NCBI RefSeq assembly: GCF_001975985.1
Contig: NZ_MTQF01000004.1
Coordinates: 217,838-281,837, forward strand
Direction of reading: 5' to 3'
DNA: 64,000 nt
From: [Flexibacter] sp. ATCC 35103
GTDB lineage: Bacteria > Bacteroidota > Bacteroidia > Flavobacteriales > Flavobacteriaceae
Shown: piece by piece, positions 1 to 64,000 of the stretch
Numbering within the stretch: position 1 is the first letter of the stretch
Layout of the letters: every line of letters starts with the position of its first letter
Program-made: the position numbers and the translations under genes
The notes under the pieces: generated by a model
Told to the model about the DNA's origin: nothing
The model's database searches: none
What the model saw: only the letters and a program-made list of their open reading frames with translations

Positions 1-57
1 AATGTCTGGCTTATTTTTTTTATAATTGATAATAGAAATTATCAACTTATTATAAAA

Positions 58-552
58 TTACAAAAACGAAGTGCCAAATCGCTCAAAATGGCAGGTATAT
101 CCATTCGGGTGCTTGATAAGATAATCCTGATGATACTCTTCAGCCGGCCAAAATTTAGTAAAAGGTTCCAGAGTTGTAACTACTTTATTTGGCCATTTAC
201 CAGATTGATCAACGATTTGAATCACTTCATCAGCAATTTGTTTTTCCTCTTCATTTTGAATAAATATAGCTGATCTGTAACTTGAACCTCTATCATTGCC
301 TTGCCTGTCTATTGTAGTTGGGTCATGCATCCTGAAAAAGTAATCTAACAACTCTTTAAAAGAAGTGATTTCAGTATCATACGTAATTTCCATCCCTTCT
401 GCATGCCCTGGATGATTTTCGTAAGTTGGATTTTCATTATCTCCTCCAATGTAACCAACCTCAGTATTTTTTACACCCGGACGTACACGAAACAGTTCCT
501 CCATGCCCCAAAAACATCCACCGGCGATATAAACCTTTTTTAAATTTTCCAT
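58..552 (-). CDS. msrA: Peptide-methionine (S)-S-oxide reductase MsrA
   Basis: Reduces the S-epimer of methionine sulfoxide in damaged proteins in the cytoplasm. The N-terminus carries the family signature GGCFWG with the catalytic Cys, followed by the conserved GY-GG and NPTYE segments and the HAEG/Y-E-YHQDYL motifs. A single Cys near the C-terminus (YTCHF) is a plausible resolving Cys. The length of 164 residues is near that of short MsrA forms. I chose the ATG at 552 because translation then begins MENLKKVYIAGG, right before the catalytic core; an in-frame start at 573 would add seven residues. No msrB is adjacent. The identification is secure; the start is less so. Confidence 0.95.
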   Translation of the reverse strand: MENLKKVYIAGGCFWGMEELFRVRPGVKNTEVGYIGGDNENPTYENHPGHAEGMEITYDTEITSFKELLDYFFRMHDPTTIDRQGNDRGSSYRSAIFIQNEEEKQIADEVIQIVDQSGKWPNKVVTTLEPFTKFWPAEEYHQDYLIKHPNGYTCHFERFGTSFL

Positions 553-780
553 AATATTTATTTTCAAAATCAATTATAGGCAATATTCATAAAAAAATAT
601 TGGTTTTAGAAATATTTATTTTTTAGAGAACAACCTTAAATCGGATTAAATTGTATACTACTAATATACATATTTCTTAGAGAATTACCAGTTGCTAAAA
701 TGTCATTTAAATTAAAATTAAAACTCAATCTTATCATTCAAAAAATCCATGAAGACAAATCTGATACTGACACAAAACAA

Positions 781-807
781 AAAAGCCACTCGATATGAGT
801 GGCTTTT
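781..807 (-). terminator. Intrinsic terminator downstream of the tRNA-like array
   Basis: Perfect 11-bp inverted repeat AAAAGCCACTC/GAGTGGCTTTT with a 5-base loop. Read on the minus strand it is followed by a T-run, so it would end transcription coming from the tRNA cluster. Near-identical copies lie at 1159-1185, 1287-1313 (left arm mutated), 1665-1691 and 1793-1819. Confidence 0.8.
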
Positions 808-810
808 CGT

Positions 811-872
811 GAACGCAGAAGGATTCGAACCTTCGACCGTCCCGATTAAAAATCGGGATGCTCTATCCAGCT
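811..872 (-). pseudogene. Truncated tRNA copy (Lys-like anticodon)
   Basis: Matches the minus-strand tRNA sequences from the 3' end through the T-arm (GAAGG-TTCGAAT-CCTTC), variable loop and an anticodon arm with loop TTTTTAA (anticodon TTT), then stops inside the D-arm. There the sequence switches to the 3' end of the GIY-YIG gene, with its stop codon six bases away. The acceptor 5' strand and most of the D-arm are missing, so it cannot fold as a tRNA. Confidence 0.75.
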
Positions 873-877
873 CTCCA

Positions 878-1144
<267 letters not shown>

Positions 1145-1188
1145 TTAATAAAAAACAAAAAAGCCACTCGATATGAGTGGCTTTTCGT

Positions 1189-1263
1189 GAACGCAGAAGG
1201 ATTCGAACCTTCGACCGTCCCGATTAAAAATCGGGATGCTCTGTCCAGCTGAGCTACGCTACT
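1189..1263 (-). pseudogene. tRNA-like sequence, probably a tRNA-Lys(TTT) pseudogene (copy B)
   Basis: Full-length tRNA-like sequence with good D-arm (GCTC/GAGC), T-arm and an anticodon arm CCCGA-TTTTTAA-TCGGG giving anticodon TTT. The 3' acceptor strand (TGCGTTC) is the same as in the neighbouring tRNA-Arg, but the 5' strand (AGTAGCG) pairs with it at only about four of seven positions. One extra base lies on each side of the anticodon arm. I infer a decayed or chimeric tRNA; a functional tRNA with a weak acceptor cannot be excluded. Confidence 0.6.
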
Positions 1264-1316
1264 AAAACCAATTTAATACAAAACAAAAAAACCACTCCAT
1301 ATGAGTGGCTTTTCGT

Positions 1317-1378
1317 GAACGCAGAAGGATTCGAACCTTCGACCGTCCCGATTATAAATCGGGATGCTCTATCCAGCT
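1317..1378 (-). pseudogene. Truncated tRNA copy C (anticodon loop mutated)
   Basis: Counterpart of 811-872, exactly 506 bases away. It has the same T-arm and anticodon stem, but the loop reads TTTATAA, which would give anticodon TAT. It too ends within the D-arm at the 3' end of a GIY-YIG gene, so it is non-functional. The hairpin beyond it (1287-1313) has a damaged left arm. Confidence 0.75.
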
Positions 1379-1383
1379 CTCCA

Positions 1384-1650
<267 letters not shown>

Positions 1651-1694
1651 TTAATAAAAAACAAAAAAGCCACTCGATATGAGTGGCTTTTCGT

Positions 1695-1769
1695 GAACGC
1701 AGAAGGATTCGAACCTTCGACCGTCCCGATTAAAAATTGGGATGCTCTGTCCAGCTGAGCTACGCTACT
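1695..1769 (-). pseudogene. tRNA-like sequence, probably a tRNA-Lys(TTT) pseudogene (copy D)
   Basis: Counterpart of copy B. One change in the anticodon stem (TTGGG in place of TCGGG read on the plus strand) weakens pairing further, and the acceptor 5' strand is again AGTAGCG, poorly matched to TGCGTTC. This supports decay. It is followed on the minus strand by the hairpin at 1665-1691. Confidence 0.6.
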
Positions 1770-1792
1770 AAAACCAATTTAATACAAAACAA

Positions 1793-1819
1793 AAAAGCCA
1801 CTCGATATGAGTGGCTTTT
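1793..1819 (-). terminator. Terminator of tRNA-Arg
   Basis: Hairpin AAAAGCCACTC/GAGTGGCTTTT with T-run on the minus strand, directly after the tRNA-Arg 3' end. It is identical to the hairpins in the tandem array. Confidence 0.8.
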
Positions 1820-1821
1820 CG

Positions 1822-1895
<74 letters not shown>

Positions 1896-1927
1896 ATTTG
1901 TTTTAAAACTTTATGGAAAAGTTTCTG

Positions 1928-2002
1928 TCGGGGTGGCAGGATTCGAACCTGCGGCCTCCTGCTCCCAAAGCAGGCGCGATAACCGGGCTACGCTACACCC
2001 CG
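1928..2002 (-). tRNA. tRNA-Pro (anticodon TGG)
   Basis: Acceptor CGGGGTG/CACCCCG fully paired, anticodon stem CCTGC/GCAGG with loop TTTGGGA, T-arm GCAGG-TTCGAAT-CCTGC, discriminator A. It lies between tRNA-Ser and tRNA-Arg on the same strand, so the three are probably one transcript. Confidence 0.95.
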
Positions 2003-2019
2003 AAGGCAAATTTATTAAG

Positions 2020-2103
2020 CGGAGAGACAGGGACTCGAACCCTGGCGACGGTTACCCGTCGACAGATTAGCAATCTGCTCCATTACCGCTCTGGCACCTC
2101 TCC
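2020..2103 (-). tRNA. tRNA-Ser (anticodon GCT)
   Basis: Class II tRNA of 84 bases with acceptor GGAGAGG paired to the 3' strand, anticodon GCT in loop TTGCTAA, a long variable arm (CGACGG/CCGTCG) and T-arm CAGGG-TTCGAGT-CCCTG. Discriminator G is typical of Ser. It is the first gene of the cluster. Confidence 0.95.
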
Positions 2104-2341
2104 AAGCTCAAGAAACGTGTTCTGTTTTGCGGTTGCAAATGTAAGACAACATTCCATATCTCACAAGTATTTCGGCGCTTTTTTTTCACTTTTTTCAATC
2201 TTTTTTTTAAACCGCTTCACAATCAAACATATAGAATTAACAAAAAATTGATATTAAATTTAAAATCCAATCGAATTGCCCCAAAATTTGAATTTATTCA
2301 AATAAAGAGTAAATTTGCTTTATTAACTAATAATACAGAAA

Positions 2342-3520
2342 ATGAACAAAAGAGTTGTTATCGTTTCTGCCGTTAGAACACCTATCGGAAGTTTCATGGG
2401 AGGGTTATCTACCGTACCCGCACCAAAATTAGGTGCTGCCGCTATAAAAGGAGCACTACAAAAAATTAACCTAGACCCAAAATTAGTTGATGAAGTTTTC
2501 ATGGGCAACGTGGTGCAAGCCGGAGTTGGCCAGGCACCAGCGCGTCAGGCAGCACTTTTTGCAGGCTTATCTGAAGAAGTTGCCGCTACAACTGTAAACA
2601 AAGTTTGTGCTTCAGGAATGAAAGCCGTAATGTTTGCTGCACAGGCAATCGCTTGCGGTGATGCAGAAATTGTTGTTGCCGGTGGAATGGAAAACATGAG
2701 TTTGATTCCGCATTACGTACAAATGCGTAACGGAACTAAATTTGGTCCTTCAACAATGCTTGACGGAATGCAAAAAGATGGCTTGACAGATGCTTACGAT
2801 AACAACGCAATGGGAGTTTGCGCTGATTTATGTGCAACTGAATATAACATCAGCCGTGAAGAACAGGATAATTTTGCCATTCAGTCTTATGAAAGAAGCG
2901 CAAAAGCCTGGGATGCTGGAAAATTCGATAACGAAATTGTTCCTGTAGAAGTTCCACAAAGACGTGGTGAACCAATCATCGTTTCTAAAGATGAAGAATA
3001 CACCAATGTAAAACTGGACAAAATACCTTCATTAAGTGCTGTTTTCACAAAAGACGGAACTGTTACTGCTGCAAATGCATCAACAATAAATGATGGCGCT
3101 GCAGCTTTAGTTCTAATGTCTGAAGAAAAAGCAATCGCATTAGGATTAAAACCTCTAGCCTACATAAAAAGTTATGCAGATGCTGCTCAGGAACCAAAAT
3201 GGTTTACGACAAGCCCGGCAAAAGCTTTACCAAAAGCCCTGGACAAAGCAGGAATTGCGATTGGCGATGTTGATTATTTTGAATTCAATGAAGCATTTGC
3301 AGTTGTTGGACTAGCCAATTCAAAAATCCTTGGTCTTGATAACGATAAGGTAAACGTAAATGGTGGTGCAGTTTCTTTAGGTCATCCTCTTGGGTGCTCA
3401 GGAGCAAGAATCATTGTAACTTTACTAAATGTTTTAGAACAAAATAATGCCAAAACCGGAGCTGCAGCAATTTGCAATGGCGGTGGCGGTGCTTCGGCAA
3501 TTGTTATCGAAAGAGCTTAA
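2342..3520 (+). CDS. Acetyl-CoA C-acetyltransferase (thiolase II)
   Basis: Condenses two acetyl-CoA to acetoacetyl-CoA or cleaves it in the reverse direction; cytoplasmic. At 392 residues it has the normal family length. The catalytic triad is visible: nucleophile Cys89 in NKVCASGM, His348 in LGHPLGCSG and Cys378 in ICNGGGGAS; these are the positions seen in biosynthetic thiolases. GGMENMS and NEAFAV are also conserved. The gene stands alone between the tRNA cluster and a C40 peptidase gene. It could be annotated atoB, phaA or thlA; the sequence alone does not tell which physiological role applies. Confidence 0.95.
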   Translation: MNKRVVIVSAVRTPIGSFMGGLSTVPAPKLGAAAIKGALQKINLDPKLVDEVFMGNVVQAGVGQAPARQAALFAGLSEEVAATTVNKVCASGMKAVMFAAQAIACGDAEIVVAGGMENMSLIPHYVQMRNGTKFGPSTMLDGMQKDGLTDAYDNNAMGVCADLCATEYNISREEQDNFAIQSYERSAKAWDAGKFDNEIVPVEVPQRRGEPIIVSKDEEYTNVKLDKIPSLSAVFTKDGTVTAANASTINDGAAALVLMSEEKAIALGLKPLAYIKSYADAAQEPKWFTTSPAKALPKALDKAGIAIGDVDYFEFNEAFAVVGLANSKILGLDNDKVNVNGGAVSLGHPLGCSGARIIVTLLNVLEQNNAKTGAAAICNGGGGASAIVIERA

Positions 3521-3587
3521 ATAAAATTACATCAGGAGTTATTTCATTGTAAATAACTCCTGATTTTCAACTAATAAATGACCTTAA

Positions 3588-4349
3588 ATGTTCGGAATTT
3601 GTAATCTAGCCATAGTACCCGTTCGATCTGAGCCAAGTGACAGAAGTGAAATCGTTACACAACTTTTGTTTGGCGAGCACATCGAGATTTTAGAACGCCA
3701 AAATCAATGGGCACGAATAAAAATACAATACGATGATTACGAAGGCTGGGTAGATTCTAAGCAATATCAGGTAATTTCTGAAGCACATTATAATCAACTA
3801 AGCAATGACGCCATTATTCTTAATGCTGATTTGATTGATTATATTAGTGCACCCGAAAATTTATTATTACCTATTCCGCTTGGTGCATCATTATCTTTTT
3901 TAAATAATAATGAAATCAATACAGCAAATTTCGAATTCGAAGGCACAAAAACAAGTGGTACAAAGCCTAAAAGCGCTTTAATAAATACTGCTTTTATGTA
4001 TTTGAACGCACCTTACCTTTGGGGAGGGAAAACACCTTTTGGAATCGACTGTTCCGGTTTTACACAAATGGTTTATAAGCTAAACGGATACAAAATACAT
4101 CGTGATGCCTCACAGCAAGCACTTGAGGGAGAACCATTGAGTTTTATTGAAGAAAGCGAAGCTGGTGATTTGGCCTTTTTTGATAATGACGAAGGAAATA
4201 TCATTCATGTCGGAATTATTATGGACAATAATTACATCATTCACGCCAGTGGGAAAGTGCGTATTGACCGCCTGGATCATTTGGGGATTTATAATCCTGA
4301 AATCAACAAACACACCCATAAACTACGTGTGATCAAAAAAATAATTTAA
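3588..4349 (+). CDS. C40 (NlpC/P60) peptidase with N-terminal SH3b domain
   Basis: Predicted gamma-D-glutamyl-diamino acid endopeptidase acting on cell-wall peptides. Residues about 1-64 form a bacterial SH3 domain (VPVRSEPS at the start, WVDSKQY at the end). Residues 130-253 are an NlpC/P60 domain with nucleophile Cys155 in GIDCSGFTQ, His207 in IIHVGI and a third polar residue near His219 (IIHASG). There is no signal peptide, so a cytoplasmic role in peptide recycling is more likely than cell-wall lysis. It lies 67 bases after the thiolase gene on the same strand and could be cotranscribed with it. Confidence 0.9.
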   Translation: MFGICNLAIVPVRSEPSDRSEIVTQLLFGEHIEILERQNQWARIKIQYDDYEGWVDSKQYQVISEAHYNQLSNDAIILNADLIDYISAPENLLLPIPLGASLSFLNNNEINTANFEFEGTKTSGTKPKSALINTAFMYLNAPYLWGGKTPFGIDCSGFTQMVYKLNGYKIHRDASQQALEGEPLSFIEESEAGDLAFFDNDEGNIIHVGIIMDNNYIIHASGKVRIDRLDHLGIYNPEINKHTHKLRVIKKII

Positions 4350-4390
4350 TGCATCTTTCTTTTTCTTATTAACCTCTAAAAATAGTAATC

Positions 4391-5449
4391 TTGACAAAGT
4401 TTTCATTATCTAAAACGGATTTTCAAATTAATAATACTACCGTTCAGTTTCCGATTGCTATAGATATTTTAAAAAAGACTTTGGGAGAATGTCGACATTT
4501 AAAAAAACAATACAACCATATTTATACTTGGGATAATCACGGTATTATTGCATTTTCTAAAGAAGGAACAAATGCAGAAAACATAATGCTTGACCTGAAA
4601 TTTGGCCATTATGATTATTGCTCGAAAAATCCTTTTACCGGAGATTTTATTTTTGATGGACAAGAACTTTTTAAATTTTACGAATCTAACAAAAGTCAAT
4701 TGGTAAAGCTTTTTAAAGGCGACAAAACAGGCGCTTTTATCCTTAACGGAATCAGCGTATGGTTTGATAAAGAAGAAGATAAAATTACAGCAATTGACAT
4801 TTCTGCATACGAAGAAAAAGTAGAAAAACAGAAAATGCCTATTGATGAAAAATTCAAGCATTTTGAGTCATTATGGAAAGAATGGATTGAGGAAATAAGC
4901 AAAATTGTTTCTAAAGACAATGATTATTACAATCTTACAGATGGTATTTCTGCAGAAGATTTAGAAGAACATTCAATCCTTGAAGAAGAAATCGAAATAC
5001 CGGCAGCACTTCAGAATTTTTATAAAATTCAAAATGTAGAATATGATGCTGTGACTTCTGCTTTTCAGTTTTTAATAGGCAGCTGGACTTACGATCTTAT
5101 TCCGTTTGAAGATATTAAAGAAGAATGGAATTCGATACAAGATTTACAATTTGACGAAGACGATCTTCCCGAACTGGAAATAGATCTTGAAAAAATTCAA
5201 ACTAATAACTACGCAAACCCAAAATGGATTCCGTTTGCAACAGGAAGAAATGGAGATTATTTACTCTACGATACTGATCCGGCCGAAAAAGGAAAATTTG
5301 GACAAATCATAGAACTTCAAAATGAATCCTGGGAACGAAATATAGTAGCCGAATCTTTAGAAGAACTTCTGAAAAACGAAATCAACAACCTAAAAACAGG
5401 TAAAACAGAGCATTTCGATTTTATAAACGGCAAAGAAAATCAAGATTAA
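4391..5449 (+). CDS. SMI1/KNR4 (SUKH) family protein
   Basis: A 352-residue acidic protein. The C-terminal half (about 205-330) has SUKH features: PAALQNFYKIQN at the start, the WIPFATGRNGDYLLYDTDP segment and a closing SLEELL helix. The N-terminal 140 residues look like a separate small domain (FDKEEDKITAIDIS). Known SUKH proteins often act as immunity proteins of polymorphic toxins, or in cell-wall regulation in fungi. No toxin gene is adjacent. The reading frame has no upstream ATG after an in-frame stop at 4370, so the start must be TTG at 4391 or an internal codon. The function is unknown. Confidence 0.75.
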   Translation: MTKFSLSKTDFQINNTTVQFPIAIDILKKTLGECRHLKKQYNHIYTWDNHGIIAFSKEGTNAENIMLDLKFGHYDYCSKNPFTGDFIFDGQELFKFYESNKSQLVKLFKGDKTGAFILNGISVWFDKEEDKITAIDISAYEEKVEKQKMPIDEKFKHFESLWKEWIEEISKIVSKDNDYYNLTDGISAEDLEEHSILEEEIEIPAALQNFYKIQNVEYDAVTSAFQFLIGSWTYDLIPFEDIKEEWNSIQDLQFDEDDLPELEIDLEKIQTNNYANPKWIPFATGRNGDYLLYDTDPAEKGKFGQIIELQNESWERNIVAESLEELLKNEINNLKTGKTEHFDFINGKENQD

Positions 5450-5465
5450 AATCATTTTAATCTAA

Positions 5466-5525
5466 AAAAAATCCGCGATAATCCGTGTTTTCGCTTGCGA
5501 ATCCGTGTTATCCGCGTGCCATTAC
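5466..5525. repeat. Dispersed intergenic repeat (AATCCGTG type)
   Basis: AT-rich tract with repeated ATCCGCG/ATCCGTG words between two convergent genes. A related sequence in opposite orientation lies at 12357-12414, and similar words occur at 56520-56582. It is probably a small non-coding repeat family. Confidence 0.5.
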
Positions 5526-5526
5526 A

Positions 5527-6372
5527 TCACGCACTAACACGAATCGTTCTCCTAAATTCAGATGGACTATTCCCGCGTTGTTTCTTAAAAAATTTATTGA
5601 AGTGACTTTCATCCGTAAAGCCAAATTCATATGCAATTTCGTTAATTCGTTTATCGCTGAATTGTAGACGATGTTCGATTAATTTCGTTTTATAATTGCT
5701 AATATATTGCTGCATCGTTTCATTAGCATGTTTCTTGAAATAACGTCCTAAATACGTATTCGAAATCCCGAAATATTCGCTAAGTGATTCCGCTTTAATT
5801 CTTTCAGGATAATAAATATTATTCTGAATATATTGTAAAATATCCATCGCTTTCGCTTCACAACCAATATTTACCTGCTCCGGCAAATACTTCGCAATAT
5901 TTCTCGCAACCACAATAATCAGGGTATTCACCAATTGCTGAATCAATTCTTTATTATAAACATCTTTATCCTGATGTTCGCGAATAATCGCTTCAACCAT
6001 CACTTTTACCAGACATTTATCCGCATCATTTTTCAAAATACAACCCGGCTGATGATTCGCATTCTGGAGAATATATTCTAAACGCTGAATATTCTCATTT
6101 TGCAAACTGGAATTTTTCAAATAAATATCATTAAATCTCAAAAAGAAAAACTTCGTTTTAGTCTCAATCGTAAAATTATGACAATCCTCAGGCGTCAACA
6201 AAAACATATGTCCCGCATCATATTCAAAAATATTTTTGTTGATACATTGTCTTCCAGTTCCGCCTAAAATATAAACCAATTCAAAGAAATTATGACGATC
6301 TCCAACATCCGGATATTCATCCAGAGTTTCAAAAGAAACCGTAAAAGGCTCGTATAAATTTTCTTTTTTCAT
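5527..6372 (-). CDS. AraC family transcriptional regulator
   Basis: A 281-residue regulator with an N-terminal cupin-like sensor (HNFFELVYILGG, DAGHMFLLTPED) and a C-terminal pair of helix-turn-helix motifs. The second contains the family signature INEIAYEFGFTDESHFNKFFKK...SPSEFRR. I chose ATG at 6372 (MKKENLYEPF); the frame is open to 6435, but those residues do not resemble the family. It is transcribed away from the aldo/keto reductase gene with about 120 bases between the starts, so that reductase is its most likely target (inference). Confidence 0.9.
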   Translation of the reverse strand: MKKENLYEPFTVSFETLDEYPDVGDRHNFFELVYILGGTGRQCINKNIFEYDAGHMFLLTPEDCHNFTIETKTKFFFLRFNDIYLKNSSLQNENIQRLEYILQNANHQPGCILKNDADKCLVKVMVEAIIREHQDKDVYNKELIQQLVNTLIIVVARNIAKYLPEQVNIGCEAKAMDILQYIQNNIYYPERIKAESLSEYFGISNTYLGRYFKKHANETMQQYISNYKTKLIEHRLQFSDKRINEIAYEFGFTDESHFNKFFKKQRGNSPSEFRRTIRVSA

Positions 6373-6490
6373 AATGTACTTTATTAATTCGGCTACAAAT
6401 TTACATAAAAAAGACAAATATATACAACTTAACACTCTTAAAAATGGTATAATTTTGCCAAGTGAAATTTAAGATTTAAAATACAACATT

Positions 6491-7477
6491 ATGGAATATA
6501 GAAAATTAGGCAATAGCGAACTCGAATTATCAACTATTACATACGGTGCATTTGCCATTGGTGGAAACATGTGGGGCGGAAACGAGAAAGCAGATTCTAT
6601 CGCTTCAATTCATGCTTCAATCGATCACGGTGTTACCACAATTGACACCGCTCCTTTTTACGGATTTGGATTAAGCGAAGAAATGATCGGTGAAGCTTTA
6701 AAAACCCAAGACCGATCAAAAGTGCAATTATTAACCAAATTTGGTTTAGTTTGGGACGGAAGCAATAACGGCAAAGGAGAATTCTTTTTTGATGCAGAAG
6801 ACAACGGAAAAAAAATCCCGGTTTATAAAAATGCTTCAAAAGCAAACATTATCAAAGAAGTCGAAGAAAGCTTAAAACGCCTTCAAACTGATTATATCGA
6901 CTTACTTCAAATTCACTGGCCAGACGCAACAACGCCTATTCATGAAACTATGGAAGCATTGGAAACCTTGATTCAGCAAGGAAAAATCAGAGCAGCCGGA
7001 GTAAGTAATTATAGCACAGAACAAATTCAGGAAGCGCAAAAAACAATTCAATTAGCATCAAATCAAGTTCCGTTTAGTATGCTGAACCAAGCAATTCAAA
7101 CTGATTTAGTTCCGCTTACCATTCAGGAAAACATCGGAATCATTGCTTACAGCCCAATGGAAAGAGGTTTATTAACCGGAAAATATTTCACCGACAGTAA
7201 ACTAAAAGACAACGATCACAGAAACGGATATTTCGGTCAGTTTGATCTTCAAAAAGTAAAAACTTTAGTCGAAGAATTGAGTTCTCTTGCAAATGCAAAA
7301 CACATTTCAATTTCGCAATTAGTTTTACGCTGGACCACTTTACAAAAAGGAATTACCATAGTTTTAGCCGGAGCAAGAAACGCAGAACAAGCAATTTCAA
7401 ACGCAAAAACATTAGATTTTGACTTATCAGTTTCTGAATTAGATTTCATTAATCAGGCAATTTCAAAATTAAAATAA
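6491..7477 (+). CDS. Aldo/keto reductase
   Basis: NADPH-dependent oxidoreductase of the aldo/keto reductase superfamily, 328 residues. The catalytic tetrad is present: Asp52 and Tyr57 (TTIDTAPFYGFG), Lys83 (LLTKFG) and His142 (LLQIHWPD). The C-terminal cofactor segment (GITIVLAGARNAEQ) is of the usual form. The sequence resembles the plant-auxin-induced/YajO group. It is divergent from the AraC regulator and upstream of the mdaB-ygiN pair, so an electrophile or quinone stress role is plausible. The substrate is not deducible. Confidence 0.9.
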   Translation: MEYRKLGNSELELSTITYGAFAIGGNMWGGNEKADSIASIHASIDHGVTTIDTAPFYGFGLSEEMIGEALKTQDRSKVQLLTKFGLVWDGSNNGKGEFFFDAEDNGKKIPVYKNASKANIIKEVEESLKRLQTDYIDLLQIHWPDATTPIHETMEALETLIQQGKIRAAGVSNYSTEQIQEAQKTIQLASNQVPFSMLNQAIQTDLVPLTIQENIGIIAYSPMERGLLTGKYFTDSKLKDNDHRNGYFGQFDLQKVKTLVEELSSLANAKHISISQLVLRWTTLQKGITIVLAGARNAEQAISNAKTLDFDLSVSELDFINQAISKLK

Positions 7478-7650
7478 TATTTAAACACATAGAATCATAG
7501 CTTTTAGCAATCTTAAAAAGGCGATTCACTTACATTAACAAACATAGCTATGTGTTAGAAACTAGTTTCTTTCAACTACCTTTTCCAAAAAAGAAAAATC
7601 TATGTCTCTATGTGTTTAAAAAATCTCAAAAATTTATAAAAATAATTTGG

Positions 7651-7748
7651 GTGTGACCCGCAGAAAAAGCGGGTCGGGCTATTCGTTACAATCTTTTTTA
7701 TAAATAGAAAAATTTATAAAAAAGGATTTTCACTTCTATCCCTCACAC
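7651..7748. repeat. Dispersed repeat element (GTCGGGCTAT...CTATCCCTC type)
   Basis: The 302-base gap before mdaB holds a palindromic block with GGGTGTGACCCGC, GCGGGTCGGGCTAT and, further on, CTTCTATCCCTCACAC. The same order of words occurs at 19471-19590. The central portion here has been replaced by AT-rich sequence. No coding potential was seen. Confidence 0.6.
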
Positions 7749-7779
7749 AAAATCACGAATACATAAGAACATTACAATT

Positions 7780-8385
7780 ATGAAGAAAATATTTATCATC
7801 AACGGAAGTCAAAATTTCGCACATTCAGGTGGAAAATTCAACCAAACCGTTACCGATTGGACAATCGAATACTTAAAAAACAGTAAGCAATTCGAAATTA
7901 AAACAACCGACATCAAACAAGATTTTGATCTTGACGAAGAAGTCGAAAAATTTGTTTGGGCAGACGTTGTAGTATATCATACACCAGTTTGGTGGTTTCA
8001 GTTACCTAATCTTTTCAAAAAATACATTGACGACGTTTTCACCGCCGGACACAACAAAGGAATTTACAAAAGTGACGGAAGAACCAGAACAAACCCGGAT
8101 ATTAATTACGGAACCGGCGGACAATTACACGGTCGTAAATACATGCTTACCACAAGCTGGAATGCGCCTGCAACTGCTTTTACACTTCCGGGAGAATTCT
8201 TTGAAGAAACATCTGTAGATGACGGAGCGATGTTTGGTTTTCATAAAATGAATAAATTTGTAGGTATGGAAAAACTAGATGGTTTCCACTTTCACGACGT
8301 TGAAAAAGGTGCAACTGCAGAAAACATTGACATCTTTAAGAAAAACTACACAAATCACTTAGAACAAACTTTTAAAAATTTATAA
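7780..8385 (+). CDS. mdaB: NAD(P)H:quinone oxidoreductase MdaB
   Basis: Flavodoxin-like FAD enzyme that reduces quinones by two electrons and so avoids semiquinone radicals. Diagnostic segments shared with E. coli MdaB: IINGSQNFAHSGG at the N-terminus, WADVVVYHTPVWWFQLP, KKYIDDVFTAGH, SDGRTR and KYMLTTSWNAP. At 201 residues the length fits the family (about 193 in E. coli). The next gene, two bases after the stop, is a YgiN-like monooxygenase; mdaB and ygiN are also neighbours in E. coli, which supports both calls. Confidence 0.92.
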   Translation: MKKIFIINGSQNFAHSGGKFNQTVTDWTIEYLKNSKQFEIKTTDIKQDFDLDEEVEKFVWADVVVYHTPVWWFQLPNLFKKYIDDVFTAGHNKGIYKSDGRTRTNPDINYGTGGQLHGRKYMLTTSWNAPATAFTLPGEFFEETSVDDGAMFGFHKMNKFVGMEKLDGFHFHDVEKGATAENIDIFKKNYTNHLEQTFKNL

Positions 8386-8387
8386 TT

Positions 8388-8666
8388 ATGATCTCAATTA
8401 CAGCAATATTTAAAAGCAAAACCGAAAATATAGAACAAGTTCAAAGTATGTTAAATCATTTGGTTACTGAAACCAGAAAAGAAGCTGCTTGTGTTCGTTA
8501 CGATCTTCACCATAGTGAAAATGTTTTTATTATTTGGGAAGAATGGAAAGATCAGACAGGTCTTGATATCCATAATAATCAACCGTATTTACTTGATTTT
8601 ATTGGCAAAAGCGAAAGTTTAGTTTCATCTCCGATTCAGGTTTACAAAACGGTTCAAATCTTATAA
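8388..8666 (+). CDS. ygiN: Quinol monooxygenase-like protein (YgiN/ABM family)
   Basis: A 92-residue ferredoxin-like alpha/beta barrel of the antibiotic biosynthesis monooxygenase family (ITAIFKSKTENIEQVQSML at the start, central CVRYDLHHSENVFIIWEEWKDQTGLDIHNNQPY). In E. coli YgiN oxidizes menadiol and is thought to form a quinone redox cycle with MdaB. Here the start lies two bases after the mdaB stop, so the two are almost certainly translated from one transcript. The fold is certain; the substrate is inferred from the pairing. Confidence 0.88.
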   Translation: MISITAIFKSKTENIEQVQSMLNHLVTETRKEAACVRYDLHHSENVFIIWEEWKDQTGLDIHNNQPYLLDFIGKSESLVSSPIQVYKTVQIL

Positions 8667-8676
8667 TTTTTTTTCG

Positions 8677-8743
8677 CCACGAATTCACGAATTAATCCAA
8701 TATGTTACGTACAGATTTTAAAAATAAATTCGTGAATTCGTGG
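8677..8743. repeat. Inverted repeat CCACGAATTCACGAATT between convergent genes
   Basis: A 17-bp arm at 8677-8693 is repeated in reverse complement at 8727-8743. It lies between the convergent ygiN and methyltransferase genes and may work as a bidirectional terminator. Related CACGAATT/TTCGTG words recur at 35020-35106. Confidence 0.65.
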
Positions 8744-8753
8744 TAGAAAATAA

Positions 8754-9461
8754 CTATTTAATCCCGCCAAAAGCGCCAAAACACATATTCTTGTGTAAAA
8801 TTTCAACACTTTTAAAACCAACTTTTTTCATTAAATCCAATTGGTAATTCATAGATCTGGGCGTGTCTTCTTTCTCAACATAATCCAAAACTTTCTGGCG
8901 ATATTCTGCACCGCCAATTCCTTCCAGATAATCTCCATAACGCTGCCAGGTATATTCATTCAACAAATCTGTGTCTTGTGTAATCAAATCCGAAATCATA
9001 AAACAGCCACCGGGTTTTAATAATTTAAATATTTTATCAAAAGTTGTTTCCCAATCCTGATCATCACGTAAATGATGTAAAACCGCTCCGGCCAAAATAA
9101 TATCAAAATGATTTTCAGACAAATCAACCTCACGAATATCACCTTGCTTCACTTCTACTTTTCCATTCGTCTCTGCCGATACTCTTTCAAAAGCCCGATC
9201 CAGCATCGGTAAACTCAAATCGACCAAAGTGCAATTTAAATTTGAAACTTTCGAAAGCATTTTTAAAGTATAATTCCCTGCGCCACAACCTATATCCAAT
9301 ATATTTTGAGCATTTGGCACAATTCTTTTAGAAGCTTCCGTAATTAATTCTAAAGAAATTGTAGCATCAATTGTCGCAACTTGACCGGTTTCTAAATTCG
9401 AAAATCGTTCGACATCATTATCGAATCTTTCTTTAATCTCAGTAATAGTTGATTTTTTCAT
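8754..9461 (-). CDS. Class I SAM-dependent methyltransferase
   Basis: A 235-residue Rossmann-type methyltransferase. Motif I is ILDIGCGAGNYTLKML, motif II ends in the acidic LVDLS, motif III is VKQGDIREV, and motif IV is FDIILAGAVLHHL followed by LLKPGGCFMISDL. Methylated substrate unknown; the overall pattern is like UbiE/Smt-type small-molecule methyltransferases. It is transcribed toward ygiN, alone in its unit. Confidence 0.85.
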   Translation of the reverse strand: MKKSTITEIKERFDNDVERFSNLETGQVATIDATISLELITEASKRIVPNAQNILDIGCGAGNYTLKMLSKVSNLNCTLVDLSLPMLDRAFERVSAETNGKVEVKQGDIREVDLSENHFDIILAGAVLHHLRDDQDWETTFDKIFKLLKPGGCFMISDLITQDTDLLNEYTWQRYGDYLEGIGGAEYRQKVLDYVEKEDTPRSMNYQLDLMKKVGFKSVEILHKNMCFGAFGGIK

Positions 9462-9481
9462 AACTTTTTGTTTTAATTGCC

Positions 9482-9660
9482 CACGGATGAAACAGATTTA
9501 ATTGATTAACGCAGGTCCTTTTTGCTACAGATTAAAAACATTTACACAGATTTTTAAGCATAATTTTAAAAATCATTTTAATCCTTCTAATCTGTAGCAT
9601 AACTTTTTTAGCGCACAAAGAAAAAATTCGTGCAAAGCATTTAAATCTGTGTCATCCGTG
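9482..9660. repeat. Nested inverted repeat upstream of the LysR gene
   Basis: Outer arms CACGGATGAAACAGATTTA (9482-9500) and its near-complement at 9641-9660 enclose an inner pair (TGCTACAGATTA and TAATCTGTAGCA). It has the shape of a degenerate miniature element of about 180 bases and shares words with the block at 34984-35155. Confidence 0.6.
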
Positions 9661-9747
9661 AGCCATCTATTTTTTATCAAAACTACCACTTTGATATATA
9701 CTTTGAAAATACTTATTTTGTCAATTATTAATACTTAATAAGCATTC

Positions 9748-10626
9748 ATGGAATTACGTCACTTAAAATATTTTTTGGCTGTAGCCGAAGAATTAAATTT
9801 CACAAAAGCTGCTGAGAAACTCTTTATTTCTCAACCTCCATTAAGCCGACAAATTATCGAACTCGAAGAAGAAATTCAGGCGCGTTTATTTATCCGAAAC
9901 AATAAAAAAGTAGAACTCACAGAAGCAGGAAAATATTTTGAAAAGGAAGTGCGGGAACTTTTTCAGAATTTGGAGCGTATGTCAGCAAAAACGAAGAAAA
10001 TAGCAGAGAATGTTTCGGGGGAATTCAGAATCGCCTATATCAGTTCTATTTACTCATCCGTAATTTCAGAACTAATAAAATATTTAAAAGACCAATTTCC
10101 ATATGTCAATTTTAAACTTTTTGAAATTTCTACCACAAAACAATTAGACGCTTTAGAACAAGGTAAAATTGAATTAGGAATTATTCGATCACCTGTAAAA
10201 TCACCAAAAATAAAATCGCAATTGTGGTTTCAGGATGGATTTTCAGTCGTTTATAACAAAAGTATCATTCAAATTAATTCCGAGAAGGAAATTCCGAATC
10301 TAAAAGACGAAACTTTTGTATTTTTCAATAAAGATTACGCTCCTCATTATCACGAAGTTTTACTTGAATTATGCGCCTTTTATGGTTTTACGCCACAAGT
10401 TGTTCATGAATCAAACAATATTAATTCGATTGTACAATTGGTGAAAAACGGTTTGGGAATTTCTATTGTTCCATCAAATATAGTTAAGAACAATCAAGAT
10501 CCGGAAATAGGTTTTATCGAATTAAAGAAAGTCAATTTATTTACCGATGTTTCGATTATCACATCTAAAGAAGACGATTCTGAAATTACAAAAACTGCTG
10601 TCGATTTTCTATTGAATAAAAAGTAG
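9748..10626 (+). CDS. LysR family transcriptional regulator
   Basis: A 292-residue regulator with the N-terminal winged helix-turn-helix typical of LysR (MELRHLKYFLAVAEELNFTK, then SQPPLSRQIIELEEE, LFIRNNKKVELTEAG) and a periplasmic-binding-protein-like effector domain from about residue 90. It is most like the BenM/CatM/AlsR group. The flanking genes are convergent or unrelated and separated by repeats, so the target is not evident. It may regulate the divergent methyltransferase at 8754-9461. Confidence 0.92.
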   Translation: MELRHLKYFLAVAEELNFTKAAEKLFISQPPLSRQIIELEEEIQARLFIRNNKKVELTEAGKYFEKEVRELFQNLERMSAKTKKIAENVSGEFRIAYISSIYSSVISELIKYLKDQFPYVNFKLFEISTTKQLDALEQGKIELGIIRSPVKSPKIKSQLWFQDGFSVVYNKSIIQINSEKEIPNLKDETFVFFNKDYAPHYHEVLLELCAFYGFTPQVVHESNNINSIVQLVKNGLGISIVPSNIVKNNQDPEIGFIELKKVNLFTDVSIITSKEDDSEITKTAVDFLLNKK

Positions 10627-10650
10627 TTCAAACTGAGATGTTTTATAATT

Positions 10651-10864
10651 TAATCTCGTAAAGTCGCCAAGGCGCAAAGTTTTTTCTCTTTTTTGTCATG
10701 TCGAGGAACGAGAAATCTCCGTGAGTAGCTCTACAAAGCTTATACTCTCGTTTCGGAGTTTCTTGCGGAGATTTCTCGTTCCTCGAAATGACAAATAGTG
10801 CGGTTAATCCAATAATTATTAAAACTTTGCTCCCGAAGCCTCGGGATCGCGACTTTGCGAGATT
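10651..10864. repeat. Composite palindromic element with GAGGAACGAGAAATCTCC core
   Basis: The 434-base gap 10627-11060 is mostly this element. Its inner inverted repeat runs 10695-10721 against 10766-10792 (GTCATGTCGAGGAACGAGAA and complement). Outer arms are CTCGTAAAGTCGCCAAGG at the left and CGCGACTTTGCGAGATTAA at the right. Similar outer words occur at 62496-62520 and 16195-16290, and a related core at 12433 and 62538. No gene was seen in the gap. Confidence 0.7.
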
Positions 10865-11060
10865 AATTTACAATAAAGGAAATCCGTAAAATTTAATTCT
10901 AAAAAACATTTAAATTGCACTCAAGTAATAAAACAAAAAACAATTCGTGGATTTTTGGCTATAAAAATCGTTACAATTTATCACACAAATCTCAATCATA
11001 AAAAGAGAACTTTTAAATACCTTAGCAGATTATTACATTACCTAAATAAAATCAATAAAA

Positions 11061-12344
11061 ATGGCAGAGCAATCTTCAATTCAGTGCCCAAATTGCGGAA
11101 CAACTATCGATGTAAATGATATTCTAAAACATCAGTTAGAAGATAGTATTCGTAAAGAATTTCAACAAAAGGCAAATGCTCAAACCAGAGAATTAGAACT
11201 TAAAAACGAGCAATTCGAAAAAGCAAAAACCGAATTTGAAGCCAAAAAGAAACAGGAAAATGAACTTTTTGCAGAACGCCTGGAACGTGAAAAAAAGGTA
11301 GCAGAAAAAGAAATTACCGAAAAACTAAAAACCAAACTCGACGAAGAAAATAAAGATCGTTTACTTTCGATGGAAAAAGAACTTTCTGAAAAATCAGAAA
11401 AACTTCGTGAACTTAATAAAATGACAGGCGAAATTGCTAAACTTCAGCGTGAAAAACTGGAGATGAAAGAAGCCATCGAAGCCGAAGCTCAAAAGCAGCT
11501 TAACGCTACTCTTGTTCTGGAACGTGATAAAATACGCAAACAGGAAGAGGAAAAAAACGAGCTAAAAATCAAAGAATATCAAAAACAATCTGATGATCAA
11601 AAAAAGTTGATCGAGGAAATGAAACGCAAGCAGGAACAAGGTTCTATGCAATTACAAGGCGAAGTAATGGAGTTAGCTATCGAAGAATGGCTGGCAAATA
11701 ACTTTCCACTAGACAGCATCGATGAGATTAAAAAAGGAGCTAATGGAGCAGATTGTCTTCAGATTGTAAATACACGTGAACTACAAAATTGTGGTTCAAT
11801 TTATTACGAAAGTAAACGTACCAAGGCCTTTCAACCGGCTTGGATTGAGAAATTTAAAAACGATATCAGAACAAAAAGAGCCAATATTGGAGTTCTGGTT
11901 ACTGAAGTTATGCCAGCCGGAATGGACCGAATGGGAATGCGCGACGGAATATGGATTTGTACTTATGAAGAATTTAAAGGATTAAGCGCTGTTTTACGTC
12001 AATCCCTGATTCAGATTAGTCAGGCCGTTCAGGCACAGGAAAATAAAGGCGATAAAATGTCGATGTTATATGATTTTTTAACCAGCAATGAATTCCGTTT
12101 GCAGATAGAAGGAATTGTTGAAGGTTTTACCCAAATGCAGGGCGATCTTGATGCCGAAAAAAGAGCGATGCAGCGTATCTGGAAGCAACGCGAAAAGCAA
12201 ATCGAAAAAGTAGTTCATAATACTTTAGGAATGTACGGATCGATTCGCGGAATTGCAGGAAATGCTGTTCAGACTGTTCGAGCTTTAGAACTGGATTTTA
12301 TTGAAGAAGAACAACAGGAAGATCCTAAGGAATTGTTGGATTAG
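11061..12344 (+). CDS. DUF2130 domain protein with zinc-ribbon-like N-terminus and coiled coil
   Basis: A 427-residue cytoplasmic protein. It begins with a C-x2-C knuckle (IQCPNCGTTIDVNDIL), then has a long charged coiled coil (about 30-205, rich in K, E and Q), and ends in the DUF2130 domain (about 206-410), with segments GSIYYESKRTKAFQPAWIEKFKNDI and WICTYEEF. The E-x-K core with surrounding acidic residues recalls restriction-endonuclease-like folds, but I cannot prove that from sequence. No function is established. It stands alone between repeat-rich gaps. Confidence 0.85.
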   Translation: MAEQSSIQCPNCGTTIDVNDILKHQLEDSIRKEFQQKANAQTRELELKNEQFEKAKTEFEAKKKQENELFAERLEREKKVAEKEITEKLKTKLDEENKDRLLSMEKELSEKSEKLRELNKMTGEIAKLQREKLEMKEAIEAEAQKQLNATLVLERDKIRKQEEEKNELKIKEYQKQSDDQKKLIEEMKRKQEQGSMQLQGEVMELAIEEWLANNFPLDSIDEIKKGANGADCLQIVNTRELQNCGSIYYESKRTKAFQPAWIEKFKNDIRTKRANIGVLVTEVMPAGMDRMGMRDGIWICTYEEFKGLSAVLRQSLIQISQAVQAQENKGDKMSMLYDFLTSNEFRLQIEGIVEGFTQMQGDLDAEKRAMQRIWKQREKQIEKVVHNTLGMYGSIRGIAGNAVQTVRALELDFIEEEQQEDPKELLD

Positions 12345-12356
12345 CAATGAGAAATA

Positions 12357-12500
12357 GCACGCGGATTAAACGGATTCACTAAAGCGAAAACACGGATTTT
12401 CGCGGATTTTTTTATTTTTAGCTTAATATTTGTCATTGCGAGGAACGAAGCAACCACACTACTATTGACATTAGTTGATCAAGCAAATGAGGGTGGTTAA
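12357..12500. repeat. Two dispersed repeat fragments
   Basis: 12357-12414 is an inverse-oriented relative of the block at 5466 (GCGGATTAAACGGATT, AACACGGATTTTCGCGG). 12433-12456 has TGTCATTGCGAGGAACGAAG, one arm of the palindrome seen complete at 62538-62624. The matching arm is absent here, so this copy is partial. Confidence 0.55.
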
Positions 12501-12522
12501 TTGAAATAAACAAAATCAAAAA

Positions 12523-12552
12523 AAGGCTTCGCTAATAATTTAGCGAAGCCTT
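12523..12552. terminator. Bidirectional terminator between convergent genes
   Basis: Perfect 13-bp stem AAGGCTTCGCTAA/TTAGCGAAGCCTT with loop TAAT, preceded by an A-run and followed by an AT-rich tract. It lies between the convergent DUF2130 and META-lipoprotein genes. Confidence 0.85.
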
Positions 12553-12618
12553 AAATATTTAATTTCTTTTGTAATTAACCTTTCTTAAACAAATTATGAC
12601 GTATTAAAAGAAAAGATT

Positions 12619-13401
12619 CTAATCTACTTTTCTAAAGACCAAAAGTTTGCCTGAAGGATTAGAAAGCGTCAGTCTATTATCTCCAATCGAATAAGTGGTT
12701 ATATTTTGCAGCGCTTTTATAAACTGGTTTTCCTTATTTCCTGTACCACAAGCCATTTCAGTTGCAATTACTTTTGTAAATCTTAATACCTCTTTTTCAT
12801 AAAAAATACTGCCACTGATGGCATTACAACCTCCATAACCCATAAATTTATTTTCAGAAGAGTTAATTTCAAGACGTGGTAATTCTCTTTGAAAATCAGT
12901 TATAAAAACTTTAAAACCGTTTAGTTCTTCCAGGACCCAAATATCGTGAAGACGATAATCTGTATTATAATTGCCGCATCCGCTTAATTTTGCAAAAGTA
13001 AGTTCCGTATTATTTTTAACTTCAATTGAAACTTTATAAGGAGAAATTGCACCGGACATAGAATTTTGACATTCTAATTGCTGAACCGTAATTGTTGCGG
13101 TAGCAGTTTCATTACTCGCTTTGTACATCTTTATATTGGCATCCATCGCTTTTATAGGTTCAGTTGCCGGAAAAATAAGTTTTTCCTTCCCGGAAATTAA
13201 AGAGGTAAACTCAATACCTTCTATTCCCATTTTTAATGCCCAGAAAGGTTCATTTCCGGTCGCAGTAAAGTAATATTTCATTTGATCTTCCTGAGTTCCA
13301 TACTCAGAAATGGCTCCTTTTGTATCTGAGATTTTGCCGGCTGTAGATTTACAACCTACTATTAATGATAGCAATAGCAAAAATAAAAGTGCTTTTTTCA
13401 T
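12619..13401 (-). CDS. META (HslJ-like) domain lipoprotein
   Basis: A 260-residue predicted lipoprotein. The N-terminal signal ends in LIVGC, a lipobox with the acylated Cys at about residue 17. The middle region (TGNEPFWALKMGIEGIEF) matches the COG3650-type domain found with META. The C-terminal 100 residues are a META domain (NKFMGYGGCNAISGSI, TKVIATEMACGTGNKENQFIKAL, LTLSNPSGKLLVFRKV). HslJ-type proteins are linked to heat and novobiocin tolerance in E. coli; the role here is unknown. Location: probably outer-membrane periplasmic face. Confidence 0.85.
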   Translation of the reverse strand: MKKALLFLLLLSLIVGCKSTAGKISDTKGAISEYGTQEDQMKYYFTATGNEPFWALKMGIEGIEFTSLISGKEKLIFPATEPIKAMDANIKMYKASNETATATITVQQLECQNSMSGAISPYKVSIEVKNNTELTFAKLSGCGNYNTDYRLHDIWVLEELNGFKVFITDFQRELPRLEINSSENKFMGYGGCNAISGSIFYEKEVLRFTKVIATEMACGTGNKENQFIKALQNITTYSIGDNRLTLSNPSGKLLVFRKVD

Positions 13402-13621
13402 AGAATTTATGTTAAGAATATTTTATTTAAATAAAACATATATAAAATTCTTATCAATTTACGACATTTTTTCGAAATCCTTATTTAGAATCTTTTCAAA
13501 TTTATAATAATTATCACTTACCGAATTTCCTCAAAAGCCACACTACGCAAAAGATTAAGATAAAATACGTAATTTAAACTCTCTTTTAATTAAAAAAAAC
13601 AAATTACTTAAGTATTATAAT

Positions 13622-13642
13622 AAGTATAAATACTTATATTTG
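13622..13642 (+). promoter_or_regulatory. nirB promoter: AAGTA-N4-TACTT palindrome joined to -7 box
   Basis: AAGTA-TAAA-TACTT (13622-13635) is a 14-bp palindrome that runs directly into a Bacteroidota -7 box TATATTTG (13635-13642), 27 bases before the nirB start. No TTTG is found at the usual -33 distance. The same arrangement occurs at nasA, the FNR-like gene and moeA. The right half TACTTAT matches the NarL heptamer consensus TACYYMT. Confidence 0.6.
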
Positions 13643-13668
13643 CATAGTAAAACTTAATTAAAGAAATC

Positions 13669-16182
13669 ATGATTAGAGTAATAGTAGTTGGAAACGGCAT
13701 GGTTGGTTATAAATTTTGCGAAAAGTTCGTTTCAAAATCAGGACATGAAAAGTATCAGATTACCGTATTTGGCGAGGAACCAAGACGTGCTTATGATCGT
13801 GTTCATTTAAGTGAATACTTTGGAGGAAAAACGGCAGATGATTTATCATTATCAACAAGTGATTGGTACTTAGAAAACAATATTACGCTAAATACTTCTG
13901 AATTAATTACAGATATTAATCGTCAGGAAAAAACAATACATACCCATTTAGAAAAAATCCATACGTACGATTACTTAGTTTTAGCAACAGGATCCTCAGC
14001 ATTTGTCCCTCCTATTGATGGCGTCGAAAAAGAAGGTGTTTTTGTTTACAGAACTATCGAAGATCTGGATGCGATTATGACCTACGCAAAAAAAATAAAA
14101 CAAAAAGGCGCTACAGAAGCAGCTGTTTTAGGTGGAGGTTTATTAGGTCTTGAAGCTGCAAAAGCGGTTCGCGATTTAGGTTTGAATCCGCATGTGGTCG
14201 AATTTGCTCCGCGTTTGATGCCGAGACAATTAGACAAAGGCGCGAGCGATATGCTGCAATCTAAAATTGAGGAACTAAATATTGGCATTCATCTCAATAA
14301 AGCGACACAATATATCGATGGAAAGGAATGCATAACAGGAATGATGTTTGCCAATGATGAATTGTTAAAAGTAGACATGTTGGTTATTTCTGCCGGAATC
14401 AAACCTCGTGATGAACTGGCCAGGGTTTCAGGGCTTGAAGTGGGTTTACGAGGCGGCGTTGTGGTAAACAATCAAATGCAGACATCAGATCCTTCTATTT
14501 ATGCGATTGGCGAAGTGGCGCTTTACAATCAAAACATTTACGGACTTGTTGCTCCGGGTTACGAAATGGCCGATGTAGCTGCCGAACAAATCTTAAAGGG
14601 TTCTAAAACCATGAGAGAAACCATCGATATGTCGACACAATTGAAGTTAATTGGTGTTGAAGTTGCTAGTTTTGGTGATCCTTTTGCAGAAAATAATGAT
14701 GTAACTGCCATTATTTATGAGAATAAATTAAGCGGAATCTACAAAAGAATCAATGTTACCAAAGATTCTAAAACCTTATTAGGCGGAATTTTGGTTGGAG
14801 ATTCAAGCGATTACAATTCACTATTTCAGATTTACAGCAATGCAATGGTATTGCCTAAAAATCCCGAAGATTTGATTTTAGGTTCCAGAGATGGTTCTGA
14901 AGGTTCAAGTTTAGGAAGCGTTTTAGACTTACCGGATTCTGCTGTAATTTGTTCTTGCGAAAATGTTACGAAAGGTTCTATTTGTTGTTCAATTTTAGAC
15001 GAAACGTGCTCCAATTTCTCAGATGTTGTCAAACATAGCAAAGCTACTTCTGGCTGCGGTGGTTGCAAACCTATGGTTTCTGATTTGGTAAAAGCCACTC
15101 AAAAATCACTGGGAAAAGAAATCAAAGATGTGATTTGCGAGCATTTTAGTTATACACGTCAGGAACTATTTGATTTGGTAAAAATCAACAAATACGAGAA
15201 TTTCTATGAAGTTATCGATCATCATGGCAAAGGCGACGGCTGCGAAGTTTGCAAACCGGTTGTAGCTTCTATTTTCTCGAGTATTTATAATGATACTGCG
15301 AATAAACATGTTACAACACAAGATACAAACGATAGATTTCTGGCTAATATTCAGCGTAACGGAACCTATTCTGTTGTTCCAAGAGTTGCTGGAGGAGAAA
15401 TTACTGCCCAGAAATTAATTGTGATTGGAGAAGTTGCCAAACAATTTGATTTATATACTAAAATTACCGGAGCGCAACGTGTTGATTTATTTGGCGCACA
15501 TTTAAGCGATTTGCCAAAAATATGGAAAATCTTAATCGATAATGGTTTCGAAAGTGGTCACGCTTACGGAAAATCGCTTCGAGCCGTAAAAAGTTGTGTT
15601 GGAAATGCGTGGTGTCGCTACGGAATGGATGACAGCGCAGGATTTGCAATCGAACTTGAAAACAGATATAAAGGAATCCGTTCTCCGCATAAATTAAAAG
15701 GTGGCGTTTCGGCCTGTATTCGTGAATGCGCTGAAGCTCGCGGAAAAGATTTCGGACTTATTGCTGTTGAAGGTGGTTGGAATTTATACATCACAGGAAA
15801 TGGCGGCGCAAACCCAAAACACGCTGTTTTATTAGCAGAAAAAATCGATAAAGAAACCGTTATAAAATATCTGGATCGTTTTTTAATGTATTATATCCGC
15901 ACCGCTGGTCCGTTAATTCGAACTGCAACCTGGTTAGAAAAACTCGACGGTGGTTTAGAATATTTGAAAAAAGTCATTATTGAAGATAGTTTAGGAATAT
16001 GCGAAACCTTAGAAGCCGAAATGCAGACTTTGGTAAATACTTTTGAATGCGAATGGAAACAAGTATTAGAAAAACCAAGATTATTAAAACGTTTCAATCA
16101 TTTTGTTAACTCAGAAGAGAAAGATGACAATGTTGTTTTTGTTCCGTTACGAGATCAGAAAGCGCCAAAAGCGTGGACTTAA
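13669..16182 (+). CDS. nirB: Assimilatory NADH-dependent nitrite reductase, large subunit NirB
   Basis: Reduces nitrite to ammonium with NAD(P)H in the cytoplasm. The 837 residues show, in order: FAD-binding Rossmann motif (VVGNGMVGYKFCEKF), NAD-binding motif (AAVLGGGLLGLEAAKA), [2Fe-2S] BFD-like cysteines (CSCENV, CGGC, then CEVC), and the ferredoxin-like/siroheme domain. The siroheme-[4Fe-4S] ligands are visible as C643-x5-C649 and C683-x3-C687. nirD follows after 238 bases containing a large inverted repeat. Siroheme would come from cobA at 36473-37264. The promoter carries the palindrome shared with nasA and moeA. Confidence 0.95.
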   Translation: MIRVIVVGNGMVGYKFCEKFVSKSGHEKYQITVFGEEPRRAYDRVHLSEYFGGKTADDLSLSTSDWYLENNITLNTSELITDINRQEKTIHTHLEKIHTYDYLVLATGSSAFVPPIDGVEKEGVFVYRTIEDLDAIMTYAKKIKQKGATEAAVLGGGLLGLEAAKAVRDLGLNPHVVEFAPRLMPRQLDKGASDMLQSKIEELNIGIHLNKATQYIDGKECITGMMFANDELLKVDMLVISAGIKPRDELARVSGLEVGLRGGVVVNNQMQTSDPSIYAIGEVALYNQNIYGLVAPGYEMADVAAEQILKGSKTMRETIDMSTQLKLIGVEVASFGDPFAENNDVTAIIYENKLSGIYKRINVTKDSKTLLGGILVGDSSDYNSLFQIYSNAMVLPKNPEDLILGSRDGSEGSSLGSVLDLPDSAVICSCENVTKGSICCSILDETCSNFSDVVKHSKATSGCGGCKPMVSDLVKATQKSLGKEIKDVICEHFSYTRQELFDLVKINKYENFYEVIDHHGKGDGCEVCKPVVASIFSSIYNDTANKHVTTQDTNDRFLANIQRNGTYSVVPRVAGGEITAQKLIVIGEVAKQFDLYTKITGAQRVDLFGAHLSDLPKIWKILIDNGFESGHAYGKSLRAVKSCVGNAWCRYGMDDSAGFAIELENRYKGIRSPHKLKGGVSACIRECAEARGKDFGLIAVEGGWNLYITGNGGANPKHAVLLAEKIDKETVIKYLDRFLMYYIRTAGPLIRTATWLEKLDGGLEYLKKVIIEDSLGICETLEAEMQTLVNTFECEWKQVLEKPRLLKRFNHFVNSEEKDDNVVFVPLRDQKAPKAWT

Positions 16183-16194
16183 AAAGTTGTTTTA

Positions 16195-16397
16195 ATCTCA
16201 CAAAGACACAGAGTCGCAAAGTCAAATTATAAAAGCTTAAAGAAAAAACTTAGCGTCTTTTCGTCTTTGCGAGCAATTTTCAATCTAAACAAAAATCAGC
16301 TCCAAAAAAGAAAAAAATATCACAAACGTTTGCTGTCCTCTTACCCTCTTTTTTACTGCGCCATCAAACTCTCCTGATTGTAAAAAGAGGGATAAGA
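16195..16397. repeat. nirB-nirD spacer: dispersed repeat plus long inverted repeat
   Basis: 16195-16290 holds TCTCACAAAGACACAGAGTC and the inverted GTCTTTGCGAG, related to the element at 10651. 16339-16356 (CTTACCCTCTTTTTTAC) pairs with 16380-16397 (GTAAAAAGAGGGATAAG) across a 23-base loop, a strong stem that could serve as RNA processing site or attenuator between the two subunit genes. Confidence 0.6.
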
Positions 16398-16420
16398 ACA
16401 GAAACAAAAAACTTATTAAA

Positions 16421-16798
16421 ATGGAAGAAATTTTAAATCAATACGCAACAGTTCATCCAAGCGAAGCAACAATCTGGTTCAAAGCTGGTAAAGTAGAAGA
16501 TTTCCCAACCAATCGTGGCGGCTGCATCAAATACAAAAACAAACAAATTGCTATTTTCAATTTTGCACGCCGCAACGAATGGTATGCTTGCCAAAATGCC
16601 TGTCCGCATAAAATGGAAATGGTTTTGGCAAGAGGAATGACAGGATCTACAGATGATATTCCGAAAATTGCTTGTCCGATGCATAAAAAAACTTTCTCAT
16701 TAATAGACGGTTCCAACTTAAACGGGGACGATTTTAAAATAGCAACTTATCCAATTAAAATTATTGAAAACGAAGTATTTGTAGGTTTTGTAGATTAG
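16421..16798 (+). CDS. nirD: Nitrite reductase small subunit NirD (Rieske-type)
   Basis: A 125-residue Rieske-like protein that partners NirB. The [2Fe-2S] ligands are present: CPH in CQNACPHKMEM and CPMH in IACPMHKKTF. Some NirD proteins lack these ligands, so this one is a true cluster binder. The longer spacing between the two loops (GMTGSTDDIPKI) is typical of the NirD group. It lies downstream of nirB and upstream of DUF4202 in the same direction. Confidence 0.92.
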   Translation: MEEILNQYATVHPSEATIWFKAGKVEDFPTNRGGCIKYKNKQIAIFNFARRNEWYACQNACPHKMEMVLARGMTGSTDDIPKIACPMHKKTFSLIDGSNLNGDDFKIATYPIKIIENEVFVGFVD

Positions 16799-16954
16799 AC
16801 TTTTAAGATGAAAGACGCAAGATGAAAGAAACAAGAGGAAAGATAATATAGTTTTCCAAGTCTTGCTTCTTGTTTCTTTCTTCTCCTTTAGACTTTCAAC
16901 TTCAAACTTTTCTACTTAATTCCGTATCTTTGAAATTCTATTATCCAACCAAAA

Positions 16955-17539
16955 ATGAACACACCTTTTCAAAAAGCAAGCGAATGGATTGATGCTGAAA
17001 ACGCTCAGGATCCGAATATCGAAATCGATCAAAACACTGAATATCCAAAGGAATTATTGTATTCGAACAGAATGTACGAAAGACTGATGCAGTTTGAACC
17101 TGAAGCTTCAGAACAAATTCAGATTGCTTCAAAAGCCCAGCATATTTGCCGATGGAAAGTTGCTCGCGAATCTTACCCGATGGATCGTGTGGGATATTTG
17201 AGATGGAGAGAAGATCTTAAAAAATTTCATGCTAAAACTACTGCCGAAATTTTAGAAAAAGCAGGATATAATCAAGACTTTATCGATCGTGTTTCTTTTT
17301 TAATCGAAAAGAAATTACTTAAAAAAGATGCTGAAACACAACTTCTTGAAGATGTTATTTGTCTGGTATTTTTAGAATATTATTTAGATCCTTTTGTACA
17401 TAAACATGATGATGAAAAACTAAAAAATATCATCAAAAAAACCTGGGAAAAAATGTCTGACAAAGGACATCAGGAAGCCTTAAAAATCAACTATTCCGAA
17501 GAAAATTTAAACTTAATAAAAGCATCTTTGGGATTGTAA
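16955..17539 (+). CDS. DUF4202 protein of the nitrite reductase operon
   Basis: A 194-residue all-helical protein with HD-like residues: His in SKAQHICRW and Glu-Asp in LLEDVICLVFLEYYL, together with WRE and FVHKHDDEKL. The family is uncharacterized, but it is often encoded beside nitrite or sulfite reductase genes; the same context is seen here, between nirD and a NarX-like kinase. A metal-dependent phosphohydrolase or a cofactor maturation factor is possible; neither is shown. The 11-base spacing to the kinase gene supports cotranscription. Confidence 0.8.
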   Translation: MNTPFQKASEWIDAENAQDPNIEIDQNTEYPKELLYSNRMYERLMQFEPEASEQIQIASKAQHICRWKVARESYPMDRVGYLRWREDLKKFHAKTTAEILEKAGYNQDFIDRVSFLIEKKLLKKDAETQLLEDVICLVFLEYYLDPFVHKHDDEKLKNIIKKTWEKMSDKGHQEALKINYSEENLNLIKASLGL

Positions 17540-17550
17540 TCTGATTTTTT

Positions 17551-19359
17551 ATGATAAAAAAAAGCAATCAGGAAACTGCAGATAAAATTACTTTCAAAAA
17601 TTTACGCCGTTGGTATTTTTTTGCACTTTGGACAATTGCTGTAACTGTCATCTTAAGTCAGATATTGGTTCAATACAATTTGAAACAGCAATTAAGCGAT
17701 TCTAAAATCATTAATATTTCCGGTAAACAAAGAATGTTAAGCCAAAAAATTGTCAAAGAAGTTTTGATCTTAAATTATGTTTCAGATACTGTTTCACAAA
17801 AACAGATTTCACATTTAAAGAACGTTTTGGAACTTTGGAGAACAACTCAGAATGCTCTTGAAAATGGCAGCGACAGTTTAGCTTTTCCAAAAGAAAAAAG
17901 CGAAACCCTAAAGACGCTATATACAGAAATAAATCCGATTTTTAACAATATCAGCCAGGCAACTGATTCGTTTCTTTTAAATTTAAAACAAAAAAGCAGC
18001 TTACCCGAAAATCAAAAGTTAGTTCAGACTATCCTGAAAAACGAAGGAACTTTTCTTTTGAAAATGAATCAGATTGTAAGCCAATACGATCTTGAAGCGC
18101 ATGAAAAAGTTACGGAACAACGCAAAATAGAATATTGGATTTTTGCATTTACGCTTTTCGTTTTGCTAATGGAATTTTTCTTTATTTTTAAACCTACCAA
18201 TAAAAAAATTGAAAAACTGATTGCTAAGCTTTTATCTTCTGAAAAGAAAGCTTTAAAGCTCGCTTATGACACTGAAATTATTAGTGAAATCAAAGAAAAT
18301 TCAGTTAAGGAATTAAAATCCCTAAATTATGCCATGGAAAATACGCTACTTTATTGCCGTATTGCCCCTGATGGTTCCATTATTCATATTGGAGAAAAAT
18401 TTGCAAAACTGATCAATTATACCCGATTTTCTTCGAACAAAAAATTCTCTGAAGTTCTAACAACAGATGAAAAGGAACAACTGAATATTGACCGAATTAT
18501 CTTTGAAAAACACAGAAGTGGCTGGCAGGGCGAAATAAAAATCACCAATAAAGAAGCGCAGACTTTTTGGCTCGACTTATCCATGGTTCCGGTAACAATT
18601 AAAAAAGAAGAATCGGAACTTTTAATTATTTGTTTCAATATTACGGAGCGTAAAAAAGCACAGCGTGAAGTCGAACGACTAAATATCGAAAACAGCACCG
18701 AAAAAATCAATCAGCAAAAAGTTATTTCAAGCAAAATTGTTGAAAATCAGGAAAACGAGCAAAACCGAATCGCCAAAGAAATTCACGATGGAATTGGACA
18801 AATGCTTACCGGTTTAAAGTTTAGTTTAGAAAGTATTAATCTGGAAGACAAAGAGAAATCTGCCCAGAAAATTGAATATCTCAAAAAGTTATCCCTTGAT
18901 ATTATCAAAGGCGTTCGTACGGCAACTTTCAATCTTATGCCTCCGGAATTGAGTGATCACGGTATCGTTTCATCTCTGGCAAAACTCACGCTGGAACTTT
19001 CAAAATTAACGGGAAAAGAAATTCTGTTTTACAATAAAACCGATTTTAATCAGCGTTTAGATTCTTTGATCGAAATTAATATTTACCGACTTACTCAGGA
19101 AGCGATCAACAATGCCATCAAATATGCCGAGTCATCTCATATTATTGTGCAACTTTCGCACAGTAATACTTTGTTAAGTATTATTGTAGATGACAACGGA
19201 AAAGGCTTTGATATTAATGCTGTAGACAAAAAGCGTAACAGCGAATCCGGAATGGGATTATTGTTCATGAAAGAGCGAATTCAATACATAAACGGTCGCG
19301 TATTCATTAATTCTATTCCCGGAGAAGGAACGAGAATTACTTTTAATATTCCTATTTGA
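17551..19359 (+). CDS. NarX-like sensor histidine kinase (PilJ-type sensor, PAS, HisKA_3)
   Basis: A 602-residue membrane kinase. Two membrane segments (about 23-43 and 192-212) bracket a periplasmic helical domain that starts with NISGKQRMLSQKI. This resembles the P-box of NarX/NarQ and PilJ-type nitrate sensors, where the Arg contacts nitrate. A PAS domain follows (about 265-375), then the H-box KEIHDGIGQMLTGLKFSLE with phospho-acceptor His412, and an HATPase_c domain (QEAINNAIKYA, DDNGKGFD, GMGLLFMKERI). The likely partner is the NarL-type regulator at 19818. Nitrate or nitrite as ligand is inferred from the motif and the neighbours. Confidence 0.88.
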   Translation: MIKKSNQETADKITFKNLRRWYFFALWTIAVTVILSQILVQYNLKQQLSDSKIINISGKQRMLSQKIVKEVLILNYVSDTVSQKQISHLKNVLELWRTTQNALENGSDSLAFPKEKSETLKTLYTEINPIFNNISQATDSFLLNLKQKSSLPENQKLVQTILKNEGTFLLKMNQIVSQYDLEAHEKVTEQRKIEYWIFAFTLFVLLMEFFFIFKPTNKKIEKLIAKLLSSEKKALKLAYDTEIISEIKENSVKELKSLNYAMENTLLYCRIAPDGSIIHIGEKFAKLINYTRFSSNKKFSEVLTTDEKEQLNIDRIIFEKHRSGWQGEIKITNKEAQTFWLDLSMVPVTIKKEESELLIICFNITERKKAQREVERLNIENSTEKINQQKVISSKIVENQENEQNRIAKEIHDGIGQMLTGLKFSLESINLEDKEKSAQKIEYLKKLSLDIIKGVRTATFNLMPPELSDHGIVSSLAKLTLELSKLTGKEILFYNKTDFNQRLDSLIEINIYRLTQEAINNAIKYAESSHIIVQLSHSNTLLSIIVDDNGKGFDINAVDKKRNSESGMGLLFMKERIQYINGRVFINSIPGEGTRITFNIPI

Positions 19360-19470
19360 GAATTAGATAATTAGATAATGTGTCAATTAGAAAGTTAGAT
19401 AATTACTTAAAATAACTTATAAGTACCATCAAATTATTTCATTTTCAAATGACTAATTATCTCATTTATT

Positions 19471-19590
19471 TGGGCGAGACACCATCCGGATAAAAGGGCA
19501 AATTTACTTTGTCTTTATTCACCCTCTTATCCGGATGCTGTCGGGCTATCCGCGCTACTTCGGTAGCTTGCTTCTATCCCTCTCGCGGTC
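19471..19590. repeat. Dispersed palindromic element (GTCGGGCTATCC...CTATCCCTC)
   Basis: Within the 458-base gap between kinase and regulator. Outer words GGGCGAGAC and TCTCGCGGTC flank an inner inverted repeat ATCCGGATAA/TTATCCGGAT and the string GTCGGGCTATCCGCGCTAC. A degenerate relative is at 7651-7748. The sequence to the right (19591-19817) is AT-rich and contains the regulator promoter. Confidence 0.65.
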
Positions 19591-19817
19591 AAATGGTTTC
19601 AAAAGATCCTGTTATTTAGTATTCCTTTTTTACAATTTTAAACCCTGACAAAGTTCATTGCAATTATTATTATTTTTTAATGATATTTTAATGTTCTCTT
19701 TAATATTAGAATTTGGAATTTCATAAAATTGGAATTTACTTTTCAAAAATTACGTATATTAGCATCTTCTTTATAGATGAATATACGTAAATACCCAAAA
19801 TAAAATTTAAGTAAATT

Positions 19818-20477
19818 ATGAGTAATATCATTCGTGTGGTACTGGCAGATGATCATGTTTTTGTAAGAGATGGAATTAAATCATTACTTGAAAACGAAGC
19901 AAATATCGAGGTTGTGGGCGAAGCTATTGATGGTGCCGATGCTTTTGAAGTGGTTGCAGAAAGCAAACCGGATTTACTTATAGTAGATATTCGTATGCCC
20001 AACTTAACGGGCATTGAGGTAGTAGAAAAACTTAGAAACGAAAATAATAACGTAAAGATCATCATGCTTTCTATGCACGAATCTGAAGAATACGTATTAA
20101 AGTCTATAAAAGCAGGAGCCGATGGATATTTATTAAAAGGTTCAAGCAAAGAAGAATTCCTAAAAGCACTGCATACCGTTGCTGCCGGAGGAAAATATTT
20201 TAGCGGCGATATTTCATCAATATTAATTAGTCAATTGACAAACGCTTCAGCATCATTAGAACCGAAACAAAATTTAGGTGAAGAAATGATGATTACTAAA
20301 AGAGAAAAAGAAATCCTAGCACTTTTATTATCCGGAAAAGGGAACAAAGAAATCGCTGAAGCCCTTGATATCAGTAAACGTACTGCCGAAGTACATCGTT
20401 TTAACCTGATGAAGAAATTAAAAGTAAAAAATTTAATGGAACTCTCGAATAAAGCGACTGAATACTCTTTATTATAA
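19818..20477 (+). CDS. NarL/FixJ family response regulator
   Basis: A 219-residue regulator. The receiver domain has the acidic pocket DD11-12, phospho-acceptor Asp57 (LLIVDIRMP) and Lys near residue 107 (KAGADGYLLKGSS). The C-terminal LuxR-type helix-turn-helix (about 155-210) includes TKREKEILALLLSGKGNKEI and KRTAEVHRFNLMKKL. It most likely pairs with the kinase encoded upstream. Its own upstream region contains TACGTATATTAG (19751-19762) and ATATACGTAAATAC, and the gene downstream has a TACGTA palindrome, so autoregulation and control of narK are plausible (inference). Confidence 0.92.
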   Translation: MSNIIRVVLADDHVFVRDGIKSLLENEANIEVVGEAIDGADAFEVVAESKPDLLIVDIRMPNLTGIEVVEKLRNENNNVKIIMLSMHESEEYVLKSIKAGADGYLLKGSSKEEFLKALHTVAAGGKYFSGDISSILISQLTNASASLEPKQNLGEEMMITKREKEILALLLSGKGNKEIAEALDISKRTAEVHRFNLMKKLKVKNLMELSNKATEYSLL

Positions 20478-20554
20478 ATTACGTATAAATACGTAATTAT
20501 TTTTCAAAAACTGCGTTTTAGCAGTTTTAAACTAGGTTATAGTACTTATTTTTA
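20478..20554 (+). promoter_or_regulatory. narK upstream region with ATTACGTAT/ATACGTAAT palindrome
   Basis: An 18-bp perfect palindrome of ATTACGTAT and ATACGTAAT separated by AA lies at 20478-20497, directly after the regulator stop. Further on, TACTTATTTTTA (20543-20554) resembles the TACTT-plus-(-7 box) arrangement of nirB, nasA and moeA. These are likely operator and promoter of the narK gene. Confidence 0.5.
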
Positions 20555-20572
20555 TCAAAAATTATAAGTGCT

Positions 20573-22051
20573 ATGAAAACTTCAAACTCATTATCTCAAT
20601 CTCACAAAATTTTAATTTTGAACACACTGGCTTTTACAGTGTGTTTTGCCTGCTGGACACTAAATGGTGTTTTAGTTACTTTTTTAGTCGATAACGGAAT
20701 TTTTCATTGGAGTGTTCTTCAGGTTGGATGGCTTCTGGGGATTCCAATATTAACAGGTTCTGTTATGCGTTTACCAATTGGAATTTTAACAGATAAATTT
20801 GGCGGAAAATATGTTTTTTCACTTTTACTTCTCCTCTGCTCCATTCCGTTATTCCTTCTTCCTTATGCAGACAGTTTTTTTATGTTTGCCTTATTGAGTT
20901 TCTTTTTTGGAATGGTAGGAACGAGTTTTGCTGTCGGGATTGGTTATACTTCAATCTGGTATCCAAAAGAATGGCAGGGACGCGCCTTAGGAATCTTTGG
21001 CATGGGAAATGCCGGAGCCGCAATAACTACTTTCCTTGCGCCTTCATTATTAAATCATTTCTCTATTGATGATCCACAAAATGGCTGGAAAATGCTTCCT
21101 GTTATTTACGCCATTTCTTTGCTGGTGATAGGCATTACATTTTTGATTTTTGCGAAAAACAAAAAAATAGAAAATAACAAAAAAAACGTTTCTCAAATGC
21201 TTAGTTCTTTAAAATCAGCCAGAGTCTGGCGTTTTGGAGCGTATTATTTTTTAGTTTTTGGATGTTTTGTTGCCTATTCGCAATGGCTTTTACCCAATTT
21301 CATGAACGTCTATCAAACCAGTTTGGTAATGGGCGGATTATTTGCAACATTATTCAGTTTGCCCTCTGGTGTAATTCGGGCTTTTGGAGGATATTTGTCG
21401 GATAAATTTGGAGCCCGAAAAGTAATGTATTGGGTTTTGAGTTCATCTGTGATTTTAAGCGCCTTATTAATGATTCCAAAAATGGAAATTACGACTACAG
21501 GTCCGGGAGTTTTAGCCACCAAAAAAGGAACTGTAACTGCCATATCAAACAATACCATTAAAATTGGAAAAACAGATTTTGCAGTTGCTCCAAAAAAGCA
21601 AGAGCTAAACGAAAGCAGCATTTTTCCAACAAGCACATCCTGGCAGCAAGTTGTTGTAGAACAAAATCAGAAAGTGAAGAAAAAAGAACTTCTTGCAAAA
21701 GGAATTACAGTAATTAAATTTGATGCCAATATGTGGGTTTTTCTCGTTTTGGTAATCTTAATAGGAATTTCATGGGGAATTGGAAAAGCCGCTGTTTACA
21801 AACATATTCCGGAATATTTTCCTACTGAGGTTGGAGTCGTTGGCGGAATGGTTGGCATGATTGGTGGACTGGGAGGTTTTTTTGGTCCAATAATTTTTGG
21901 ATATTTACTGACTGTAACCGGAATTTGGTCCAGTTCATGGATTTTTATATTGGTGTTTTCAGCTATATGCCTGATTTGGATGCATTATACCATTACCAAA
22001 ATCATGAACGAAAAACAGCCAGTTTTGTCAAAACTAATTGATAAACAATAG
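20573..22051 (+). CDS. narK: NarK family nitrate/nitrite transporter with soluble insert
   Basis: A 492-residue major facilitator protein with about 12 membrane segments. The nitrate signature is seen in FFGMVGTSFAVGIGYTSIWYPKEWQGRALGIFGMGNAGAA (split here over residues 117-155), and a second in GVVGGMVGMIGGLGGFFGP. Residues about 303-380 form a soluble insert between membrane segments, with GTVTAISNNTIKIG and VVVEQNQKVKKKELL, reminiscent of a half-barrel biotinyl/lipoyl fold. The paralog at 46573-48048 has the same insert. It probably imports nitrate for the cytoplasmic NasA and NirBD. Confidence 0.9.
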   Translation: MKTSNSLSQSHKILILNTLAFTVCFACWTLNGVLVTFLVDNGIFHWSVLQVGWLLGIPILTGSVMRLPIGILTDKFGGKYVFSLLLLLCSIPLFLLPYADSFFMFALLSFFFGMVGTSFAVGIGYTSIWYPKEWQGRALGIFGMGNAGAAITTFLAPSLLNHFSIDDPQNGWKMLPVIYAISLLVIGITFLIFAKNKKIENNKKNVSQMLSSLKSARVWRFGAYYFLVFGCFVAYSQWLLPNFMNVYQTSLVMGGLFATLFSLPSGVIRAFGGYLSDKFGARKVMYWVLSSSVILSALLMIPKMEITTTGPGVLATKKGTVTAISNNTIKIGKTDFAVAPKKQELNESSIFPTSTSWQQVVVEQNQKVKKKELLAKGITVIKFDANMWVFLVLVILIGISWGIGKAAVYKHIPEYFPTEVGVVGGMVGMIGGLGGFFGPIIFGYLLTVTGIWSSSWIFILVFSAICLIWMHYTITKIMNEKQPVLSKLIDKQ

Positions 22052-22149
22052 TTTAAATATTAAATTTTGAATAAAAAAAATAAATATGACTTTTATCACA
22101 TAACATGAAGTATTTTTCTTATAATTTTACCCATATTTAAAAACCAATT

Positions 22150-23412
22150 ATGAAAAAACTAAAAATAATTCTTTTCCTGTTGTTAGCGGGAACAAGCTTT
22201 GAAATTCAGGCACAAGAATTAGATGCAAATTTACAGATCAGACCTCGTTTTGAATACCGCAACGGATATAAAACACTAATACCGGAAGGTCAGGAAGGAA
22301 CTTCACAAATCTCACAGCGTTCCAGATTAAATTTTAATTATAAACAGGATTTATTAACTGTAAAATTAACTTTTCAAAATACGAGAACCTGGGGAGATGT
22401 TCCCACGACAGCAGCCGCAGATAAAAATGGCGTAGCCGTTTTTGAAGCATGGGCACAATACCAATTAACTGAAAAATGGAGCGCAAGAATGGGACGTCAG
22501 GTACTTTCATACGATAATCAACGTATCATGGGCGAAATGGACTGGGGGCAACAAGGTCAAAGCCACGATGCATTATTGGTTTCTTTTCATCCCAAAAACC
22601 ATCAGTTGGATATGGGATTAGCATACAACTCAACTGCCGAAAATACTTTTCAGACTCCATATACTGTTGCTAATTATAAAGCAATGCAATATGCCTGGTA
22701 TCACACTACTTTTGATAAGTTAGGATTAAGTTTATTATTGCTGAATACAGGTTATGAATATGCCAATACAGATGCAGATTTATTAGTAGATTACAAACAA
22801 ACATTTGGAACTTACCTTACTTATAAAACCGGAAAATTAGATACTAACCTGAGCTTCTACGGTCAAACCGGAAAAAGTACAGACAGACAAGTTAGCGCCT
22901 GGGATGCTGCAATAAATGTTGGATACAATGTTACAGATGCCTTTAAAGCTGGTTTAGGATATGAATTTTTATCGGGAAAAGCTACAAACGATGGCAGTAC
23001 AGTAATCAAATCTTTTAATCCAATCTTTGGAACAAATCACGGATTCAACGGTTATATGGATTATTTTTATGTAGGCAATCATTTAAATAGTGTTGGTTTA
23101 CAAGATGCTTTTTTAAAGTTAAATTACAACATTCAAAAATGGCAATTTGCTTTGATTCCTCATGTTTTCTTAGCTGCTGCTGATGTAGTAACACCTTTAA
23201 ATGACAAAATGGATTCTTATCTGGGAACTGAGGTAGATTTGACTTTTGGATATAACTTCAAAAAAGAAATTGTGGTTTCAGGAGGGTATTCTCAAATGTT
23301 TGGTTCAAAAACATTAGAATACTTAAAAGCTCCGGGAGATGCCGGTCATACTAACAATTGGGCATGGTTAATGATTTCTGTAAATCCAAGAATTTTTACC
23401 TGGAAAAAATAG
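22150..23412 (+). CDS. Alginate-export-type outer membrane porin
   Basis: A 420-residue beta-barrel protein with an N-terminal signal peptide (LLLAGTSFEIQAQ) and family features: QIRPRFEYRNGY, SQRSRLNFNYK, ARMGRQVLSYDNQRIMGEMDW. Many alternating aromatic strands end in an F-T-W-K-K tail. The family includes AlgE-like porins, but many members in Bacteroidota have no link to alginate. Its position directly after narK, within a nitrate cluster, suggests a channel for nitrate or nitrite across the outer membrane (inference). A strong terminator follows. Confidence 0.75.
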   Translation: MKKLKIILFLLLAGTSFEIQAQELDANLQIRPRFEYRNGYKTLIPEGQEGTSQISQRSRLNFNYKQDLLTVKLTFQNTRTWGDVPTTAAADKNGVAVFEAWAQYQLTEKWSARMGRQVLSYDNQRIMGEMDWGQQGQSHDALLVSFHPKNHQLDMGLAYNSTAENTFQTPYTVANYKAMQYAWYHTTFDKLGLSLLLLNTGYEYANTDADLLVDYKQTFGTYLTYKTGKLDTNLSFYGQTGKSTDRQVSAWDAAINVGYNVTDAFKAGLGYEFLSGKATNDGSTVIKSFNPIFGTNHGFNGYMDYFYVGNHLNSVGLQDAFLKLNYNIQKWQFALIPHVFLAAADVVTPLNDKMDSYLGTEVDLTFGYNFKKEIVVSGGYSQMFGSKTLEYLKAPGDAGHTNNWAWLMISVNPRIFTWKK

Positions 23413-23439
23413 ATATTATTACATCTGAATATTATAATT

Positions 23440-23475
23440 CACCCTTTTTCTTCTTTAGAAAAAGGGTGTTTTTTA
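23440..23475 (+). terminator. Rho-independent terminator after the porin gene
   Basis: Stem CACCCTTTTTC/GAAAAAGGGTG (23440-23468) followed by TTTTTTT. It separates the narK-porin unit from the methyltransferase gene. Confidence 0.88.
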
Positions 23476-23510
23476 TGTTTATGCTAAAAGTTTTTATGTT
23501 TTAATTTGGG

Positions 23511-23518
23511 TATATTTG
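23511..23518 (+). promoter_or_regulatory. Putative -7 box TATATTTG
   Basis: Exact match to the Bacteroidota TAnnTTTG box, 23 bases before the ATG at 23542. This supports the downstream start codon of the methyltransferase rather than the in-frame codon at 23506, which would lie upstream of the promoter. Confidence 0.5.
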
Positions 23519-23541
23519 ATTTAGAATTTAAAACGTTAATT

Positions 23542-24165
23542 ATGAACAACACCTGGACAGACAGATGGAACGACCGCTATAGCAGCGAAGAATTTGCTTA
23601 TGGCGAAGAACCCAATAAGTACTTAAAAGAACAATTAGAAAAACTAAAAACCGGAAACATCCTTTTCCCTGCTGAAGGCGAAGGCCGTAATGCTGTTTTT
23701 GCAGCCAGACTGGGCTGGAAAGTATCAGCTTTTGATATTAGTGCCGAAGGAAAAAACAAAGCCCTTAAACTTGCAAAAACGAACAATGTCGAAATCGATT
23801 ATCAGGTGGGAGAATTAGAAACTCTTAATTATCAAACAGAACAATTTGATGCAATTGCCTTAATTTATGCACACTTTCCGGCAGATATCAAATCTTCTAT
23901 TCACAAGACATTAGAGACTTATTTACGTAAAGACGGAGTCATTATTTTTGAAGCATTCAGTAAAAAACACCTAGAATATCTGGCTGTAAATGATAAAGTT
24001 GGCGGACCAAAAGATATTGAATCTTTATTTTCTATTGAAGAATTACAATCTGATTTCCCAAATTATGAGATCATTGAGTTAGAAGAAAAAGAAATTGAAT
24101 TAAATGAAGGACTATTCCATAACGGAAAAGGTTCAGTTATTCGATTTGTTGGAAAGAAAAAATAA
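23542..24165 (+). CDS. Class I SAM-dependent methyltransferase (TehB-like)
   Basis: A 207-residue methyltransferase with TehB-like traits: short N-terminus [13 protein letters not shown]...AYGEEPN, motif [21 protein letters not shown] (GEGRNA as in tellurite/thiopurine-type enzymes), acidic motif II FDIS and a [12 protein letters not shown] motif. It may detoxify small electrophiles or metalloids; substrate unknown. The ATG at 23542 fits the -7 box at 23511. It is convergent with the FNR-like regulator. Confidence 0.85.
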
Positions 24166-24290
24166 ATCTCTTTTCATAACGTTTCGTAGGGACGCATAAA
24201 ACTACTATGCGTCTCTACAAAAAATTTCAAAAGAAACATTTATAGAATATGATTTCGTAAATTTAAAACTGAACACTTTTTTAAGTATTA

Positions 24291-24998
24291 CTACTTAAAA
24301 TATTTATGTTCCATAATTTCAGATCGTAATTCAGGAACAGCCAAAATTCCAATTTTTTTTCCAACGGTTTTAATCAGCATATCTTTTTTAAGATTAGAAA
24401 TTACCCGAATTGCCTGTTCTTCTGTAGTTCCTGCAAAATCAGCAATCTCTTTTCTGGAAAGTTCAATATCAATTAAACCATCTATTTGCCCAAATTTGCG
24501 ATGAATGTAGAGCAATAAATCAACTACACGTTCGCGAACATTCATATGGGCAATCTTACGAATATTGTTTTCGCTTTTGTTCAGTTCATCGGCATAAAAC
24601 AACATTAAAGCATAGGTGAATTCAGGGATATTCTGAAGAATTTCTAGCATCGTTTCATTGCTAAAATTACATAAAACAGTGTCTTCTAAGGCAGAAGCAC
24701 CAATTAAGTATTTTTTACCCGTTCCAAATCCGCGAAAACCTATTGTATCTCCATTCTTTGTTAATCGAACAATTTGTTCTCTTCCATTTATTCCTGTTTT
24801 TATCGTTTTTACTTTCCCGGAACAAATGAAGTAAAGTCCTTTTATAAGTGCACCTTCTTTAATAAAAGAATTCGACTTTTTGCAAATGAAAGTCTGTTTT
24901 CTTAAGATATATTGCTGCATTTTTGGCAAATGTAAATGTCTTTTTATAAAACAATTTTCATTAGAACAGGTATCACAAACAGGATTTTCATCTTTCAT
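24291..24998 (-). CDS. Crp/Fnr family regulator with FNR-type cysteines
   Basis: A 235-residue regulator with an N-terminal cNMP-like sensor barrel and C-terminal winged helix (about 165-225: ELSRKEIADFAGTTEEQAIRVISNLKKDML). Three Cys lie at the N-terminus (C8-x2-C11-x4-C16), and Cys110 in the motif SALEDTVLCNF aligns with Cys122 of E. coli FNR. All four [4Fe-4S] ligands therefore appear present, which suggests oxygen sensing. I chose ATG at 24998 since residues before it are not family-like. It is divergent from nasA, and both promoters share the palindrome at 25074-25111. Recognition helix residues are E-x3-R, not E-x2-S-R as in FNR. Confidence 0.88.
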   Translation of the reverse strand: MKDENPVCDTCSNENCFIKRHLHLPKMQQYILRKQTFICKKSNSFIKEGALIKGLYFICSGKVKTIKTGINGREQIVRLTKNGDTIGFRGFGTGKKYLIGASALEDTVLCNFSNETMLEILQNIPEFTYALMLFYADELNKSENNIRKIAHMNVRERVVDLLLYIHRKFGQIDGLIDIELSRKEIADFAGTTEEQAIRVISNLKKDMLIKTVGKKIGILAVPELRSEIMEHKYFK

Positions 24999-25073
24999 GA
25001 GTTTTAATTTTATTGTTTTACAATTAATTATTTGGTGCTCATTTATTTCTATCAAAAATATAAAAATTAATTC

Positions 25074-25111
25074 CAAAAATAAGTATTAATACGTAAAAAT
25101 ACTTATTTTTG
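25074..25111. promoter_or_regulatory. Divergent promoter of the FNR-like gene and nasA with overlapping palindromes
   Basis: On the plus strand ACGTA-AAAA-TACTT (25091-25104) joins -7 box TATTTTTG (25104-25111) before nasA. On the minus strand ACGTA-TTAA-TACTT (25094 to 25081) joins -7 box TATTTTTG (25081 to 25074) before the FNR-like gene. The two half-elements share the ACGTA portion, so one bound regulator could control both directions. Confidence 0.6.
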
Positions 25112-25180
25112 TTTCAAACTAAATAAGTGGATTATTTAGAATCTAAGCAGATTCATCTACTTTTATCAAAAAGACCTGTA

Positions 25181-28100
25181 ATGCAAAATACCAAAATCAA
25201 AACTACCTGTTCGTATTGTGGCGTTGGCTGTGGCATAATCGTTACTAAGGATTCCAAAAATGGCGTAATAGTTACGGGCGATAAAGACCATCCGGTGAAT
25301 AAAGGAATGTTATGTTCTAAAGGAATGAATTTGCACTACGTAGTCAATGATACTTCAGACAGAATTTTATATCCTGAAATGCGCGGCAGTAAATTGTATC
25401 CGCTGGAACGCGTAAGTTGGGATACTGCACTAGATCGCGCTGCTGCCGTTTTTACTTCTATTATAAAAAAACATGGACCGGACAGCGTTGGTTTTTATAT
25501 CTCAGGCCAGTGTTTAACCGAAGAATATTATTTAGTCAATAAATTGGTTAAAGGTTTTTTGAAAACGAATAATATCGATACAAATTCCCGGTTGTGCATG
25601 AGTTCTGCAGTTGTTGGATATAAAAAAACTTTTGGCGAAGATGCTGTTCCAATTGCTTATGATGATATTGAACTGGCTGATACATTCCTGATTACAGGCG
25701 CAAACCCGGCTTGGTGTCATCCTATTTTATTTAGGAGAATCGAAAAGCACAAAGAAAAAAATCCGAAAGTAAAAATTATTGTTATTGATCCCAGACGTAC
25801 AGATACAGCTGCTTTTGCCGATTTGCATTTGCAGATTATTCCGGGATCTGATATTATATTGTACCATGCTATTGCCAAACGCATTATCGAAAAAGGATAC
25901 GTAGATCACGATTTTGTAAAAAACAATGCCGAAAATTTCAAACAATACAAAGATCTGGTTTTAAGCACTTCATTAGAAAAGGCTTCTAAGATTTGTGGTA
26001 TTTCAGTCAGTGATATCAAACTTGCGGCCGATATTATTGGCAAAGCAAAAGGATTTATTTCACTTTGGGCTATGGGACTCAATCAAAGTGCAGTTGGCGT
26101 TGATAAAAATACGGCTTTATTGAATTTATCCCTATTAACGGGTCAAATTGGAAAGCCTGGTTCAGGTCCATTTTCGCTAACCGGACAACCCAACGCAATG
26201 GGCGGACGTGAAGTTGGCGGAATGGCAACACTTTTAGCCGCACACAAAGACATTGCAAATCCGGAACATCGTAAAGAAGTAGCTGATTTTTGGGGCGTTG
26301 ATGAAATATCAGATAAACCAGGTTTAACAGCAACTGAAATGTTTGATGCTCTTGAGTCCTGCAAAATGAAAGCGGTCTGGATTATCTGCACAAATCCATT
26401 AGTAAGTTTACCGGATTCCCGACGTATCGAAAAAGCGTTGCAAAATGCCAAATTTGTTGTCGTACAGGATATTTCACATAATGCTGATACGGCAAAATAT
26501 GCCGATTTATTATTGCCTGCCGCTGGCTGGTTAGAAAAAGAAGGTACAATGACCAACTCAGAACGTAGAATTTCTTATTTGCCAAAAGGAATCAATGCTC
26601 CCGGAGAAGCACTTCCTGACATAGAAATCTTAATTCGGTTTGCAAAAAAAATGAACTTTAACGGTTTTAATTTTAATAGTGCCGAAGAAATCTATAAAGA
26701 GCATTGCGCCCTTACCAAAAATACAAACATTGATATCTCCTTTTTAAATTATCATCGATTAAAAACTGAAGGTACTTTTCAATGGCCTGTTCCGGATTAC
26801 GGACATTCTGGAACTCCTCGCCTATTTACCGATAAAAAATTCTATACGCCATCGCAAAAAGCAATTTTTAATTTACCAACAGCAATAGAAAACACATCAG
26901 AACAACCAAGTCCGCAATTTCCGTTCATTCTAACAACAGGACGAGTTCGGGATCAATGGCATACCATGACAAAAACCGGAAAAGTATCAAGATTGATGAC
27001 ACATACTCCAAGTCCGGTTTTAGAAATTAACCCAATTGATGCTTTTAAAAATGACATTAAAAATGGTGATATTGTCATTGTTTCAAGCAAAAATGGAGAA
27101 GTTCGCGTAAAAGCAAAAGTAACGGATTCTATCAAAGAAAAAGTCGTTTTTTTACCCATGCATTGGGGTAAACAGCTCGAAAATGATTTGAATAGAACTA
27201 ATAATCTGACCAATACAGTTGTTGATCCGGTTTCGAAAGAACCTGATTTTAAATACACCACTGTTAATATTAGTAAATATGTAAAGCCTTTTCAGAAAAT
27301 TGCAATCGTAGGTGCCGGAGCAGCGGCTTTCAGGTTTATTCAAAACTATCGTGAATTTAATTCGACAGATGAGATTGTGGTTTTTTCGAATGAAGTGAAT
27401 CCGTTTTACAATCGGGTTTTACTTCCGGAATATATGACAGGCGAATTTACATGGGAGCAACTTTTAAAAGTAAAAGACGGAGAAGCTTTAAATAAGTTAA
27501 AGATTACCATGAAAACCGGCGTTGCAATTGATAAAATAAATGCCAAAGAAAAAACAATAAAAGATAGTCTTGGTGAAATTCATACTTATGATTCTTTGAT
27601 TTTAGCCACCGGAAGCCGACCTTTTGTTCCTGAAAATGCACAACTTCATCTTTCCGGCAGATTCACCGTAAGACGCAAAGAAGATGCTGACCGTTTAAAA
27701 AAGCATCTGGACAGTACGGATCTACCGCCTGAAGAGCAACATGTTGTAATTATTGGCGGAGGATTATTAGGATTAGAATTGGCTGCTGCCTTAAAACATA
27801 AAAAAGTAAAAACAACCATAATTCAAAGAGCTTCCCGCTTGATGGAACGCCAATTAGATAGGGTTTCGAGTAAACTATTGGCAGAAGAAGTTCAGCTTCG
27901 TGATATTCAGATTTACTTTGATAATGAAGTAAGTACTGTTTTTGAAACTGATAATCCGCATGAAATAGAAATTGCCTTAAAAAGCGGCAGAATCATCACG
28001 GCTAATGCAATTGTTTATACCATTGGAACAATCCCTAATATAGAAATTGCCAGAGAAAGTGGTCTTTCGTGCGGACGTGGCGTGAAAGTAAATCAGTATT

Positions 28101-28696
28101 TACAAACCTCAAATCCAGATATTTTTGCGATTGGCGAAATAGCCGAATTCAATAATAAATTATTCGGAATCACATCAGCCGCTGAAGAACAAGCTGATAT
28201 TCTGGCTAACTTTCTGGCTGGAGATATCAGCAGTTTCTACAAAGGTTCTATTTTAATGAATATTCTAAAACTAGAGGATATTAACCTGTGCAGTATTGGT
28301 GATATCGAAATTCCAGAGAATGATGATTCCTATGAGGAAATAATATTTGCCGATCTAAAAAAACGATATTACAAAAAATGTATTGTAAAGGATGATTTGT
28401 TAGTTGGTGCTATTTTAATGGGAGATAAAAATGAATTTGCGGAGTTTAAAACCCTGATCGAAAGCAAAATCGAATTATCAGATAAACGAAATTTATTACT
28501 AAGAGGAAGTTCAAATGCAAAACCTGTTCTGGGAAAATTAGTTTGTTCCTGCAGTCAGGTTGGCGTCGGAAACATTGAAGAAACCATAAAAAGTGGCGTA
28601 AACAATTTTACCGATTTATGCAAAAACACGGGCGCAGGACTAGGCTGCGGAAGTTGCAAAACAGAAGTTAAGGAGATATTCGCGAAATGTAAATAG
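25181..28696 (+). CDS. nasA: Assimilatory nitrate reductase fused to flavin/[2Fe-2S] electron-input domain
   Basis: An 1171-residue cytoplasmic enzyme. Residues 1-690 are a NasA/NarB-type molybdopterin subunit: [4Fe-4S] ligands C10-x2-C13-x3-C17 and C45, Mo-ligand Cys139 in SRLCMSSAVVG, and TGQPNAMGGREVGG. From about residue 700 a NirB/NasB-like FAD-NAD(P)H domain follows (IAIVGAGAAAFRF, HVVIIGGGLLGLELAAAL), and the last 50 residues are a BFD [2Fe-2S] domain (CSCSQVG ... CGSC). The protein thus seems to carry catalytic and NADH-input subunits in one chain. ATG at 25181 is preferred over GTG at 25127 because translation then begins just before the cluster motif. Confidence 0.92.
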   Translation: MQNTKIKTTCSYCGVGCGIIVTKDSKNGVIVTGDKDHPVNKGMLCSKGMNLHYVVNDTSDRILYPEMRGSKLYPLERVSWDTALDRAAAVFTSIIKKHGPDSVGFYISGQCLTEEYYLVNKLVKGFLKTNNIDTNSRLCMSSAVVGYKKTFGEDAVPIAYDDIELADTFLITGANPAWCHPILFRRIEKHKEKNPKVKIIVIDPRRTDTAAFADLHLQIIPGSDIILYHAIAKRIIEKGYVDHDFVKNNAENFKQYKDLVLSTSLEKASKICGISVSDIKLAADIIGKAKGFISLWAMGLNQSAVGVDKNTALLNLSLLTGQIGKPGSGPFSLTGQPNAMGGREVGGMATLLAAHKDIANPEHRKEVADFWGVDEISDKPGLTATEMFDALESCKMKAVWIICTNPLVSLPDSRRIEKALQNAKFVVVQDISHNADTAKYADLLLPAAGWLEKEGTMTNSERRISYLPKGINAPGEALPDIEILIRFAKKMNFNGFNFNSAEEIYKEHCALTKNTNIDISFLNYHRLKTEGTFQWPVPDYGHSGTPRLFTDKKFYTPSQKAIFNLPTAIENTSEQPSPQFPFILTTGRVRDQWHTMTKTGKVSRLMTHTPSPVLEINPIDAFKNDIKNGDIVIVSSKNGEVRVKAKVTDSIKEKVVFLPMHWGKQLENDLNRTNNLTNTVVDPVSKEPDFKYTTVNISKYVKPFQKIAIVGAGAAAFRFIQNYREFNSTDEIVVFSNEVNPFYNRVLLPEYMTGEFTWEQLLKVKDGEALNKLKITMKTGVAIDKINAKEKTIKDSLGEIHTYDSLILATGSRPFVPENAQLHLSGRFTVRRKEDADRLKKHLDSTDLPPEEQHVVIIGGGLLGLELAAALKHKKVKTTIIQRASRLMERQLDRVSSKLLAEEVQLRDIQIYFDNEVSTVFETDNPHEIEIALKSGRIITANAIVYTIGTIPNIEIARESGLSCGRGVKVNQYLQTSNPDIFAIGEIAEFNNKLFGITSAAEEQADILANFLAGDISSFYKGSILMNILKLEDINLCSIGDIEIPENDDSYEEIIFADLKKRYYKKCIVKDDLLVGAILMGDKNEFAEFKTLIESKIELSDKRNLLLRGSSNAKPVLGKLVCSCSQVGVGNIEETIKSGVNNFTDLCKNTGAGLGCGSCKTEVKEIFAKCK

Positions 28697-28701
28697 TTTA
28701 T

Positions 28702-28825
28702 AGTCGCAGTATACAGTCGCAGTTTTCAGTCTCAGTACACAGTAAACCAAGGCTTTAAACTGAGACTGATTACCGCGACTGTATACTGAAACTGAAAACT
28801 GAGACTGCGACTGAAAACTGAAAAC
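28702..28825. repeat. Inverted repeat region between nasA and the rubredoxin-type gene
   Basis: Words such as AGTCGCAGT, CAGTCTCAGT and their complements (ACTGAGACTG, ACTGCGACTG) fill the 137-base spacer and can form an imperfect hairpin. A short relative lies at 43830-43862. No gene was seen. Confidence 0.55.
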
Positions 28826-28833
28826 TAAAAAAA

Positions 28834-30264
28834 ATGGAGTTGACAAGATTAATAGTAAAAGGAGGCGTTATTTCACCGGGAGAATTAAGAGAAGTTGTCA
28901 ATATGGCGATGGATCAGGGTTTGGATTCTATTTCGTTTGGTTCCAGACAGGATATAATTTTCCCCAAAGGGTTTAAAACTTTAGATAAGGAAAAATTAGG
29001 CAAACATCATTTTGTGTTTCCGGAACAAAAAAGTGGCAATAATATTGTTTCTTCTTATGTTTCTACCGATATTTTTAGAAATACGAATTGGCTTACGGGT
29101 AATAAGTTCCTATATATTCTAGAACAATTCAAAGAGCAGCCAAAATTGAAAGTCAATATAAACGATCCCAAGCAACAATTGGTTCCTTTGTTTACCGGAC
29201 ATCTTAATTTTATTGCTTCAGAGCATGAAGATTATTGGTATTTATATATTCGTCTGCCCAATTGGGAACGCATGGAAATTTATCCAATTTTGATTTACAG
29301 CTGGGATATTGCGAAATTTTATTATGAAATCGAAAAAATTTCAGCCGGAGAATCTCTTGGCATCGATATGATATTTGCACTTGTCAGCGAGGCTTTAGAT
29401 ACCAATAACAGAACAATTGATAAGCCTTTGAATATTCCTTTTTATCCTTTTCCGTATTACGAAGGTATGAATCGTATGGGAATCGATCAATATTGGCTGG
29501 GTTTGTATTGGAGAAATAATTTATATGATTTAGGTTTTCTAAAAGAAATGTGTGATTTGTGTTTTGATTGCAAAATTGGAAAATTATGTATTACACCCTG
29601 GAAATCTTTTATAGTAAAAGGAATACCAAAAGATAGAAAACTGGAGTGGGAAAAATTTTTAGGCAAAAGAGGCATCAACGTTCGGCATTCTTTATTAGAA
29701 CTCAATTGGCATTTGCCTGTGGCTATGGAATGGGCGCTAAACCTTAAAACATATCTTGTTCGAACACTTGATCAGTTTGATATCAGCACGTACGGATTAA
29801 CTTTTGGAATTTCTGAATACAATCGTGATGGACATTATTTTACTTCGATTGTAGTCGAAAAAAATGAATTACCAAAAGATCTTGAATCGATAAAAATCAG
29901 AGATACTTATAATGTTTTATATGCCAGGAATTTTGATCCCAATACCCGGGAATATGTAATTCATTCGCAAGATATTGACAAACTCGAGTTGCCTACAATC
30001 TTAATCGAATTAAGTCGTAAATACTTTGAAGAACTAGGGAATTCTGTACTGGAAGTAACCGAAAATCCACAGAAAAAAGAAAAAACACAACTCGATATTT
30101 ACCAATGTCAGGAATGTTTAACGCTTTATAAATCAGAATACGGAGATGAAAGCCAAGGAATCCCGAAAGGTATTTTATTTACTGATTTATCCGAAAGCTA
30201 TTGCTGCTCTTTATGCGAAGCGCCAAAAAGTAATTTTAAAATCCTGGAAGTTGCAGCAAATTAA
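28834..30264 (+). CDS. Siroheme-reductase-like protein with C-terminal rubredoxin domain
   Basis: A 476-residue protein of unproven function. The N-terminus (KGGVISPGELREVVNMAMDQGLDSISFGSRQDI) is like the ferredoxin-like half of nitrite/sulfite reductases. A middle segment has cysteines C-x2-C-x2-C-x5-C followed by ITPWKSFIVKGI, as in that superfamily, but the normal siroheme ligand spacing is not found. Residues about 422-470 are a rubredoxin (CQEC ... CSLC). It follows nasA in the same direction, so an electron carrier or an additional nitrite-reducing component of nitrate assimilation is likely (inference). Confidence 0.7.
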   Translation: MELTRLIVKGGVISPGELREVVNMAMDQGLDSISFGSRQDIIFPKGFKTLDKEKLGKHHFVFPEQKSGNNIVSSYVSTDIFRNTNWLTGNKFLYILEQFKEQPKLKVNINDPKQQLVPLFTGHLNFIASEHEDYWYLYIRLPNWERMEIYPILIYSWDIAKFYYEIEKISAGESLGIDMIFALVSEALDTNNRTIDKPLNIPFYPFPYYEGMNRMGIDQYWLGLYWRNNLYDLGFLKEMCDLCFDCKIGKLCITPWKSFIVKGIPKDRKLEWEKFLGKRGINVRHSLLELNWHLPVAMEWALNLKTYLVRTLDQFDISTYGLTFGISEYNRDGHYFTSIVVEKNELPKDLESIKIRDTYNVLYARNFDPNTREYVIHSQDIDKLELPTILIELSRKYFEELGNSVLEVTENPQKKEKTQLDIYQCQECLTLYKSEYGDESQGIPKGILFTDLSESYCCSLCEAPKSNFKILEVAAN

Positions 30265-30271
30265 TCTATCT

Positions 30272-30310
30272 ATTCTGCTCAGCTGGATTATATCTTCAGC
30301 TGAGTAGAAT
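30272..30310. terminator. Bidirectional terminator between convergent genes
   Basis: Stem ATTCTGCTCAGCTG/CAGCTGAGTAGAAT, one mismatch, with an 11-base loop and T-rich flanks. It closes the nitrate cluster on the plus strand and the MarR unit on the minus strand. Confidence 0.85.
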
Positions 30311-30769
30311 TTATTTTTGTTCTAATAATGCTATTAAATTTTGGTTTAGATTTTTTGTATTTACTCCTGTAATAGCAAAGAACTTTCGATCAAAATCTTC
30401 AACGGTTACAATCGCTTTCTTTATGATTTTTTTCCCAAAATCAGTAAGCACAACTACTTTTGCTCTTGTATCTGTAGCATGTTCCTGCCTTGCAATGAGA
30501 TCTTTTTGCTGCAGAGTTCTCAAAACCGTAGAAGTTGTCATAGGGTCAATTTTAGTATGCGCCGAAAGAATAATTTGCGTAACTTCTTGTTCATGAAGCG
30601 TAAGCCAATGTATACTTGCCATCAATACAAATTGCGAATGCGTTATATTATGGTCTTCTAAAGCTTTTTTGATTTCTCGTTGCCAAAGATTCGTTACTTG
30701 CCACAACAAAAAACCAGAACTCTCTTCCGGTTTTTCAACACTAAATGTATTATCTTCTGCTTTACTCAT
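30311..30769 (-). CDS. MarR family transcriptional regulator
   Basis: A 152-residue winged-helix regulator. The core has the family pattern: ITHSQFVLMASIHWLTLHEQ, then the recognition helix region KIDPMTTSTVLRTLQQKDLI and the wing RQEHATDTRAKVVVLTDFGK. It probably represses a nearby gene in response to a small ligand. The adjacent EVE and SRPBCC genes lie upstream on the same strand (34 bases), so it could belong to their transcript. Confidence 0.9.
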   Translation of the reverse strand: MSKAEDNTFSVEKPEESSGFLLWQVTNLWQREIKKALEDHNITHSQFVLMASIHWLTLHEQEVTQIILSAHTKIDPMTTSTVLRTLQQKDLIARQEHATDTRAKVVVLTDFGKKIIKKAIVTVEDFDRKFFAITGVNTKNLNQNLIALLEQK

Positions 30770-30803
30770 TTTTATTTTTTCTGTTACGAATAGTTGGTAA
30801 CCT

Positions 30804-31229
30804 TTATTTAGAAATCATTTTTGAAGTTATAAAGTTAAAATCATTTTCGTTGATTTCAAAAAATCCGTAACGAAATGGATATCCCCAGGATTTTTTATTA
30901 GGTATAAACTCCAGATTTTCAATTAACGGAAGTATCGAAACTTCATTCGCTTCCATAAATTGAATATTTCGTCTAAAAGGGACAAAATTTTCAGTCATCT
31001 GAAAGGAATATACTTCATCACCAACTACTTTTCCTAAAGCGGTAAAAGATTGGCATTTTTCATTTCCTTCCATCGTTATTTTAGAAGAGTATATTAAAAT
31101 ATAATCTTCCTTTTGCATTCTTTTCAACGGTCCCTCTTTTCCGTGACAAACCTGAATAAACCCGCCACTTATAGCTCTTTGTGCATGCTCTTTTGAGATT
31201 GTTGCAATCCAATATTTCTTTGTTCTCAT
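30804..31229 (-). CDS. EVE domain protein
   Basis: A 141-residue single-domain protein of the PUA-like EVE family: YWIATISKEHAQRAISGGFIQVCHGKEGPLKRMQKEDYILIYS at the N-terminal half (residues 6-48) and IPNKKSWGYPFRYGFFEI later. EVE domains bind modified bases in RNA or DNA. Its start overlaps the end of the SRPBCC gene by four bases (ATGA), so the two are translationally coupled. The physiological role is unknown. Confidence 0.82.
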   Translation of the reverse strand: MRTKKYWIATISKEHAQRAISGGFIQVCHGKEGPLKRMQKEDYILIYSSKITMEGNEKCQSFTALGKVVGDEVYSFQMTENFVPFRRNIQFMEANEVSILPLIENLEFIPNKKSWGYPFRYGFFEINENDFNFITSKMISK

Positions 31230-31645
31230 AATTTAGAAGCTGCTTTAATTTGTTCCTGAACATCCACCGGCAAAGCATCTACGATCTTTTTTGCTACTAA
31301 TTTTACCCAAAGAAAACCTAATAATCCTTTTACGGTTATAATATTGGTAATTTTTAATCCATCAGGAGTTTCTTCAAACAAATGTTCATCATACATTTTG
31401 GCCAAAGGAAAATTAGTTACATCAAGGAATCTTTTATTTTCTACAACTTCCAATAATTCAACTTTTACATTCGGACCTCCTTTTGGTCTTAGTAAAAAAT
31501 GGTTTCCTTTTTCAAAATTACCCTCTAATTTAGCATATTCAATCCCTGTATCCCAAGTATGCCAATTGTTTACATCTGCAAATAAATTCCACATTTGCTC
31601 TTTCGTTACCTTTTTTGTTACTATTGAATGAGATTTTGACCACAT
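31226..31645 (-). CDS. SRPBCC (START-like) family protein
   Basis: A 139-residue helix-grip protein. It begins WSKSHSIVTKKVTKEQMWNLFADVNNWHTWDTGIEYAKLEG, typical of the polyketide-cyclase/AHSA1-like group, and ends in a long amphipathic helix (LVAKKIVDALPVDVQEQIKAASKL). It likely binds a hydrophobic ligand. First gene of a possible SRPBCC-EVE-MarR operon. Confidence 0.82.
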   Translation of the reverse strand: MWSKSHSIVTKKVTKEQMWNLFADVNNWHTWDTGIEYAKLEGNFEKGNHFLLRPKGGPNVKVELLEVVENKRFLDVTNFPLAKMYDEHLFEETPDGLKITNIITVKGLLGFLWVKLVAKKIVDALPVDVQEQIKAASKL

Positions 31646-31979
31646 TATATTTTAAATTAAAATTAATAAGCGCAAATATAGTAAGTACACATATAATAAT
31701 AACTATGTCATTTCATTTTTTTTTACTTTTCACTTAAAATAATCGAAAAACAAGCGATAATTAGGAGTTTAAATGCTTTTTTCGTCAGTGGAATTGTTAA
31801 GAGATTTTACTCATTAAAATTCACTAAAAACTTAATCTATTAAAAATAAGCTATTTATGATTAATTTTTATATAAAAACTTAACATTGGGAGATTTGTTT
31901 ATTGTTTATCTTTACTTAACTGTTAATTAACAATTTAGTTACATTGTTAGCGAAATCATCATCTAAAAGCACATTTATT
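31646..31979. other. Intergenic region without a recognised feature
   Basis: About 330 AT-rich bases between two divergent genes. It must hold both promoters, but no clear -33/-7 pair, repeat or small ORF could be supported. Confidence 0.5.
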
Positions 31980-32588
31980 ATGGAAAACAACAACGAAGAA
32001 GTTACCCCAGAAAAAATCGATTCACCAACACCTGAAAATATTCAGCCTGCTACAGAAAATAAAAAAACGGTAAATACTCCTGCTGCAAAAACACCAGTTC
32101 GCAAAACAACGCCAGTTAAACCAGCAACTCCTGTAAAACCAGCTACATCAACAACAGCTACACCAAAAGCCACAACAAAAACTGCAGCATCAACCACACC
32201 TAAACCTACAGTTCGAAGAACTCCGGCAAAAAAAGTTACAGCTCCGGCTTCTTCTATAAAACCAGAAGTTATAAAAGAAGTTACAGAACCAAAACAAGAC
32301 AAAGAAATTGAGATAACTTCAAAGGAAGAAACTAAGAAAGATAAATCAGATAAAAAGAAGAAAAAAGTGAAAGACAAAGACAAGGACAAAGAGAAAAAGA
32401 AATTAGCAAAGAAAAAAGATCAGGCTAAAAAAGACAAAAAGAAAGAAAAAGCTAAAAAAGCAAAACTAAAAGCTGCCGCTAAGAAAAAAGAAAAAGCGAA
32501 AAAAGCGAAAGATAAAGCGAAAGCGAAAAAAATAGCAAAAAAGAAAGCAAAAGCTCAGAAAAAAGCAAAAGCGAAAAAGAAAAAATAA
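31980..32588 (+). CDS. Lysine-rich histone-H1-like protein
   Basis: A 202-residue low-complexity protein. Residues 1-20 are acidic. Residues about 30-95 are rich in Pro, Ala, Thr and Lys with TPVKPAT repeats. The C-terminal 90 residues are almost purely Lys, Ala, Glu and Asp, ending in tandem AKKKAKAQKKAKAKKKK. Such tails are found in bacterial H1-like DNA-binding proteins (HctA/AlgP-like). I infer binding to DNA or another polyanion. ATG at 31980 is preferred over TTG at 31944. The gene is convergent with moaA, with a terminator between. Confidence 0.75.
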   Translation: MENNNEEVTPEKIDSPTPENIQPATENKKTVNTPAAKTPVRKTTPVKPATPVKPATSTTATPKATTKTAASTTPKPTVRRTPAKKVTAPASSIKPEVIKEVTEPKQDKEIEITSKEETKKDKSDKKKKKVKDKDKDKEKKKLAKKKDQAKKDKKKEKAKKAKLKAAAKKKEKAKKAKDKAKAKKIAKKKAKAQKKAKAKKKK

Positions 32589-32592
32589 TATC

Positions 32593-32626
32593 AAAAAGGT
32601 TTGACTTATAGTTGAACCTTTTTTTT
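32593..32626. terminator. Terminator between the lysine-rich gene and moaA
   Basis: Stem AAAAAGGTTTGACT/AGTTGAACCTTTTT with two G-T pairs, a short loop and T-run; A-run on the other side, so it can serve both strands. Confidence 0.8.
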
Positions 32627-32634
32627 ATGCAAAC

Positions 32635-33642
32635 TTATCCCCCAATAGCAATCATACTACGATTATCAAAATGCAATGATGGATCATCCATTTCTTCAAT
32701 AGTAACCATTCCGGATCTGACTTTCTTTTTGGTCTTTATAGATTCTGAAATCAAATTCGTAATCGATTCGCCATTTCTAAAAGGCGTAAGTAAATCAGTT
32801 TCAGAATTAGAGAAAAGACAATTTTTTATTTTTCCGTTTGCTGTAAGCCGAATTCTGTTGCAGCCATCACAAAACGGATTTGTAATAGAGCTAATGATTC
32901 CAAAATCGCCCTGAAAATCTTTTATTTTATAAGTTCTGGCAGTAAAGTTTTTTTCATCTTCAAGTTTTTGAATTTCTTCAGAAGAGAATATTTTTTCCAG
33001 TTCTGATAAAATTTCATTTTGAGATACCATTTTACTTCTGTCCCATTCGTTTCCGGCAAAAGGCATAAACTCGATAAAACGAACCGATATAGGGAGAAAC
33101 TGTGTTAGTTTTACAAAATCAACAATTTCATTTTCATTAAAACCTTTCATTAAAACTACGTTTACTTTTACCTTAAAATCATTATTTAAAAGTAAATGCA
33201 AATTATCTACCACTTTCTCAAATTGATTTCTAAGGGTTACAGAATGAAATTTAGAAGAAACTAGCGTATCTAAACTCAAATTGATTTTATTGATCCCATA
33301 CTGTTTTAAAACATCAATGTGACGATCAATTAAAATTCCGTTTGTAGTAATGGAAAGAGAAACTCCAAGACTTGCTAATTTTGATGCAATCTCCGGGAAA
33401 TCCTTCCGTAAAAGAGGTTCTCCTCCTGTTAATCTAATTTTATCCACACCATTTTCTACGAAAGTCCGGGCAATCGAAAAAATCTCATCAGCCGTCATCA
33501 AACTGGCTTTTGGAGATAATATGATTCCGTCAGCAGGCATGCAATACGTACAACGCAAATTGCATTTCTCTAACAGCGAAATACGCAAGTAATTGTGTTT
33601 TCGCCCAAAATCATCCGTTAAAATAGTTTTAGAGGGTATCAT
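32635..33642 (-). CDS. moaA: GTP 3',8-cyclase MoaA
   Basis: Radical SAM enzyme for the first step of molybdenum cofactor synthesis. The 335 residues include the SAM cluster motif C-x3-C-x2-C (EKCNLRCTYCMPADG), the RLTGGEPLLR motif, and a second C-terminal cluster (NPFCDGCNRIRLTANGKIKNC). The C-terminus is the double glycine required for activity (MIAIGG). Its start overlaps moaCB by 14 bases. It is the last gene of the Mo-cofactor run and is convergent with the lysine-rich gene. Confidence 0.96.
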   Translation of the reverse strand: MIPSKTILTDDFGRKHNYLRISLLEKCNLRCTYCMPADGIILSPKASLMTADEIFSIARTFVENGVDKIRLTGGEPLLRKDFPEIASKLASLGVSLSITTNGILIDRHIDVLKQYGINKINLSLDTLVSSKFHSVTLRNQFEKVVDNLHLLLNNDFKVKVNVVLMKGFNENEIVDFVKLTQFLPISVRFIEFMPFAGNEWDRSKMVSQNEILSELEKIFSSEEIQKLEDEKNFTARTYKIKDFQGDFGIISSITNPFCDGCNRIRLTANGKIKNCLFSNSETDLLTPFRNGESITNLISESIKTKKKVRSGMVTIEEMDDPSLHFDNRSMIAIGG

Positions 33643-34543
33643 GATTTTTTCCTTTTAAAATATGAAAAACATGCAATACATGAGGAAAAACAGCATCCAT
33701 AGATTCCCTGGCTCCGTTTGTTGATCCCGGCAAAGCCAAAACCAAACTTTTTCCTAATGTTCCAGCAACAGTTCTGGACAACATTGCATACGGCATTCTT
33801 TGCTGCCCATAATTGCGAATAGCTTCTTCAATTCCCGGAATTCTGCTTTCCAGTAATGGTGATAAAGCTTCCGGCGTAACATCTCTTGGTGATAATCCCG
33901 TTCCTCCGGTAAAAATTACTAACTGATGTTCTTTTGCTAATGCTTTTACTCTTTCCTGAATAATATCAATTTCGTCAGGAATAATCTCGTAATGTGATGT
34001 TTCTACTCCGCAAGCTTCCAGTTTTTCAACGATTATTTTACCGGAACGATCTTCTTTATCGCCTGCAAAAATCGAATCAGAACAAACAAAAACCGCTGCT
34101 TTTAAAACATTCGGGAATTTATTTTTGAAAGATGACTTTCCGCCTTCTTTATTGATTAATTTAATCGTCGAAATCTCGATTTCCTTGTCAATTGGTTTTA
34201 GCATGTCGTACATTGTCAACGCAACTATTGAAGCGCCATGCATGGCTTCTACCTCGACTCCGGTTTTGTAAACGGTTTTTACATTGAAGATTATCTGAAT
34301 TTCAAGACCGTCAATTTTATAGTCTACCGAAGTAAATTCAATTGGAATGGGATGACAATCCGGAATCGACAAATGCGTATTTTTTACGGCAAAAAGTCCG
34401 GCAGTTTTAGCCATTTCAAAAACATTTCCCTTCGGAACCAGATTATTTACCACAGCATCAATTGTTTCCTGTTTACTTACTTTGACAATTGCGGTTGCTG
34501 TTGCTGTTCTTAAGGTGTTTATTTTATGTGTAATATCAACCAT
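33629..34543 (-). CDS. moaCB: Bifunctional MoaC-MoaB fusion
   Basis: Residues 1-150 are MoaC (cyclic pyranopterin monophosphate synthase): MVDITHKINTLRTATATAIV, HGASIVALTMYDMLK, KEGGKSS. Residues 160-304 are MoaB/MogA-like (molybdopterin adenylyltransferase): VFVCSDSIFAGDKEDRSG, FTGGTGLSPRDVTPEA, LALPGSTNGARESMD. Fusion of these two is known in Bacteroidota. I chose ATG at 34543, which starts exactly at the MoaC consensus and overlaps the moaE end by eight bases; the open frame to 34606 lies within moaE. Confidence 0.93.
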   Translation of the reverse strand: MVDITHKINTLRTATATAIVKVSKQETIDAVVNNLVPKGNVFEMAKTAGLFAVKNTHLSIPDCHPIPIEFTSVDYKIDGLEIQIIFNVKTVYKTGVEVEAMHGASIVALTMYDMLKPIDKEIEISTIKLINKEGGKSSFKNKFPNVLKAAVFVCSDSIFAGDKEDRSGKIIVEKLEACGVETSHYEIIPDEIDIIQERVKALAKEHQLVIFTGGTGLSPRDVTPEALSPLLESRIPGIEEAIRNYGQQRMPYAMLSRTVAGTLGKSLVLALPGSTNGARESMDAVFPHVLHVFHILKGKNHDTL

Positions 34544-34973
34544 TGGTATTTTGTTTCCAGGTGAATGTATCGTTTTCAAACATTTCTTTACCAAAAATTG
34601 GTACATCTGTTTTAATCCAGTTTACAATGGCTTCTGTTGCTTCATAAACTTGTTTGCGTCGCATTGCTGAAACAAATACGAACAAACAAATTTCACCTGC
34701 TTTTACAACACCCAAACTGTGGTAAATATGCATACAGGTTAAGTCGAATTTAGCAAATGCTTTTTCTCTAATTGTATGTAATGCTTCATTTGCCATATCA
34801 GTATAAGCTGTATAATCGATTGCAACTACAGTATTATCATGAATAACATCAGCGCGAACTTGCCCTAAAAAAATATTATGTGCCCCAATCGTATGTTTCG
34901 ATTGGTGTTTCGCGATCGATTCAGCGATAAATTCAGGAGCAATTGGTCCTTCTACAAATACATTTTTACTCAT
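34536..34973 (-). CDS. moaE: Molybdopterin synthase catalytic subunit MoaE
   Basis: The large subunit of molybdopterin synthase, 145 residues, which takes sulfur from thiocarboxylated MoaD. Visible motifs: GAHNIFLGQVRAD, VVAIDYTAYTDMANEALHTI, IYHSLGVVKAGEICLFVFVSAMRRKQVYEA and a Trp-Lys tail segment (NWIKTDVPIFGKE). It overlaps moaCB at its 3' end. The partner MoaD is encoded 1.3 kb upstream at 36237. Confidence 0.95.
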   Translation of the reverse strand: MSKNVFVEGPIAPEFIAESIAKHQSKHTIGAHNIFLGQVRADVIHDNTVVAIDYTAYTDMANEALHTIREKAFAKFDLTCMHIYHSLGVVKAGEICLFVFVSAMRRKQVYEATEAIVNWIKTDVPIFGKEMFENDTFTWKQNTNG

Positions 34974-34983
34974 TATATTTTAT

Positions 34984-35151
34984 TTTTTCTTGCCACAGAT
35001 TACATTGATTACAATGATTTTTTTGCTACGAATTTCACTAATTTTTATTCTTAATAATTGGTAAAAATTAAAAATTAAATTCATGAAAATTCGTGAAATT
35101 CGTGGCTAACAAATATTTTTTTATAATCCTTTTAACCTGTGTAATCTGTGG
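34984..35151. repeat. Nested inverted repeat between moaE and the moeB-like gene
   Basis: Outer words CCACAGATTACA (left) and TGTAATCTGTGG (right) enclose inner GCTACGAATTTCA and TGAAATTCGTGGC. This is the same style of small element as at 8677 and 9482. It breaks the otherwise tightly packed Mo operon. Confidence 0.65.
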
Positions 35152-36225
35152 CTATATTTTTATTTCTTCTAATAATAGCTTCATTGCTAAAGCTCCACCA
35201 GCAATGCTTTTTATATTTATAAATTTATTTTTCTGAAGTAATTCTGCTGCAATTTTACTTCTGATTCCGGATTGACAAAAAATATAAATTGTTTGATTTT
35301 TATTCAACTTTAGAATCTGAGTTTCTAAGCTTTTTAAAGGAATCTGAATTTGATTTTTTAAGCTAATTTTTGGCAATTCATCTTCATTTCTAACATCTAA
35401 AAATAAAATCTCATCGTTATTAATTTCATCAAAAACGGATTCAAAATTTACTTCTTCAATCTTGTTTATAGATTTATTATATTTTTCGTCGAATTTTTCT
35501 CTATTTATTAACTGAACATGACTTTTATCAAAATCATATTTTTGCTGCTCATTATTCAATATATTGTAAACTAATATTTTCCCACTCAAGACTTCTCCTA
35601 TTTCCAGAATCATTTTGATTACTTCGTTGGCCTGAAGCATTCCAATAATTCCAACCGTAATTCCAATAACTCCGGCATCTTCACAATTTGCAGATTGAGT
35701 ATTTTCATCCGGATACAGGCATCTGTAAGTAGGTCCGTTTTGATAATGAAAGACTGAAACCTGACCCTGAAATCTAAAAACAGATCCATAAACCATGGGT
35801 TTATTTGTTATTAAACATGCATCATTTATGAGATATTTAATAGCAATATTATCTGTTGCATCAACAATAATGTCATAATTTTCAAATAAGGAAATTGCAT
35901 TGCTTCCCGATAATTTCTCTGTAATTGCCTTTACTTTTACAAGCGGATTCAATTCAGAAATCATCAATTTAGCTTCTTCCACTTTGTATTTTCCAACAGC
36001 TGAATTTTTGTAAATTACCTGACGATGTAAATTCGAAATTTCGATAATATCATCATCTGCAATTCCTATTTCACCAACACCTGCCGCAGCCAGATAAGGT
36101 AATATAGAAGTTCCCAAACCGCCGGCGCCAATAACCAGAACTTTAGCCTTCGATAATTTCTCCTGACCAATCTCTCCTATTTCAGGAAGAATTATTTGCC
36201 TGTTATAACGTGCTGTTGTATTCAT
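35152..36225 (-). CDS. MoeB/ThiF-type adenylyltransferase with rhodanese domain
   Basis: Activates the C-terminal glycine of MoaD (and perhaps ThiS) by adenylation; the C-terminal rhodanese may supply sulfur. The E1-like domain (1-240) has VLVIGAGGLGTSILPYLAAAG, RQVIYK, DATDN and the catalytic-type Cys in NCEDAGVIG. The rhodanese domain (about 265-357) has FCQSGIRSKIA with an intact active Cys. The two C-x2-C zinc pairs of E. coli MoeB are not found: only one Cys remains at YRC, and the second pair is absent. It is next to moaD, 11 bases downstream. Confidence 0.9.
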   Translation of the reverse strand: MNTTARYNRQIILPEIGEIGQEKLSKAKVLVIGAGGLGTSILPYLAAAGVGEIGIADDDIIEISNLHRQVIYKNSAVGKYKVEEAKLMISELNPLVKVKAITEKLSGSNAISLFENYDIIVDATDNIAIKYLINDACLITNKPMVYGSVFRFQGQVSVFHYQNGPTYRCLYPDENTQSANCEDAGVIGITVGIIGMLQANEVIKMILEIGEVLSGKILVYNILNNEQQKYDFDKSHVQLINREKFDEKYNKSINKIEEVNFESVFDEINNDEILFLDVRNEDELPKISLKNQIQIPLKSLETQILKLNKNQTIYIFCQSGIRSKIAAELLQKNKFINIKSIAGGALAMKLLLEEIKI

Positions 36226-36236
36226 TTCAATTTAGT

Positions 36237-36473
36237 TTATCCTCCTGCAAAAGGAGGCAATAGCGCCACAATATCTGTTGTTTGTAACTTATAATCTGTT
36301 GCTTTTGGTACAATTTTTTGATTAACTGCCACACTAAAAGAAATGGATTCAAATTGATATTTCTGTTCTAAATCCTGCAATAATTTTTGCAGTGATAATT
36401 CAGAAGATGATATCTTTTCGAAACTACATTTCGTTTTTTCGGCTACAGCACCAAAATATTTTATCTCAATCAT
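36237..36473 (-). CDS. moaD: Molybdopterin synthase sulfur carrier subunit MoaD
   Basis: A 78-residue ubiquitin-like protein whose C-terminus is ...ALLPPFAGG; the terminal Gly-Gly becomes the thiocarboxylate. It has KYFGAVAEKT at the start, as in MoaD. Its ATG overlaps the cobA stop (TAATG), showing coupling. It serves MoaE at 34536. Confidence 0.94.
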   Translation of the reverse strand: MIEIKYFGAVAEKTKCSFEKISSSELSLQKLLQDLEQKYQFESISFSVAVNQKIVPKATDYKLQTTDIVALLPPFAGG

Positions 36474-37264
36474 TATTTTAAATTTAAATTCTGAAAAATA
36501 AATTCATCTTCAAAATGTTCCTGAAAATAAGACGTCAGTCTTGAAGTGTTTTTTACCACTTCTCCAATTACAATAATTGCCGGTGATGAAATTTTATTTT
36601 CAGCTACTAATTTATTAATTGAACTAATCGTTCCCACTACTTTCTGCTCTGTATCTTTAGTTCCGTTTTGAATAATCGCAATTGGTAAATCATCTTCCCT
36701 ATTTTTTTGATAAATAGAAATGATCTCTTCTAATTTATGCATTCCCATCAAAATCACAACTGTCGCATTTGATTTTGAAGCCAAATGAACGTCTTTCGAC
36801 AATTCATGATTGGAAGTTGTTCCTGTAATTACCCAAAAACTTTCTGCAATCTGTCGTTGCGTCAAACTTATTCCAACTGAGGCCGGAACACCTAAAGCAG
36901 ATGAAATTCCCGGAACAATATCCGTTTCTAATCCAAATCGTTCTACATATTCAATTTCTTCACTTCCTCTTCCAAAAATAAACGGATCACCACCTTTTAA
37001 ACGAACCACATGACCATAACGGTTTGCCATTGAAACAATCAATTCGTTAATCTGATCTTGTGTATAAGCGTGACAGCCTAATCGTTTACCAACAAAAACG
37101 ATTTCTGCTTTTGTGGCATATTGCAATAATTCTTCGTTTACAAGTGCATCGTATAATACAACATCAGCTTTTTCTAAAGCTTTTATCGCTTTTAATGTAA
37201 TCAATTCAGCATCACCCGGACCTGCGCCTACAATTGTTAATTTTGGTGTTTTTAAATTTTGCAT
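36473..37264 (-). CDS. cobA: Uroporphyrinogen-III C-methyltransferase (SUMT)
   Basis: Methylates uroporphyrinogen III at C2 and C7 to precorrin-2, the precursor of siroheme, which NirB needs. Motifs of the 263-residue family: LTIVGAGPGDAELITLKA, VVLYDALV, GKRLG, VRLKGGDPFIFGRGSEE, VPGISSALGVPASVGISLTQR and VILMGMHKL. No CysG-type dehydrogenase/chelatase domain is attached or nearby, so siroheme completion must be encoded elsewhere. Its presence in a molybdenum cofactor operon links the two cofactors of nitrate assimilation. Confidence 0.95.
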   Translation of the reverse strand: MQNLKTPKLTIVGAGPGDAELITLKAIKALEKADVVLYDALVNEELLQYATKAEIVFVGKRLGCHAYTQDQINELIVSMANRYGHVVRLKGGDPFIFGRGSEEIEYVERFGLETDIVPGISSALGVPASVGISLTQRQIAESFWVITGTTSNHELSKDVHLASKSNATVVILMGMHKLEEIISIYQKNREDDLPIAIIQNGTKDTEQKVVGTISSINKLVAENKISSPAIIVIGEVVKNTSRLTSYFQEHFEDEFIFQNLNLK

Positions 37265-37269
37265 AGCTT

Positions 37270-37842
37270 TTAACTTAAATTGATATTCAGGTCGTTTAAT
37301 TCGTCAGCCGAATTAATATTGGTCAAAGGAAAATTCTCACTCTCTTCTATTTTGATGATTTGATGCGGAACTTTCGCTATTAAATTCATCATTTTTAAAT
37401 CTTCATTATCAATTGCGTTTTTGATAACGGGTAATATTTTTTTTGAATAAATGCCTATTAACGGATGCATCCTGCTTTCTGAAGCAAAAACGGTAATTTC
37501 AGCTTCCTGATTATGTTTTGAAACTAGTTCTGACAATAATTCGGTTGAAATTAACGGAATATCACAACTCAGAATCAAATTAAATTCAGTTTCAGAATTT
37601 ATCAAAGCCGTATAAATCCCTCCTAAAGGTCCTTTATCAGTAATTATATCCGGTATTTTTTGATAGCTTAAATAATCATATTGTCTATTGTTTGCTATTA
37701 ATTTTATAGTTGAAGTTATGGGTAAAACAGCTTTAATAATATGTTCAATAAATGGTTTACCCTGAAACAAAACCAATCCTTTCTCTGATTGCATTCGAGA
37801 ACTTTTTCCTCCGCATAGAATAAAAACGGTTAGAGATTCCAT
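37270..37842 (-). CDS. mobA: Molybdenum cofactor guanylyltransferase MobA-like
   Basis: A 190-residue nucleotidyltransferase that would attach GMP to Mo-molybdopterin to form the bis-MGD cofactor of nitrate reductases. The signature LCGGKSSRMQSEKGLVLFQGKP matches the L-x-GG-x-S-x-RMG-x-DK pattern with Q and E variants (residues 8-29). ITDKGPLGGIYTAL and SCDIPLIS (DMP-like) are also present. It is five bases upstream of cobA. Confidence 0.9.
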   Translation of the reverse strand: MESLTVFILCGGKSSRMQSEKGLVLFQGKPFIEHIIKAVLPITSTIKLIANNRQYDYLSYQKIPDIITDKGPLGGIYTALINSETEFNLILSCDIPLISTELLSELVSKHNQEAEITVFASESRMHPLIGIYSKKILPVIKNAIDNEDLKMMNLIAKVPHQIIKIEESENFPLTNINSADELNDLNINLS

Positions 37843-37883
37843 ATCAAATCATTTATAATTTTATTATAGCTTTTTTAAACTCA

Positions 37884-38630
37884 TCAAGGGAAAATCAATT
37901 TTATACTTGCCATTAAAATCACGGTCCCTAAAACAAATTTTAATGTTTTATTAGAGAAATAGCCACTTCCGTAAAATCCGCCTAAAACTCCTCCAATAAT
38001 TGCGATTGGAACCAAATAAAAACTTTCAACCGGAATCGTTTTTCCTCCTAGAAAAAATCCTAACATTCCTGCAAATGAATTCACAAAAATGAATAAACTG
38101 GATATTGCTGCAGATTCTTTAACATTTGCCCAGCCCAAAAACAATAAAATAGGACTCAGGATAATACCGCCACCAATACCTAACATTCCGGATAATAATC
38201 CTATTATAAATCCTATCGCCAATGCAAATGGCAGTTTAATTTCAACGGCTTCTTTTTCTTTAAAATTAAATAATCCAAATAGTCTCAGTGCTGCAAAAAC
38301 GAGAACAATACCTAATATAATTTTATAAATCGTATTATCTAATGTTACAAAACCACCAATAAATGCAGCCGGAACTGAAGCTATTGCGAACGGATAAAAG
38401 AGTTTTGGCCTGAAATAATTCATTCTGTAATAAAAGAAAAACGAAATACTTGATACAAATAAATTCAAGAGCAAAGCCGAAGGTTTCATAATAGCAACAG
38501 GAAAAGCAAAAATAGTCATCAAAGCCAAATAACCTGATGCGCCGCCGTGCCCTACACTAGAATACAAAAAAGCAATCACAACTAAAGCGAAGCTGAATAA
38601 AAAGATATTTTCGGAACTCAATAAATTCAT
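37884..38630 (-). CDS. TauE/SafE family membrane permease
   Basis: A 248-residue membrane protein with about eight hydrophobic segments and family glycine motifs (YSSVGHGGASGYLALM, GLLSGMLGIGGGIILSPILLFLG, GGVLGGFYGSGYFSN). Members move sulfite, sulfonates or other small anions. Its place at the head of the mobA-cobA-moaD-moeB run could point to export of nitrite or another anion, or to molybdate or sulfur handling; no choice can be made from sequence. Confidence 0.82.
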   Translation of the reverse strand: MNLLSSENIFLFSFALVVIAFLYSSVGHGGASGYLALMTIFAFPVAIMKPSALLLNLFVSSISFFFYYRMNYFRPKLFYPFAIASVPAAFIGGFVTLDNTIYKIILGIVLVFAALRLFGLFNFKEKEAVEIKLPFALAIGFIIGLLSGMLGIGGGIILSPILLFLGWANVKESAAISSLFIFVNSFAGMLGFFLGGKTIPVESFYLVPIAIIGGVLGGFYGSGYFSNKTLKFVLGTVILMASIKLIFP

Positions 38631-38639
38631 AAGTTTTGT

Positions 38640-38830
38640 TTCAGATTTGTTTTTTGTTTCAGGTTTGTTTTTTGTTTCAGGTTTTCTTTGTTTAAAGTTT
38701 CAGGTTGTATGCTATATGTTTTAATTTACACACCGAATTCTAAGCAGATTATATTTTCCCTTTATTCTATCCTCTTTCTTCTTTGTTCTATATTCTTTAT
38801 TCTATATTCTTTCTTCTATCCTCTTCATTC
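38640..38830. repeat. Low-complexity spacer: TTTCAGGTTTG repeats and CT-rich tract
   Basis: Four to five copies of TTTCAG(A/G)TTTGTTTTTTG-like words lie at 38638-38705. These are followed by an irregular CT-rich stretch with TTCTATATTC/TTCTTCTATCC words (38755-38830). It separates moeA from the next gene. No gene was seen. Confidence 0.6.
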
Positions 38831-38842
38831 TTAAAAAAACTT

Positions 38843-40015
38843 CTAATCAATCGGCAACAACGTTACTTGTTCTCCTTTTTTTAGATTTTCAACATCATTT
38901 GGAACAATTAATAAACAATTGGCAATTGCAAATGTATTGAGCATTGCTGAGCTTTGTGCGTTTAGGATCGTTACATTTGTTTCATCATATAATGCTTTTA
39001 AAAACAGTGTTTTTCCAGTTGTATTGGTAAATGCTGAATTTAGTTTTCGAACTAATTTTGGTAAATGTGTATCAGAAAAACCCATTCTGTTTTTTATAGC
39101 CGGATATACATAAATATAAAAATTAGTTAAAGACGACGCTGGATTTCCTGGCAAAGCAAAAACCAAAGTATCCTTTTTAGAACCAAAAAACATTGGTTTT
39201 CCAGGTTTCTGATTGATTGTATAAAAAAGTTCCTGTACTCCATTTTTGAGTAAAGCTTCTTTCACAAAATCATAATCTCCAACAGAAATTCCGCCAGAAA
39301 TTAAAACCGTATCATATTTATTTAAAATTTCTTTTAGACTTTTTCTCGTAGCTTTAAGGCTATCCTTAACTTTATAGACCTTCGTTTTCTTTATTCCAAT
39401 TGTTTGAAGGGCAGCTTGCAACATCACCGAATTACTTTCGTAAATTTTTCCTTTAGAAAGTTTTTTACCGGGTTTTACCAATTCATTTCCCGTGACTAAA
39501 ATAGCCACTTTAGGCTTTTTGTAAACTTCGATTTCGGTTATTCCTAAACAGGCCAGAAAACCAATAGCTGCAGGTGTAATCAAAGTATTCGCATCAAAAA
39601 CAATTTCTTCTTTACCAATTTGTTCTCCTTTATTGCGGACATTTGTATATTTTTCAGGCATTCTGGTAATCAAAATCGAATTTTCATTAGCCATTACATG
39701 TTCCTGCATAACCACAGTATCAGCATTATCGGGAACATGTGCGCCTGTAAAAATGCGTACTGCTTCGTTTTCCTTCAGCTTTATTTTAGAATGATCTCCC
39801 GCCTGAGAAATACCTACTATATCATATTGATGTTTTTCGCTATGAATAAAAGCATAACCATCCATTGCTGATTGACGAAATGGCGGCATTGCAATGGGCG
39901 AATAAACAGTTTCTGCCAAAATATATCCTAATGATTTACTCACCTGAATTTTCTGAACTGGCATACGAGTACTATTCTCTGCAATAATTGATAATGCTTC
40001 TGCGACTTGGATCAT
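38843..40015 (-). CDS. moeA: Molybdopterin molybdotransferase MoeA
   Basis: Inserts molybdate into adenylated molybdopterin. The 390 residues show MPPFRQSAMDGYAF, RIFTGAHVPDNADTVVMQEH, VAILVTGNELVKPG, ESNSVML, SGGISVGDYDFVKEAL, KPGKPMFFG and FALPGNPASSL. ATG at 40015 gives a normal MoeA start (MIQVAEALSII); the frame begins earlier with TTG. It has its own promoter at 40049-40069 with the nitrate-gene palindrome, so it is probably controlled separately from the upstream operon. Confidence 0.95.
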   Translation of the reverse strand: MIQVAEALSIIAENSTRMPVQKIQVSKSLGYILAETVYSPIAMPPFRQSAMDGYAFIHSEKHQYDIVGISQAGDHSKIKLKENEAVRIFTGAHVPDNADTVVMQEHVMANENSILITRMPEKYTNVRNKGEQIGKEEIVFDANTLITPAAIGFLACLGITEIEVYKKPKVAILVTGNELVKPGKKLSKGKIYESNSVMLQAALQTIGIKKTKVYKVKDSLKATRKSLKEILNKYDTVLISGGISVGDYDFVKEALLKNGVQELFYTINQKPGKPMFFGSKKDTLVFALPGNPASSLTNFYIYVYPAIKNRMGFSDTHLPKLVRKLNSAFTNTTGKTLFLKALYDETNVTILNAQSSAMLNTFAIANCLLIVPNDVENLKKGEQVTLLPID

Positions 40016-40048
40016 GGCTACTATTTTATACAAGCAAAATACTTATTA

Positions 40049-40069
40049 CAAATATAAGTATTTTTACTT
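40049..40069 (-). promoter_or_regulatory. moeA promoter: AAGTA-N4-TACTT palindrome joined to -7 box
   Basis: Read on the minus strand, AAGTA-AAAA-TACTT (40069 to 40056) runs into TATATTTG (40056 to 40049), 34 bases before the ATG. It is almost identical to the nirB arrangement. A second inverted pair AATACTTAT/ATAAGTATT surrounds the -7 box. Confidence 0.6.
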
Positions 40070-40189
40070 AGTTTTAATTCTTAATAATCTAAAAATTTTA
40101 AAGAATATAAATTTAAGCTTAATTCTCCATAAACTTTCAGAAAAAGTGATAAATAGCCTTATTTGCTTTTTTTAATGAAGGTTTCTAAA

Positions 40190-40438
40190 TTATTTCCTTT
40201 TAAAATTTCCTGTTGGCAAATAATACATCCATGCAAATCCAATAAAAAATAAGACTGCAGAAGCTATAAAAGCTGGCAACAGTATTTCTTTATTATTATC
40301 TAATGCATTATTTAATGACGCATACAATAGCCAAATCTGAATACTCACGTTTAAAATTAAAACAAAAATAAGTGTAGAAAGTATATTATTAAGCTTGTTA
40401 GGATTTGCGCTGTTCTGGCTTCTTCTAAATGTACTCAT
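40190..40438 (-). CDS. Small two-helix membrane protein of the nitrate reductase operon
   Basis: An 82-residue protein with two membrane segments (about 19-41 and 53-72) and a basic C-terminus (PTGNFKRK). I do not recognise a characterized family. It is the last gene of the unit that starts at 48048, 16 bases after the Rieske gene, and may be a structural subunit or anchor of that complex (inference). Confidence 0.7.
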   Translation of the reverse strand: MSTFRRSQNSANPNKLNNILSTLIFVLILNVSIQIWLLYASLNNALDNNKEILLPAFIASAVLFFIGFAWMYYLPTGNFKRK

Positions 40439-40454
40439 TGCTATGAATTTTGAT

Positions 40455-40973
40455 TTATAAATAAATGTCTTTTTTTTCTACAAGTGCTTTTACATATACG
40501 GCGCTATCTTTAAAAAACACTTCTAATTGTGGTAAAGCTCTTGGCGGTGGTCCTGCAATTACATCTCCGGTCATAGCATCAAATGAGCCTTCGTGACAAG
40601 GGCAATGAATTATTCCTGTGCCGGGTTTGTAGAATACTGAACAGGAAAGATGGGTACATTTTTGTTCATAAGCCCTAAAATCACCACTTTCGAGATGTAT
40701 CAGTATATAAGGAATTGTACTTCCTTCTATTACAAATCCTCGGGTTCCTCCTATGGGAACTTCTTCTTTATTGCAAATAAAATGTTCTCCCTGAACACCT
40801 TCTTTTGGCAGTAAATATGCTTTGGCAGCAACAAAACCGCTTCCTACCATTAATCCTCCGGAAACAAAAGTCAGGAATTTAGCAAAATCCCGACGGCTTA
40901 CCTGAGTTGATTCCTGTTTTTTTATTGGGAAATCTTTTTTCCAGTTTTCATTTAAATTATCTTCTTTTGACAT
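40455..40973 (-). CDS. Rieske [2Fe-2S] protein with Tat-type signal/anchor
   Basis: A 172-residue Rieske protein. Residues 24-60 hold a twin-arginine motif (SRRDFAKFL) followed by a hydrophobic stretch (TFVSGGLMVGSGFVAAKAYLL), as in the Rieske subunits of bc complexes. The cluster ligands are C-x-H (CTHLSC) and C-x2-H (CPCHEGSF), and the fold's GPPPRALP segment is present. Unlike NirD it would be membrane-anchored, facing the periplasm. It lies between the ferredoxin subunit gene and the small membrane protein gene. Confidence 0.9.
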   Translation of the reverse strand: MSKEDNLNENWKKDFPIKKQESTQVSRRDFAKFLTFVSGGLMVGSGFVAAKAYLLPKEGVQGEHFICNKEEVPIGGTRGFVIEGSTIPYILIHLESGDFRAYEQKCTHLSCSVFYKPGTGIIHCPCHEGSFDAMTGDVIAGPPPRALPQLEVFFKDSAVYVKALVEKKDIYL

Positions 40974-40983
40974 GGATATAGAT

Positions 40984-41553
40984 TTAATATATTCTTAATT
41001 CTTTACTTCCTTTAGGCATCATAATATTTACTTTGGTATTTACCGTTTCTTTCCCAAAGATGAAAGTATTGATTGGCGAACTATTGGGTCTCATTTCTTC
41101 GATTTCGGCTCTTGTTCCGTAAAACAAAGCGCCGCTAGGACAAACAGTTGCACACATTGGTTTTTTACCAACGCTTGTTCTATCGTAACACATAGTACAT
41201 TTCATCATCAAATCATACTCTTCCATCTTTTTTGGAACTCCAAACGGACATGCCATTACACAATTTGAGCAGCCAATACATCTTTCTGTATTTGCTGTGT
41301 GTACCACTCCAAATTCATCTTGAGAAATCGCATCAGCAGGACAAACATTTGCACATACCGGATCCTCACAATGCATACAAACCTGTACGGTGGTTTGAAT
41401 TGTTGAAGACCGCTCTACATAGTTTACGCTTATTAATGATTCCTGCCCGTTTGTTTCACATTCTGCGCAAGCCATTTCACAAGCTTTACAGCCAATGCAC
41501 CGTTGCAGATCTACAAAAAACTCTTCGTTTTTATTGAAATTAGTTAAATTCAT
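40984..41553 (-). CDS. Four-cluster ferredoxin subunit (NrfC/DmsB/NarH-like)
   Basis: A 189-residue electron-transfer subunit with four Cys groups: [35 protein letters not shown] and CTMC...CATVC. This is the pattern of the ferredoxin subunits of molybdoenzymes (DmsB, PsrB, FdnH). No signal peptide, so cytoplasmic. It is 20 bases after the molybdoenzyme gene, and the two are almost surely partners. Confidence 0.92.
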
Positions 41554-41572
41554 CGTGTCATTTTTTTATAGA

Positions 41573-43789
41573 TTAAACACTTGCATATGCTTCAGATTCT
41601 TTAGATGGCGGGGCAATTATTCCTTGCGGATCTAATAAACAAGCACATACTTTAAATTCAGGTATTTTAGAAACAGGATCTAAAATTCCGGTTGTAAGCT
41701 GATTTGCTGATTTTGCTCCTGGCCAGTGATACGGTATAAAAACTGTATCTTTTCGGATAGTTTCTACAATATTCGCAGGAAAAGTACCTTCACCTCTTCG
41801 AGTTGCTACCCGAACTAATTCTCGTTGTCTGATTCCGTATTTTAAAGCCAGTTCCGGATGAATTTCTAACATAGGTTCCGGAAACTGATCTACCAGTTTA
41901 CCAATTCGTCGTGTTTGTGTTCCGCTTAAATATTGTGACACTACACGTCCTGTGGTAAGTGTTATAGGATATTCATCATTGGTAATTTCACCCGGTTCTC
42001 TGTAAGGAGCAGGATTAAAATGGGCTTTTTTATCAGGGGTAGCAAATACTTTATCTTCCCACAATCTGGGTGTTCCCGGATGATCATCTGTTGGACAAGG
42101 CCAGAAAACGCCCATATTATCTTCTACTTTTTTATAGGAGATTCCAAAATAATCTGCTGTTCCTCCTTTTGATGCTACACGCAATTCATTAAATATAGCT
42201 TCACTGTTTTCATAAGTAAATTTATCTTCTTCACCCAGTCTTTTAGCCAGTTCTAAAAATATTGAAGTATCAGTTCTCGCATCTCCCGGAGGCGTTACTG
42301 CCTGACGGATTCTGATAACACGACCTTCTGCAGAGGTTGTAGTTCCTTCTTCTTCTTCCTGTAAAGATCCTGCAAGAACAATATCAGCATGACGCGCGGT
42401 CTCATTCAAAAAGAAATCGATACAAACGTAAAATTCCAATTTCTCGAGTGCAGATCTAACATAATTATTATTAGGAAGCGAAACCAGCGGATTAAAACAA
42501 ATAGAAATCAATCCTTTGATTTCTCCGCTATGAATTGCTTCTATGATTTCGTATGCGGTCAATCCTTTGCCCGGCATATCTTTTTCGTCTATTCCCCAAA
42601 CTTCAGAAATATATTTTCTATGTTCAGGATTTTCTATATCTCTATTTCCCGGTAATTGATCACATTTATGTCCGTGTTCACGACCTCCTTGTCCGTTTCC
42701 TTGTCCGGTTATTGTGCCATAACCACAATATGGCCTGCCAATTCTTCCGGTTGCCAAAACAAGATTAATACAGCCTACAACGTTATCAACTCCTTTTGAA
42801 TGGTGTTCGATTCCGCGGGCGTGAAGTAAAAAGCTCGTTTTTGCTTTTCCCCATAATTCTGCAGCTTCTCTAATTTTATTTTTATCGATACCCGTAATTT
42901 CTTCTGCCCATTCTAGTGTATAATCTTTCACTGCATCGATTGTTTCCTGAAAACCTGAGGTATAATTGTCTATAAAATCATGGTCGAGCATATCGTGATC
43001 AACCAGATATTTAAGCATTGCACCATATAAGGCTGAATCTGTTCCGGGTTTTACGTCTAAATGAACATCAGCAGTTCTGGCTAACGGGATCATTCTGGGG
43101 TCAATAACAATTAATTTTGCTCCGCGATCTCTGGCTTTCCAGATCCAATGTGTTAATGTTGGGAACGTTTCACTAATATTTGCGCCTGCAACGATTATTA
43201 CTTCGGCATATTCTAAATCCGAATAATTATTTGAAGCACGATCTAAACCAAACGCTTTTTTATTTCCGGCTCCGGCACTTACCATACAAAGTCTTCCGTT
43301 ATAATCCAGATTTCTTGTTTTTAATGCTACACGGGCAAATTTTCCAACCAAATAACTTTTTTCATTGGTAAGCGAAACACCTGACAACATTGAAAAGGCA
43401 TGTTTACCATATTTTTCCTGAATACGTTTTATTTCAGATACGGTTTTATCCATTGCTTCATCCCACGAAGTTTTTTCGAACCCTTTTCCTTCCACTCTTT
43501 TTATAGGATGTAAAAGTCGGTCAGGATGATTATTTTGTAAATAACGCTGTACTCCTTTTGGACACAAACGTCCTTCATTAAAAGGAAATTCCATCCAGGG
43601 TTCAAAACCTACTACTTTATTTTCTTTGACTAATAATTGAATTCCACATTGCATACCGCAAAAACAACAATGCGTTTTTACTACGTCATCCGGTTCATCT
43701 CTACCTGCGTAACCATCTTTTGGTGCATAATTTAAATGCGGTCCAAAATCTTCAATAATCTTTTCTGTTGATACGGGTAATTTTGCCAT
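41573..43789 (-). CDS. NasA-type molybdopterin oxidoreductase (putative quinol-linked nitrate reductase)
   Basis: A 738-residue bis-MGD enzyme. The N-terminal [4Fe-4S] ligands are C41-x2-C44-x3-C48 and C76 (CPKG). The Mo ligand is Cys168 in [11 protein letters not shown], and [20 protein letters not shown] is the cofactor loop seen in assimilatory-type nitrate reductases. No Tat or other signal peptide, so it should face the cytoplasm. There is no flavin or BFD domain, unlike the fused nasA at 25181; electrons would come through the adjacent ferredoxin. Two NarK genes and a cytochrome-b-like gene precede it. Nitrate as substrate is strongly suggested by this context, but not proved. Confidence 0.85.
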
Positions 43790-43872
43790 TTTTGTTTTGT
43801 TTATTTTGTTTCAGGTTTCAAGTTTCAGGTTCAACCTGTAACTGAAAACTGTGACTGTATACTTTCTAAAAA

Positions 43873-44925
43873 TTATCCAAATAAGCTTCCGCCGCTTTCT
43901 AATCTTGCTTTTAAATGTGCCTGAGCTAAACGCGATCTTTTTCCTTCGGGACTTAAATCAAGATGTGAAGTTCCGTCTTCTTGGGTGAAATCAAAACCCA
44001 ATTGTTTGGTAACAATTTTCAAATCGTCTATATGAAGTTTTGTTGCAAATTCTTCTCCGGTGTGCGGACAAACTGCCATTCCCATTTTCATCCCTTCTTT
44101 CTTGTAAATATGAGCCCCAATTTGAGCGGGACGTTGAATAATGTGGAAGAATTTACCAAACGGAATCCATATTAAAAACATAATTACGGTTACGGCATGA
44201 ATTACGGCCAAGAAATCATATGCAAATCCTTTCATAAACTGATACGAATAGGTAAGACATAATCCTGTAACTGATATTGCAATTAATAAAATAAGCGGCA
44301 GCAAATCTCCTTCGAAAGTTTGGGTGGCTATTAGTCCCGGATTTGTCAATCGTCTTCTCAAATAATATACAGAACCAAATATTACTAACCATGAAGACCA
44401 GTTTAAAGCATGGAAAATTAAGAATGCCAATACAGATCCAATTTTAAAATCCATCATTTTAAATCCAAAAAAATGAGCTTCATAAATTGATATTGAATTG
44501 GGAGCCAATGTAAAATGTATCCATCCGAATGTAAGCGGAATGGTTATCGCAAATGCAGACAAACATCCTAATGCAATACAAAAATGCGCTGCCCAACGGT
44601 ACTTACTTCTGGGATAAATGAACTTTTGAACCACAATATTCCCAACGGTCTCTTTACTTAAAAACCAGAAATGCGAGAACATTTTTCCTGTAAACAGAAA
44701 TTTAATACTACGTTTGAAATACATCCAGGTTGGCGGGCGCTGCAACCAAACAGAATAGCGGTAAACTATCCCGAAGAAAGCGAACACAGTTCCAAATAAA
44801 TAGGTAACTAGTGCAGCATCAAAATTTTGCAATTGTCTCGATCCGTAAAATACAAGCACAATAGTTAGTGCAGAGACCAGGGTTGCAACCAGTAAAGCTT
44901 TGGTATTAAATGTTTTATTTTTCAT
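43873..44925 (-). CDS. NarI-like (cytochrome b type) membrane subunit
   Basis: A 350-residue protein with about six membrane segments and a soluble C-terminal tail (from about 270). Hydrophobic segments include His in AHFCIALGCLSAF, LIFHALNW and DFLAVIHAVTVIMFLIW. The end PFGKFFHIIQRPAQIG recalls NarI, where paired His bind two hemes. I infer a quinol-oxidizing heme b subunit. The tail has one Cys (AVCPHTGEEF) and is not recognised. It lies between narK and the molybdoenzyme gene in the same unit. Confidence 0.72.
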   Translation of the reverse strand: MKNKTFNTKALLVATLVSALTIVLVFYGSRQLQNFDAALVTYLFGTVFAFFGIVYRYSVWLQRPPTWMYFKRSIKFLFTGKMFSHFWFLSKETVGNIVVQKFIYPRSKYRWAAHFCIALGCLSAFAITIPLTFGWIHFTLAPNSISIYEAHFFGFKMMDFKIGSVLAFLIFHALNWSSWLVIFGSVYYLRRRLTNPGLIATQTFEGDLLPLILLIAISVTGLCLTYSYQFMKGFAYDFLAVIHAVTVIMFLIWIPFGKFFHIIQRPAQIGAHIYKKEGMKMGMAVCPHTGEEFATKLHIDDLKIVTKQLGFDFTQEDGTSHLDLSPEGKRSRLAQAHLKARLESGGSLFG

Positions 44926-44952
44926 CCTTAATTTTAATTTAATGATTACTCC

Positions 44953-46545
44953 TTAACTCGGTTTCTCACAACCTTTACGATTATAGAACCACCAATTGAT
45001 ACCTGTAGCTAATGTAGCGAAAAAAGCAACGCCTATAAAGAATTGATTTACAGTACCATTAGAAGAAAGATTATTTCCAATTAATTTAGAAAATATAAAT
45101 GGTCCAAATGCTGCAATTGCGGCTGTCCATCCTATAACTCCAGCTGCCTGGCGCTGGTTTTCTGCAAAAATAATTGGATATTGTCTAAATGTTCCTGCGT
45201 TTCCAATTCCTGTAAAGAAGAACATTCCTAAAATAACCGCTACAAATAATGGAAATTGATCCATACTTGTTGGCGCTACTAATCCCTCTGTAACTAAAAT
45301 TACAGAACCAGCCAGGATTCCTAAACCGGTAATTGTCGTAAGGATTGCGCCACCTACTTTATCAGCAACAAAACCAAAAGCAATTCTACTTGCAGACCCA
45401 ATCAGAGGGCCATAAAAGGCATATACCAGCGGATCTGGTGCATTAGGAAAATCACCATATAAAAACTTAATCATTAATGGGAATGCTGCTGATAAACCTG
45501 CAAAAGTTCCAAATGTCATTACATAGGTAATAGTACAATACCAGGTATGTTTGTTAGAGAAAATATCCATTTGTTCCTTTATAGAAGCTTTCATTGGAAT
45601 ACTTCTTAAATAAACCCAGCTTATAATAGACAATATGATTAAAAAGGGAACGTACCAGAATGCTGCTGACTGCAGGTATATTTCTTTGTTACTCACAGCT
45701 GTATTATCGGGACTTATAGCATTAAGTATTTTCTCTGCCAGTTTTGGATTTGCATTTGCAACAGCCTTTGCTTTCATTTTTACTGGCAATGAGGTAAAAA
45801 TAGCTACTTGATTATCTGACTGTATTGCTGTAGTAACAGAATCAATTACTTTTTTATTTACGTTTGATAATATTTTAGTCTGTACATCAGAACTAAGTGC
45901 TGTAAAAACTTCTTTTTGTTTTTGTATAGTCGAATTCTCAAAAATTATTACTGTTTCCTTTGGATTAATGCTCGTAAAAACAGATGCTGCTCCATAAATT
46001 CCAACACTAATAATTAACGGTGTTACAAATTGAGCTACTGAAACTCCAAAATTTCCTATTCCTGCCTGAATACCAAGTGCTGTACCTTTAAGTCTTTTAG
46101 GAAAAAATAAACTTGTACTTGGCATATAAGATGAGAAATCTCCTCCTCCAAAACCGGTTGTAAAAGCCAGAAGTGCAAATACCCAAAACGGTGTATTTAT
46201 ATCCATCACGGCAAAACCAATTCCTATTACAGGAATTAATTTAATGGCTGTAGCAAAAGAAACAACATGCCTTGTTCCAAAAATGGGTAATATAAAAGTA
46301 TGTATGATTCGTAAAAATCCTGCTGCTAATCCGGGAATTGCTGTTAACCAGAAAAGTTGATCTTTAGAAAAATTAAATCCTAATCCGGGTAATTTAACTG
46401 CTATAACGCTCATCATAAACCATGAGGCAAATGACAATACGAGCGTAAGAGTTGTTATCGTTAAGGTTTTCCATGCAATTTTACTTCCGGTAGAACTCCA
46501 ATACGCTTCATCTTCGGGTTCCCATTTGTCTAACCAAGTTTTCAT
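44953..46545 (-). CDS. NarK-type nitrate/nitrite antiporter
   Basis: A 530-residue major facilitator protein. Residues FTTGFGGGDFSSYMPSTSLF (near 128-147) and the following FFPKRLKGTALGIQAGIGNF (about 148-167) are nearly identical in style to E. coli NarK. It is thus the NarK2-like antiporter that exchanges nitrate for nitrite. A helical insert of about 95 residues (about 195-290) splits the two halves. It forms a pair with the NarK1-like gene upstream, a combination known from respiring bacteria. Confidence 0.92.
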   Translation of the reverse strand: MKTWLDKWEPEDEAYWSSTGSKIAWKTLTITTLTLVLSFASWFMMSVIAVKLPGLGFNFSKDQLFWLTAIPGLAAGFLRIIHTFILPIFGTRHVVSFATAIKLIPVIGIGFAVMDINTPFWVFALLAFTTGFGGGDFSSYMPSTSLFFPKRLKGTALGIQAGIGNFGVSVAQFVTPLIISVGIYGAASVFTSINPKETVIIFENSTIQKQKEVFTALSSDVQTKILSNVNKKVIDSVTTAIQSDNQVAIFTSLPVKMKAKAVANANPKLAEKILNAISPDNTAVSNKEIYLQSAAFWYVPFLIILSIISWVYLRSIPMKASIKEQMDIFSNKHTWYCTITYVMTFGTFAGLSAAFPLMIKFLYGDFPNAPDPLVYAFYGPLIGSASRIAFGFVADKVGGAILTTITGLGILAGSVILVTEGLVAPTSMDQFPLFVAVILGMFFFTGIGNAGTFRQYPIIFAENQRQAAGVIGWTAAIAAFGPFIFSKLIGNNLSSNGTVNQFFIGVAFFATLATGINWWFYNRKGCEKPS

Positions 46546-46572
46546 ATATGTATATGTTTTAAATTATTTGTT

Positions 46573-48048
46573 TTAATGATTGTCTTCGATATCTCTGGTA
46601 AAATTTGGAGATTTTGTTCTCATGACATTTATTATTGTTCGATGCATCCAAAGCAGGCATAGAATTGATATTATGAAAATAAATATCCATGAACTGGTCC
46701 AGAGACCGGTATAATTAAGGAGATAACCAAAAATGATTGGTCCAACAAAACCACCTAAACCGCCTATTAAACCAACCATTCCGCCTACAACTCCTACTTC
46801 ATTAGGAAAATATTCCGGGATGTGTTTGTAAACTGCTGCTTTACCAATTCCCCAGGAAATACCAATAAGAATCACCAGAACTACATAAACCCATAAATTA
46901 GCACTAAACTTAATTTGTGTCACACCCTGAGCCAGTAATTCTTTCTTTTTTACTTGTTGGTTTTGTTTTACTACGATTTCCTGCCACGAATTTTTTACCG
47001 GGAAAATAGCCGTTTCATGATCTTTAGAAGTCTCTTTTTGATTGATATTATGTACTTTACCATTAACAACTATTGCATTTGTAGAAACCTCAGTAACTAC
47101 ACCGCTATTAGTTGCGAGAACTCCGGGTCCTGCGGTAAAAATTTCCATTTTAGGAAACATTAATAAAAAGCTTATGACAATTGATGAGCCCAGAACCCAA
47201 TACATTACTTTTCTGGCTCCAAATTTATCCGACAGGTATCCTCCAAATGCTCTGATGATTCCGGAAGGCAAACTAAACATTGTAGCAAACATTCCTCCCA
47301 TTACCAATGAAGTATGATATACATTCATGAAATTTGGAACAAGCCATTGCGAATACGCGACAAAACATCCAAAAACTAAAAAATAATAAGTTCCAAATCT
47401 CCAAACCCTAACATTTTTAAGAGGAGACAATAATTCTGTCATGGTTTTTGAAACTCCTGGATTGGTTTTATTTTTCGCAAAAACAACAAAAAGAATTCCT
47501 ATAAGTACCAGAACAACTGCATAAATGACCGGAAGTAATTTCCATCCGTTTTGTGGATCTGTTTCTGAGAAGTTATTTAATAAAGTAGGTGCAATAAAAG
47601 TAGTAATTGCGGCACCTGCATTTCCCATTCCGAAAATGCCCAACGCTCTGCCCTGCCAATTTTTAGGATACCAGATCGAGGTATATCCTATTCCTACAGC
47701 AAAACTGGTACCTACTAAACCAAAGAAAAAACTTAGTACTGCAAAACTCCAGAAGGAATTAGCAAAAGGAAGGAGAAATAGTGGAATTGAACATAAAAAC
47801 AGTAAAATAGAAAATATAATTTTACCACCATATTTATCTGTCAATATACCAATAGGAAGCCTGAAAACAGATCCTGATAAAATGGGGATTCCTAAGAGCC
47901 AGCCTGTTTCAACAACTGTAAAATTAAATATCCCTTTATCTACAAGATAAGTGATCAGAACACCATTTAAAGTCCAGCAAGCGAAACACACTGAAAAAGC
48001 CAGTGTATTCAAAAATAAAATTCTGTGCGATTGAGATAAATTATCCAT
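46573..48048 (-). CDS. NarK1-like nitrate transporter with soluble insert
   Basis: A 491-residue major facilitator protein, a close paralog of narK at 20573 (identical stretches such as LSFFFGLVGTSFAVGIGYTS). It has about 12 membrane segments and the same soluble insert at about 305-378 (GVVTEVSTNAIVVNGKV, IVVKQNQQVKKKELL). It is probably a nitrate/H+ symporter, starting nitrate uptake before the antiporter takes over. It is the first gene of a seven-gene unit with gaps of 11-84 bases. Confidence 0.92.
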   Translation of the reverse strand: MDNLSQSHRILFLNTLAFSVCFACWTLNGVLITYLVDKGIFNFTVVETGWLLGIPILSGSVFRLPIGILTDKYGGKIIFSILLFLCSIPLFLLPFANSFWSFAVLSFFFGLVGTSFAVGIGYTSIWYPKNWQGRALGIFGMGNAGAAITTFIAPTLLNNFSETDPQNGWKLLPVIYAVVLVLIGILFVVFAKNKTNPGVSKTMTELLSPLKNVRVWRFGTYYFLVFGCFVAYSQWLVPNFMNVYHTSLVMGGMFATMFSLPSGIIRAFGGYLSDKFGARKVMYWVLGSSIVISFLLMFPKMEIFTAGPGVLATNSGVVTEVSTNAIVVNGKVHNINQKETSKDHETAIFPVKNSWQEIVVKQNQQVKKKELLAQGVTQIKFSANLWVYVVLVILIGISWGIGKAAVYKHIPEYFPNEVGVVGGMVGLIGGLGGFVGPIIFGYLLNYTGLWTSSWIFIFIISILCLLWMHRTIINVMRTKSPNFTRDIEDNH

Positions 48049-48109
48049 ATAGAAATATTAAAAACATCTAATTTTAGATTTATCGAGTACTAAATTCCTC
48101 AATTTGACG

Positions 48110-48153
48110 CAAAATTAAATCGTTAGATTCTTACAAAATATGATATATATCAT
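48110..48153 (-). promoter_or_regulatory. Promoter of the narK-nitrate reductase unit with FNR-like palindrome
   Basis: On the minus strand a -7 box TAATTTTG lies at 48117-48110. The palindrome ATGAT-ATAT-ATCAT (48140-48153) has the 5-4-5 form of FNR sites (TTGAT-N4-ATCAA). Its centre is about 42 bases before the presumed start of transcription, the distance for class II FNR activation. A further palindrome ATAAGTGCTTAT is at 48189-48200. Confidence 0.6.
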
Positions 48154-48200
48154 ACTAAAGACTTTCTTGTCTTTTATACAAATCAATAATAAGTGCTTAT

Positions 48201-49128
48201 AAAATAGATGGTTTCAATCAAGAACAATAATAACATTACAGGCAGCGGCTCTGCCATTTTAAGATCTTTTGTAAGAATAATTATTTTTGAGGTTAATGAT
48301 CTTAAAGTATTATAAATAATAATGTTCTCTTTTTTAGGTTAACATTTAACACAATAAAAATAGGAAAAATATTAAGGCTAAATAATTAATTATGAGTTAT
48401 TTACAATAAAACTTTAAAATATCATGTCTTTAAATTTATTAAAGTCTTTATTTATAGAGCTTAACAAGCTTAATCTTTTTCTTATAAAATTAATATATTA
48501 AGAGAATTTGTCTATGATGAAATATTTTTGTGTTTGATCTTAAATGCTCTCTAGTTGACGTTTTTGTGTTGATTTTGAATTCTCTAAGTTTTTAAAAATT
48601 AAAAAAACAAGTATAAAATACTACATTTTTTATACATTTCTAATCTGTTTTTTAACATTTGTTTGAGTTTAAAAAATAATTAAATAACTAAAAATCAATA
48701 TTTTAACCCCAAACAAACAGCTATTTTTATATTTCTGTTTAAAAAAAACGAACAATTTTTTGGATTTTATTATATTAAAATTAACTTTGTCTATAGGATT
48801 AGTAGAGTATAAAAATATTTGAAACCATAAAGAATTATATTTTGAAAACAACCGAAAGCATATCGTATTACATTCTTCCTAAAAAATATACATATAACAA
48901 TTTTTGTTATATGTGCTTCTGTTGCTAATTCTTAGCTTTTTTCGTTTGCATTCGGTTTCCCTTTACTATCGAATCGATTAAAAAACGAATCTTTAAAAAT
49001 ACATCACAAGATTTACCTTATTGAAATTACAAAAAGTCTGTTTGATACATCATTTGTATCGAAAGGATTATTGAAATTATACCTATAAATTAAAAAGAAA
49101 AACAACTAATAACTAAAAAAAAACTAAG
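48201..49128. other. Long AT-rich intergenic region with one isolated hairpin
   Basis: About 900 bases without a supported protein gene. 48890-48914 forms a perfect 10-bp hairpin (ACATATAACA/TGTTATATGT), and a weak GCTAA/TTAGC-T6 terminator-like motif follows at 48924-48940. 49044-49060 carries GATACA/TGTATC. These may belong to the leader of the SusC operon or to an unrecognised small RNA; neither is shown. Confidence 0.5.
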
Positions 49129-49161
49129 ATGAAGAATATGCAAGGCTGTTGCTGTAAATAA
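49129..49161 (+). CDS. Leader peptide MKNMQGCCCK with three consecutive Cys codons
   Basis: A ten-codon ORF (ATG at 49129, TAA at 49159) that reads TGT TGC TGT in its final third. It is preceded by an A-rich tract (AACTAAAAAAAAACTAAG), typical of start regions in Bacteroidota. A 10-bp hairpin begins six bases after the stop, and the SusC gene starts 134 bases later. The Cys run makes translation a gauge of charged Cys-tRNA. Downstream genes release sulfate from esters, so a cysteine-responsive attenuator is the natural reading. Poly-Cys leader peptides with that role are known in mycobacteria; I know of no description for this family. Confidence 0.72.
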   Translation: MKNMQGCCCK

Positions 49162-49166
49162 AAAAA

Positions 49167-49192
49167 GCCATTTCTGCGGCAACAGAAATGGC
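49167..49192 (+). promoter_or_regulatory. Attenuator-like hairpin after the Cys leader
   Basis: Perfect 10-bp stem GCCATTTCTG/CAGAAATGGC, loop CGGCAA. Part of its right side, GCAACAG (49179-49185), is complementary to CTGTTGC (49146-49152) in the Cys codons, so two exclusive folds exist. AAGCC (49165-49169) can also pair with GGCTT (49195-49199). No T-run follows, so simple intrinsic termination is unlikely. Confidence 0.7.
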
Positions 49193-49239
49193 AAGGCTTA
49201 AAGAACATTTATCACTAAATCAAGGAGAAACACTAGAGA

Positions 49240-49268
49240 GTTGAATATTCAACTTTCAAGGCGCCTTG
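49240..49268 (+). promoter_or_regulatory. Two adjacent perfect palindromes before SusC
   Basis: GTTGAATATTCAAC (49240-49253) and CAAGGCGCCTTG (49257-49268). The CAAGG of the latter also occurs at 49221, giving an alternative partner for CCTTG. They lie within the leader RNA 27-55 bases before the SusC ATG and could be RNA switches or protein-binding sites. Confidence 0.5.
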
Positions 49269-49294
49269 TTAATTACTTAAACCAGTACAAAGAA

Positions 49295-52200
49295 ATGAAA
49301 AAAAAATTAAACATATACTCATTGCTTTTTATCCTGTTGCTATCAGCAGGAATTAATGCCCAGAATACGACTCCTCTCATACAATCTAAGCTCGATGGAA
49401 CTGTGGTCGATGATATTACAAATCAACCTATTATTGGAGCTTCGATAAATATAAAAGGTACCACTCACGGAGTTGTTACAGATGCTGAAGGAAAATTTTA
49501 TTTTCAAACCGGACAAAAATTCCCTTATACTTTAATTGTTAGTTACATTGGATATAAAAAAGCAGAAGTTATCGTTGATAAAAATCCTGTAATAATTCAC
49601 CTGAAGGAAGAACGCCAGGAATTAGATGAGCTTGTAGTCGTGGGATATGGTTCTCAAAAACGAAAAGACATTACAGGTTCTGTAGCATCAGTTCCTAAAG
49701 CCAATTTATCTCAGGTTACCTCATCTGCAGATAATTTGTTAAGAGGAGCAATTGCCGGAGTGGTAGTTACGCAAAGTTCAGGTCGTCCGGGTGCTTCTTC
49801 AAGCGTTCGTATCAGAGGAGGAAACTCGATTACAGCCGGAAATGAACCTCTTTATGTAGTAGACGGAATATTGATTTATAATGATAACAATAATAGCTCA
49901 GCCGGAGTTTCGAATGCCGGCGCTTCTGTCAATGTATTATCGACTATAAATCCTGCCGATATTGAATCGATTGAAGTCTTAAAAGATGCATCAGCAACTG
50001 CAATATATGGATCTCGTGGTGCAAATGGTGTCGTAATTATCACCACTAAAAAAGGAACGAAAGGACAAGATAACATTTCGTATCAGGGTTATTTTGGGTT
50101 TCAGGATGTTTCAAAAAAATTACATTTAATGAATGCCAGTCAATGGGCAAGCTTACGTAATGATGTTCAGGCAAGTATTGGTCAGGCACCTGCGTTTTCT
50201 GCAGATCAGATAGAAGCGTTAAAAACGTCCGGAGGATATGACTGGCAATCTGCACTTTTTAGGACTGCAGCTCCGGTTCAAAATCATCAATTGTCATTTT
50301 CTGGTGGCGATGAAAGATCAAGATATGCTGTTTCTGCAGGTTATTTTCAACAGGATGGAATTGTAATTGCATCAGATTTTAAACGAATTTCTCTTCGTGT
50401 GAACTATGAAAGAAATTATTCTCAGGCTTTTAAATTTGGGGTGAATGCCAATTACAGCAATTCTGTTTCAAATGGTGTGGGGACAAATGGCGGGGCTTCT
50501 GCAGGGAGATCTCCAAGCCCTTTGGTTGTTGCTTTATATCAACCGCCTGTAGTACCTATTAAAAATGCAGACGGAAGTTACAATCTAACTAACAACCCTT
50601 ACTCAACTGCAGTAAACGGAATCATATCAAACCCAATTAATGATCTGGTAAGTACAACCAATGAAACTAAAATAAACAGAATTTTGACAAGTTTATTTGG
50701 TGAATATAAAATAACCAAAAAACTTGTGGCTAAAGTTGCTGTTAGCGGAGATGTAATTAATACTAAACAAAATTATTATGCTCCGGCTACTACTACATCA
50801 GGTGCGGGAACTAAAGGTTTAGCATCTGTTGGTGATCGACTGGTAAGTTCTGTATTGAATGAAAATACTTTGAACTACAATACTACTTTTGGCGAAAATC
50901 ATAAATTCTCAGCTTTAGGAGGTTATACGCTTCAATACACTCAGGGTGAAGTTGTAAATGCAGGTGCCAATACTTTTGTAAATGATGCCAATACTTACAA
51001 TGCTTTGCAAGATGGTGTTCCTGTAAAACCGTATAGTGATGCATTCGAAAGTGTATTAAAATCGTGGTTGACCAGAATAAATTATTCTTATAAAGGAAAA
51101 TACAATTTTACACTTTCGGCACGTGCTGACGGTTCGTCACGATTTGGTTCTGAATCTCTTTGGGGTTACTTTCCTTCAGCAGGATTTTCATGGAATATTA
51201 CAGACGAAGACTTTGCAAAAAATATAAAAGGTGTAACCGAAGCCAAACTTAGAATTACAGCTGGAACAACAGGAAATCAGGAAATTGGAAATTATCTTTC
51301 TCTTGCCTCAATGGGTTCTGTAAATTATGCTTTTGGAGGTACATTGCAAACAGGTCTTGCTCCTACCCGATTGGCAAATCCTGATTTGAAATGGGAAAAA
51401 ACAGATCAATATAATGTTGGTTTAGACTTATCCTTATTAGATCGAAAAATCAATTTTGTTTTTGATGTGTACTACAAGAAAACAAATGATTTATTGATTA
51501 ATGTACCTGTGCCGTTAACTTCAGGATATGCCACAGTTCTTCAGAATATTGGTGGTGTTGAGAACAAAGGTGTCGAAATTGGCCTGACGACAGAAAACCT
51601 GAAAACAGAAAATTTCTCGTGGAATTCGAATATTGTATTTTCAGCAAACAAAAACAAAGTAGTATCTATAGGAAACGGAGTTGACCAGTTTTTTCCGGTC
51701 GTACCAAATGGTTCTTTATTACAGCAACAACCTGTTACAGTAAAAGTAGGATTGCCATTGGGAACTTTTTGGGGATACAAAACAAATGGTATTTTCCAGA
51801 CTCAGGAAGAAGTGAATACACAGCCTAAAATAAACAGTTTGGCCAATACAAAAGTGGGGGACAGAAAATATGTAGATACTAACGGAGATGGCGTAATTAC
51901 AGCACTTGACAAAGGAAACCTTGGAAGCTCACAGCCAAAATTTGTTGGAAGTTTCAGCAACACGATTTCTTATAATGACTTTGATCTTAATTTCTCTTTT
52001 CAGGGATCTTACGGAGGAAAAATTTTCAATGCACTAAATCAGCAATTAGAGATTTCTACTCTTGGAACAAATGCTAATGTAACTCTTGAAGATCGCTGGA
52101 CACCTGCTAACCCAAGCAATGAAATCCCAAGAGCCACAAGTTCACCACTGGGTATTGTTTCTGAACGTTATGTAGAAGATGCATCTTTTTTAAGATTAAA

Positions 52201-52426
52201 ACTGATCACTTTGGGTTATACACTTCCTAAAAGCCTTTCTTCGAGACTGGGTGCCAAGAGTATTAAATTCTATGTCTCTGCAGAAAATTTAATTACATGG
52301 ACAAAATACACTGGTTATGATCCAGAAGTAAGTTCATACGAACAAAACAATTTATATCCCGGAATTGACTTTGGATCTTATCCAAATTCTAAAACATTCA
52401 TTTCCGGCCTGAACGTAACTTTTTAA
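49295..52426 (+). CDS. SusC/RagA family TonB-dependent outer membrane transporter
   Basis: A 1043-residue TonB-dependent receptor. Signal peptide (LLFILLLSAGINAQ), carboxypeptidase-like N-terminal extension (GTVVDDITNQPIIGASINIKG), then the plug with the SusC-type motif ELVVVGYGSQKRKDITGSV and ADIESIEVLKDASATAIYGSRGANG, then the barrel ending in SGLNVTF. ATG at 49295 gives the signal peptide; the frame opens at a TTG at 49241 inside a palindrome. With SusD it takes up a nutrient; the following sulfatases suggest sulfated organic compounds. Confidence 0.94.
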   Translation: MKKKLNIYSLLFILLLSAGINAQNTTPLIQSKLDGTVVDDITNQPIIGASINIKGTTHGVVTDAEGKFYFQTGQKFPYTLIVSYIGYKKAEVIVDKNPVIIHLKEERQELDELVVVGYGSQKRKDITGSVASVPKANLSQVTSSADNLLRGAIAGVVVTQSSGRPGASSSVRIRGGNSITAGNEPLYVVDGILIYNDNNNSSAGVSNAGASVNVLSTINPADIESIEVLKDASATAIYGSRGANGVVIITTKKGTKGQDNISYQGYFGFQDVSKKLHLMNASQWASLRNDVQASIGQAPAFSADQIEALKTSGGYDWQSALFRTAAPVQNHQLSFSGGDERSRYAVSAGYFQQDGIVIASDFKRISLRVNYERNYSQAFKFGVNANYSNSVSNGVGTNGGASAGRSPSPLVVALYQPPVVPIKNADGSYNLTNNPYSTAVNGIISNPINDLVSTTNETKINRILTSLFGEYKITKKLVAKVAVSGDVINTKQNYYAPATTTSGAGTKGLASVGDRLVSSVLNENTLNYNTTFGENHKFSALGGYTLQYTQGEVVNAGANTFVNDANTYNALQDGVPVKPYSDAFESVLKSWLTRINYSYKGKYNFTLSARADGSSRFGSESLWGYFPSAGFSWNITDEDFAKNIKGVTEAKLRITAGTTGNQEIGNYLSLASMGSVNYAFGGTLQTGLAPTRLANPDLKWEKTDQYNVGLDLSLLDRKINFVFDVYYKKTNDLLINVPVPLTSGYATVLQNIGGVENKGVEIGLTTENLKTENFSWNSNIVFSANKNKVVSIGNGVDQFFPVVPNGSLLQQQPVTVKVGLPLGTFWGYKTNGIFQTQEEVNTQPKINSLANTKVGDRKYVDTNGDGVITALDKGNLGSSQPKFVGSFSNTISYNDFDLNFSFQGSYGGKIFNALNQQLEISTLGTNANVTLEDRWTPANPSNEIPRATSSPLGIVSERYVEDASFLRLKLITLGYTLPKSLSSRLGAKSIKFYVSAENLITWTKYTGYDPEVSSYEQNNLYPGIDFGSYPNSKTFISGLNVTF

Positions 52427-52439
52427 GTAAAAATATACC

Positions 52440-53912
52440 ATGAAAAAGATTCTATTCACAATCATATTAAGTGCCGGTTTATTTGCATCGTGCACAGATC
52501 TGGAGGTAACACCAACTTCTTTTGTAACCGAAGATAATTATTTTAAAACCCAGGATGATGCTATTGCAAGTGTAACTGCTGTTTATGCTTCATTAAGTCT
52601 TGATCCGGGAGAACAAAGTTTATTTGGCCGAAACCTGTATTTCTTAACAGATATGGCGACAGATTATGCTGCAGCCGGAGTTTCTGCTACAAACCCGCAA
52701 GTACGCGCATTGAGCAGTTTGACCCATGATGCCACTTCTGATCGTGTTCAGGTAGCCTGGCGCCAGATTTATGCCGGAATAAACAGAGCAAACGTATCTA
52801 TAGACAACATTCCTAAAGTAGCCGGAACAGAGGTTATTAAAACAAGATTAATCAATGAAGCAAAATTTATAAGAGCCTTATTATATTTTCAGGCAGTTCG
52901 TCTTTGGGGCGGAGTTCCAATTGTTTTACATGAACCAACTTCTATTCAGGTAGAAAGTTTAAAATCTAAAAGAGCAACTGTAGATGAAGTCTATGCACAA
53001 ATCATTACAGACTTAAAAGATGCAGAAAACTTACCTGCGACTTATGCTGCAACTGATGCTGGACGAGCTACATCCGGAGCTGCAAAAGCAATTTTAGCTA
53101 AAGTTTACCTGACCAGAAAAGATTATCCAAATGCAATTTTAAAAGCAAGAGAAGTAATCAATGGCGGTTACGGATATGCACTTTTTGAAAGTTTTGGAGA
53201 TATATTTGCAAAAGCAAAAAAGAACGGAAAAGAAGATATTTTCTCTGTTCAGTTTGAGCCTAATATGGCTGGAAACGGATCTAGCGGAAGTACGTTTCAA
53301 TCTACCTCTTTTACTGGATTTACAGCCACAGAACCGGCAGATATTATTTCTGATGTAGCTCAGTTTTATGATATATACGCAACCGGAGATACCAGAAGAG
53401 ATGTAAGTTATGCCAAAACATTACCAATTCCGGGTACAGCAAACACGTACACTTTTCCTAAACCAATTTTTAAAAAATACCTGGATTTAACCAATCTGGC
53501 AACGCCCGGCAACGTAGCCATTAATTTTCCTGTTATTCGTTATGCTGATATCCTATTGTCTCTGGCGGAAGCGATAAATGAACAGGGAGCACCAACAGCA
53601 GAAGCATATGAATTGATCAATCAGGTAAGACGAAGAGCTTTTGCAAAACCAATTACAACACCGGATGCAACTGTAGATCTAATTGGATTAACGCAAACCT
53701 CTTTCAGGGCTGCTATTCAGGAAGAACGCAAAAAAGAATTTGTTCAGGAAGGACAACGCTGGTATGATTTAGTTCGCTGGGGAACTCTGGTTACCGAAGT
53801 AAAAAAAGTAACCGCTAAAAACTCCGTTTCCGAAAGAAATAATTTATATCCAATTCCGCAAAGCGAAAGAAATATTGATCCTGTAGGGTTACCACAAAAC
53901 CCTGGATATTAA
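52440..53912 (+). CDS. SusD/RagB family nutrient-binding lipoprotein
   Basis: A 490-residue lipoprotein. The signal peptide ends in FASC with acylation at Cys18, and the SusD hallmarks follow: PTSFVTEDNYFKTQDDAIA, a TPR-like N-terminal helical domain with EAKFIRALLYFQAVRLWGGVP (about 140-160), and the C-terminal RRRAFAKP and ERKKEFVQEGQRWYDLVRWG. It lies 13 bases after SusC, the usual pair. It would lid the SusC channel and bind the ligand at the cell surface. Confidence 0.94.
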   Translation: MKKILFTIILSAGLFASCTDLEVTPTSFVTEDNYFKTQDDAIASVTAVYASLSLDPGEQSLFGRNLYFLTDMATDYAAAGVSATNPQVRALSSLTHDATSDRVQVAWRQIYAGINRANVSIDNIPKVAGTEVIKTRLINEAKFIRALLYFQAVRLWGGVPIVLHEPTSIQVESLKSKRATVDEVYAQIITDLKDAENLPATYAATDAGRATSGAAKAILAKVYLTRKDYPNAILKAREVINGGYGYALFESFGDIFAKAKKNGKEDIFSVQFEPNMAGNGSSGSTFQSTSFTGFTATEPADIISDVAQFYDIYATGDTRRDVSYAKTLPIPGTANTYTFPKPIFKKYLDLTNLATPGNVAINFPVIRYADILLSLAEAINEQGAPTAEAYELINQVRRRAFAKPITTPDATVDLIGLTQTSFRAAIQEERKKEFVQEGQRWYDLVRWGTLVTEVKKVTAKNSVSERNNLYPIPQSERNIDPVGLPQNPGY

Positions 53913-53940
53913 CATAAACCACAACCAAAAAACTAGAATT

Positions 53941-55866
53941 ATGAAAAATTTTAAATTTAACAGTACAATCAAAAGCTCGCAAAAAGGGCTTTTGATTACT
54001 GCATTGCTTGTTGTACAATTCGGTTTTGCACAAGATAAAAATGTAGAATTCAAAGGTGTAGTTGGTAAAACTCTAGCCGATTCTAAAGAATATTGGCCAG
54101 ATCCTGTAAAAGCGCCTGCAGGTGCACCAAACGTTGTCTGGATTTTATTAGACGATGTAGGATTTGGAGCTTCAAGTGCTTTTGGAGGTTTGATTCAAAC
54201 CCCAAATTTTGATCAATTGGCAAATAATGGTTTGCGATACACCAACTTTCATACGACTGCTATTTGCGCTCCTACCCGTGCGGCATTATTAACCGGTAGA
54301 AATTCAGGTAAAGTACACGTTAGCGGGTTCTCTCACACTATTCTTTCAGCAGGTTTCCCGGGTTGGGATGGCAGAATCCCGTCAGATAAAGGAACTATTG
54401 CAGAGATTTTACGTGAGAATGGCTATAATACTTTTGCCGTTGGTAAATATGGTGTAACTCCAGATGAAGAAGCTACAGATGCAGGACCGTTTGACAGATG
54501 GCCAACCGGAAAAGGATTTGATCATTTCTATGGCTTCTTAGGTTCACAAACAGATCAGTACAATCCTGATTTAGTAGAAGATCAAACACATATAAAACCA
54601 GATGGGCGTCATTTAAACGAACTTATTACGGATAAAGCGATTAGTTTTATTCAGAAACAACAAAAAGCAGCGCCGGGAAAACCGTTCTTTTTGTATTATG
54701 CTCCCGGAGCAGCTCATGCGCCGCATCAGGTGGCTACAAAATGGAGCGATCCTTATAAAGGAAAATTTGACAAAGGCTGGGATGCGTATCGTGAAGAAGT
54801 AATTGCAAACCAAAAGAAACTAGGTGTAATTCCTGCAAACGCTGTATTACCGGACCGTAACCCGCTTATTACAGACTGGAAAAAACTTACTCCGGAACAA
54901 AAGAAAGTATATGCTCGTTTTATGGAAGTTTATGCCGGATTCCTGACGTATACAGATTATGAAATTGGAAGAGTGGTAAACTATCTAAAAGAAAGCAATC
55001 AGTTGGACAATACAGTCATTTTTGTTGCAATTGGTGATAATGGAGCCAGTAAAGAAGGAACTACAGAAGGAACAATTAACCAAAGTTTATTTTCTCAGGG
55101 AACATCTGACGACGAAAACCTAAAGAAAAACCTGGCTAATATTGATGAAATTGGTACTGCAAAAGGTTTAAATACAAATTACCCTTTAGGATGGGCCCAG
55201 GCAACAAATGTACCTTTTAAAAACTGGAAACAAGATGCACAATCTGAAGGTGGAACACATAATCCGTTGATTGTTTTTTATCCAAAAGGAATCAAAGAAA
55301 AAGGCGGAATCAGAAATCAATACAGTCATGTAACCGATTTATTGCCTACAACACTGGATATTGCGGGAATTAAAGCTCCGGAATATATCAAATCAGTAAA
55401 ACAAGATACCATACAAGGTTCTTCTTTATATGCTTCTTTGAACGATGCCAAAGCAGAATCTTTACACAAAATCCAGTATTACTATATTTTTGGAAACAGA
55501 GCTATCTATAAAGATGGATGGAAAGCCGGAGCAGCACATTTACCAGATTCATTTGCCGTAAAAAAAGCTTTGGGAAAAAATGAAAAACCTGCCGAAAGCA
55601 ATTTTGACTCTGATGTTTGGGAATTATACAACTTAAACGAAGATTTTAACGAGCGTAATAATCTTGCCAAAAAATATCCTGAAAAATTAGCTGAACTGCA
55701 AAAACTTTTTGATGAGCAAGCCAAAGAAAACAATGTTTATCCGCTTATAGACTGGCAGGATGTATACAACAGAAGAATTCATAATACCGGAGCTGACAAA
55801 GGCAAAACGTTACAGGATTTAGTAAAACAAGTCAACAAAGGCGGAGATGCCGGAAGCTCTAAATAA
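53941..55866 (+). CDS. Arylsulfatase-type sulfatase, exported
   Basis: Cleaves sulfate esters. A 641-residue enzyme with N-terminal signal peptide (ITALLVVQFGFAQ). Metal ligands Asp71-Asp72 in WILLDDVGFG, and the formylglycine motif C-x-P-x-R at Cys109 (CAPTRAALLTGR); the Cys form needs a maturation enzyme, which is not in this window. GDNGASKEG gives further metal ligands. The length is greater than that of most arylsulfatases because of a C-terminal domain. It is 28 bases after SusD. Substrate unknown. Confidence 0.93.
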   Translation: MKNFKFNSTIKSSQKGLLITALLVVQFGFAQDKNVEFKGVVGKTLADSKEYWPDPVKAPAGAPNVVWILLDDVGFGASSAFGGLIQTPNFDQLANNGLRYTNFHTTAICAPTRAALLTGRNSGKVHVSGFSHTILSAGFPGWDGRIPSDKGTIAEILRENGYNTFAVGKYGVTPDEEATDAGPFDRWPTGKGFDHFYGFLGSQTDQYNPDLVEDQTHIKPDGRHLNELITDKAISFIQKQQKAAPGKPFFLYYAPGAAHAPHQVATKWSDPYKGKFDKGWDAYREEVIANQKKLGVIPANAVLPDRNPLITDWKKLTPEQKKVYARFMEVYAGFLTYTDYEIGRVVNYLKESNQLDNTVIFVAIGDNGASKEGTTEGTINQSLFSQGTSDDENLKKNLANIDEIGTAKGLNTNYPLGWAQATNVPFKNWKQDAQSEGGTHNPLIVFYPKGIKEKGGIRNQYSHVTDLLPTTLDIAGIKAPEYIKSVKQDTIQGSSLYASLNDAKAESLHKIQYYYIFGNRAIYKDGWKAGAAHLPDSFAVKKALGKNEKPAESNFDSDVWELYNLNEDFNERNNLAKKYPEKLAELQKLFDEQAKENNVYPLIDWQDVYNRRIHNTGADKGKTLQDLVKQVNKGGDAGSSK

Positions 55867-55959
55867 TCTTTTAGAAGAAAATAAATAAAAAACCATCAGA
55901 GCTATTAATTATTCTCCACAAGTATATGTTAATGGCTCTGATATTAAAACAAGTAAATT

Positions 55960-56511
55960 ATGGCAGCAACAAAACCAATTTTGAAAAAGGGCATTTTTGC
56001 CTTGATTCTTGTAGTAATTGCGGTAAGTTTTTACTACCTGACGATCTGGATAACTCCTTATTATGTGCAAAAAAAGTTTGCCGAGAAAAGTTTGGGAGAT
56101 ATCAATACAGCCCGATTTGGAGATCAGCCAAATGCTGAAAACAGCAGAGTAATTCCGTTACCAAATCCGGACTTTTTATATTCTACAATCAATTATGATT
56201 TGAAAGATAACGTACTGAAAATTTCAGGAATTGTACCGGATTCAACGTATTGGTCCATCTCTGCCTATCAGGAAAACACCACCAACTTTTTTGTGGAAAA
56301 TGAAGAGAAAGTAAAATCAAAATTCGAATATTACTTAGCTCCTGAAGGAAGCACTGCTGAAGTTTTGAAAAATATTCCGAAAGAAAGAATCATTTACAGT
56401 CCCACAACAAAAGGATTGATTTTGTTTCGTTATTTAGTTTCGAAAGCCTATCCGGTAAGAACATTGGCAGAATTGCAACATGATGTTACAGTAGAAAAAT
56501 TAGGGAAGTAA
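55960..56511 (+). CDS. DUF1254-like membrane-anchored protein
   Basis: A 183-residue protein with one N-terminal membrane segment (about 12-32) and a periplasmic domain with VIPLPNPDFLYSTINYDL and SGIVPDSTYWSISAYQENT, like the N-terminal (DUF1254) part of the DUF1254/DUF1214 proteins. The DUF1214 part is encoded separately at 56665. Function of these domains is unknown. The start at 55960 (MAATKPILKK) is well placed before the membrane segment. Confidence 0.68.
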   Translation: MAATKPILKKGIFALILVVIAVSFYYLTIWITPYYVQKKFAEKSLGDINTARFGDQPNAENSRVIPLPNPDFLYSTINYDLKDNVLKISGIVPDSTYWSISAYQENTTNFFVENEEKVKSKFEYYLAPEGSTAEVLKNIPKERIIYSPTTKGLILFRYLVSKAYPVRTLAELQHDVTVEKLGK

Positions 56512-56517
56512 GCAAAA

Positions 56518-56582
56518 TCTTTGTCATGGGACGCAGATGACGCGGATTTGCTTTGCAAAAACGCAGATTTAAACGGATTTTT
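56518..56582. repeat. Dispersed repeat (GCAGAT/GCGGATTT type)
   Basis: Words GGGACGCAGATGACGCGGAT and ACGCAGATTTAAACGGATTT are related to repeats at 5466 and 12357. It lies between two genes of one operon, so it did not interrupt a gene. Confidence 0.5.
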
Positions 56583-56664
56583 TATTTTAATTCCAAAAAA
56601 TGTCATCTAGAGCGAAATGACAAGATTACGCAAAAACAAAACGTTCAACTTAAAATCAAATAAA

Positions 56665-57258
56665 ATGGCTTTAAATCAAAAAATTAAAAAGATAGGTCTT
56701 GCAGTAGCATTGATCATTCTTGCGATAGTATTAGGAAGTGCCGTTGGTGTTTACAACATTAAATCCGGAAAAAGTAATTCGCAGCGCATTATTGGCAATT
56801 GGCAAACCATCGACAAAGATAAAGACCTCAACTCAGCTGATTTACTTACAATTGCACAAGTAGCTGTTTACGGTCCTTATGCCCTGACAAAAAAAGAGGT
56901 AATCTATTTAAGTACAAACACAGACAGCGATGGAAATGAACTGGATCCTAAATCAGATTATATCATAAGCGGAAAAAAGCTGGATGCTAAATACTGGAGT
57001 ATTACGGCGTATGATGAAAATGGTTTTTTAATTAAAAATCCAATCAATAAATACAGCTATAATCTTGAAGATGTAAAATATGAAGCCGACAGCACTTCTT
57101 ATCAGATCAATCTTTCAGGTTCTGCACAAAAAGAAAACTGGTTGCCTGTCAACAATGTCAAAAAAGCAACTTTGATTATACGTTTGTATTTACCATCAGA
57201 AAAACTCAGAGACAATTTAACGGTTGAAACACTACCGTCTATCAAAAAAATAAAATAA
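56665..57258 (+). CDS. DUF1214-like membrane-anchored protein
   Basis: A 197-residue protein with an N-terminal membrane segment (about 9-30) and a periplasmic domain. It contains AVYGPYALTKKEVIYLSTNTDSDG and YWSITAYDENGFLIKNPINKYSYN, the DUF1214 hallmark, and ends in LIIRLYLPSEKL. I chose ATG at 56665, directly before the membrane segment. It presumably works with the DUF1254-like protein upstream; usually the two domains are in one chain. Confidence 0.72.
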   Translation: MALNQKIKKIGLAVALIILAIVLGSAVGVYNIKSGKSNSQRIIGNWQTIDKDKDLNSADLLTIAQVAVYGPYALTKKEVIYLSTNTDSDGNELDPKSDYIISGKKLDAKYWSITAYDENGFLIKNPINKYSYNLEDVKYEADSTSYQINLSGSAQKENWLPVNNVKKATLIIRLYLPSEKLRDNLTVETLPSIKKIK

Positions 57259-57407
57259 AAGTATTATAACAAATTTCTGGAAAACAATTAAATAAAACTC
57301 TACTAAATCCATAGAATTAGAAGTTTATATTTTTAATTTTACCATACTTTAAAATTTCTGATTATCAGAACATTCAAAAAGAATTATAAACCAGAATAAA
57401 GAAACAG

Positions 57408-57527
57408 ATGAAACGAGTAGACTATGAAATTATAGGAAAAAAGATTGTTGTGGGAACAATTCTCTTTTTAGTTCCGCTGGCTATTTTGGCCGGAGGTTTA
57501 GCATTAGTAAATCAAATTTTAAAATAA
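57408..57527 (+). CDS. 39-residue single-pass membrane peptide
   Basis: ATG at 57408 to TAA at 57525 encodes MKRVDYEIIGKK followed by a 22-residue hydrophobic helix and NQILK. It ends six bases before the next ATG, which fits a real small gene. No known family recognised. It may be a small subunit or a chaperone for the sterol-desaturase-like protein that follows. Confidence 0.6.
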   Translation: MKRVDYEIIGKKIVVGTILFLVPLAILAGGLALVNQILK

Positions 57528-57533
57528 GAAATC

Positions 57534-58595
57534 ATGGCAATAGTTCAAAAATCAAAACTAACAAGAGATTTAGGTATTAGTCTTTTGTTGTATGCACTGC
57601 CGGTAGTGGCAATTTATCTTTATTTCAAATTAGGCAATGGCCTGATAACTGATTCTCACATTACTTTACCCTCATTTTTAGAATTTGCGCAGCCTGCGTT
57701 TGCTAATATCAGAACATGGGGATTAACCGTTTTTATGCTTGTTTTAGGAATCATTGAGTTTGGCGCAGGTTTATATGACGATCAATGGACAGGTGAAGAA
57801 CGCAAAATAGATATCATTTCTTTCCTGGCACCCAAACTAATTTTACCTCCTGTAATTGCTTTTTTCAGCTTAACAGCTTTACCTTATTTAATTCCTGATC
57901 TTGCCAACTCACTTTCATGGGTTCCGTTTTGGGGAGGTTTCTTTTTAATCGCTGTTGCAGATGATTTAACACAATATTGGTATCACAGATTGCACCATCA
58001 GGTTCCGTTTTTGTGGCGTTTTCACAGAACACATCATTCCGCTCCTTATATGGGTATGGCGATGCTTTCGAGACAAAACTTTATTTATACCATTTTCTTT
58101 TCTCAAATTTATTTAACAGCGGCTCTAACTTATTTAGGTTTAGGTTTACCTGCGTTATTTGTTTTGGTCATCAAAAGTTTTATTACTCTGGGAGCGCATT
58201 CCAGCATTGCGTGGGATAAACCACTTTACAAATACAAAGTTTTACACCCAATTGCATGGGTTTTAGAACGTTTGATTTCTACTCCTGCAACGCATCACGC
58301 GCATCATGCTGATACAAGTGGCGATGGAGTTGGCCATTTTAAAGGCAACTTTGGTAATATGTTCTTTATCTGGGATGTCATTTTTGGGACTGGTTTAATC
58401 ACACGTAAATTTCCAAAATCGTACGGAATCAAATCGTATAAACAAGAAGAATGGTATGCGCAGTTTTTGTGGCCAATATTCAAATCTAAAAAAGAAGGAA
58501 GTGCCCTTGCCGAAGGCGTTTTTGCTGTTCCGCTAAAGCAAAAAGAAGAAAGTATTTCTCCAACTCCGGTTTATTACGAGCAAGCTCAATCATAA
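57534..58595 (+). CDS. Sterol desaturase/fatty acid hydroxylase family protein
   Basis: A 353-residue integral membrane di-iron protein. The His-box motifs are seen: HRLHH and HRTHH (about 157-178), and THHAHHAD (about 258-265). Several hydrophobic segments precede and intervene. The family hydroxylates or desaturates sterols, carotenoids, fatty acids and other lipids. Beside sulfatases it may oxidize the carbon portion of a sulfated lipid or alkyl group (inference). Confidence 0.88.
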   Translation: MAIVQKSKLTRDLGISLLLYALPVVAIYLYFKLGNGLITDSHITLPSFLEFAQPAFANIRTWGLTVFMLVLGIIEFGAGLYDDQWTGEERKIDIISFLAPKLILPPVIAFFSLTALPYLIPDLANSLSWVPFWGGFFLIAVADDLTQYWYHRLHHQVPFLWRFHRTHHSAPYMGMAMLSRQNFIYTIFFSQIYLTAALTYLGLGLPALFVLVIKSFITLGAHSSIAWDKPLYKYKVLHPIAWVLERLISTPATHHAHHADTSGDGVGHFKGNFGNMFFIWDVIFGTGLITRKFPKSYGIKSYKQEEWYAQFLWPIFKSKKEGSALAEGVFAVPLKQKEESISPTPVYYEQAQS

Positions 58596-58607
58596 AAAAA
58601 TTTAGAA

Positions 58608-58644
58608 AAACAGTGTATTCTTCATTAAGATGAATACACTGTTT
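58608..58644 (+). terminator. Long hairpin between operon genes
   Basis: Stem AAACAGTGTATTC/GAATACACTGTTT, 13 bp perfect, loop of 11 bases. Followed by GGCTATAAAAAC, not a true T-run. It may reduce expression of genes farther down or protect the upstream mRNA. Confidence 0.6.
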
Positions 58645-58663
58645 GGCTATAAAAACAATAATT

Positions 58664-59380
58664 ATGAAAAATATAGTACTTAAAACCAGTACAATTATAT
58701 ACCTGTTTTTTACCACTCTGGGTTTTGCTCAGGACAAAGGTGCCAGCAGTATTGTATTACTGGATGCTTTTTATGCAAAAATTAAAAGTCAAAAAAATCC
58801 ACAGATAATTGATGCGAGAGGTCCGGAAGAATTTGCCTTAAACCATATCGAAGGTGCTTTAAATTTTAACCTTAAATCAGAGAATTACGAAAAAGCCGTA
58901 GCTGCTTTAAATCCTTTACAACCGGTATTTATTTATTCGATTGCCGCATACAGAAGTGGTCTTTTATCAACTGAATTAATAAAAAAAGGATTCTCTGAGG
59001 TATATATTTTAGAAGGCGGAATTGCAGCCTGGATTGGTGGTGGAAAACCTTTTTACTCCAATTTAAAAAGCAAATTATCATTATCGGAATACAAAAAAAT
59101 AATCGCTGAAAATAAGTATGTTTTGGTAGATATCGGATCAAAATATTGTGCAACCTGCAAAACCGTAAAACCTATTTTAGAAAATCTGAGAACCCAATAC
59201 GGAGAAAAACTCAAAATTGTTCAAATTGAGCTAGAAGAAAGTCCGCAGGTTATCGCCGATTTAAAAACAGTAAAAGTCTTTCCTACTTTGATATTGTATC
59301 AAAATGGTAAAATTGTTTTTAAAAATGATGGTTTAGGAGACTTAAAAAATAATGTTGATGTGGCTTTGGCTTCGAAATAA
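58664..59380 (+). CDS. Exported rhodanese-thioredoxin fusion with degenerate rhodanese site
   Basis: A 238-residue protein with signal peptide (IIYLFFTTLGFAQ). Residues 30-135 form a rhodanese domain (QIIDARGPEEFALNHIEGALNF, ILEGGIAAWIGGG), but the active loop reads FIYSIAAYRSG, with Ser92 where catalytic Cys is expected. Residues 140-238 form a thioredoxin domain with an intact C-A-T-C at 162-165. I chose ATG at 58664, which directly gives the signal peptide. The thioredoxin part could act as periplasmic reductase or oxidase in the sulfur locus. Confidence 0.85.
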   Translation: MKNIVLKTSTIIYLFFTTLGFAQDKGASSIVLLDAFYAKIKSQKNPQIIDARGPEEFALNHIEGALNFNLKSENYEKAVAALNPLQPVFIYSIAAYRSGLLSTELIKKGFSEVYILEGGIAAWIGGGKPFYSNLKSKLSLSEYKKIIAENKYVLVDIGSKYCATCKTVKPILENLRTQYGEKLKIVQIELEESPQVIADLKTVKVFPTLILYQNGKIVFKNDGLGDLKNNVDVALASK

Positions 59381-59387
59381 AAAAAAT

Positions 59388-61004
59388 ATGGCGCTATCCA
59401 AAATAAAAAAAATCACTCTGTCAATAGTTATTGTCCTTTTTCTAATAGCATTATTTCTATTCTGGCCCATCAATACGGATGGAACTTTAATACAACCGGA
59501 TAAAAAATTATTAGCAGGAAAAGCAGCATTTCTTTCTGAAAAAATTTCTACAGACAGTTCTTTCAAAAAACCAAATATTATCATTCTTCTTGCTGATGAT
59601 TTAGGAAAATATGATATTTCGCTATACGGAGGAAAATCTACACCAACACCACAAATAGATTCACTGGCAGCTTCAGGCGTAACTTTTCAGGATGGTTATG
59701 TTTCAGCTTCTATTTGTTCGCCTTCTCGAGCCGGAATTTTAACGGGACGTTATCAGGAACGTTTTGGACATGAATTTCAACCTGGAGACCGATATCCCAA
59801 AAATAACTTAGAATATTATGGTTTTAAGTATTTGATCAATACAAATAATTGGAGACTGAATGATAAAATCAATTATCCAAACGAAGCTTCGATTGCAACA
59901 CAAGGATTGCCACAATCTGAAATTACTTTTGCAGATCTGGCAAAAAGAGAAGGTTACAGCACGGCAATTATTGGTAAATGGCATCTGGGACATAACAAAG
60001 GATTTTTTCCTTTAGATCGTGGCTTCGATTATCATTACGGATTCTATCAGGCATTCTCGCTTTATACTCCCGAAGATGATAATCCGGATATTATCAACCA
60101 TCATCATAAAGATTTTACCGATAAAATGATTTGGGGAAATGGCCGTGTTGGCATTGGACAAATTCGTCGCGACACCACCATCATACATAATAAAGCATAT
60201 CTAACCGAAACATTCGCTGATGAAGCAGAAGCTTTTATTGAAAAAAACAAAACCAAACCTTTTTTATTATATGTTCCGTTTAATGCACCACACACGCCAT
60301 TTCAGGTTCGTAAAAAATATTATGATCGTTTCCCGAATGTAAAAGACGAAAACAAACGGGTTTATTTTGCCATGATCAGCGCATTGGATGATGCCGTGGG
60401 AAGAATCAGGGCCAAAGTTAAAAAAGAAGGTCTGGAAGATAATACATTAATCTTTTTTGCCAGCGATAATGGTGGTGCAGATTATACTTTTGCAACAACA
60501 AACGCGCCATTGAAAGCCGGAAAGTTTTCTCATTTTGAAGGCGGAGTAAATGTTCCGTTTGCACTTTCGTGGAAGGGAAAAATCAAACCACACACCATTT
60601 ATAAAACGCCGGTAAGTACTTTGGATATTTTTAGTACAATTGCCGCTGCCATTAATTCTGATTTACCAAAAGACCGTGTTTATGATGGAGTTGATCTCGT
60701 AAGTACCGTTAATGAAAACAAAGAAGCACACAAAACTTTATATTGGCGATCCGGCGATGCAAAAGCCATTAGGAGCGGTGATTGGAAATTAATCATCAGC
60801 GGAAAAACACACGAAGAATGGCTTTATAATTTAGCAAAAGACAAATCTGAAACTACAGATCTTGCCAAAAAAAATCCGGCGAAAGTAACAGAATTACATC
60901 TTGCTTTACAAAACTGGGAAAAAGGCCTGGTAAAACCTTTATGGCCAAATCTAACACATTATGAATTTGATTTTGGCAAACAAAAATATTTTGTCGATTT
61001 GTAA
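59388..61004 (+). CDS. Sulfatase with N-terminal membrane anchor
   Basis: A 538-residue sulfatase. An N-terminal hydrophobic segment (about 8-27) is either an anchor or an uncleaved signal. Metal ligands Asp70-Asp71 (IIILLADDLGKYD), formylglycine motif at Cys110 (CSPSRAGILTGRYQ), GKWHLGH and FASDNGGAD are all intact. ATG at 59388, eight bases after the rhodanese-thioredoxin stop, is chosen over an upstream codon inside that gene. Substrate not deducible. Confidence 0.93.
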   Translation: MALSKIKKITLSIVIVLFLIALFLFWPINTDGTLIQPDKKLLAGKAAFLSEKISTDSSFKKPNIIILLADDLGKYDISLYGGKSTPTPQIDSLAASGVTFQDGYVSASICSPSRAGILTGRYQERFGHEFQPGDRYPKNNLEYYGFKYLINTNNWRLNDKINYPNEASIATQGLPQSEITFADLAKREGYSTAIIGKWHLGHNKGFFPLDRGFDYHYGFYQAFSLYTPEDDNPDIINHHHKDFTDKMIWGNGRVGIGQIRRDTTIIHNKAYLTETFADEAEAFIEKNKTKPFLLYVPFNAPHTPFQVRKKYYDRFPNVKDENKRVYFAMISALDDAVGRIRAKVKKEGLEDNTLIFFASDNGGADYTFATTNAPLKAGKFSHFEGGVNVPFALSWKGKIKPHTIYKTPVSTLDIFSTIAAAINSDLPKDRVYDGVDLVSTVNENKEAHKTLYWRSGDAKAIRSGDWKLIISGKTHEEWLYNLAKDKSETTDLAKKNPAKVTELHLALQNWEKGLVKPLWPNLTHYEFDFGKQKYFVDL

Positions 61005-61016
61005 TCCTTCTGGTAT

Positions 61017-61209
61017 CCTAACAGGTTTTTAAAACCTGTTAGGTATTTAGTTTTAAATCAGCTAAGTCAAATAAAAGTTAGGCTAAAGCCAATTTCATTG
61101 AAATAACAATAACTTCCAGCCAGAGCTGGAGTCTATTCAAAATAGAAATTATAACTTTTTTTTAATAACTCTAAAATAAATACCTAACAGGTTTTAAAAA
61201 CCTGTTAGG
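61017..61209. mobile_element. MITE-like element with self-complementary inverted ends
   Basis: The left end is CCTAACAGGTTTTTAAAACC-TGTTAGGTATTTA (61017-61049). The right end (61177-61209) is its exact reverse complement, so the element of about 193 bases has 33-bp terminal inverted repeats, each itself a palindrome. The inside has GGCTAAAGCC and CCAGAGCTGG words. No transposase is encoded. Confidence 0.7.
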
Positions 61210-61225
61210 CTAATAAAATAATACA

Positions 61226-62488
61226 ATGTCAACCTCAACCAAATCATTGAACATTCACGAAGACTGGACTGTCGTAATTCTCGGATTTATAATCATCGGG
61301 ATTTCCCTTTTTGTATTCCTGCCCGAAGTTCCGGTTTTCAAATGGTCAACCGGAACCGATTTATTCCAGGATGTATTTGATTTCGGAAACCTTAAAATTA
61401 TCGGATTACAATTTTTATATCTTATCATTATCGGTACTCTGGGAGCTTTTCTGATCGGTAAATCGGTAAAATACTTTTTGCTTGGCTTTCCAGTTGTTTA
61501 TATCCTGACTGTTATTGCACTGATTATTGCAGGAAATACTCAAATAAAAGCATTGAATTTAGAAGCTGTAATTTTTAGTTTGATTATTGGTTTGGCAATT
61601 GGTAATTTCTTTAAACTTCCGGAATGGTTTCGATCAGCACTTTCTACAGAAGTTTTTGTAAAAGTTGGATTGGTTTTATTAGGAACCAGCGTTATCTTTT
61701 CAGACATTCTAAAAGCAGGTTCTTTAGGATTAATTCAGGCTTTGATTGTAGTATTATCCGTTTGGTATTTTGCTTTTTGGTTGTGTAAAAAACTAAAAGT
61801 CGATGATGAACTGACGATGATGATTTCAAGTGCAGTTTCTATTTGTGGCGTTTCTGCAGCCATTGCCACTTCAGGAGCGATAAAAGGTGATTCTAAAAAA
61901 CTGTCTTATGTTATTTCGATTGTTTTGGTAACCGCAATTCCAATGATGATTTTCATGCCCATAATTGCAAAATATTTCAATTTTCCTGAAGAAGTTACCG
62001 GCGCATGGTTAGGCGGAAGTATCGATACATCAGGCGCTGTGGTAGCTTCCGGATCTTTGGTTGGCGAAACTGCTTTGAAGATTAGCACGATTGTAAAATT
62101 TTCTCAAAATGTATTATTAGGCATAGCTGCTTTTGCAATCTCAGTATATTGGACCTATACACATAACAAATCAGAAGAAGTTATAGCATCAAAACCTACT
62201 TTAAGTGTTATTTGGGAACGTTTTCCAAAGTTTGTAATTGGATTTATTGCGGCTTCATTGCTGTTTTCTTTCCTGCTAACTTCTGAAACCAGAGATGGTG
62301 TAAAAGACAGCCTGAAGAATTTACAAGGCATATGGTTTGCTTTGGCTTTTACCAGTATTGGTCTCGAAACCAACTTTAAGGATTTACTGAGTAATAATAG
62401 CCGTAAACCTTTGTACGCCTTTTTAATAGCGCAATTATTCAATGTCATTGTTACCCTGATTATTGCTTTTTTACTGTTTGGTAAGTAA
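61226..62488 (+). CDS. YeiH/UPF0324-type membrane transporter (putative sulfate exporter)
   Basis: A 420-residue membrane protein with about ten or eleven hydrophobic segments. Family features are LGTSVIFSDIL, VSICGVSAAIATSGAI, GAWLGGSIDTSGAVVASG and FTSIGLETNFKDLL. It is longer than the E. coli homolog YeiH because of an N-terminal extension. The family is annotated as putative sulfate exporters without firm proof; next to sulfatases such a role for sulfate or sulfite handling makes sense. Confidence 0.87.
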   Translation: MSTSTKSLNIHEDWTVVILGFIIIGISLFVFLPEVPVFKWSTGTDLFQDVFDFGNLKIIGLQFLYLIIIGTLGAFLIGKSVKYFLLGFPVVYILTVIALIIAGNTQIKALNLEAVIFSLIIGLAIGNFFKLPEWFRSALSTEVFVKVGLVLLGTSVIFSDILKAGSLGLIQALIVVLSVWYFAFWLCKKLKVDDELTMMISSAVSICGVSAAIATSGAIKGDSKKLSYVISIVLVTAIPMMIFMPIIAKYFNFPEEVTGAWLGGSIDTSGAVVASGSLVGETALKISTIVKFSQNVLLGIAAFAISVYWTYTHNKSEEVIASKPTLSVIWERFPKFVIGFIAASLLFSFLLTSETRDGVKDSLKNLQGIWFALAFTSIGLETNFKDLLSNNSRKPLYAFLIAQLFNVIVTLIIAFLLFGK

Positions 62489-62495
62489 AAAAATA

Positions 62496-62640
62496 ATCTC
62501 GCAAAGGCGCTAAGGCGCAAAGTTTAAACGCAATATTGTCATTGCGAGGAACGAAGCAACCACACTAACAATGATATACAACATTTCACTTTGCTAATGA
62601 GGTTGCTTCGTTCCTCGCAATGACTTTGCGTAAAAAAAAC
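62496..62640. repeat. Palindromic element GTCATTGCGAGGAACGAAGC
   Basis: Perfect 23-bp inverted arms 62538-62560 and 62602-62624, starting GTCATTGCGAGGAACG. They are flanked by CTCGCAAAGGCGCTAAGGCG at 62498-62517 and TTTGCG at the right. Partial relatives at 12433 and 10695. Confidence 0.75.
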
Positions 62641-62690
62641 TTTGACAAAGTTAACTCAGCAATTTTCAAAAAATTAAAATATCAACAATA

Positions 62691-64000
62691 ATGAAAAAAA
62701 CAATTATTACGCTAAACCTTCTGCTATCAGTCGTTTTAGTTTCGGCACAAAACAAAACAACTGCTGAAAAACCCAATATCATTTTAATAATGGTTGATGA
62801 TATGGGATATTCTGACTTAGGGAATTATGGCTCAGAAATTAAAACGCCAAACTTAGATAAATTAGCCAATGAAGGTTTACGCCTACGCGAATTCTACAAT
62901 AATTCGATTTGTGCACCAACAAGAGGATCGTTACTTACGGGACAATATCAGCATAAGGCCGGAATGGGATTTTTTGATGTCAATTTAGGATTACCGGCGT
63001 ATCAGGGCTATTTAAACAAAGAATCTTTGACATTAGGAGAAGTTTTTCGTTCGGGAGGTTATAGCACTTTACTTTCCGGAAAATGGCACGTAGGCTCTGA
63101 AGATCAGGCGCAATGGCCGAATCAAAGAGGTTTTGATAAGTTTTACGGAATCCTAAAAGGTGCCTCCAACTATTTTGATACCAAACCGTTGCCATTTGGA
63201 AAAACACCTTATCCTGTAAAACTGATTCGGAATAATGAAGAATTACATCCAAAAGATGATTCGTACTATTTTACAGATGAAATTGGCAACAATGCGGTGA
63301 CTTTTTTAGACGAGCAAAACAAAGAAAACAAACCGTTCTTTTTGTATTTGGCTTTTACGGCTCCACATTGGCCATTGCAAGCAAAACCGGTTGATATTGC
63401 AAAATACCGAGGCAAATTTGATGAAGGTTGGGATATTCTAAGAGAAAAAAGAATTGCAAAACTTAAAGCAAACGGCATTTTACCAAGTAATCAAACGGTT
63501 TCTGCCAGAGATCCTGAAGTTCCGGAATGGAGTAAATTATCCTATGACGAAAAACAATTCTGGAAAGCAAAAATGGAAGTTTATGCCGCAATGGTGGATA
63601 ATATGGATCAGAATGTGGGTAAAGTTCTGGAGAAATTAAAAGCGCTTAAGAAAGACAAAAATACGCTGATTATTTTTATTTCTGATAATGGTGCGCAAGG
63701 CGGTTTTAACACCTATAATCCGTTAGGAAGAGGTTTAGTTCGAAATGAAGGTCCTGTTGGAACTTCAGGATCATTTGATTATCAGGAACAAAACTGGGCA
63801 TATTTATCTAATACTCCACTTCAGCAATATAAAAACAATATGCATGAAGGCGGATTCAGTTCTCCGTTTATTGCCTGGTTTCCATCAAAAATAAAAGCAG
63901 GCAGAATAGATAAAGGAACTGGGCATATCATTGATCTTGCGCCTACTTTTTACGAATTGGCAGGAATCGAATATCCAAAAGAATATAACGGCATAAACTC
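62691..64000 (+). CDS. Third sulfatase, truncated by the window end
   Basis: Open from ATG at 62691 to the window end (436 codons seen). Signal peptide LLLSVVLVSAQ, metal ligands Asp36-Asp37 (LIMVDDMGYSD), formylglycine motif at Cys74 (CAPTRGSLLTGQYQ), SGKWHVG and FISDNGAQGGF. It resembles the sulfatase at 53941 in the region before the central metal motif (KANGILPSNQTVSARDPEVPEWSKL). The gene likely ends within a few hundred bases after 64000. Confidence 0.93.
   Translation, partial: MKKTIITLNLLLSVVLVSAQNKTTAEKPNIILIMVDDMGYSDLGNYGSEIKTPNLDKLANEGLRLREFYNNSICAPTRGSLLTGQYQHKAGMGFFDVNLGLPAYQGYLNKESLTLGEVFRSGGYSTLLSGKWHVGSEDQAQWPNQRGFDKFYGILKGASNYFDTKPLPFGKTPYPVKLIRNNEELHPKDDSYYFTDEIGNNAVTFLDEQNKENKPFFLYLAFTAPHWPLQAKPVDIAKYRGKFDEGWDILREKRIAKLKANGILPSNQTVSARDPEVPEWSKLSYDEKQFWKAKMEVYAAMVDNMDQNVGKVLEKLKALKKDKNTLIIFISDNGAQGGFNTYNPLGRGLVRNEGPVGTSGSFDYQEQNWAYLSNTPLQQYKNNMHEGGFSSPFIAWFPSKIKAGRIDKGTGHIIDLAPTFYELAGIEYPKEYNGIN

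Follow-up and report, generated by a model that had tools for sequence, protein, structure and literature searches.

The 5' region of a SusCD-sulfatase operon in [Flexibacter] sp. ATCC 35103 contains two short upstream reading frames, here called leader 1 and leader 2, in which Cys codons lie near the end. Both frames are real, their coding for Cys is conserved, and they are linked to sulfur genes. Their arrangement and conservation make it probable that they form a tandem pair of cis-acting leaders, which would measure the level of charged Cys-tRNA and induce sulfur scavenging when cysteine is short.

The operon lies on the plus strand of a 64,000-nucleotide stretch of contig NZ_MTQF01000004.1 (hereafter the window, within which all positions are counted unless stated otherwise). 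It opens with a SusC-like TonB-dependent receptor (49295 to 52426; Pfam Plug, TonB barrel, and CarbopepD_reg_2), whose start codon is placed at 49295, although several of the offsets used were counted from its second codon, 49298. There follow a SusD-like lipoprotein (52440 to 53912; Pfam SusD_RagB and SusD-like_3), a sulfatase (53941 to 55866; Pfam Sulfatase), a fatty-acid-hydroxylase family protein (57534 to 58595; Pfam FA_hydroxylase), a rhodanese-thioredoxin protein (58643 to 59380; Pfam Rhodanese and Thioredoxin), a second sulfatase (59352 to 61004; Pfam Sulfatase), and a YeiH-like membrane protein of the Cons_hypoth698 family (61226 to 62488; Pfam PF03601). The window SusC is 99% identical to those of Flavobacterium aquidurense RC62 and Flavobacterium sp. 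Leaf82. The loci surveyed were the best 80 of 159 confirmed SusC relatives; all belong to the single genus Flavobacterium and are not independent of one another. SusD and a sulfatase are encoded on the same strand as SusC in all 80 (tblastn), the fatty-acid hydroxylase in 79, the second sulfatase in 64, the rhodanese-thioredoxin protein in 60, and the YeiH-like protein in 35. Between 55960 and 57258 of the window, DUF1254 and DUF1214 domains (Pfam) fall on two adjacent ORFs, possibly one gene split in two, with matches in 18 and 17 of the 80 loci, respectively. Another sulfatase-like ORF was recognized by eye from 62692 past the end of the window (62692 to 64000). A search of positions 48000 to 49700 with the Rfam covariance models gave no match up to E = 1.

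Leader 2 (49129 to 49161, plus strand) encodes MKNMQGCCCK through the codons ATG AAG AAT ATG CAA GGC TGT TGC TGT AAA TAA. Five bases past its stop codon lies the hairpin HP1 (GCCATTTCTGCGGCAACAGAAATGGC, 49167 to 49192, plus strand), which is built as GCCATTTCTG-CGGCAA-CAGAAATGGC with a 10-bp stem and a 6-base loop. An earlier note on this DNA had claimed a ten-codon Cys frame followed by a perfect hairpin, and a direct reading of the sequence found both as described. The complementarity that it had pointed out between the Cys codons and the hairpin is likewise there (CTGTTGC, 49146 to 49152, with GCAACAG, 49179 to 49185), and extends to 11 bp when G-U pairs are allowed (CUGUUGCUGUA with UGCGGCAACAG). 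HP1 and the alternative fold that involves the Cys codons have the same predicted energy, −18.5 kcal/mol each, and a 241-nt region folds better than 200 of 200 shuffled sequences (z = −3.17). A second hairpin, HP2 (GAGAGTTGAATATTCAACTTTC, 49236 to 49257, plus strand), is predicted by RNAalifold upstream of SusC; 3 of its 5 predicted pairs are preserved despite changes on both sides.

Conservation of the leader in close relatives, on which the earlier note had staked its proposal in advance, was found throughout the survey. All 80 loci carry a short ATG-initiated frame with Cys-Cys before SusC, starting about 150 to 180 nt upstream, compared with only 1 of the 188 further genes in these loci that have 250 nt or more of free DNA upstream, a control filtered slightly more strictly in that Cys-Cys was also required near the end of the frame. 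Among 81 elements, the window included, leader 2 always has two to four Cys residues (three in 57, two in 22, and four in 2). Its common form is MK.M..CCCK, with the variants CCK, SCCK, CCFK, and MKRMCCR; the stop codon lies 5 nt ahead of HP1 in 68 of the 81 elements, and the 10-bp stem is perfect in 80. Nine paralogous elements are left with one Cys in leader 2 (L122, L300, L301, L302, and L304) or with none (L124, L322, L333, and L334), and leader 1 of the same nine still ends in Cys-Cys. By this comparison, leader 2, which comes after leader 1, is the less constant of the two. The HP1 core and loop persist in the paralogues whose leader 2 Cys codons are lost; in the table of paralogue hairpins, a few rows repeat the same hairpin as read from the reverse strand, and the row for L126 at position 3159 is a hairpin of another kind, unrelated to it.

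A second SusCD family (L119, L125, L127, L128, and many of the loci L311 to L338) shares HP1 and HP2 together with an upstream frame, MKKRMCCR, whose Cys codons decay (MHCR, MHSR, and MQCS). In most loci of this family no leader 1 is to be seen. A covariance model of the HP1-HP2 element, run with stricter filters in the large searches, matched the own genome, one congener, and one weak site (G260, L155) among 249 genomes of the family, and three genomes of the genus among 148 of the phylum. The weak site was treated as false, for its 2.2-kb locus holds neither a Cys frame, according to the filter, nor a SusC gene that could be recognized by eye.

Leader 1 was overlooked in the earlier note and was first noticed as MCFCC followed by a stop codon about 380 nt before SusC. 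The full frame (48842 to 48928, plus strand) is started by TTG, encodes the 28-amino-acid peptide (M)KTTESISYYILPKKYTYNNFCYMCFCC, and ends in CYMCFCC. It was found in 79 of 79 testable SusC loci, one further locus (L107) having too little upstream DNA for the test. Leader 1 is better conserved than leader 2. Both leaders are present in the locus of F. johnsoniae strain CI04 (L058). In 70 frames of 29 codons, the window included, the start codon is TTG in 52 and GTG in 18, and codons 25, 27, and 28 specify Cys in every case; L061 and L068, for which there was no anchor, and seven frames of other length were left out of this codon table. The three Cys codons of the tail vary at their third positions only, synonymously, with TGC/TGT ratios of 44/26, 6/64, and 36/34. 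Among 61 distinct sequences, differences number 129, 170, and 273 at the first, second, and third codon positions. Divergent members have another peptide and keep the Cys tail (RMCCCC or RVCCCC), as in MQRSISFDTLRRMCCCC; one paralogue (L124) has lost one Cys of the tail (MYFCC). In L322 and L334, leader 1 stands directly ahead of a gene that was read by eye as a sulfatase. A scan of the own genome for the pattern CxCC-stop gave 24 matches versus 18 in the control, and of the 24 loci inspected, the window site (L142) alone had the look of a leader ahead of a gene.

The Cys tail of leader 1 (ATG TGC TTC TGT TGC TAA, 48911 to 48928, plus strand) is complementary to the leader's own 5' segment. 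Its predicted pairing with the first codons amounts to −11.9 kcal/mol in the window and to a mean of −12.4 over the 79 loci, with a mean z of −2.5 and z < −1.5 in 62 of them; these fold z-scores are based on mononucleotide shuffles, and the sequences are related to one another. Past the leader, the hairpin TTCGTTT...AAACGAA (48941 to 48989, plus strand) is a candidate weak terminator. Parts of both its arms are nearly invariant and its interior is variable among 38 aligned sequences; z is below −1.5 in 44 of 79 loci, and the T content downstream is modest. A general antiterminator for leader 1 was not found: the window value is −12.8 kcal/mol (z = −2.2), and z < −1.5 was reached in only 15 of the 79 loci.

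Upstream of leader 1, alignment revealed a conserved box (TCTATAGGATTAGTAGA, 48790 to 48806, plus strand), probably a promoter or regulator site, which hardly varies among 77 aligned upstream regions, that of the window included; of the 79 testable loci, 71 have a relaxed motif of it. By itself the box is not specific: with at most two mismatches it has 16 matches in the own genome, and its reversed control has 11. Six of these 16 loci beyond the window were inspected, and no Cys leader was recognized in four. The only other exact copy in the own genome is in reverse orientation and adjoins a Cys leader with six Cys codons, MSNKRENMFNLSENRMHANMLMFCCCCCC..., ahead of a gene of the PhyH family (Pfam), a dioxygenase gene at C1:10875-11675 on the minus strand (L247). 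Matches to PhyH were obtained in 21 of 150 genomes, four of which (L264 to L267) are distant; the remaining 17 are close homologues (at least 92% identity), and all of them have a leader with 4 to 9 consecutive Cys codons. This leader stops before the PhyH start in 6 of the 17 loci and overlaps the start in the other 11; in 13 of the 17, the exact box lies ahead of it in reverse orientation. The PhyH-family dioxygenase may be a sulfur-scavenging enzyme.

A copy of the box with two mismatches precedes a leader with Met and Cys, MKMKTIANNMMICCDMMQMCIPIRCCQK, before metY (identified by NCBIfam TIGR01326) in the own genome. After this leader come a G+C-rich stem and eight T, as judged by eye, then a small ORF, and finally metY. 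The region lies on contig C24 (L226, positions about 8827 to 9303), with a TonB receptor gene just upstream; about 12 to 16 kb downstream are cysH and cysD (PF01507), and in the same region cysN and sulfite-reductase-like genes were recognized by eye. Leaders with Met and Cys were recognized before metY in 4 of 30 loci, the own genome included, the rest being of other genera.

Cys leaders also occur in other families. The pattern MCCCC-stop had three matches in 296 genomes of the order, with no control matches among the matches listed: the SusC leader of a congener and, in two other families, leaders ahead of TonB receptors that are homologous. Of 30 loci of this receptor family, 15 (L194 to L202, L205, L207 to L210, and L220) have adjacent Cys codons in a frame within 200 nt of the receptor start, in a scan that demanded no start codon, such that the frames printed for L205 and L210 are without Met. 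The Cys frame is doubtful in L214 and L218, and none with adjacent Cys codons was found at the Flavobacterium receptor loci L211 to L213. In L224 and L230, the TonB receptor with an MCCC(C/F) leader has two neighbors that were identified by eye: a cluster for thiamine biosynthesis and another outer-membrane protein gene, which is divergent.

Searched phylum-wide, the pattern CCCC-stop gave matches in 179 of 395 genomes, which are mostly noise, with control matches in many rows. Thirty of the listed matches were taken further, frames longer than 70 amino acids (L360) being skipped, and 7 of the 30 lie outside long open frames according to the filter used. Two of the seven precede cysH (by 69 and 156 nt), one precedes cysS (by 65 nt), and one precedes PhyH; L367, an additionally flagged locus, is a PhyH leader. 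The cysH leaders, with CCCC and CCCCCCC, come from two other families of the same class (L349 in G936 and L352 in G857), and the leader of cysS, the cysteinyl-tRNA synthetase gene, from one genome only (L351, G969:C1). The CCCC-stop frames at L341, L353, and L361 are probably due to chance. No Cys leader was found right before the PAPS_reduct genes (cysD/cysH) in 30 loci of the order; adjacent-Cys frames were present in L176 and L190 only, neither of them right before the PAPS_reduct gene. The tie between a Cys leader and sulfur genes, which the earlier note had proposed for this operon, is conserved in the genus and recurs before metY, PhyH, TonB receptor genes, cysH, and cysS. Possibly, the PhyH and TonB receptor genes that stand behind Cys leaders are themselves sulfur-related.

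Two traits of an amino acid attenuator are seen here: a Cys-rich frame that appears conserved as coding (79 of 79 testable loci for leader 1 and 81 of 81 elements for leader 2) and downstream genes that supply or use the amino acid (a sulfatase in 80 of 80 loci, and metY, cysH, and cysS elsewhere). Of another trait, a terminator and an antiterminator that alternate on the coding strand with a U-run, leader 1 offers a weak hairpin, leader 2 no plus-strand terminator, and the metY leader the stem and eight T judged by eye. In the mechanism that we propose, transcription would start between the conserved box and leader 1. When Cys-tRNA is plentiful, leader 1 would be translated to its end, its Cys segment would fold back on the 5' segment of the same leader, and termination would follow downstream through the hairpin at 48941 to 48989 or through Rho. 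When Cys-tRNA is scarce, the ribosome would stall at the CxCC tail ahead of the stop codon, the segment would stay open, and transcription would continue. Leader 2 would serve as a second Cys checkpoint just before SusC, where a ribosome stalled on the Cys codons might prevent them from pairing with HP1, a fold that is possible by prediction. The pair would belong to a wider set of Cys leaders, with metY and PhyH in the same genome and TonB receptors, cysH, and cysS across the phylum.

The switch between hairpins that the earlier note had envisaged for leader 2 fares unevenly. The alternative fold is indeed as stable as HP1, but the codons are not tuned to it, and the HP1 core outlives the Cys codons. 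When the Cys codons were compared with their synonyms, the actual ones paired best with HP1 in 3 of 78 cases, about 12 being expected at random; the mean pairing energy was −14.08 kcal/mol versus −13.66 over the synonyms. The terminator scan found no plus-strand terminator for leader 2, and HP1 as a plus-strand terminator was set aside for want of a T-run. The earlier note had already remarked on the missing T-run, and on the plus strand there is none past HP1, where 1 to 3 of the next 8 bases are T; the run lies on the minus strand. The single match of the terminator scan, versus 0.2 expected, is HP1 read on that strand, an apparent intrinsic terminator of a stem followed by seven T (49160 to 49192, minus strand), and 7 or 8 of the 8 bases after the stem are T in 80 of the 81 elements. 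It is the A-tract ahead of HP1 that makes the hairpin resemble an intrinsic terminator on the minus strand.

This conserved terminator-like element upstream of susC speaks for a different explanation, in which a cis-antisense RNA resembling DonS would start on the minus strand near the SusC start codon, end at HP1, and repress SusC. On that view cysteine would be sensed by leader 1 alone, and leader 2 would be incidental or secondary. On the minus strand, a box that differs at one base from TANNTTTG, which we take to be the consensus of the −7 promoter box, does overlie the SusC start in 79 of the 89 elements; six paralogues more have it at the equivalent place. However, in DNA so rich in AT, boxes with one mismatch are nearly as common at two neighboring offsets (59 and 58 of 89), and none of the ten elements listed shows a TTG at the −33 spacing from the box; the antisense promoter is therefore weak evidence. 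The A-tract overlaps the AAA TAA of leader 2 and may be kept for other reasons, and it is poor (4 or 5 of 8) in four paralogues with leader 1 (L124, L322, L333, and L334). The asymmetry of wobble pairs does not decide the strand of HP1 (A-C 14 and G-U 10 in 25 distinct forms), and the corresponding count for HP2 (G-U 86 and A-C 51) is noisy because its stems were found automatically. Moreover, an antisense RNA leaves the Cys codons unexplained. We consider such an RNA possible, yet doubtful on the sequences at hand. The antisense RNA and the Cys leaders are compatible, and it is tempting to join the two: a Cys-tRNA leader regulon of Bacteroidota would control sulfur acquisition, including SusCD/TonB uptake and sulfatases, and at this operon two serial checkpoints would be interlocked with a DonS-like antisense RNA, whose terminator, HP1, the Cys codons of leader 2 could open. 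We offer this larger scheme as speculation that is rather unlikely to hold in full.

Neither of two further accounts treats the frames as sensors of Cys-tRNA. The frames might make functional Cys-rich micropeptides, for instance metal- or thiol-binding ones, as the Cys-rich tails could bind metals and most of leader 1 is conserved. Against this, the peptides of leader 1, leader 2, PhyH, and metY otherwise differ, and leaders 1 and 2 keep Cys at or close to their ends; runs of consecutive Cys residues range in number from 2 to 9; the frames precede sulfur genes, cysS and cysH among them; and the PhyH leader overlaps the PhyH start in 11 of its 17 loci. We regard micropeptides as very improbable. 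The Cys frames might otherwise be chance ORFs in AT-rich leader DNA that is kept for its RNA structure or as a promoter, and the Cys codons of both leaders do take part in predicted pairings. In leader 2, Cys at codon 8 is TGC in 61 of 68 cases and at codon 9 TGT in 62 of 63, so a constraint at the nucleotide level is possible there. However, the third-position changes in the tail of leader 1 come with zero amino acid changes in 70 frames, the control regions are practically devoid of Cys-Cys frames, and unrelated Cys leaders stand before other genes, which together leave chance ORFs with scarcely any credibility. Tandem Cys leaders that act in cis remain the reading we prefer.

SusCD-sulfatase loci are usually read as carbon acquisition systems for polysaccharides. 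If the proposal of tandem Cys leaders is true, the SusCD-sulfatase system of the window would be deployed for sulfur, and its expression would track cysteine status rather than glycan supply. Cys-leader control would then extend to Bacteroidota, and short frames that end in Cys runs would provide a search key for unannotated sulfur uptake receptors and PhyH-like dioxygenase genes.

To our knowledge, Cys-leader control has been described from Actinobacteria only. The polycysteine leaders of mycobacteria have reportedly been studied experimentally by Canestrari et al. in 2020. Mycobacterial cys operons are described as having leader ORFs with Cys runs and without obvious terminators (PMC1262725). 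The leaders described here are alike in being short upstream ORFs with a Cys run near the stop codon, sulfur genes downstream, and no obvious terminator; the Cys run near the stop codon, an actinobacterial trait, holds for the PhyH leader only where it stops right after the run, in 6 of the 17 loci. Unlike the mycobacterial leaders, they belong to another phylum, form a tandem pair, and precede an outer-membrane SusCD-sulfatase system; in addition, leader 1 starts with TTG or GTG, and the hairpin resembles a terminator of the other strand. The target genes of the actinobacterial polycysteine cases differ from those of the window operon, and the peptides are too short for a comparison of ancestry.

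The classical amino acid leader attenuators are those of trp and his. As in these, the leader encodes an amino acid to whose supply the operon may contribute, and the metY leader is followed by a terminator-like stem and a T-run. Unlike in these, leader 2 has no plus-strand terminator, no conserved terminator/antiterminator pair was found for leader 1, and the target is nutrient uptake instead of biosynthesis. Within Bacteroidota, leader-peptide attenuation is reported upstream of amino acid biosynthesis operons in Flavobacterium psychrophilum (PMC9723704). No description of Cys leaders in Bacteroidota was found in open-access full text, so far as its accessible parts extend, and the supplementary table of the F. 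psychrophilum study may hold a Cys case. Tandem attenuators are described for mgtCBR (PMC3641672), with two short leader ORFs within one long leader RNA, as proposed for the operon in question; here both frames encode Cys. A SusCD-sulfatase target, the tandem layout, and an antisense-type terminator were not met in earlier descriptions of leader-peptide attenuation. The closest counterpart of that terminator is the DonS family, cis-antisense RNAs of 78 to 128 nt directed to susC homologues in polysaccharide utilization loci of Bacteroides (PMC7366714 and PMC11697453). Like the DonS loci, the window has an apparent terminator on the minus strand, a short way upstream of its susC homologue. Unlike DonS, the antisense RNA here is putative, the HP1-HP2 element was found only in Flavobacterium by the model searches (the one weak match being treated as false), and the terminator is combined with Cys leaders.
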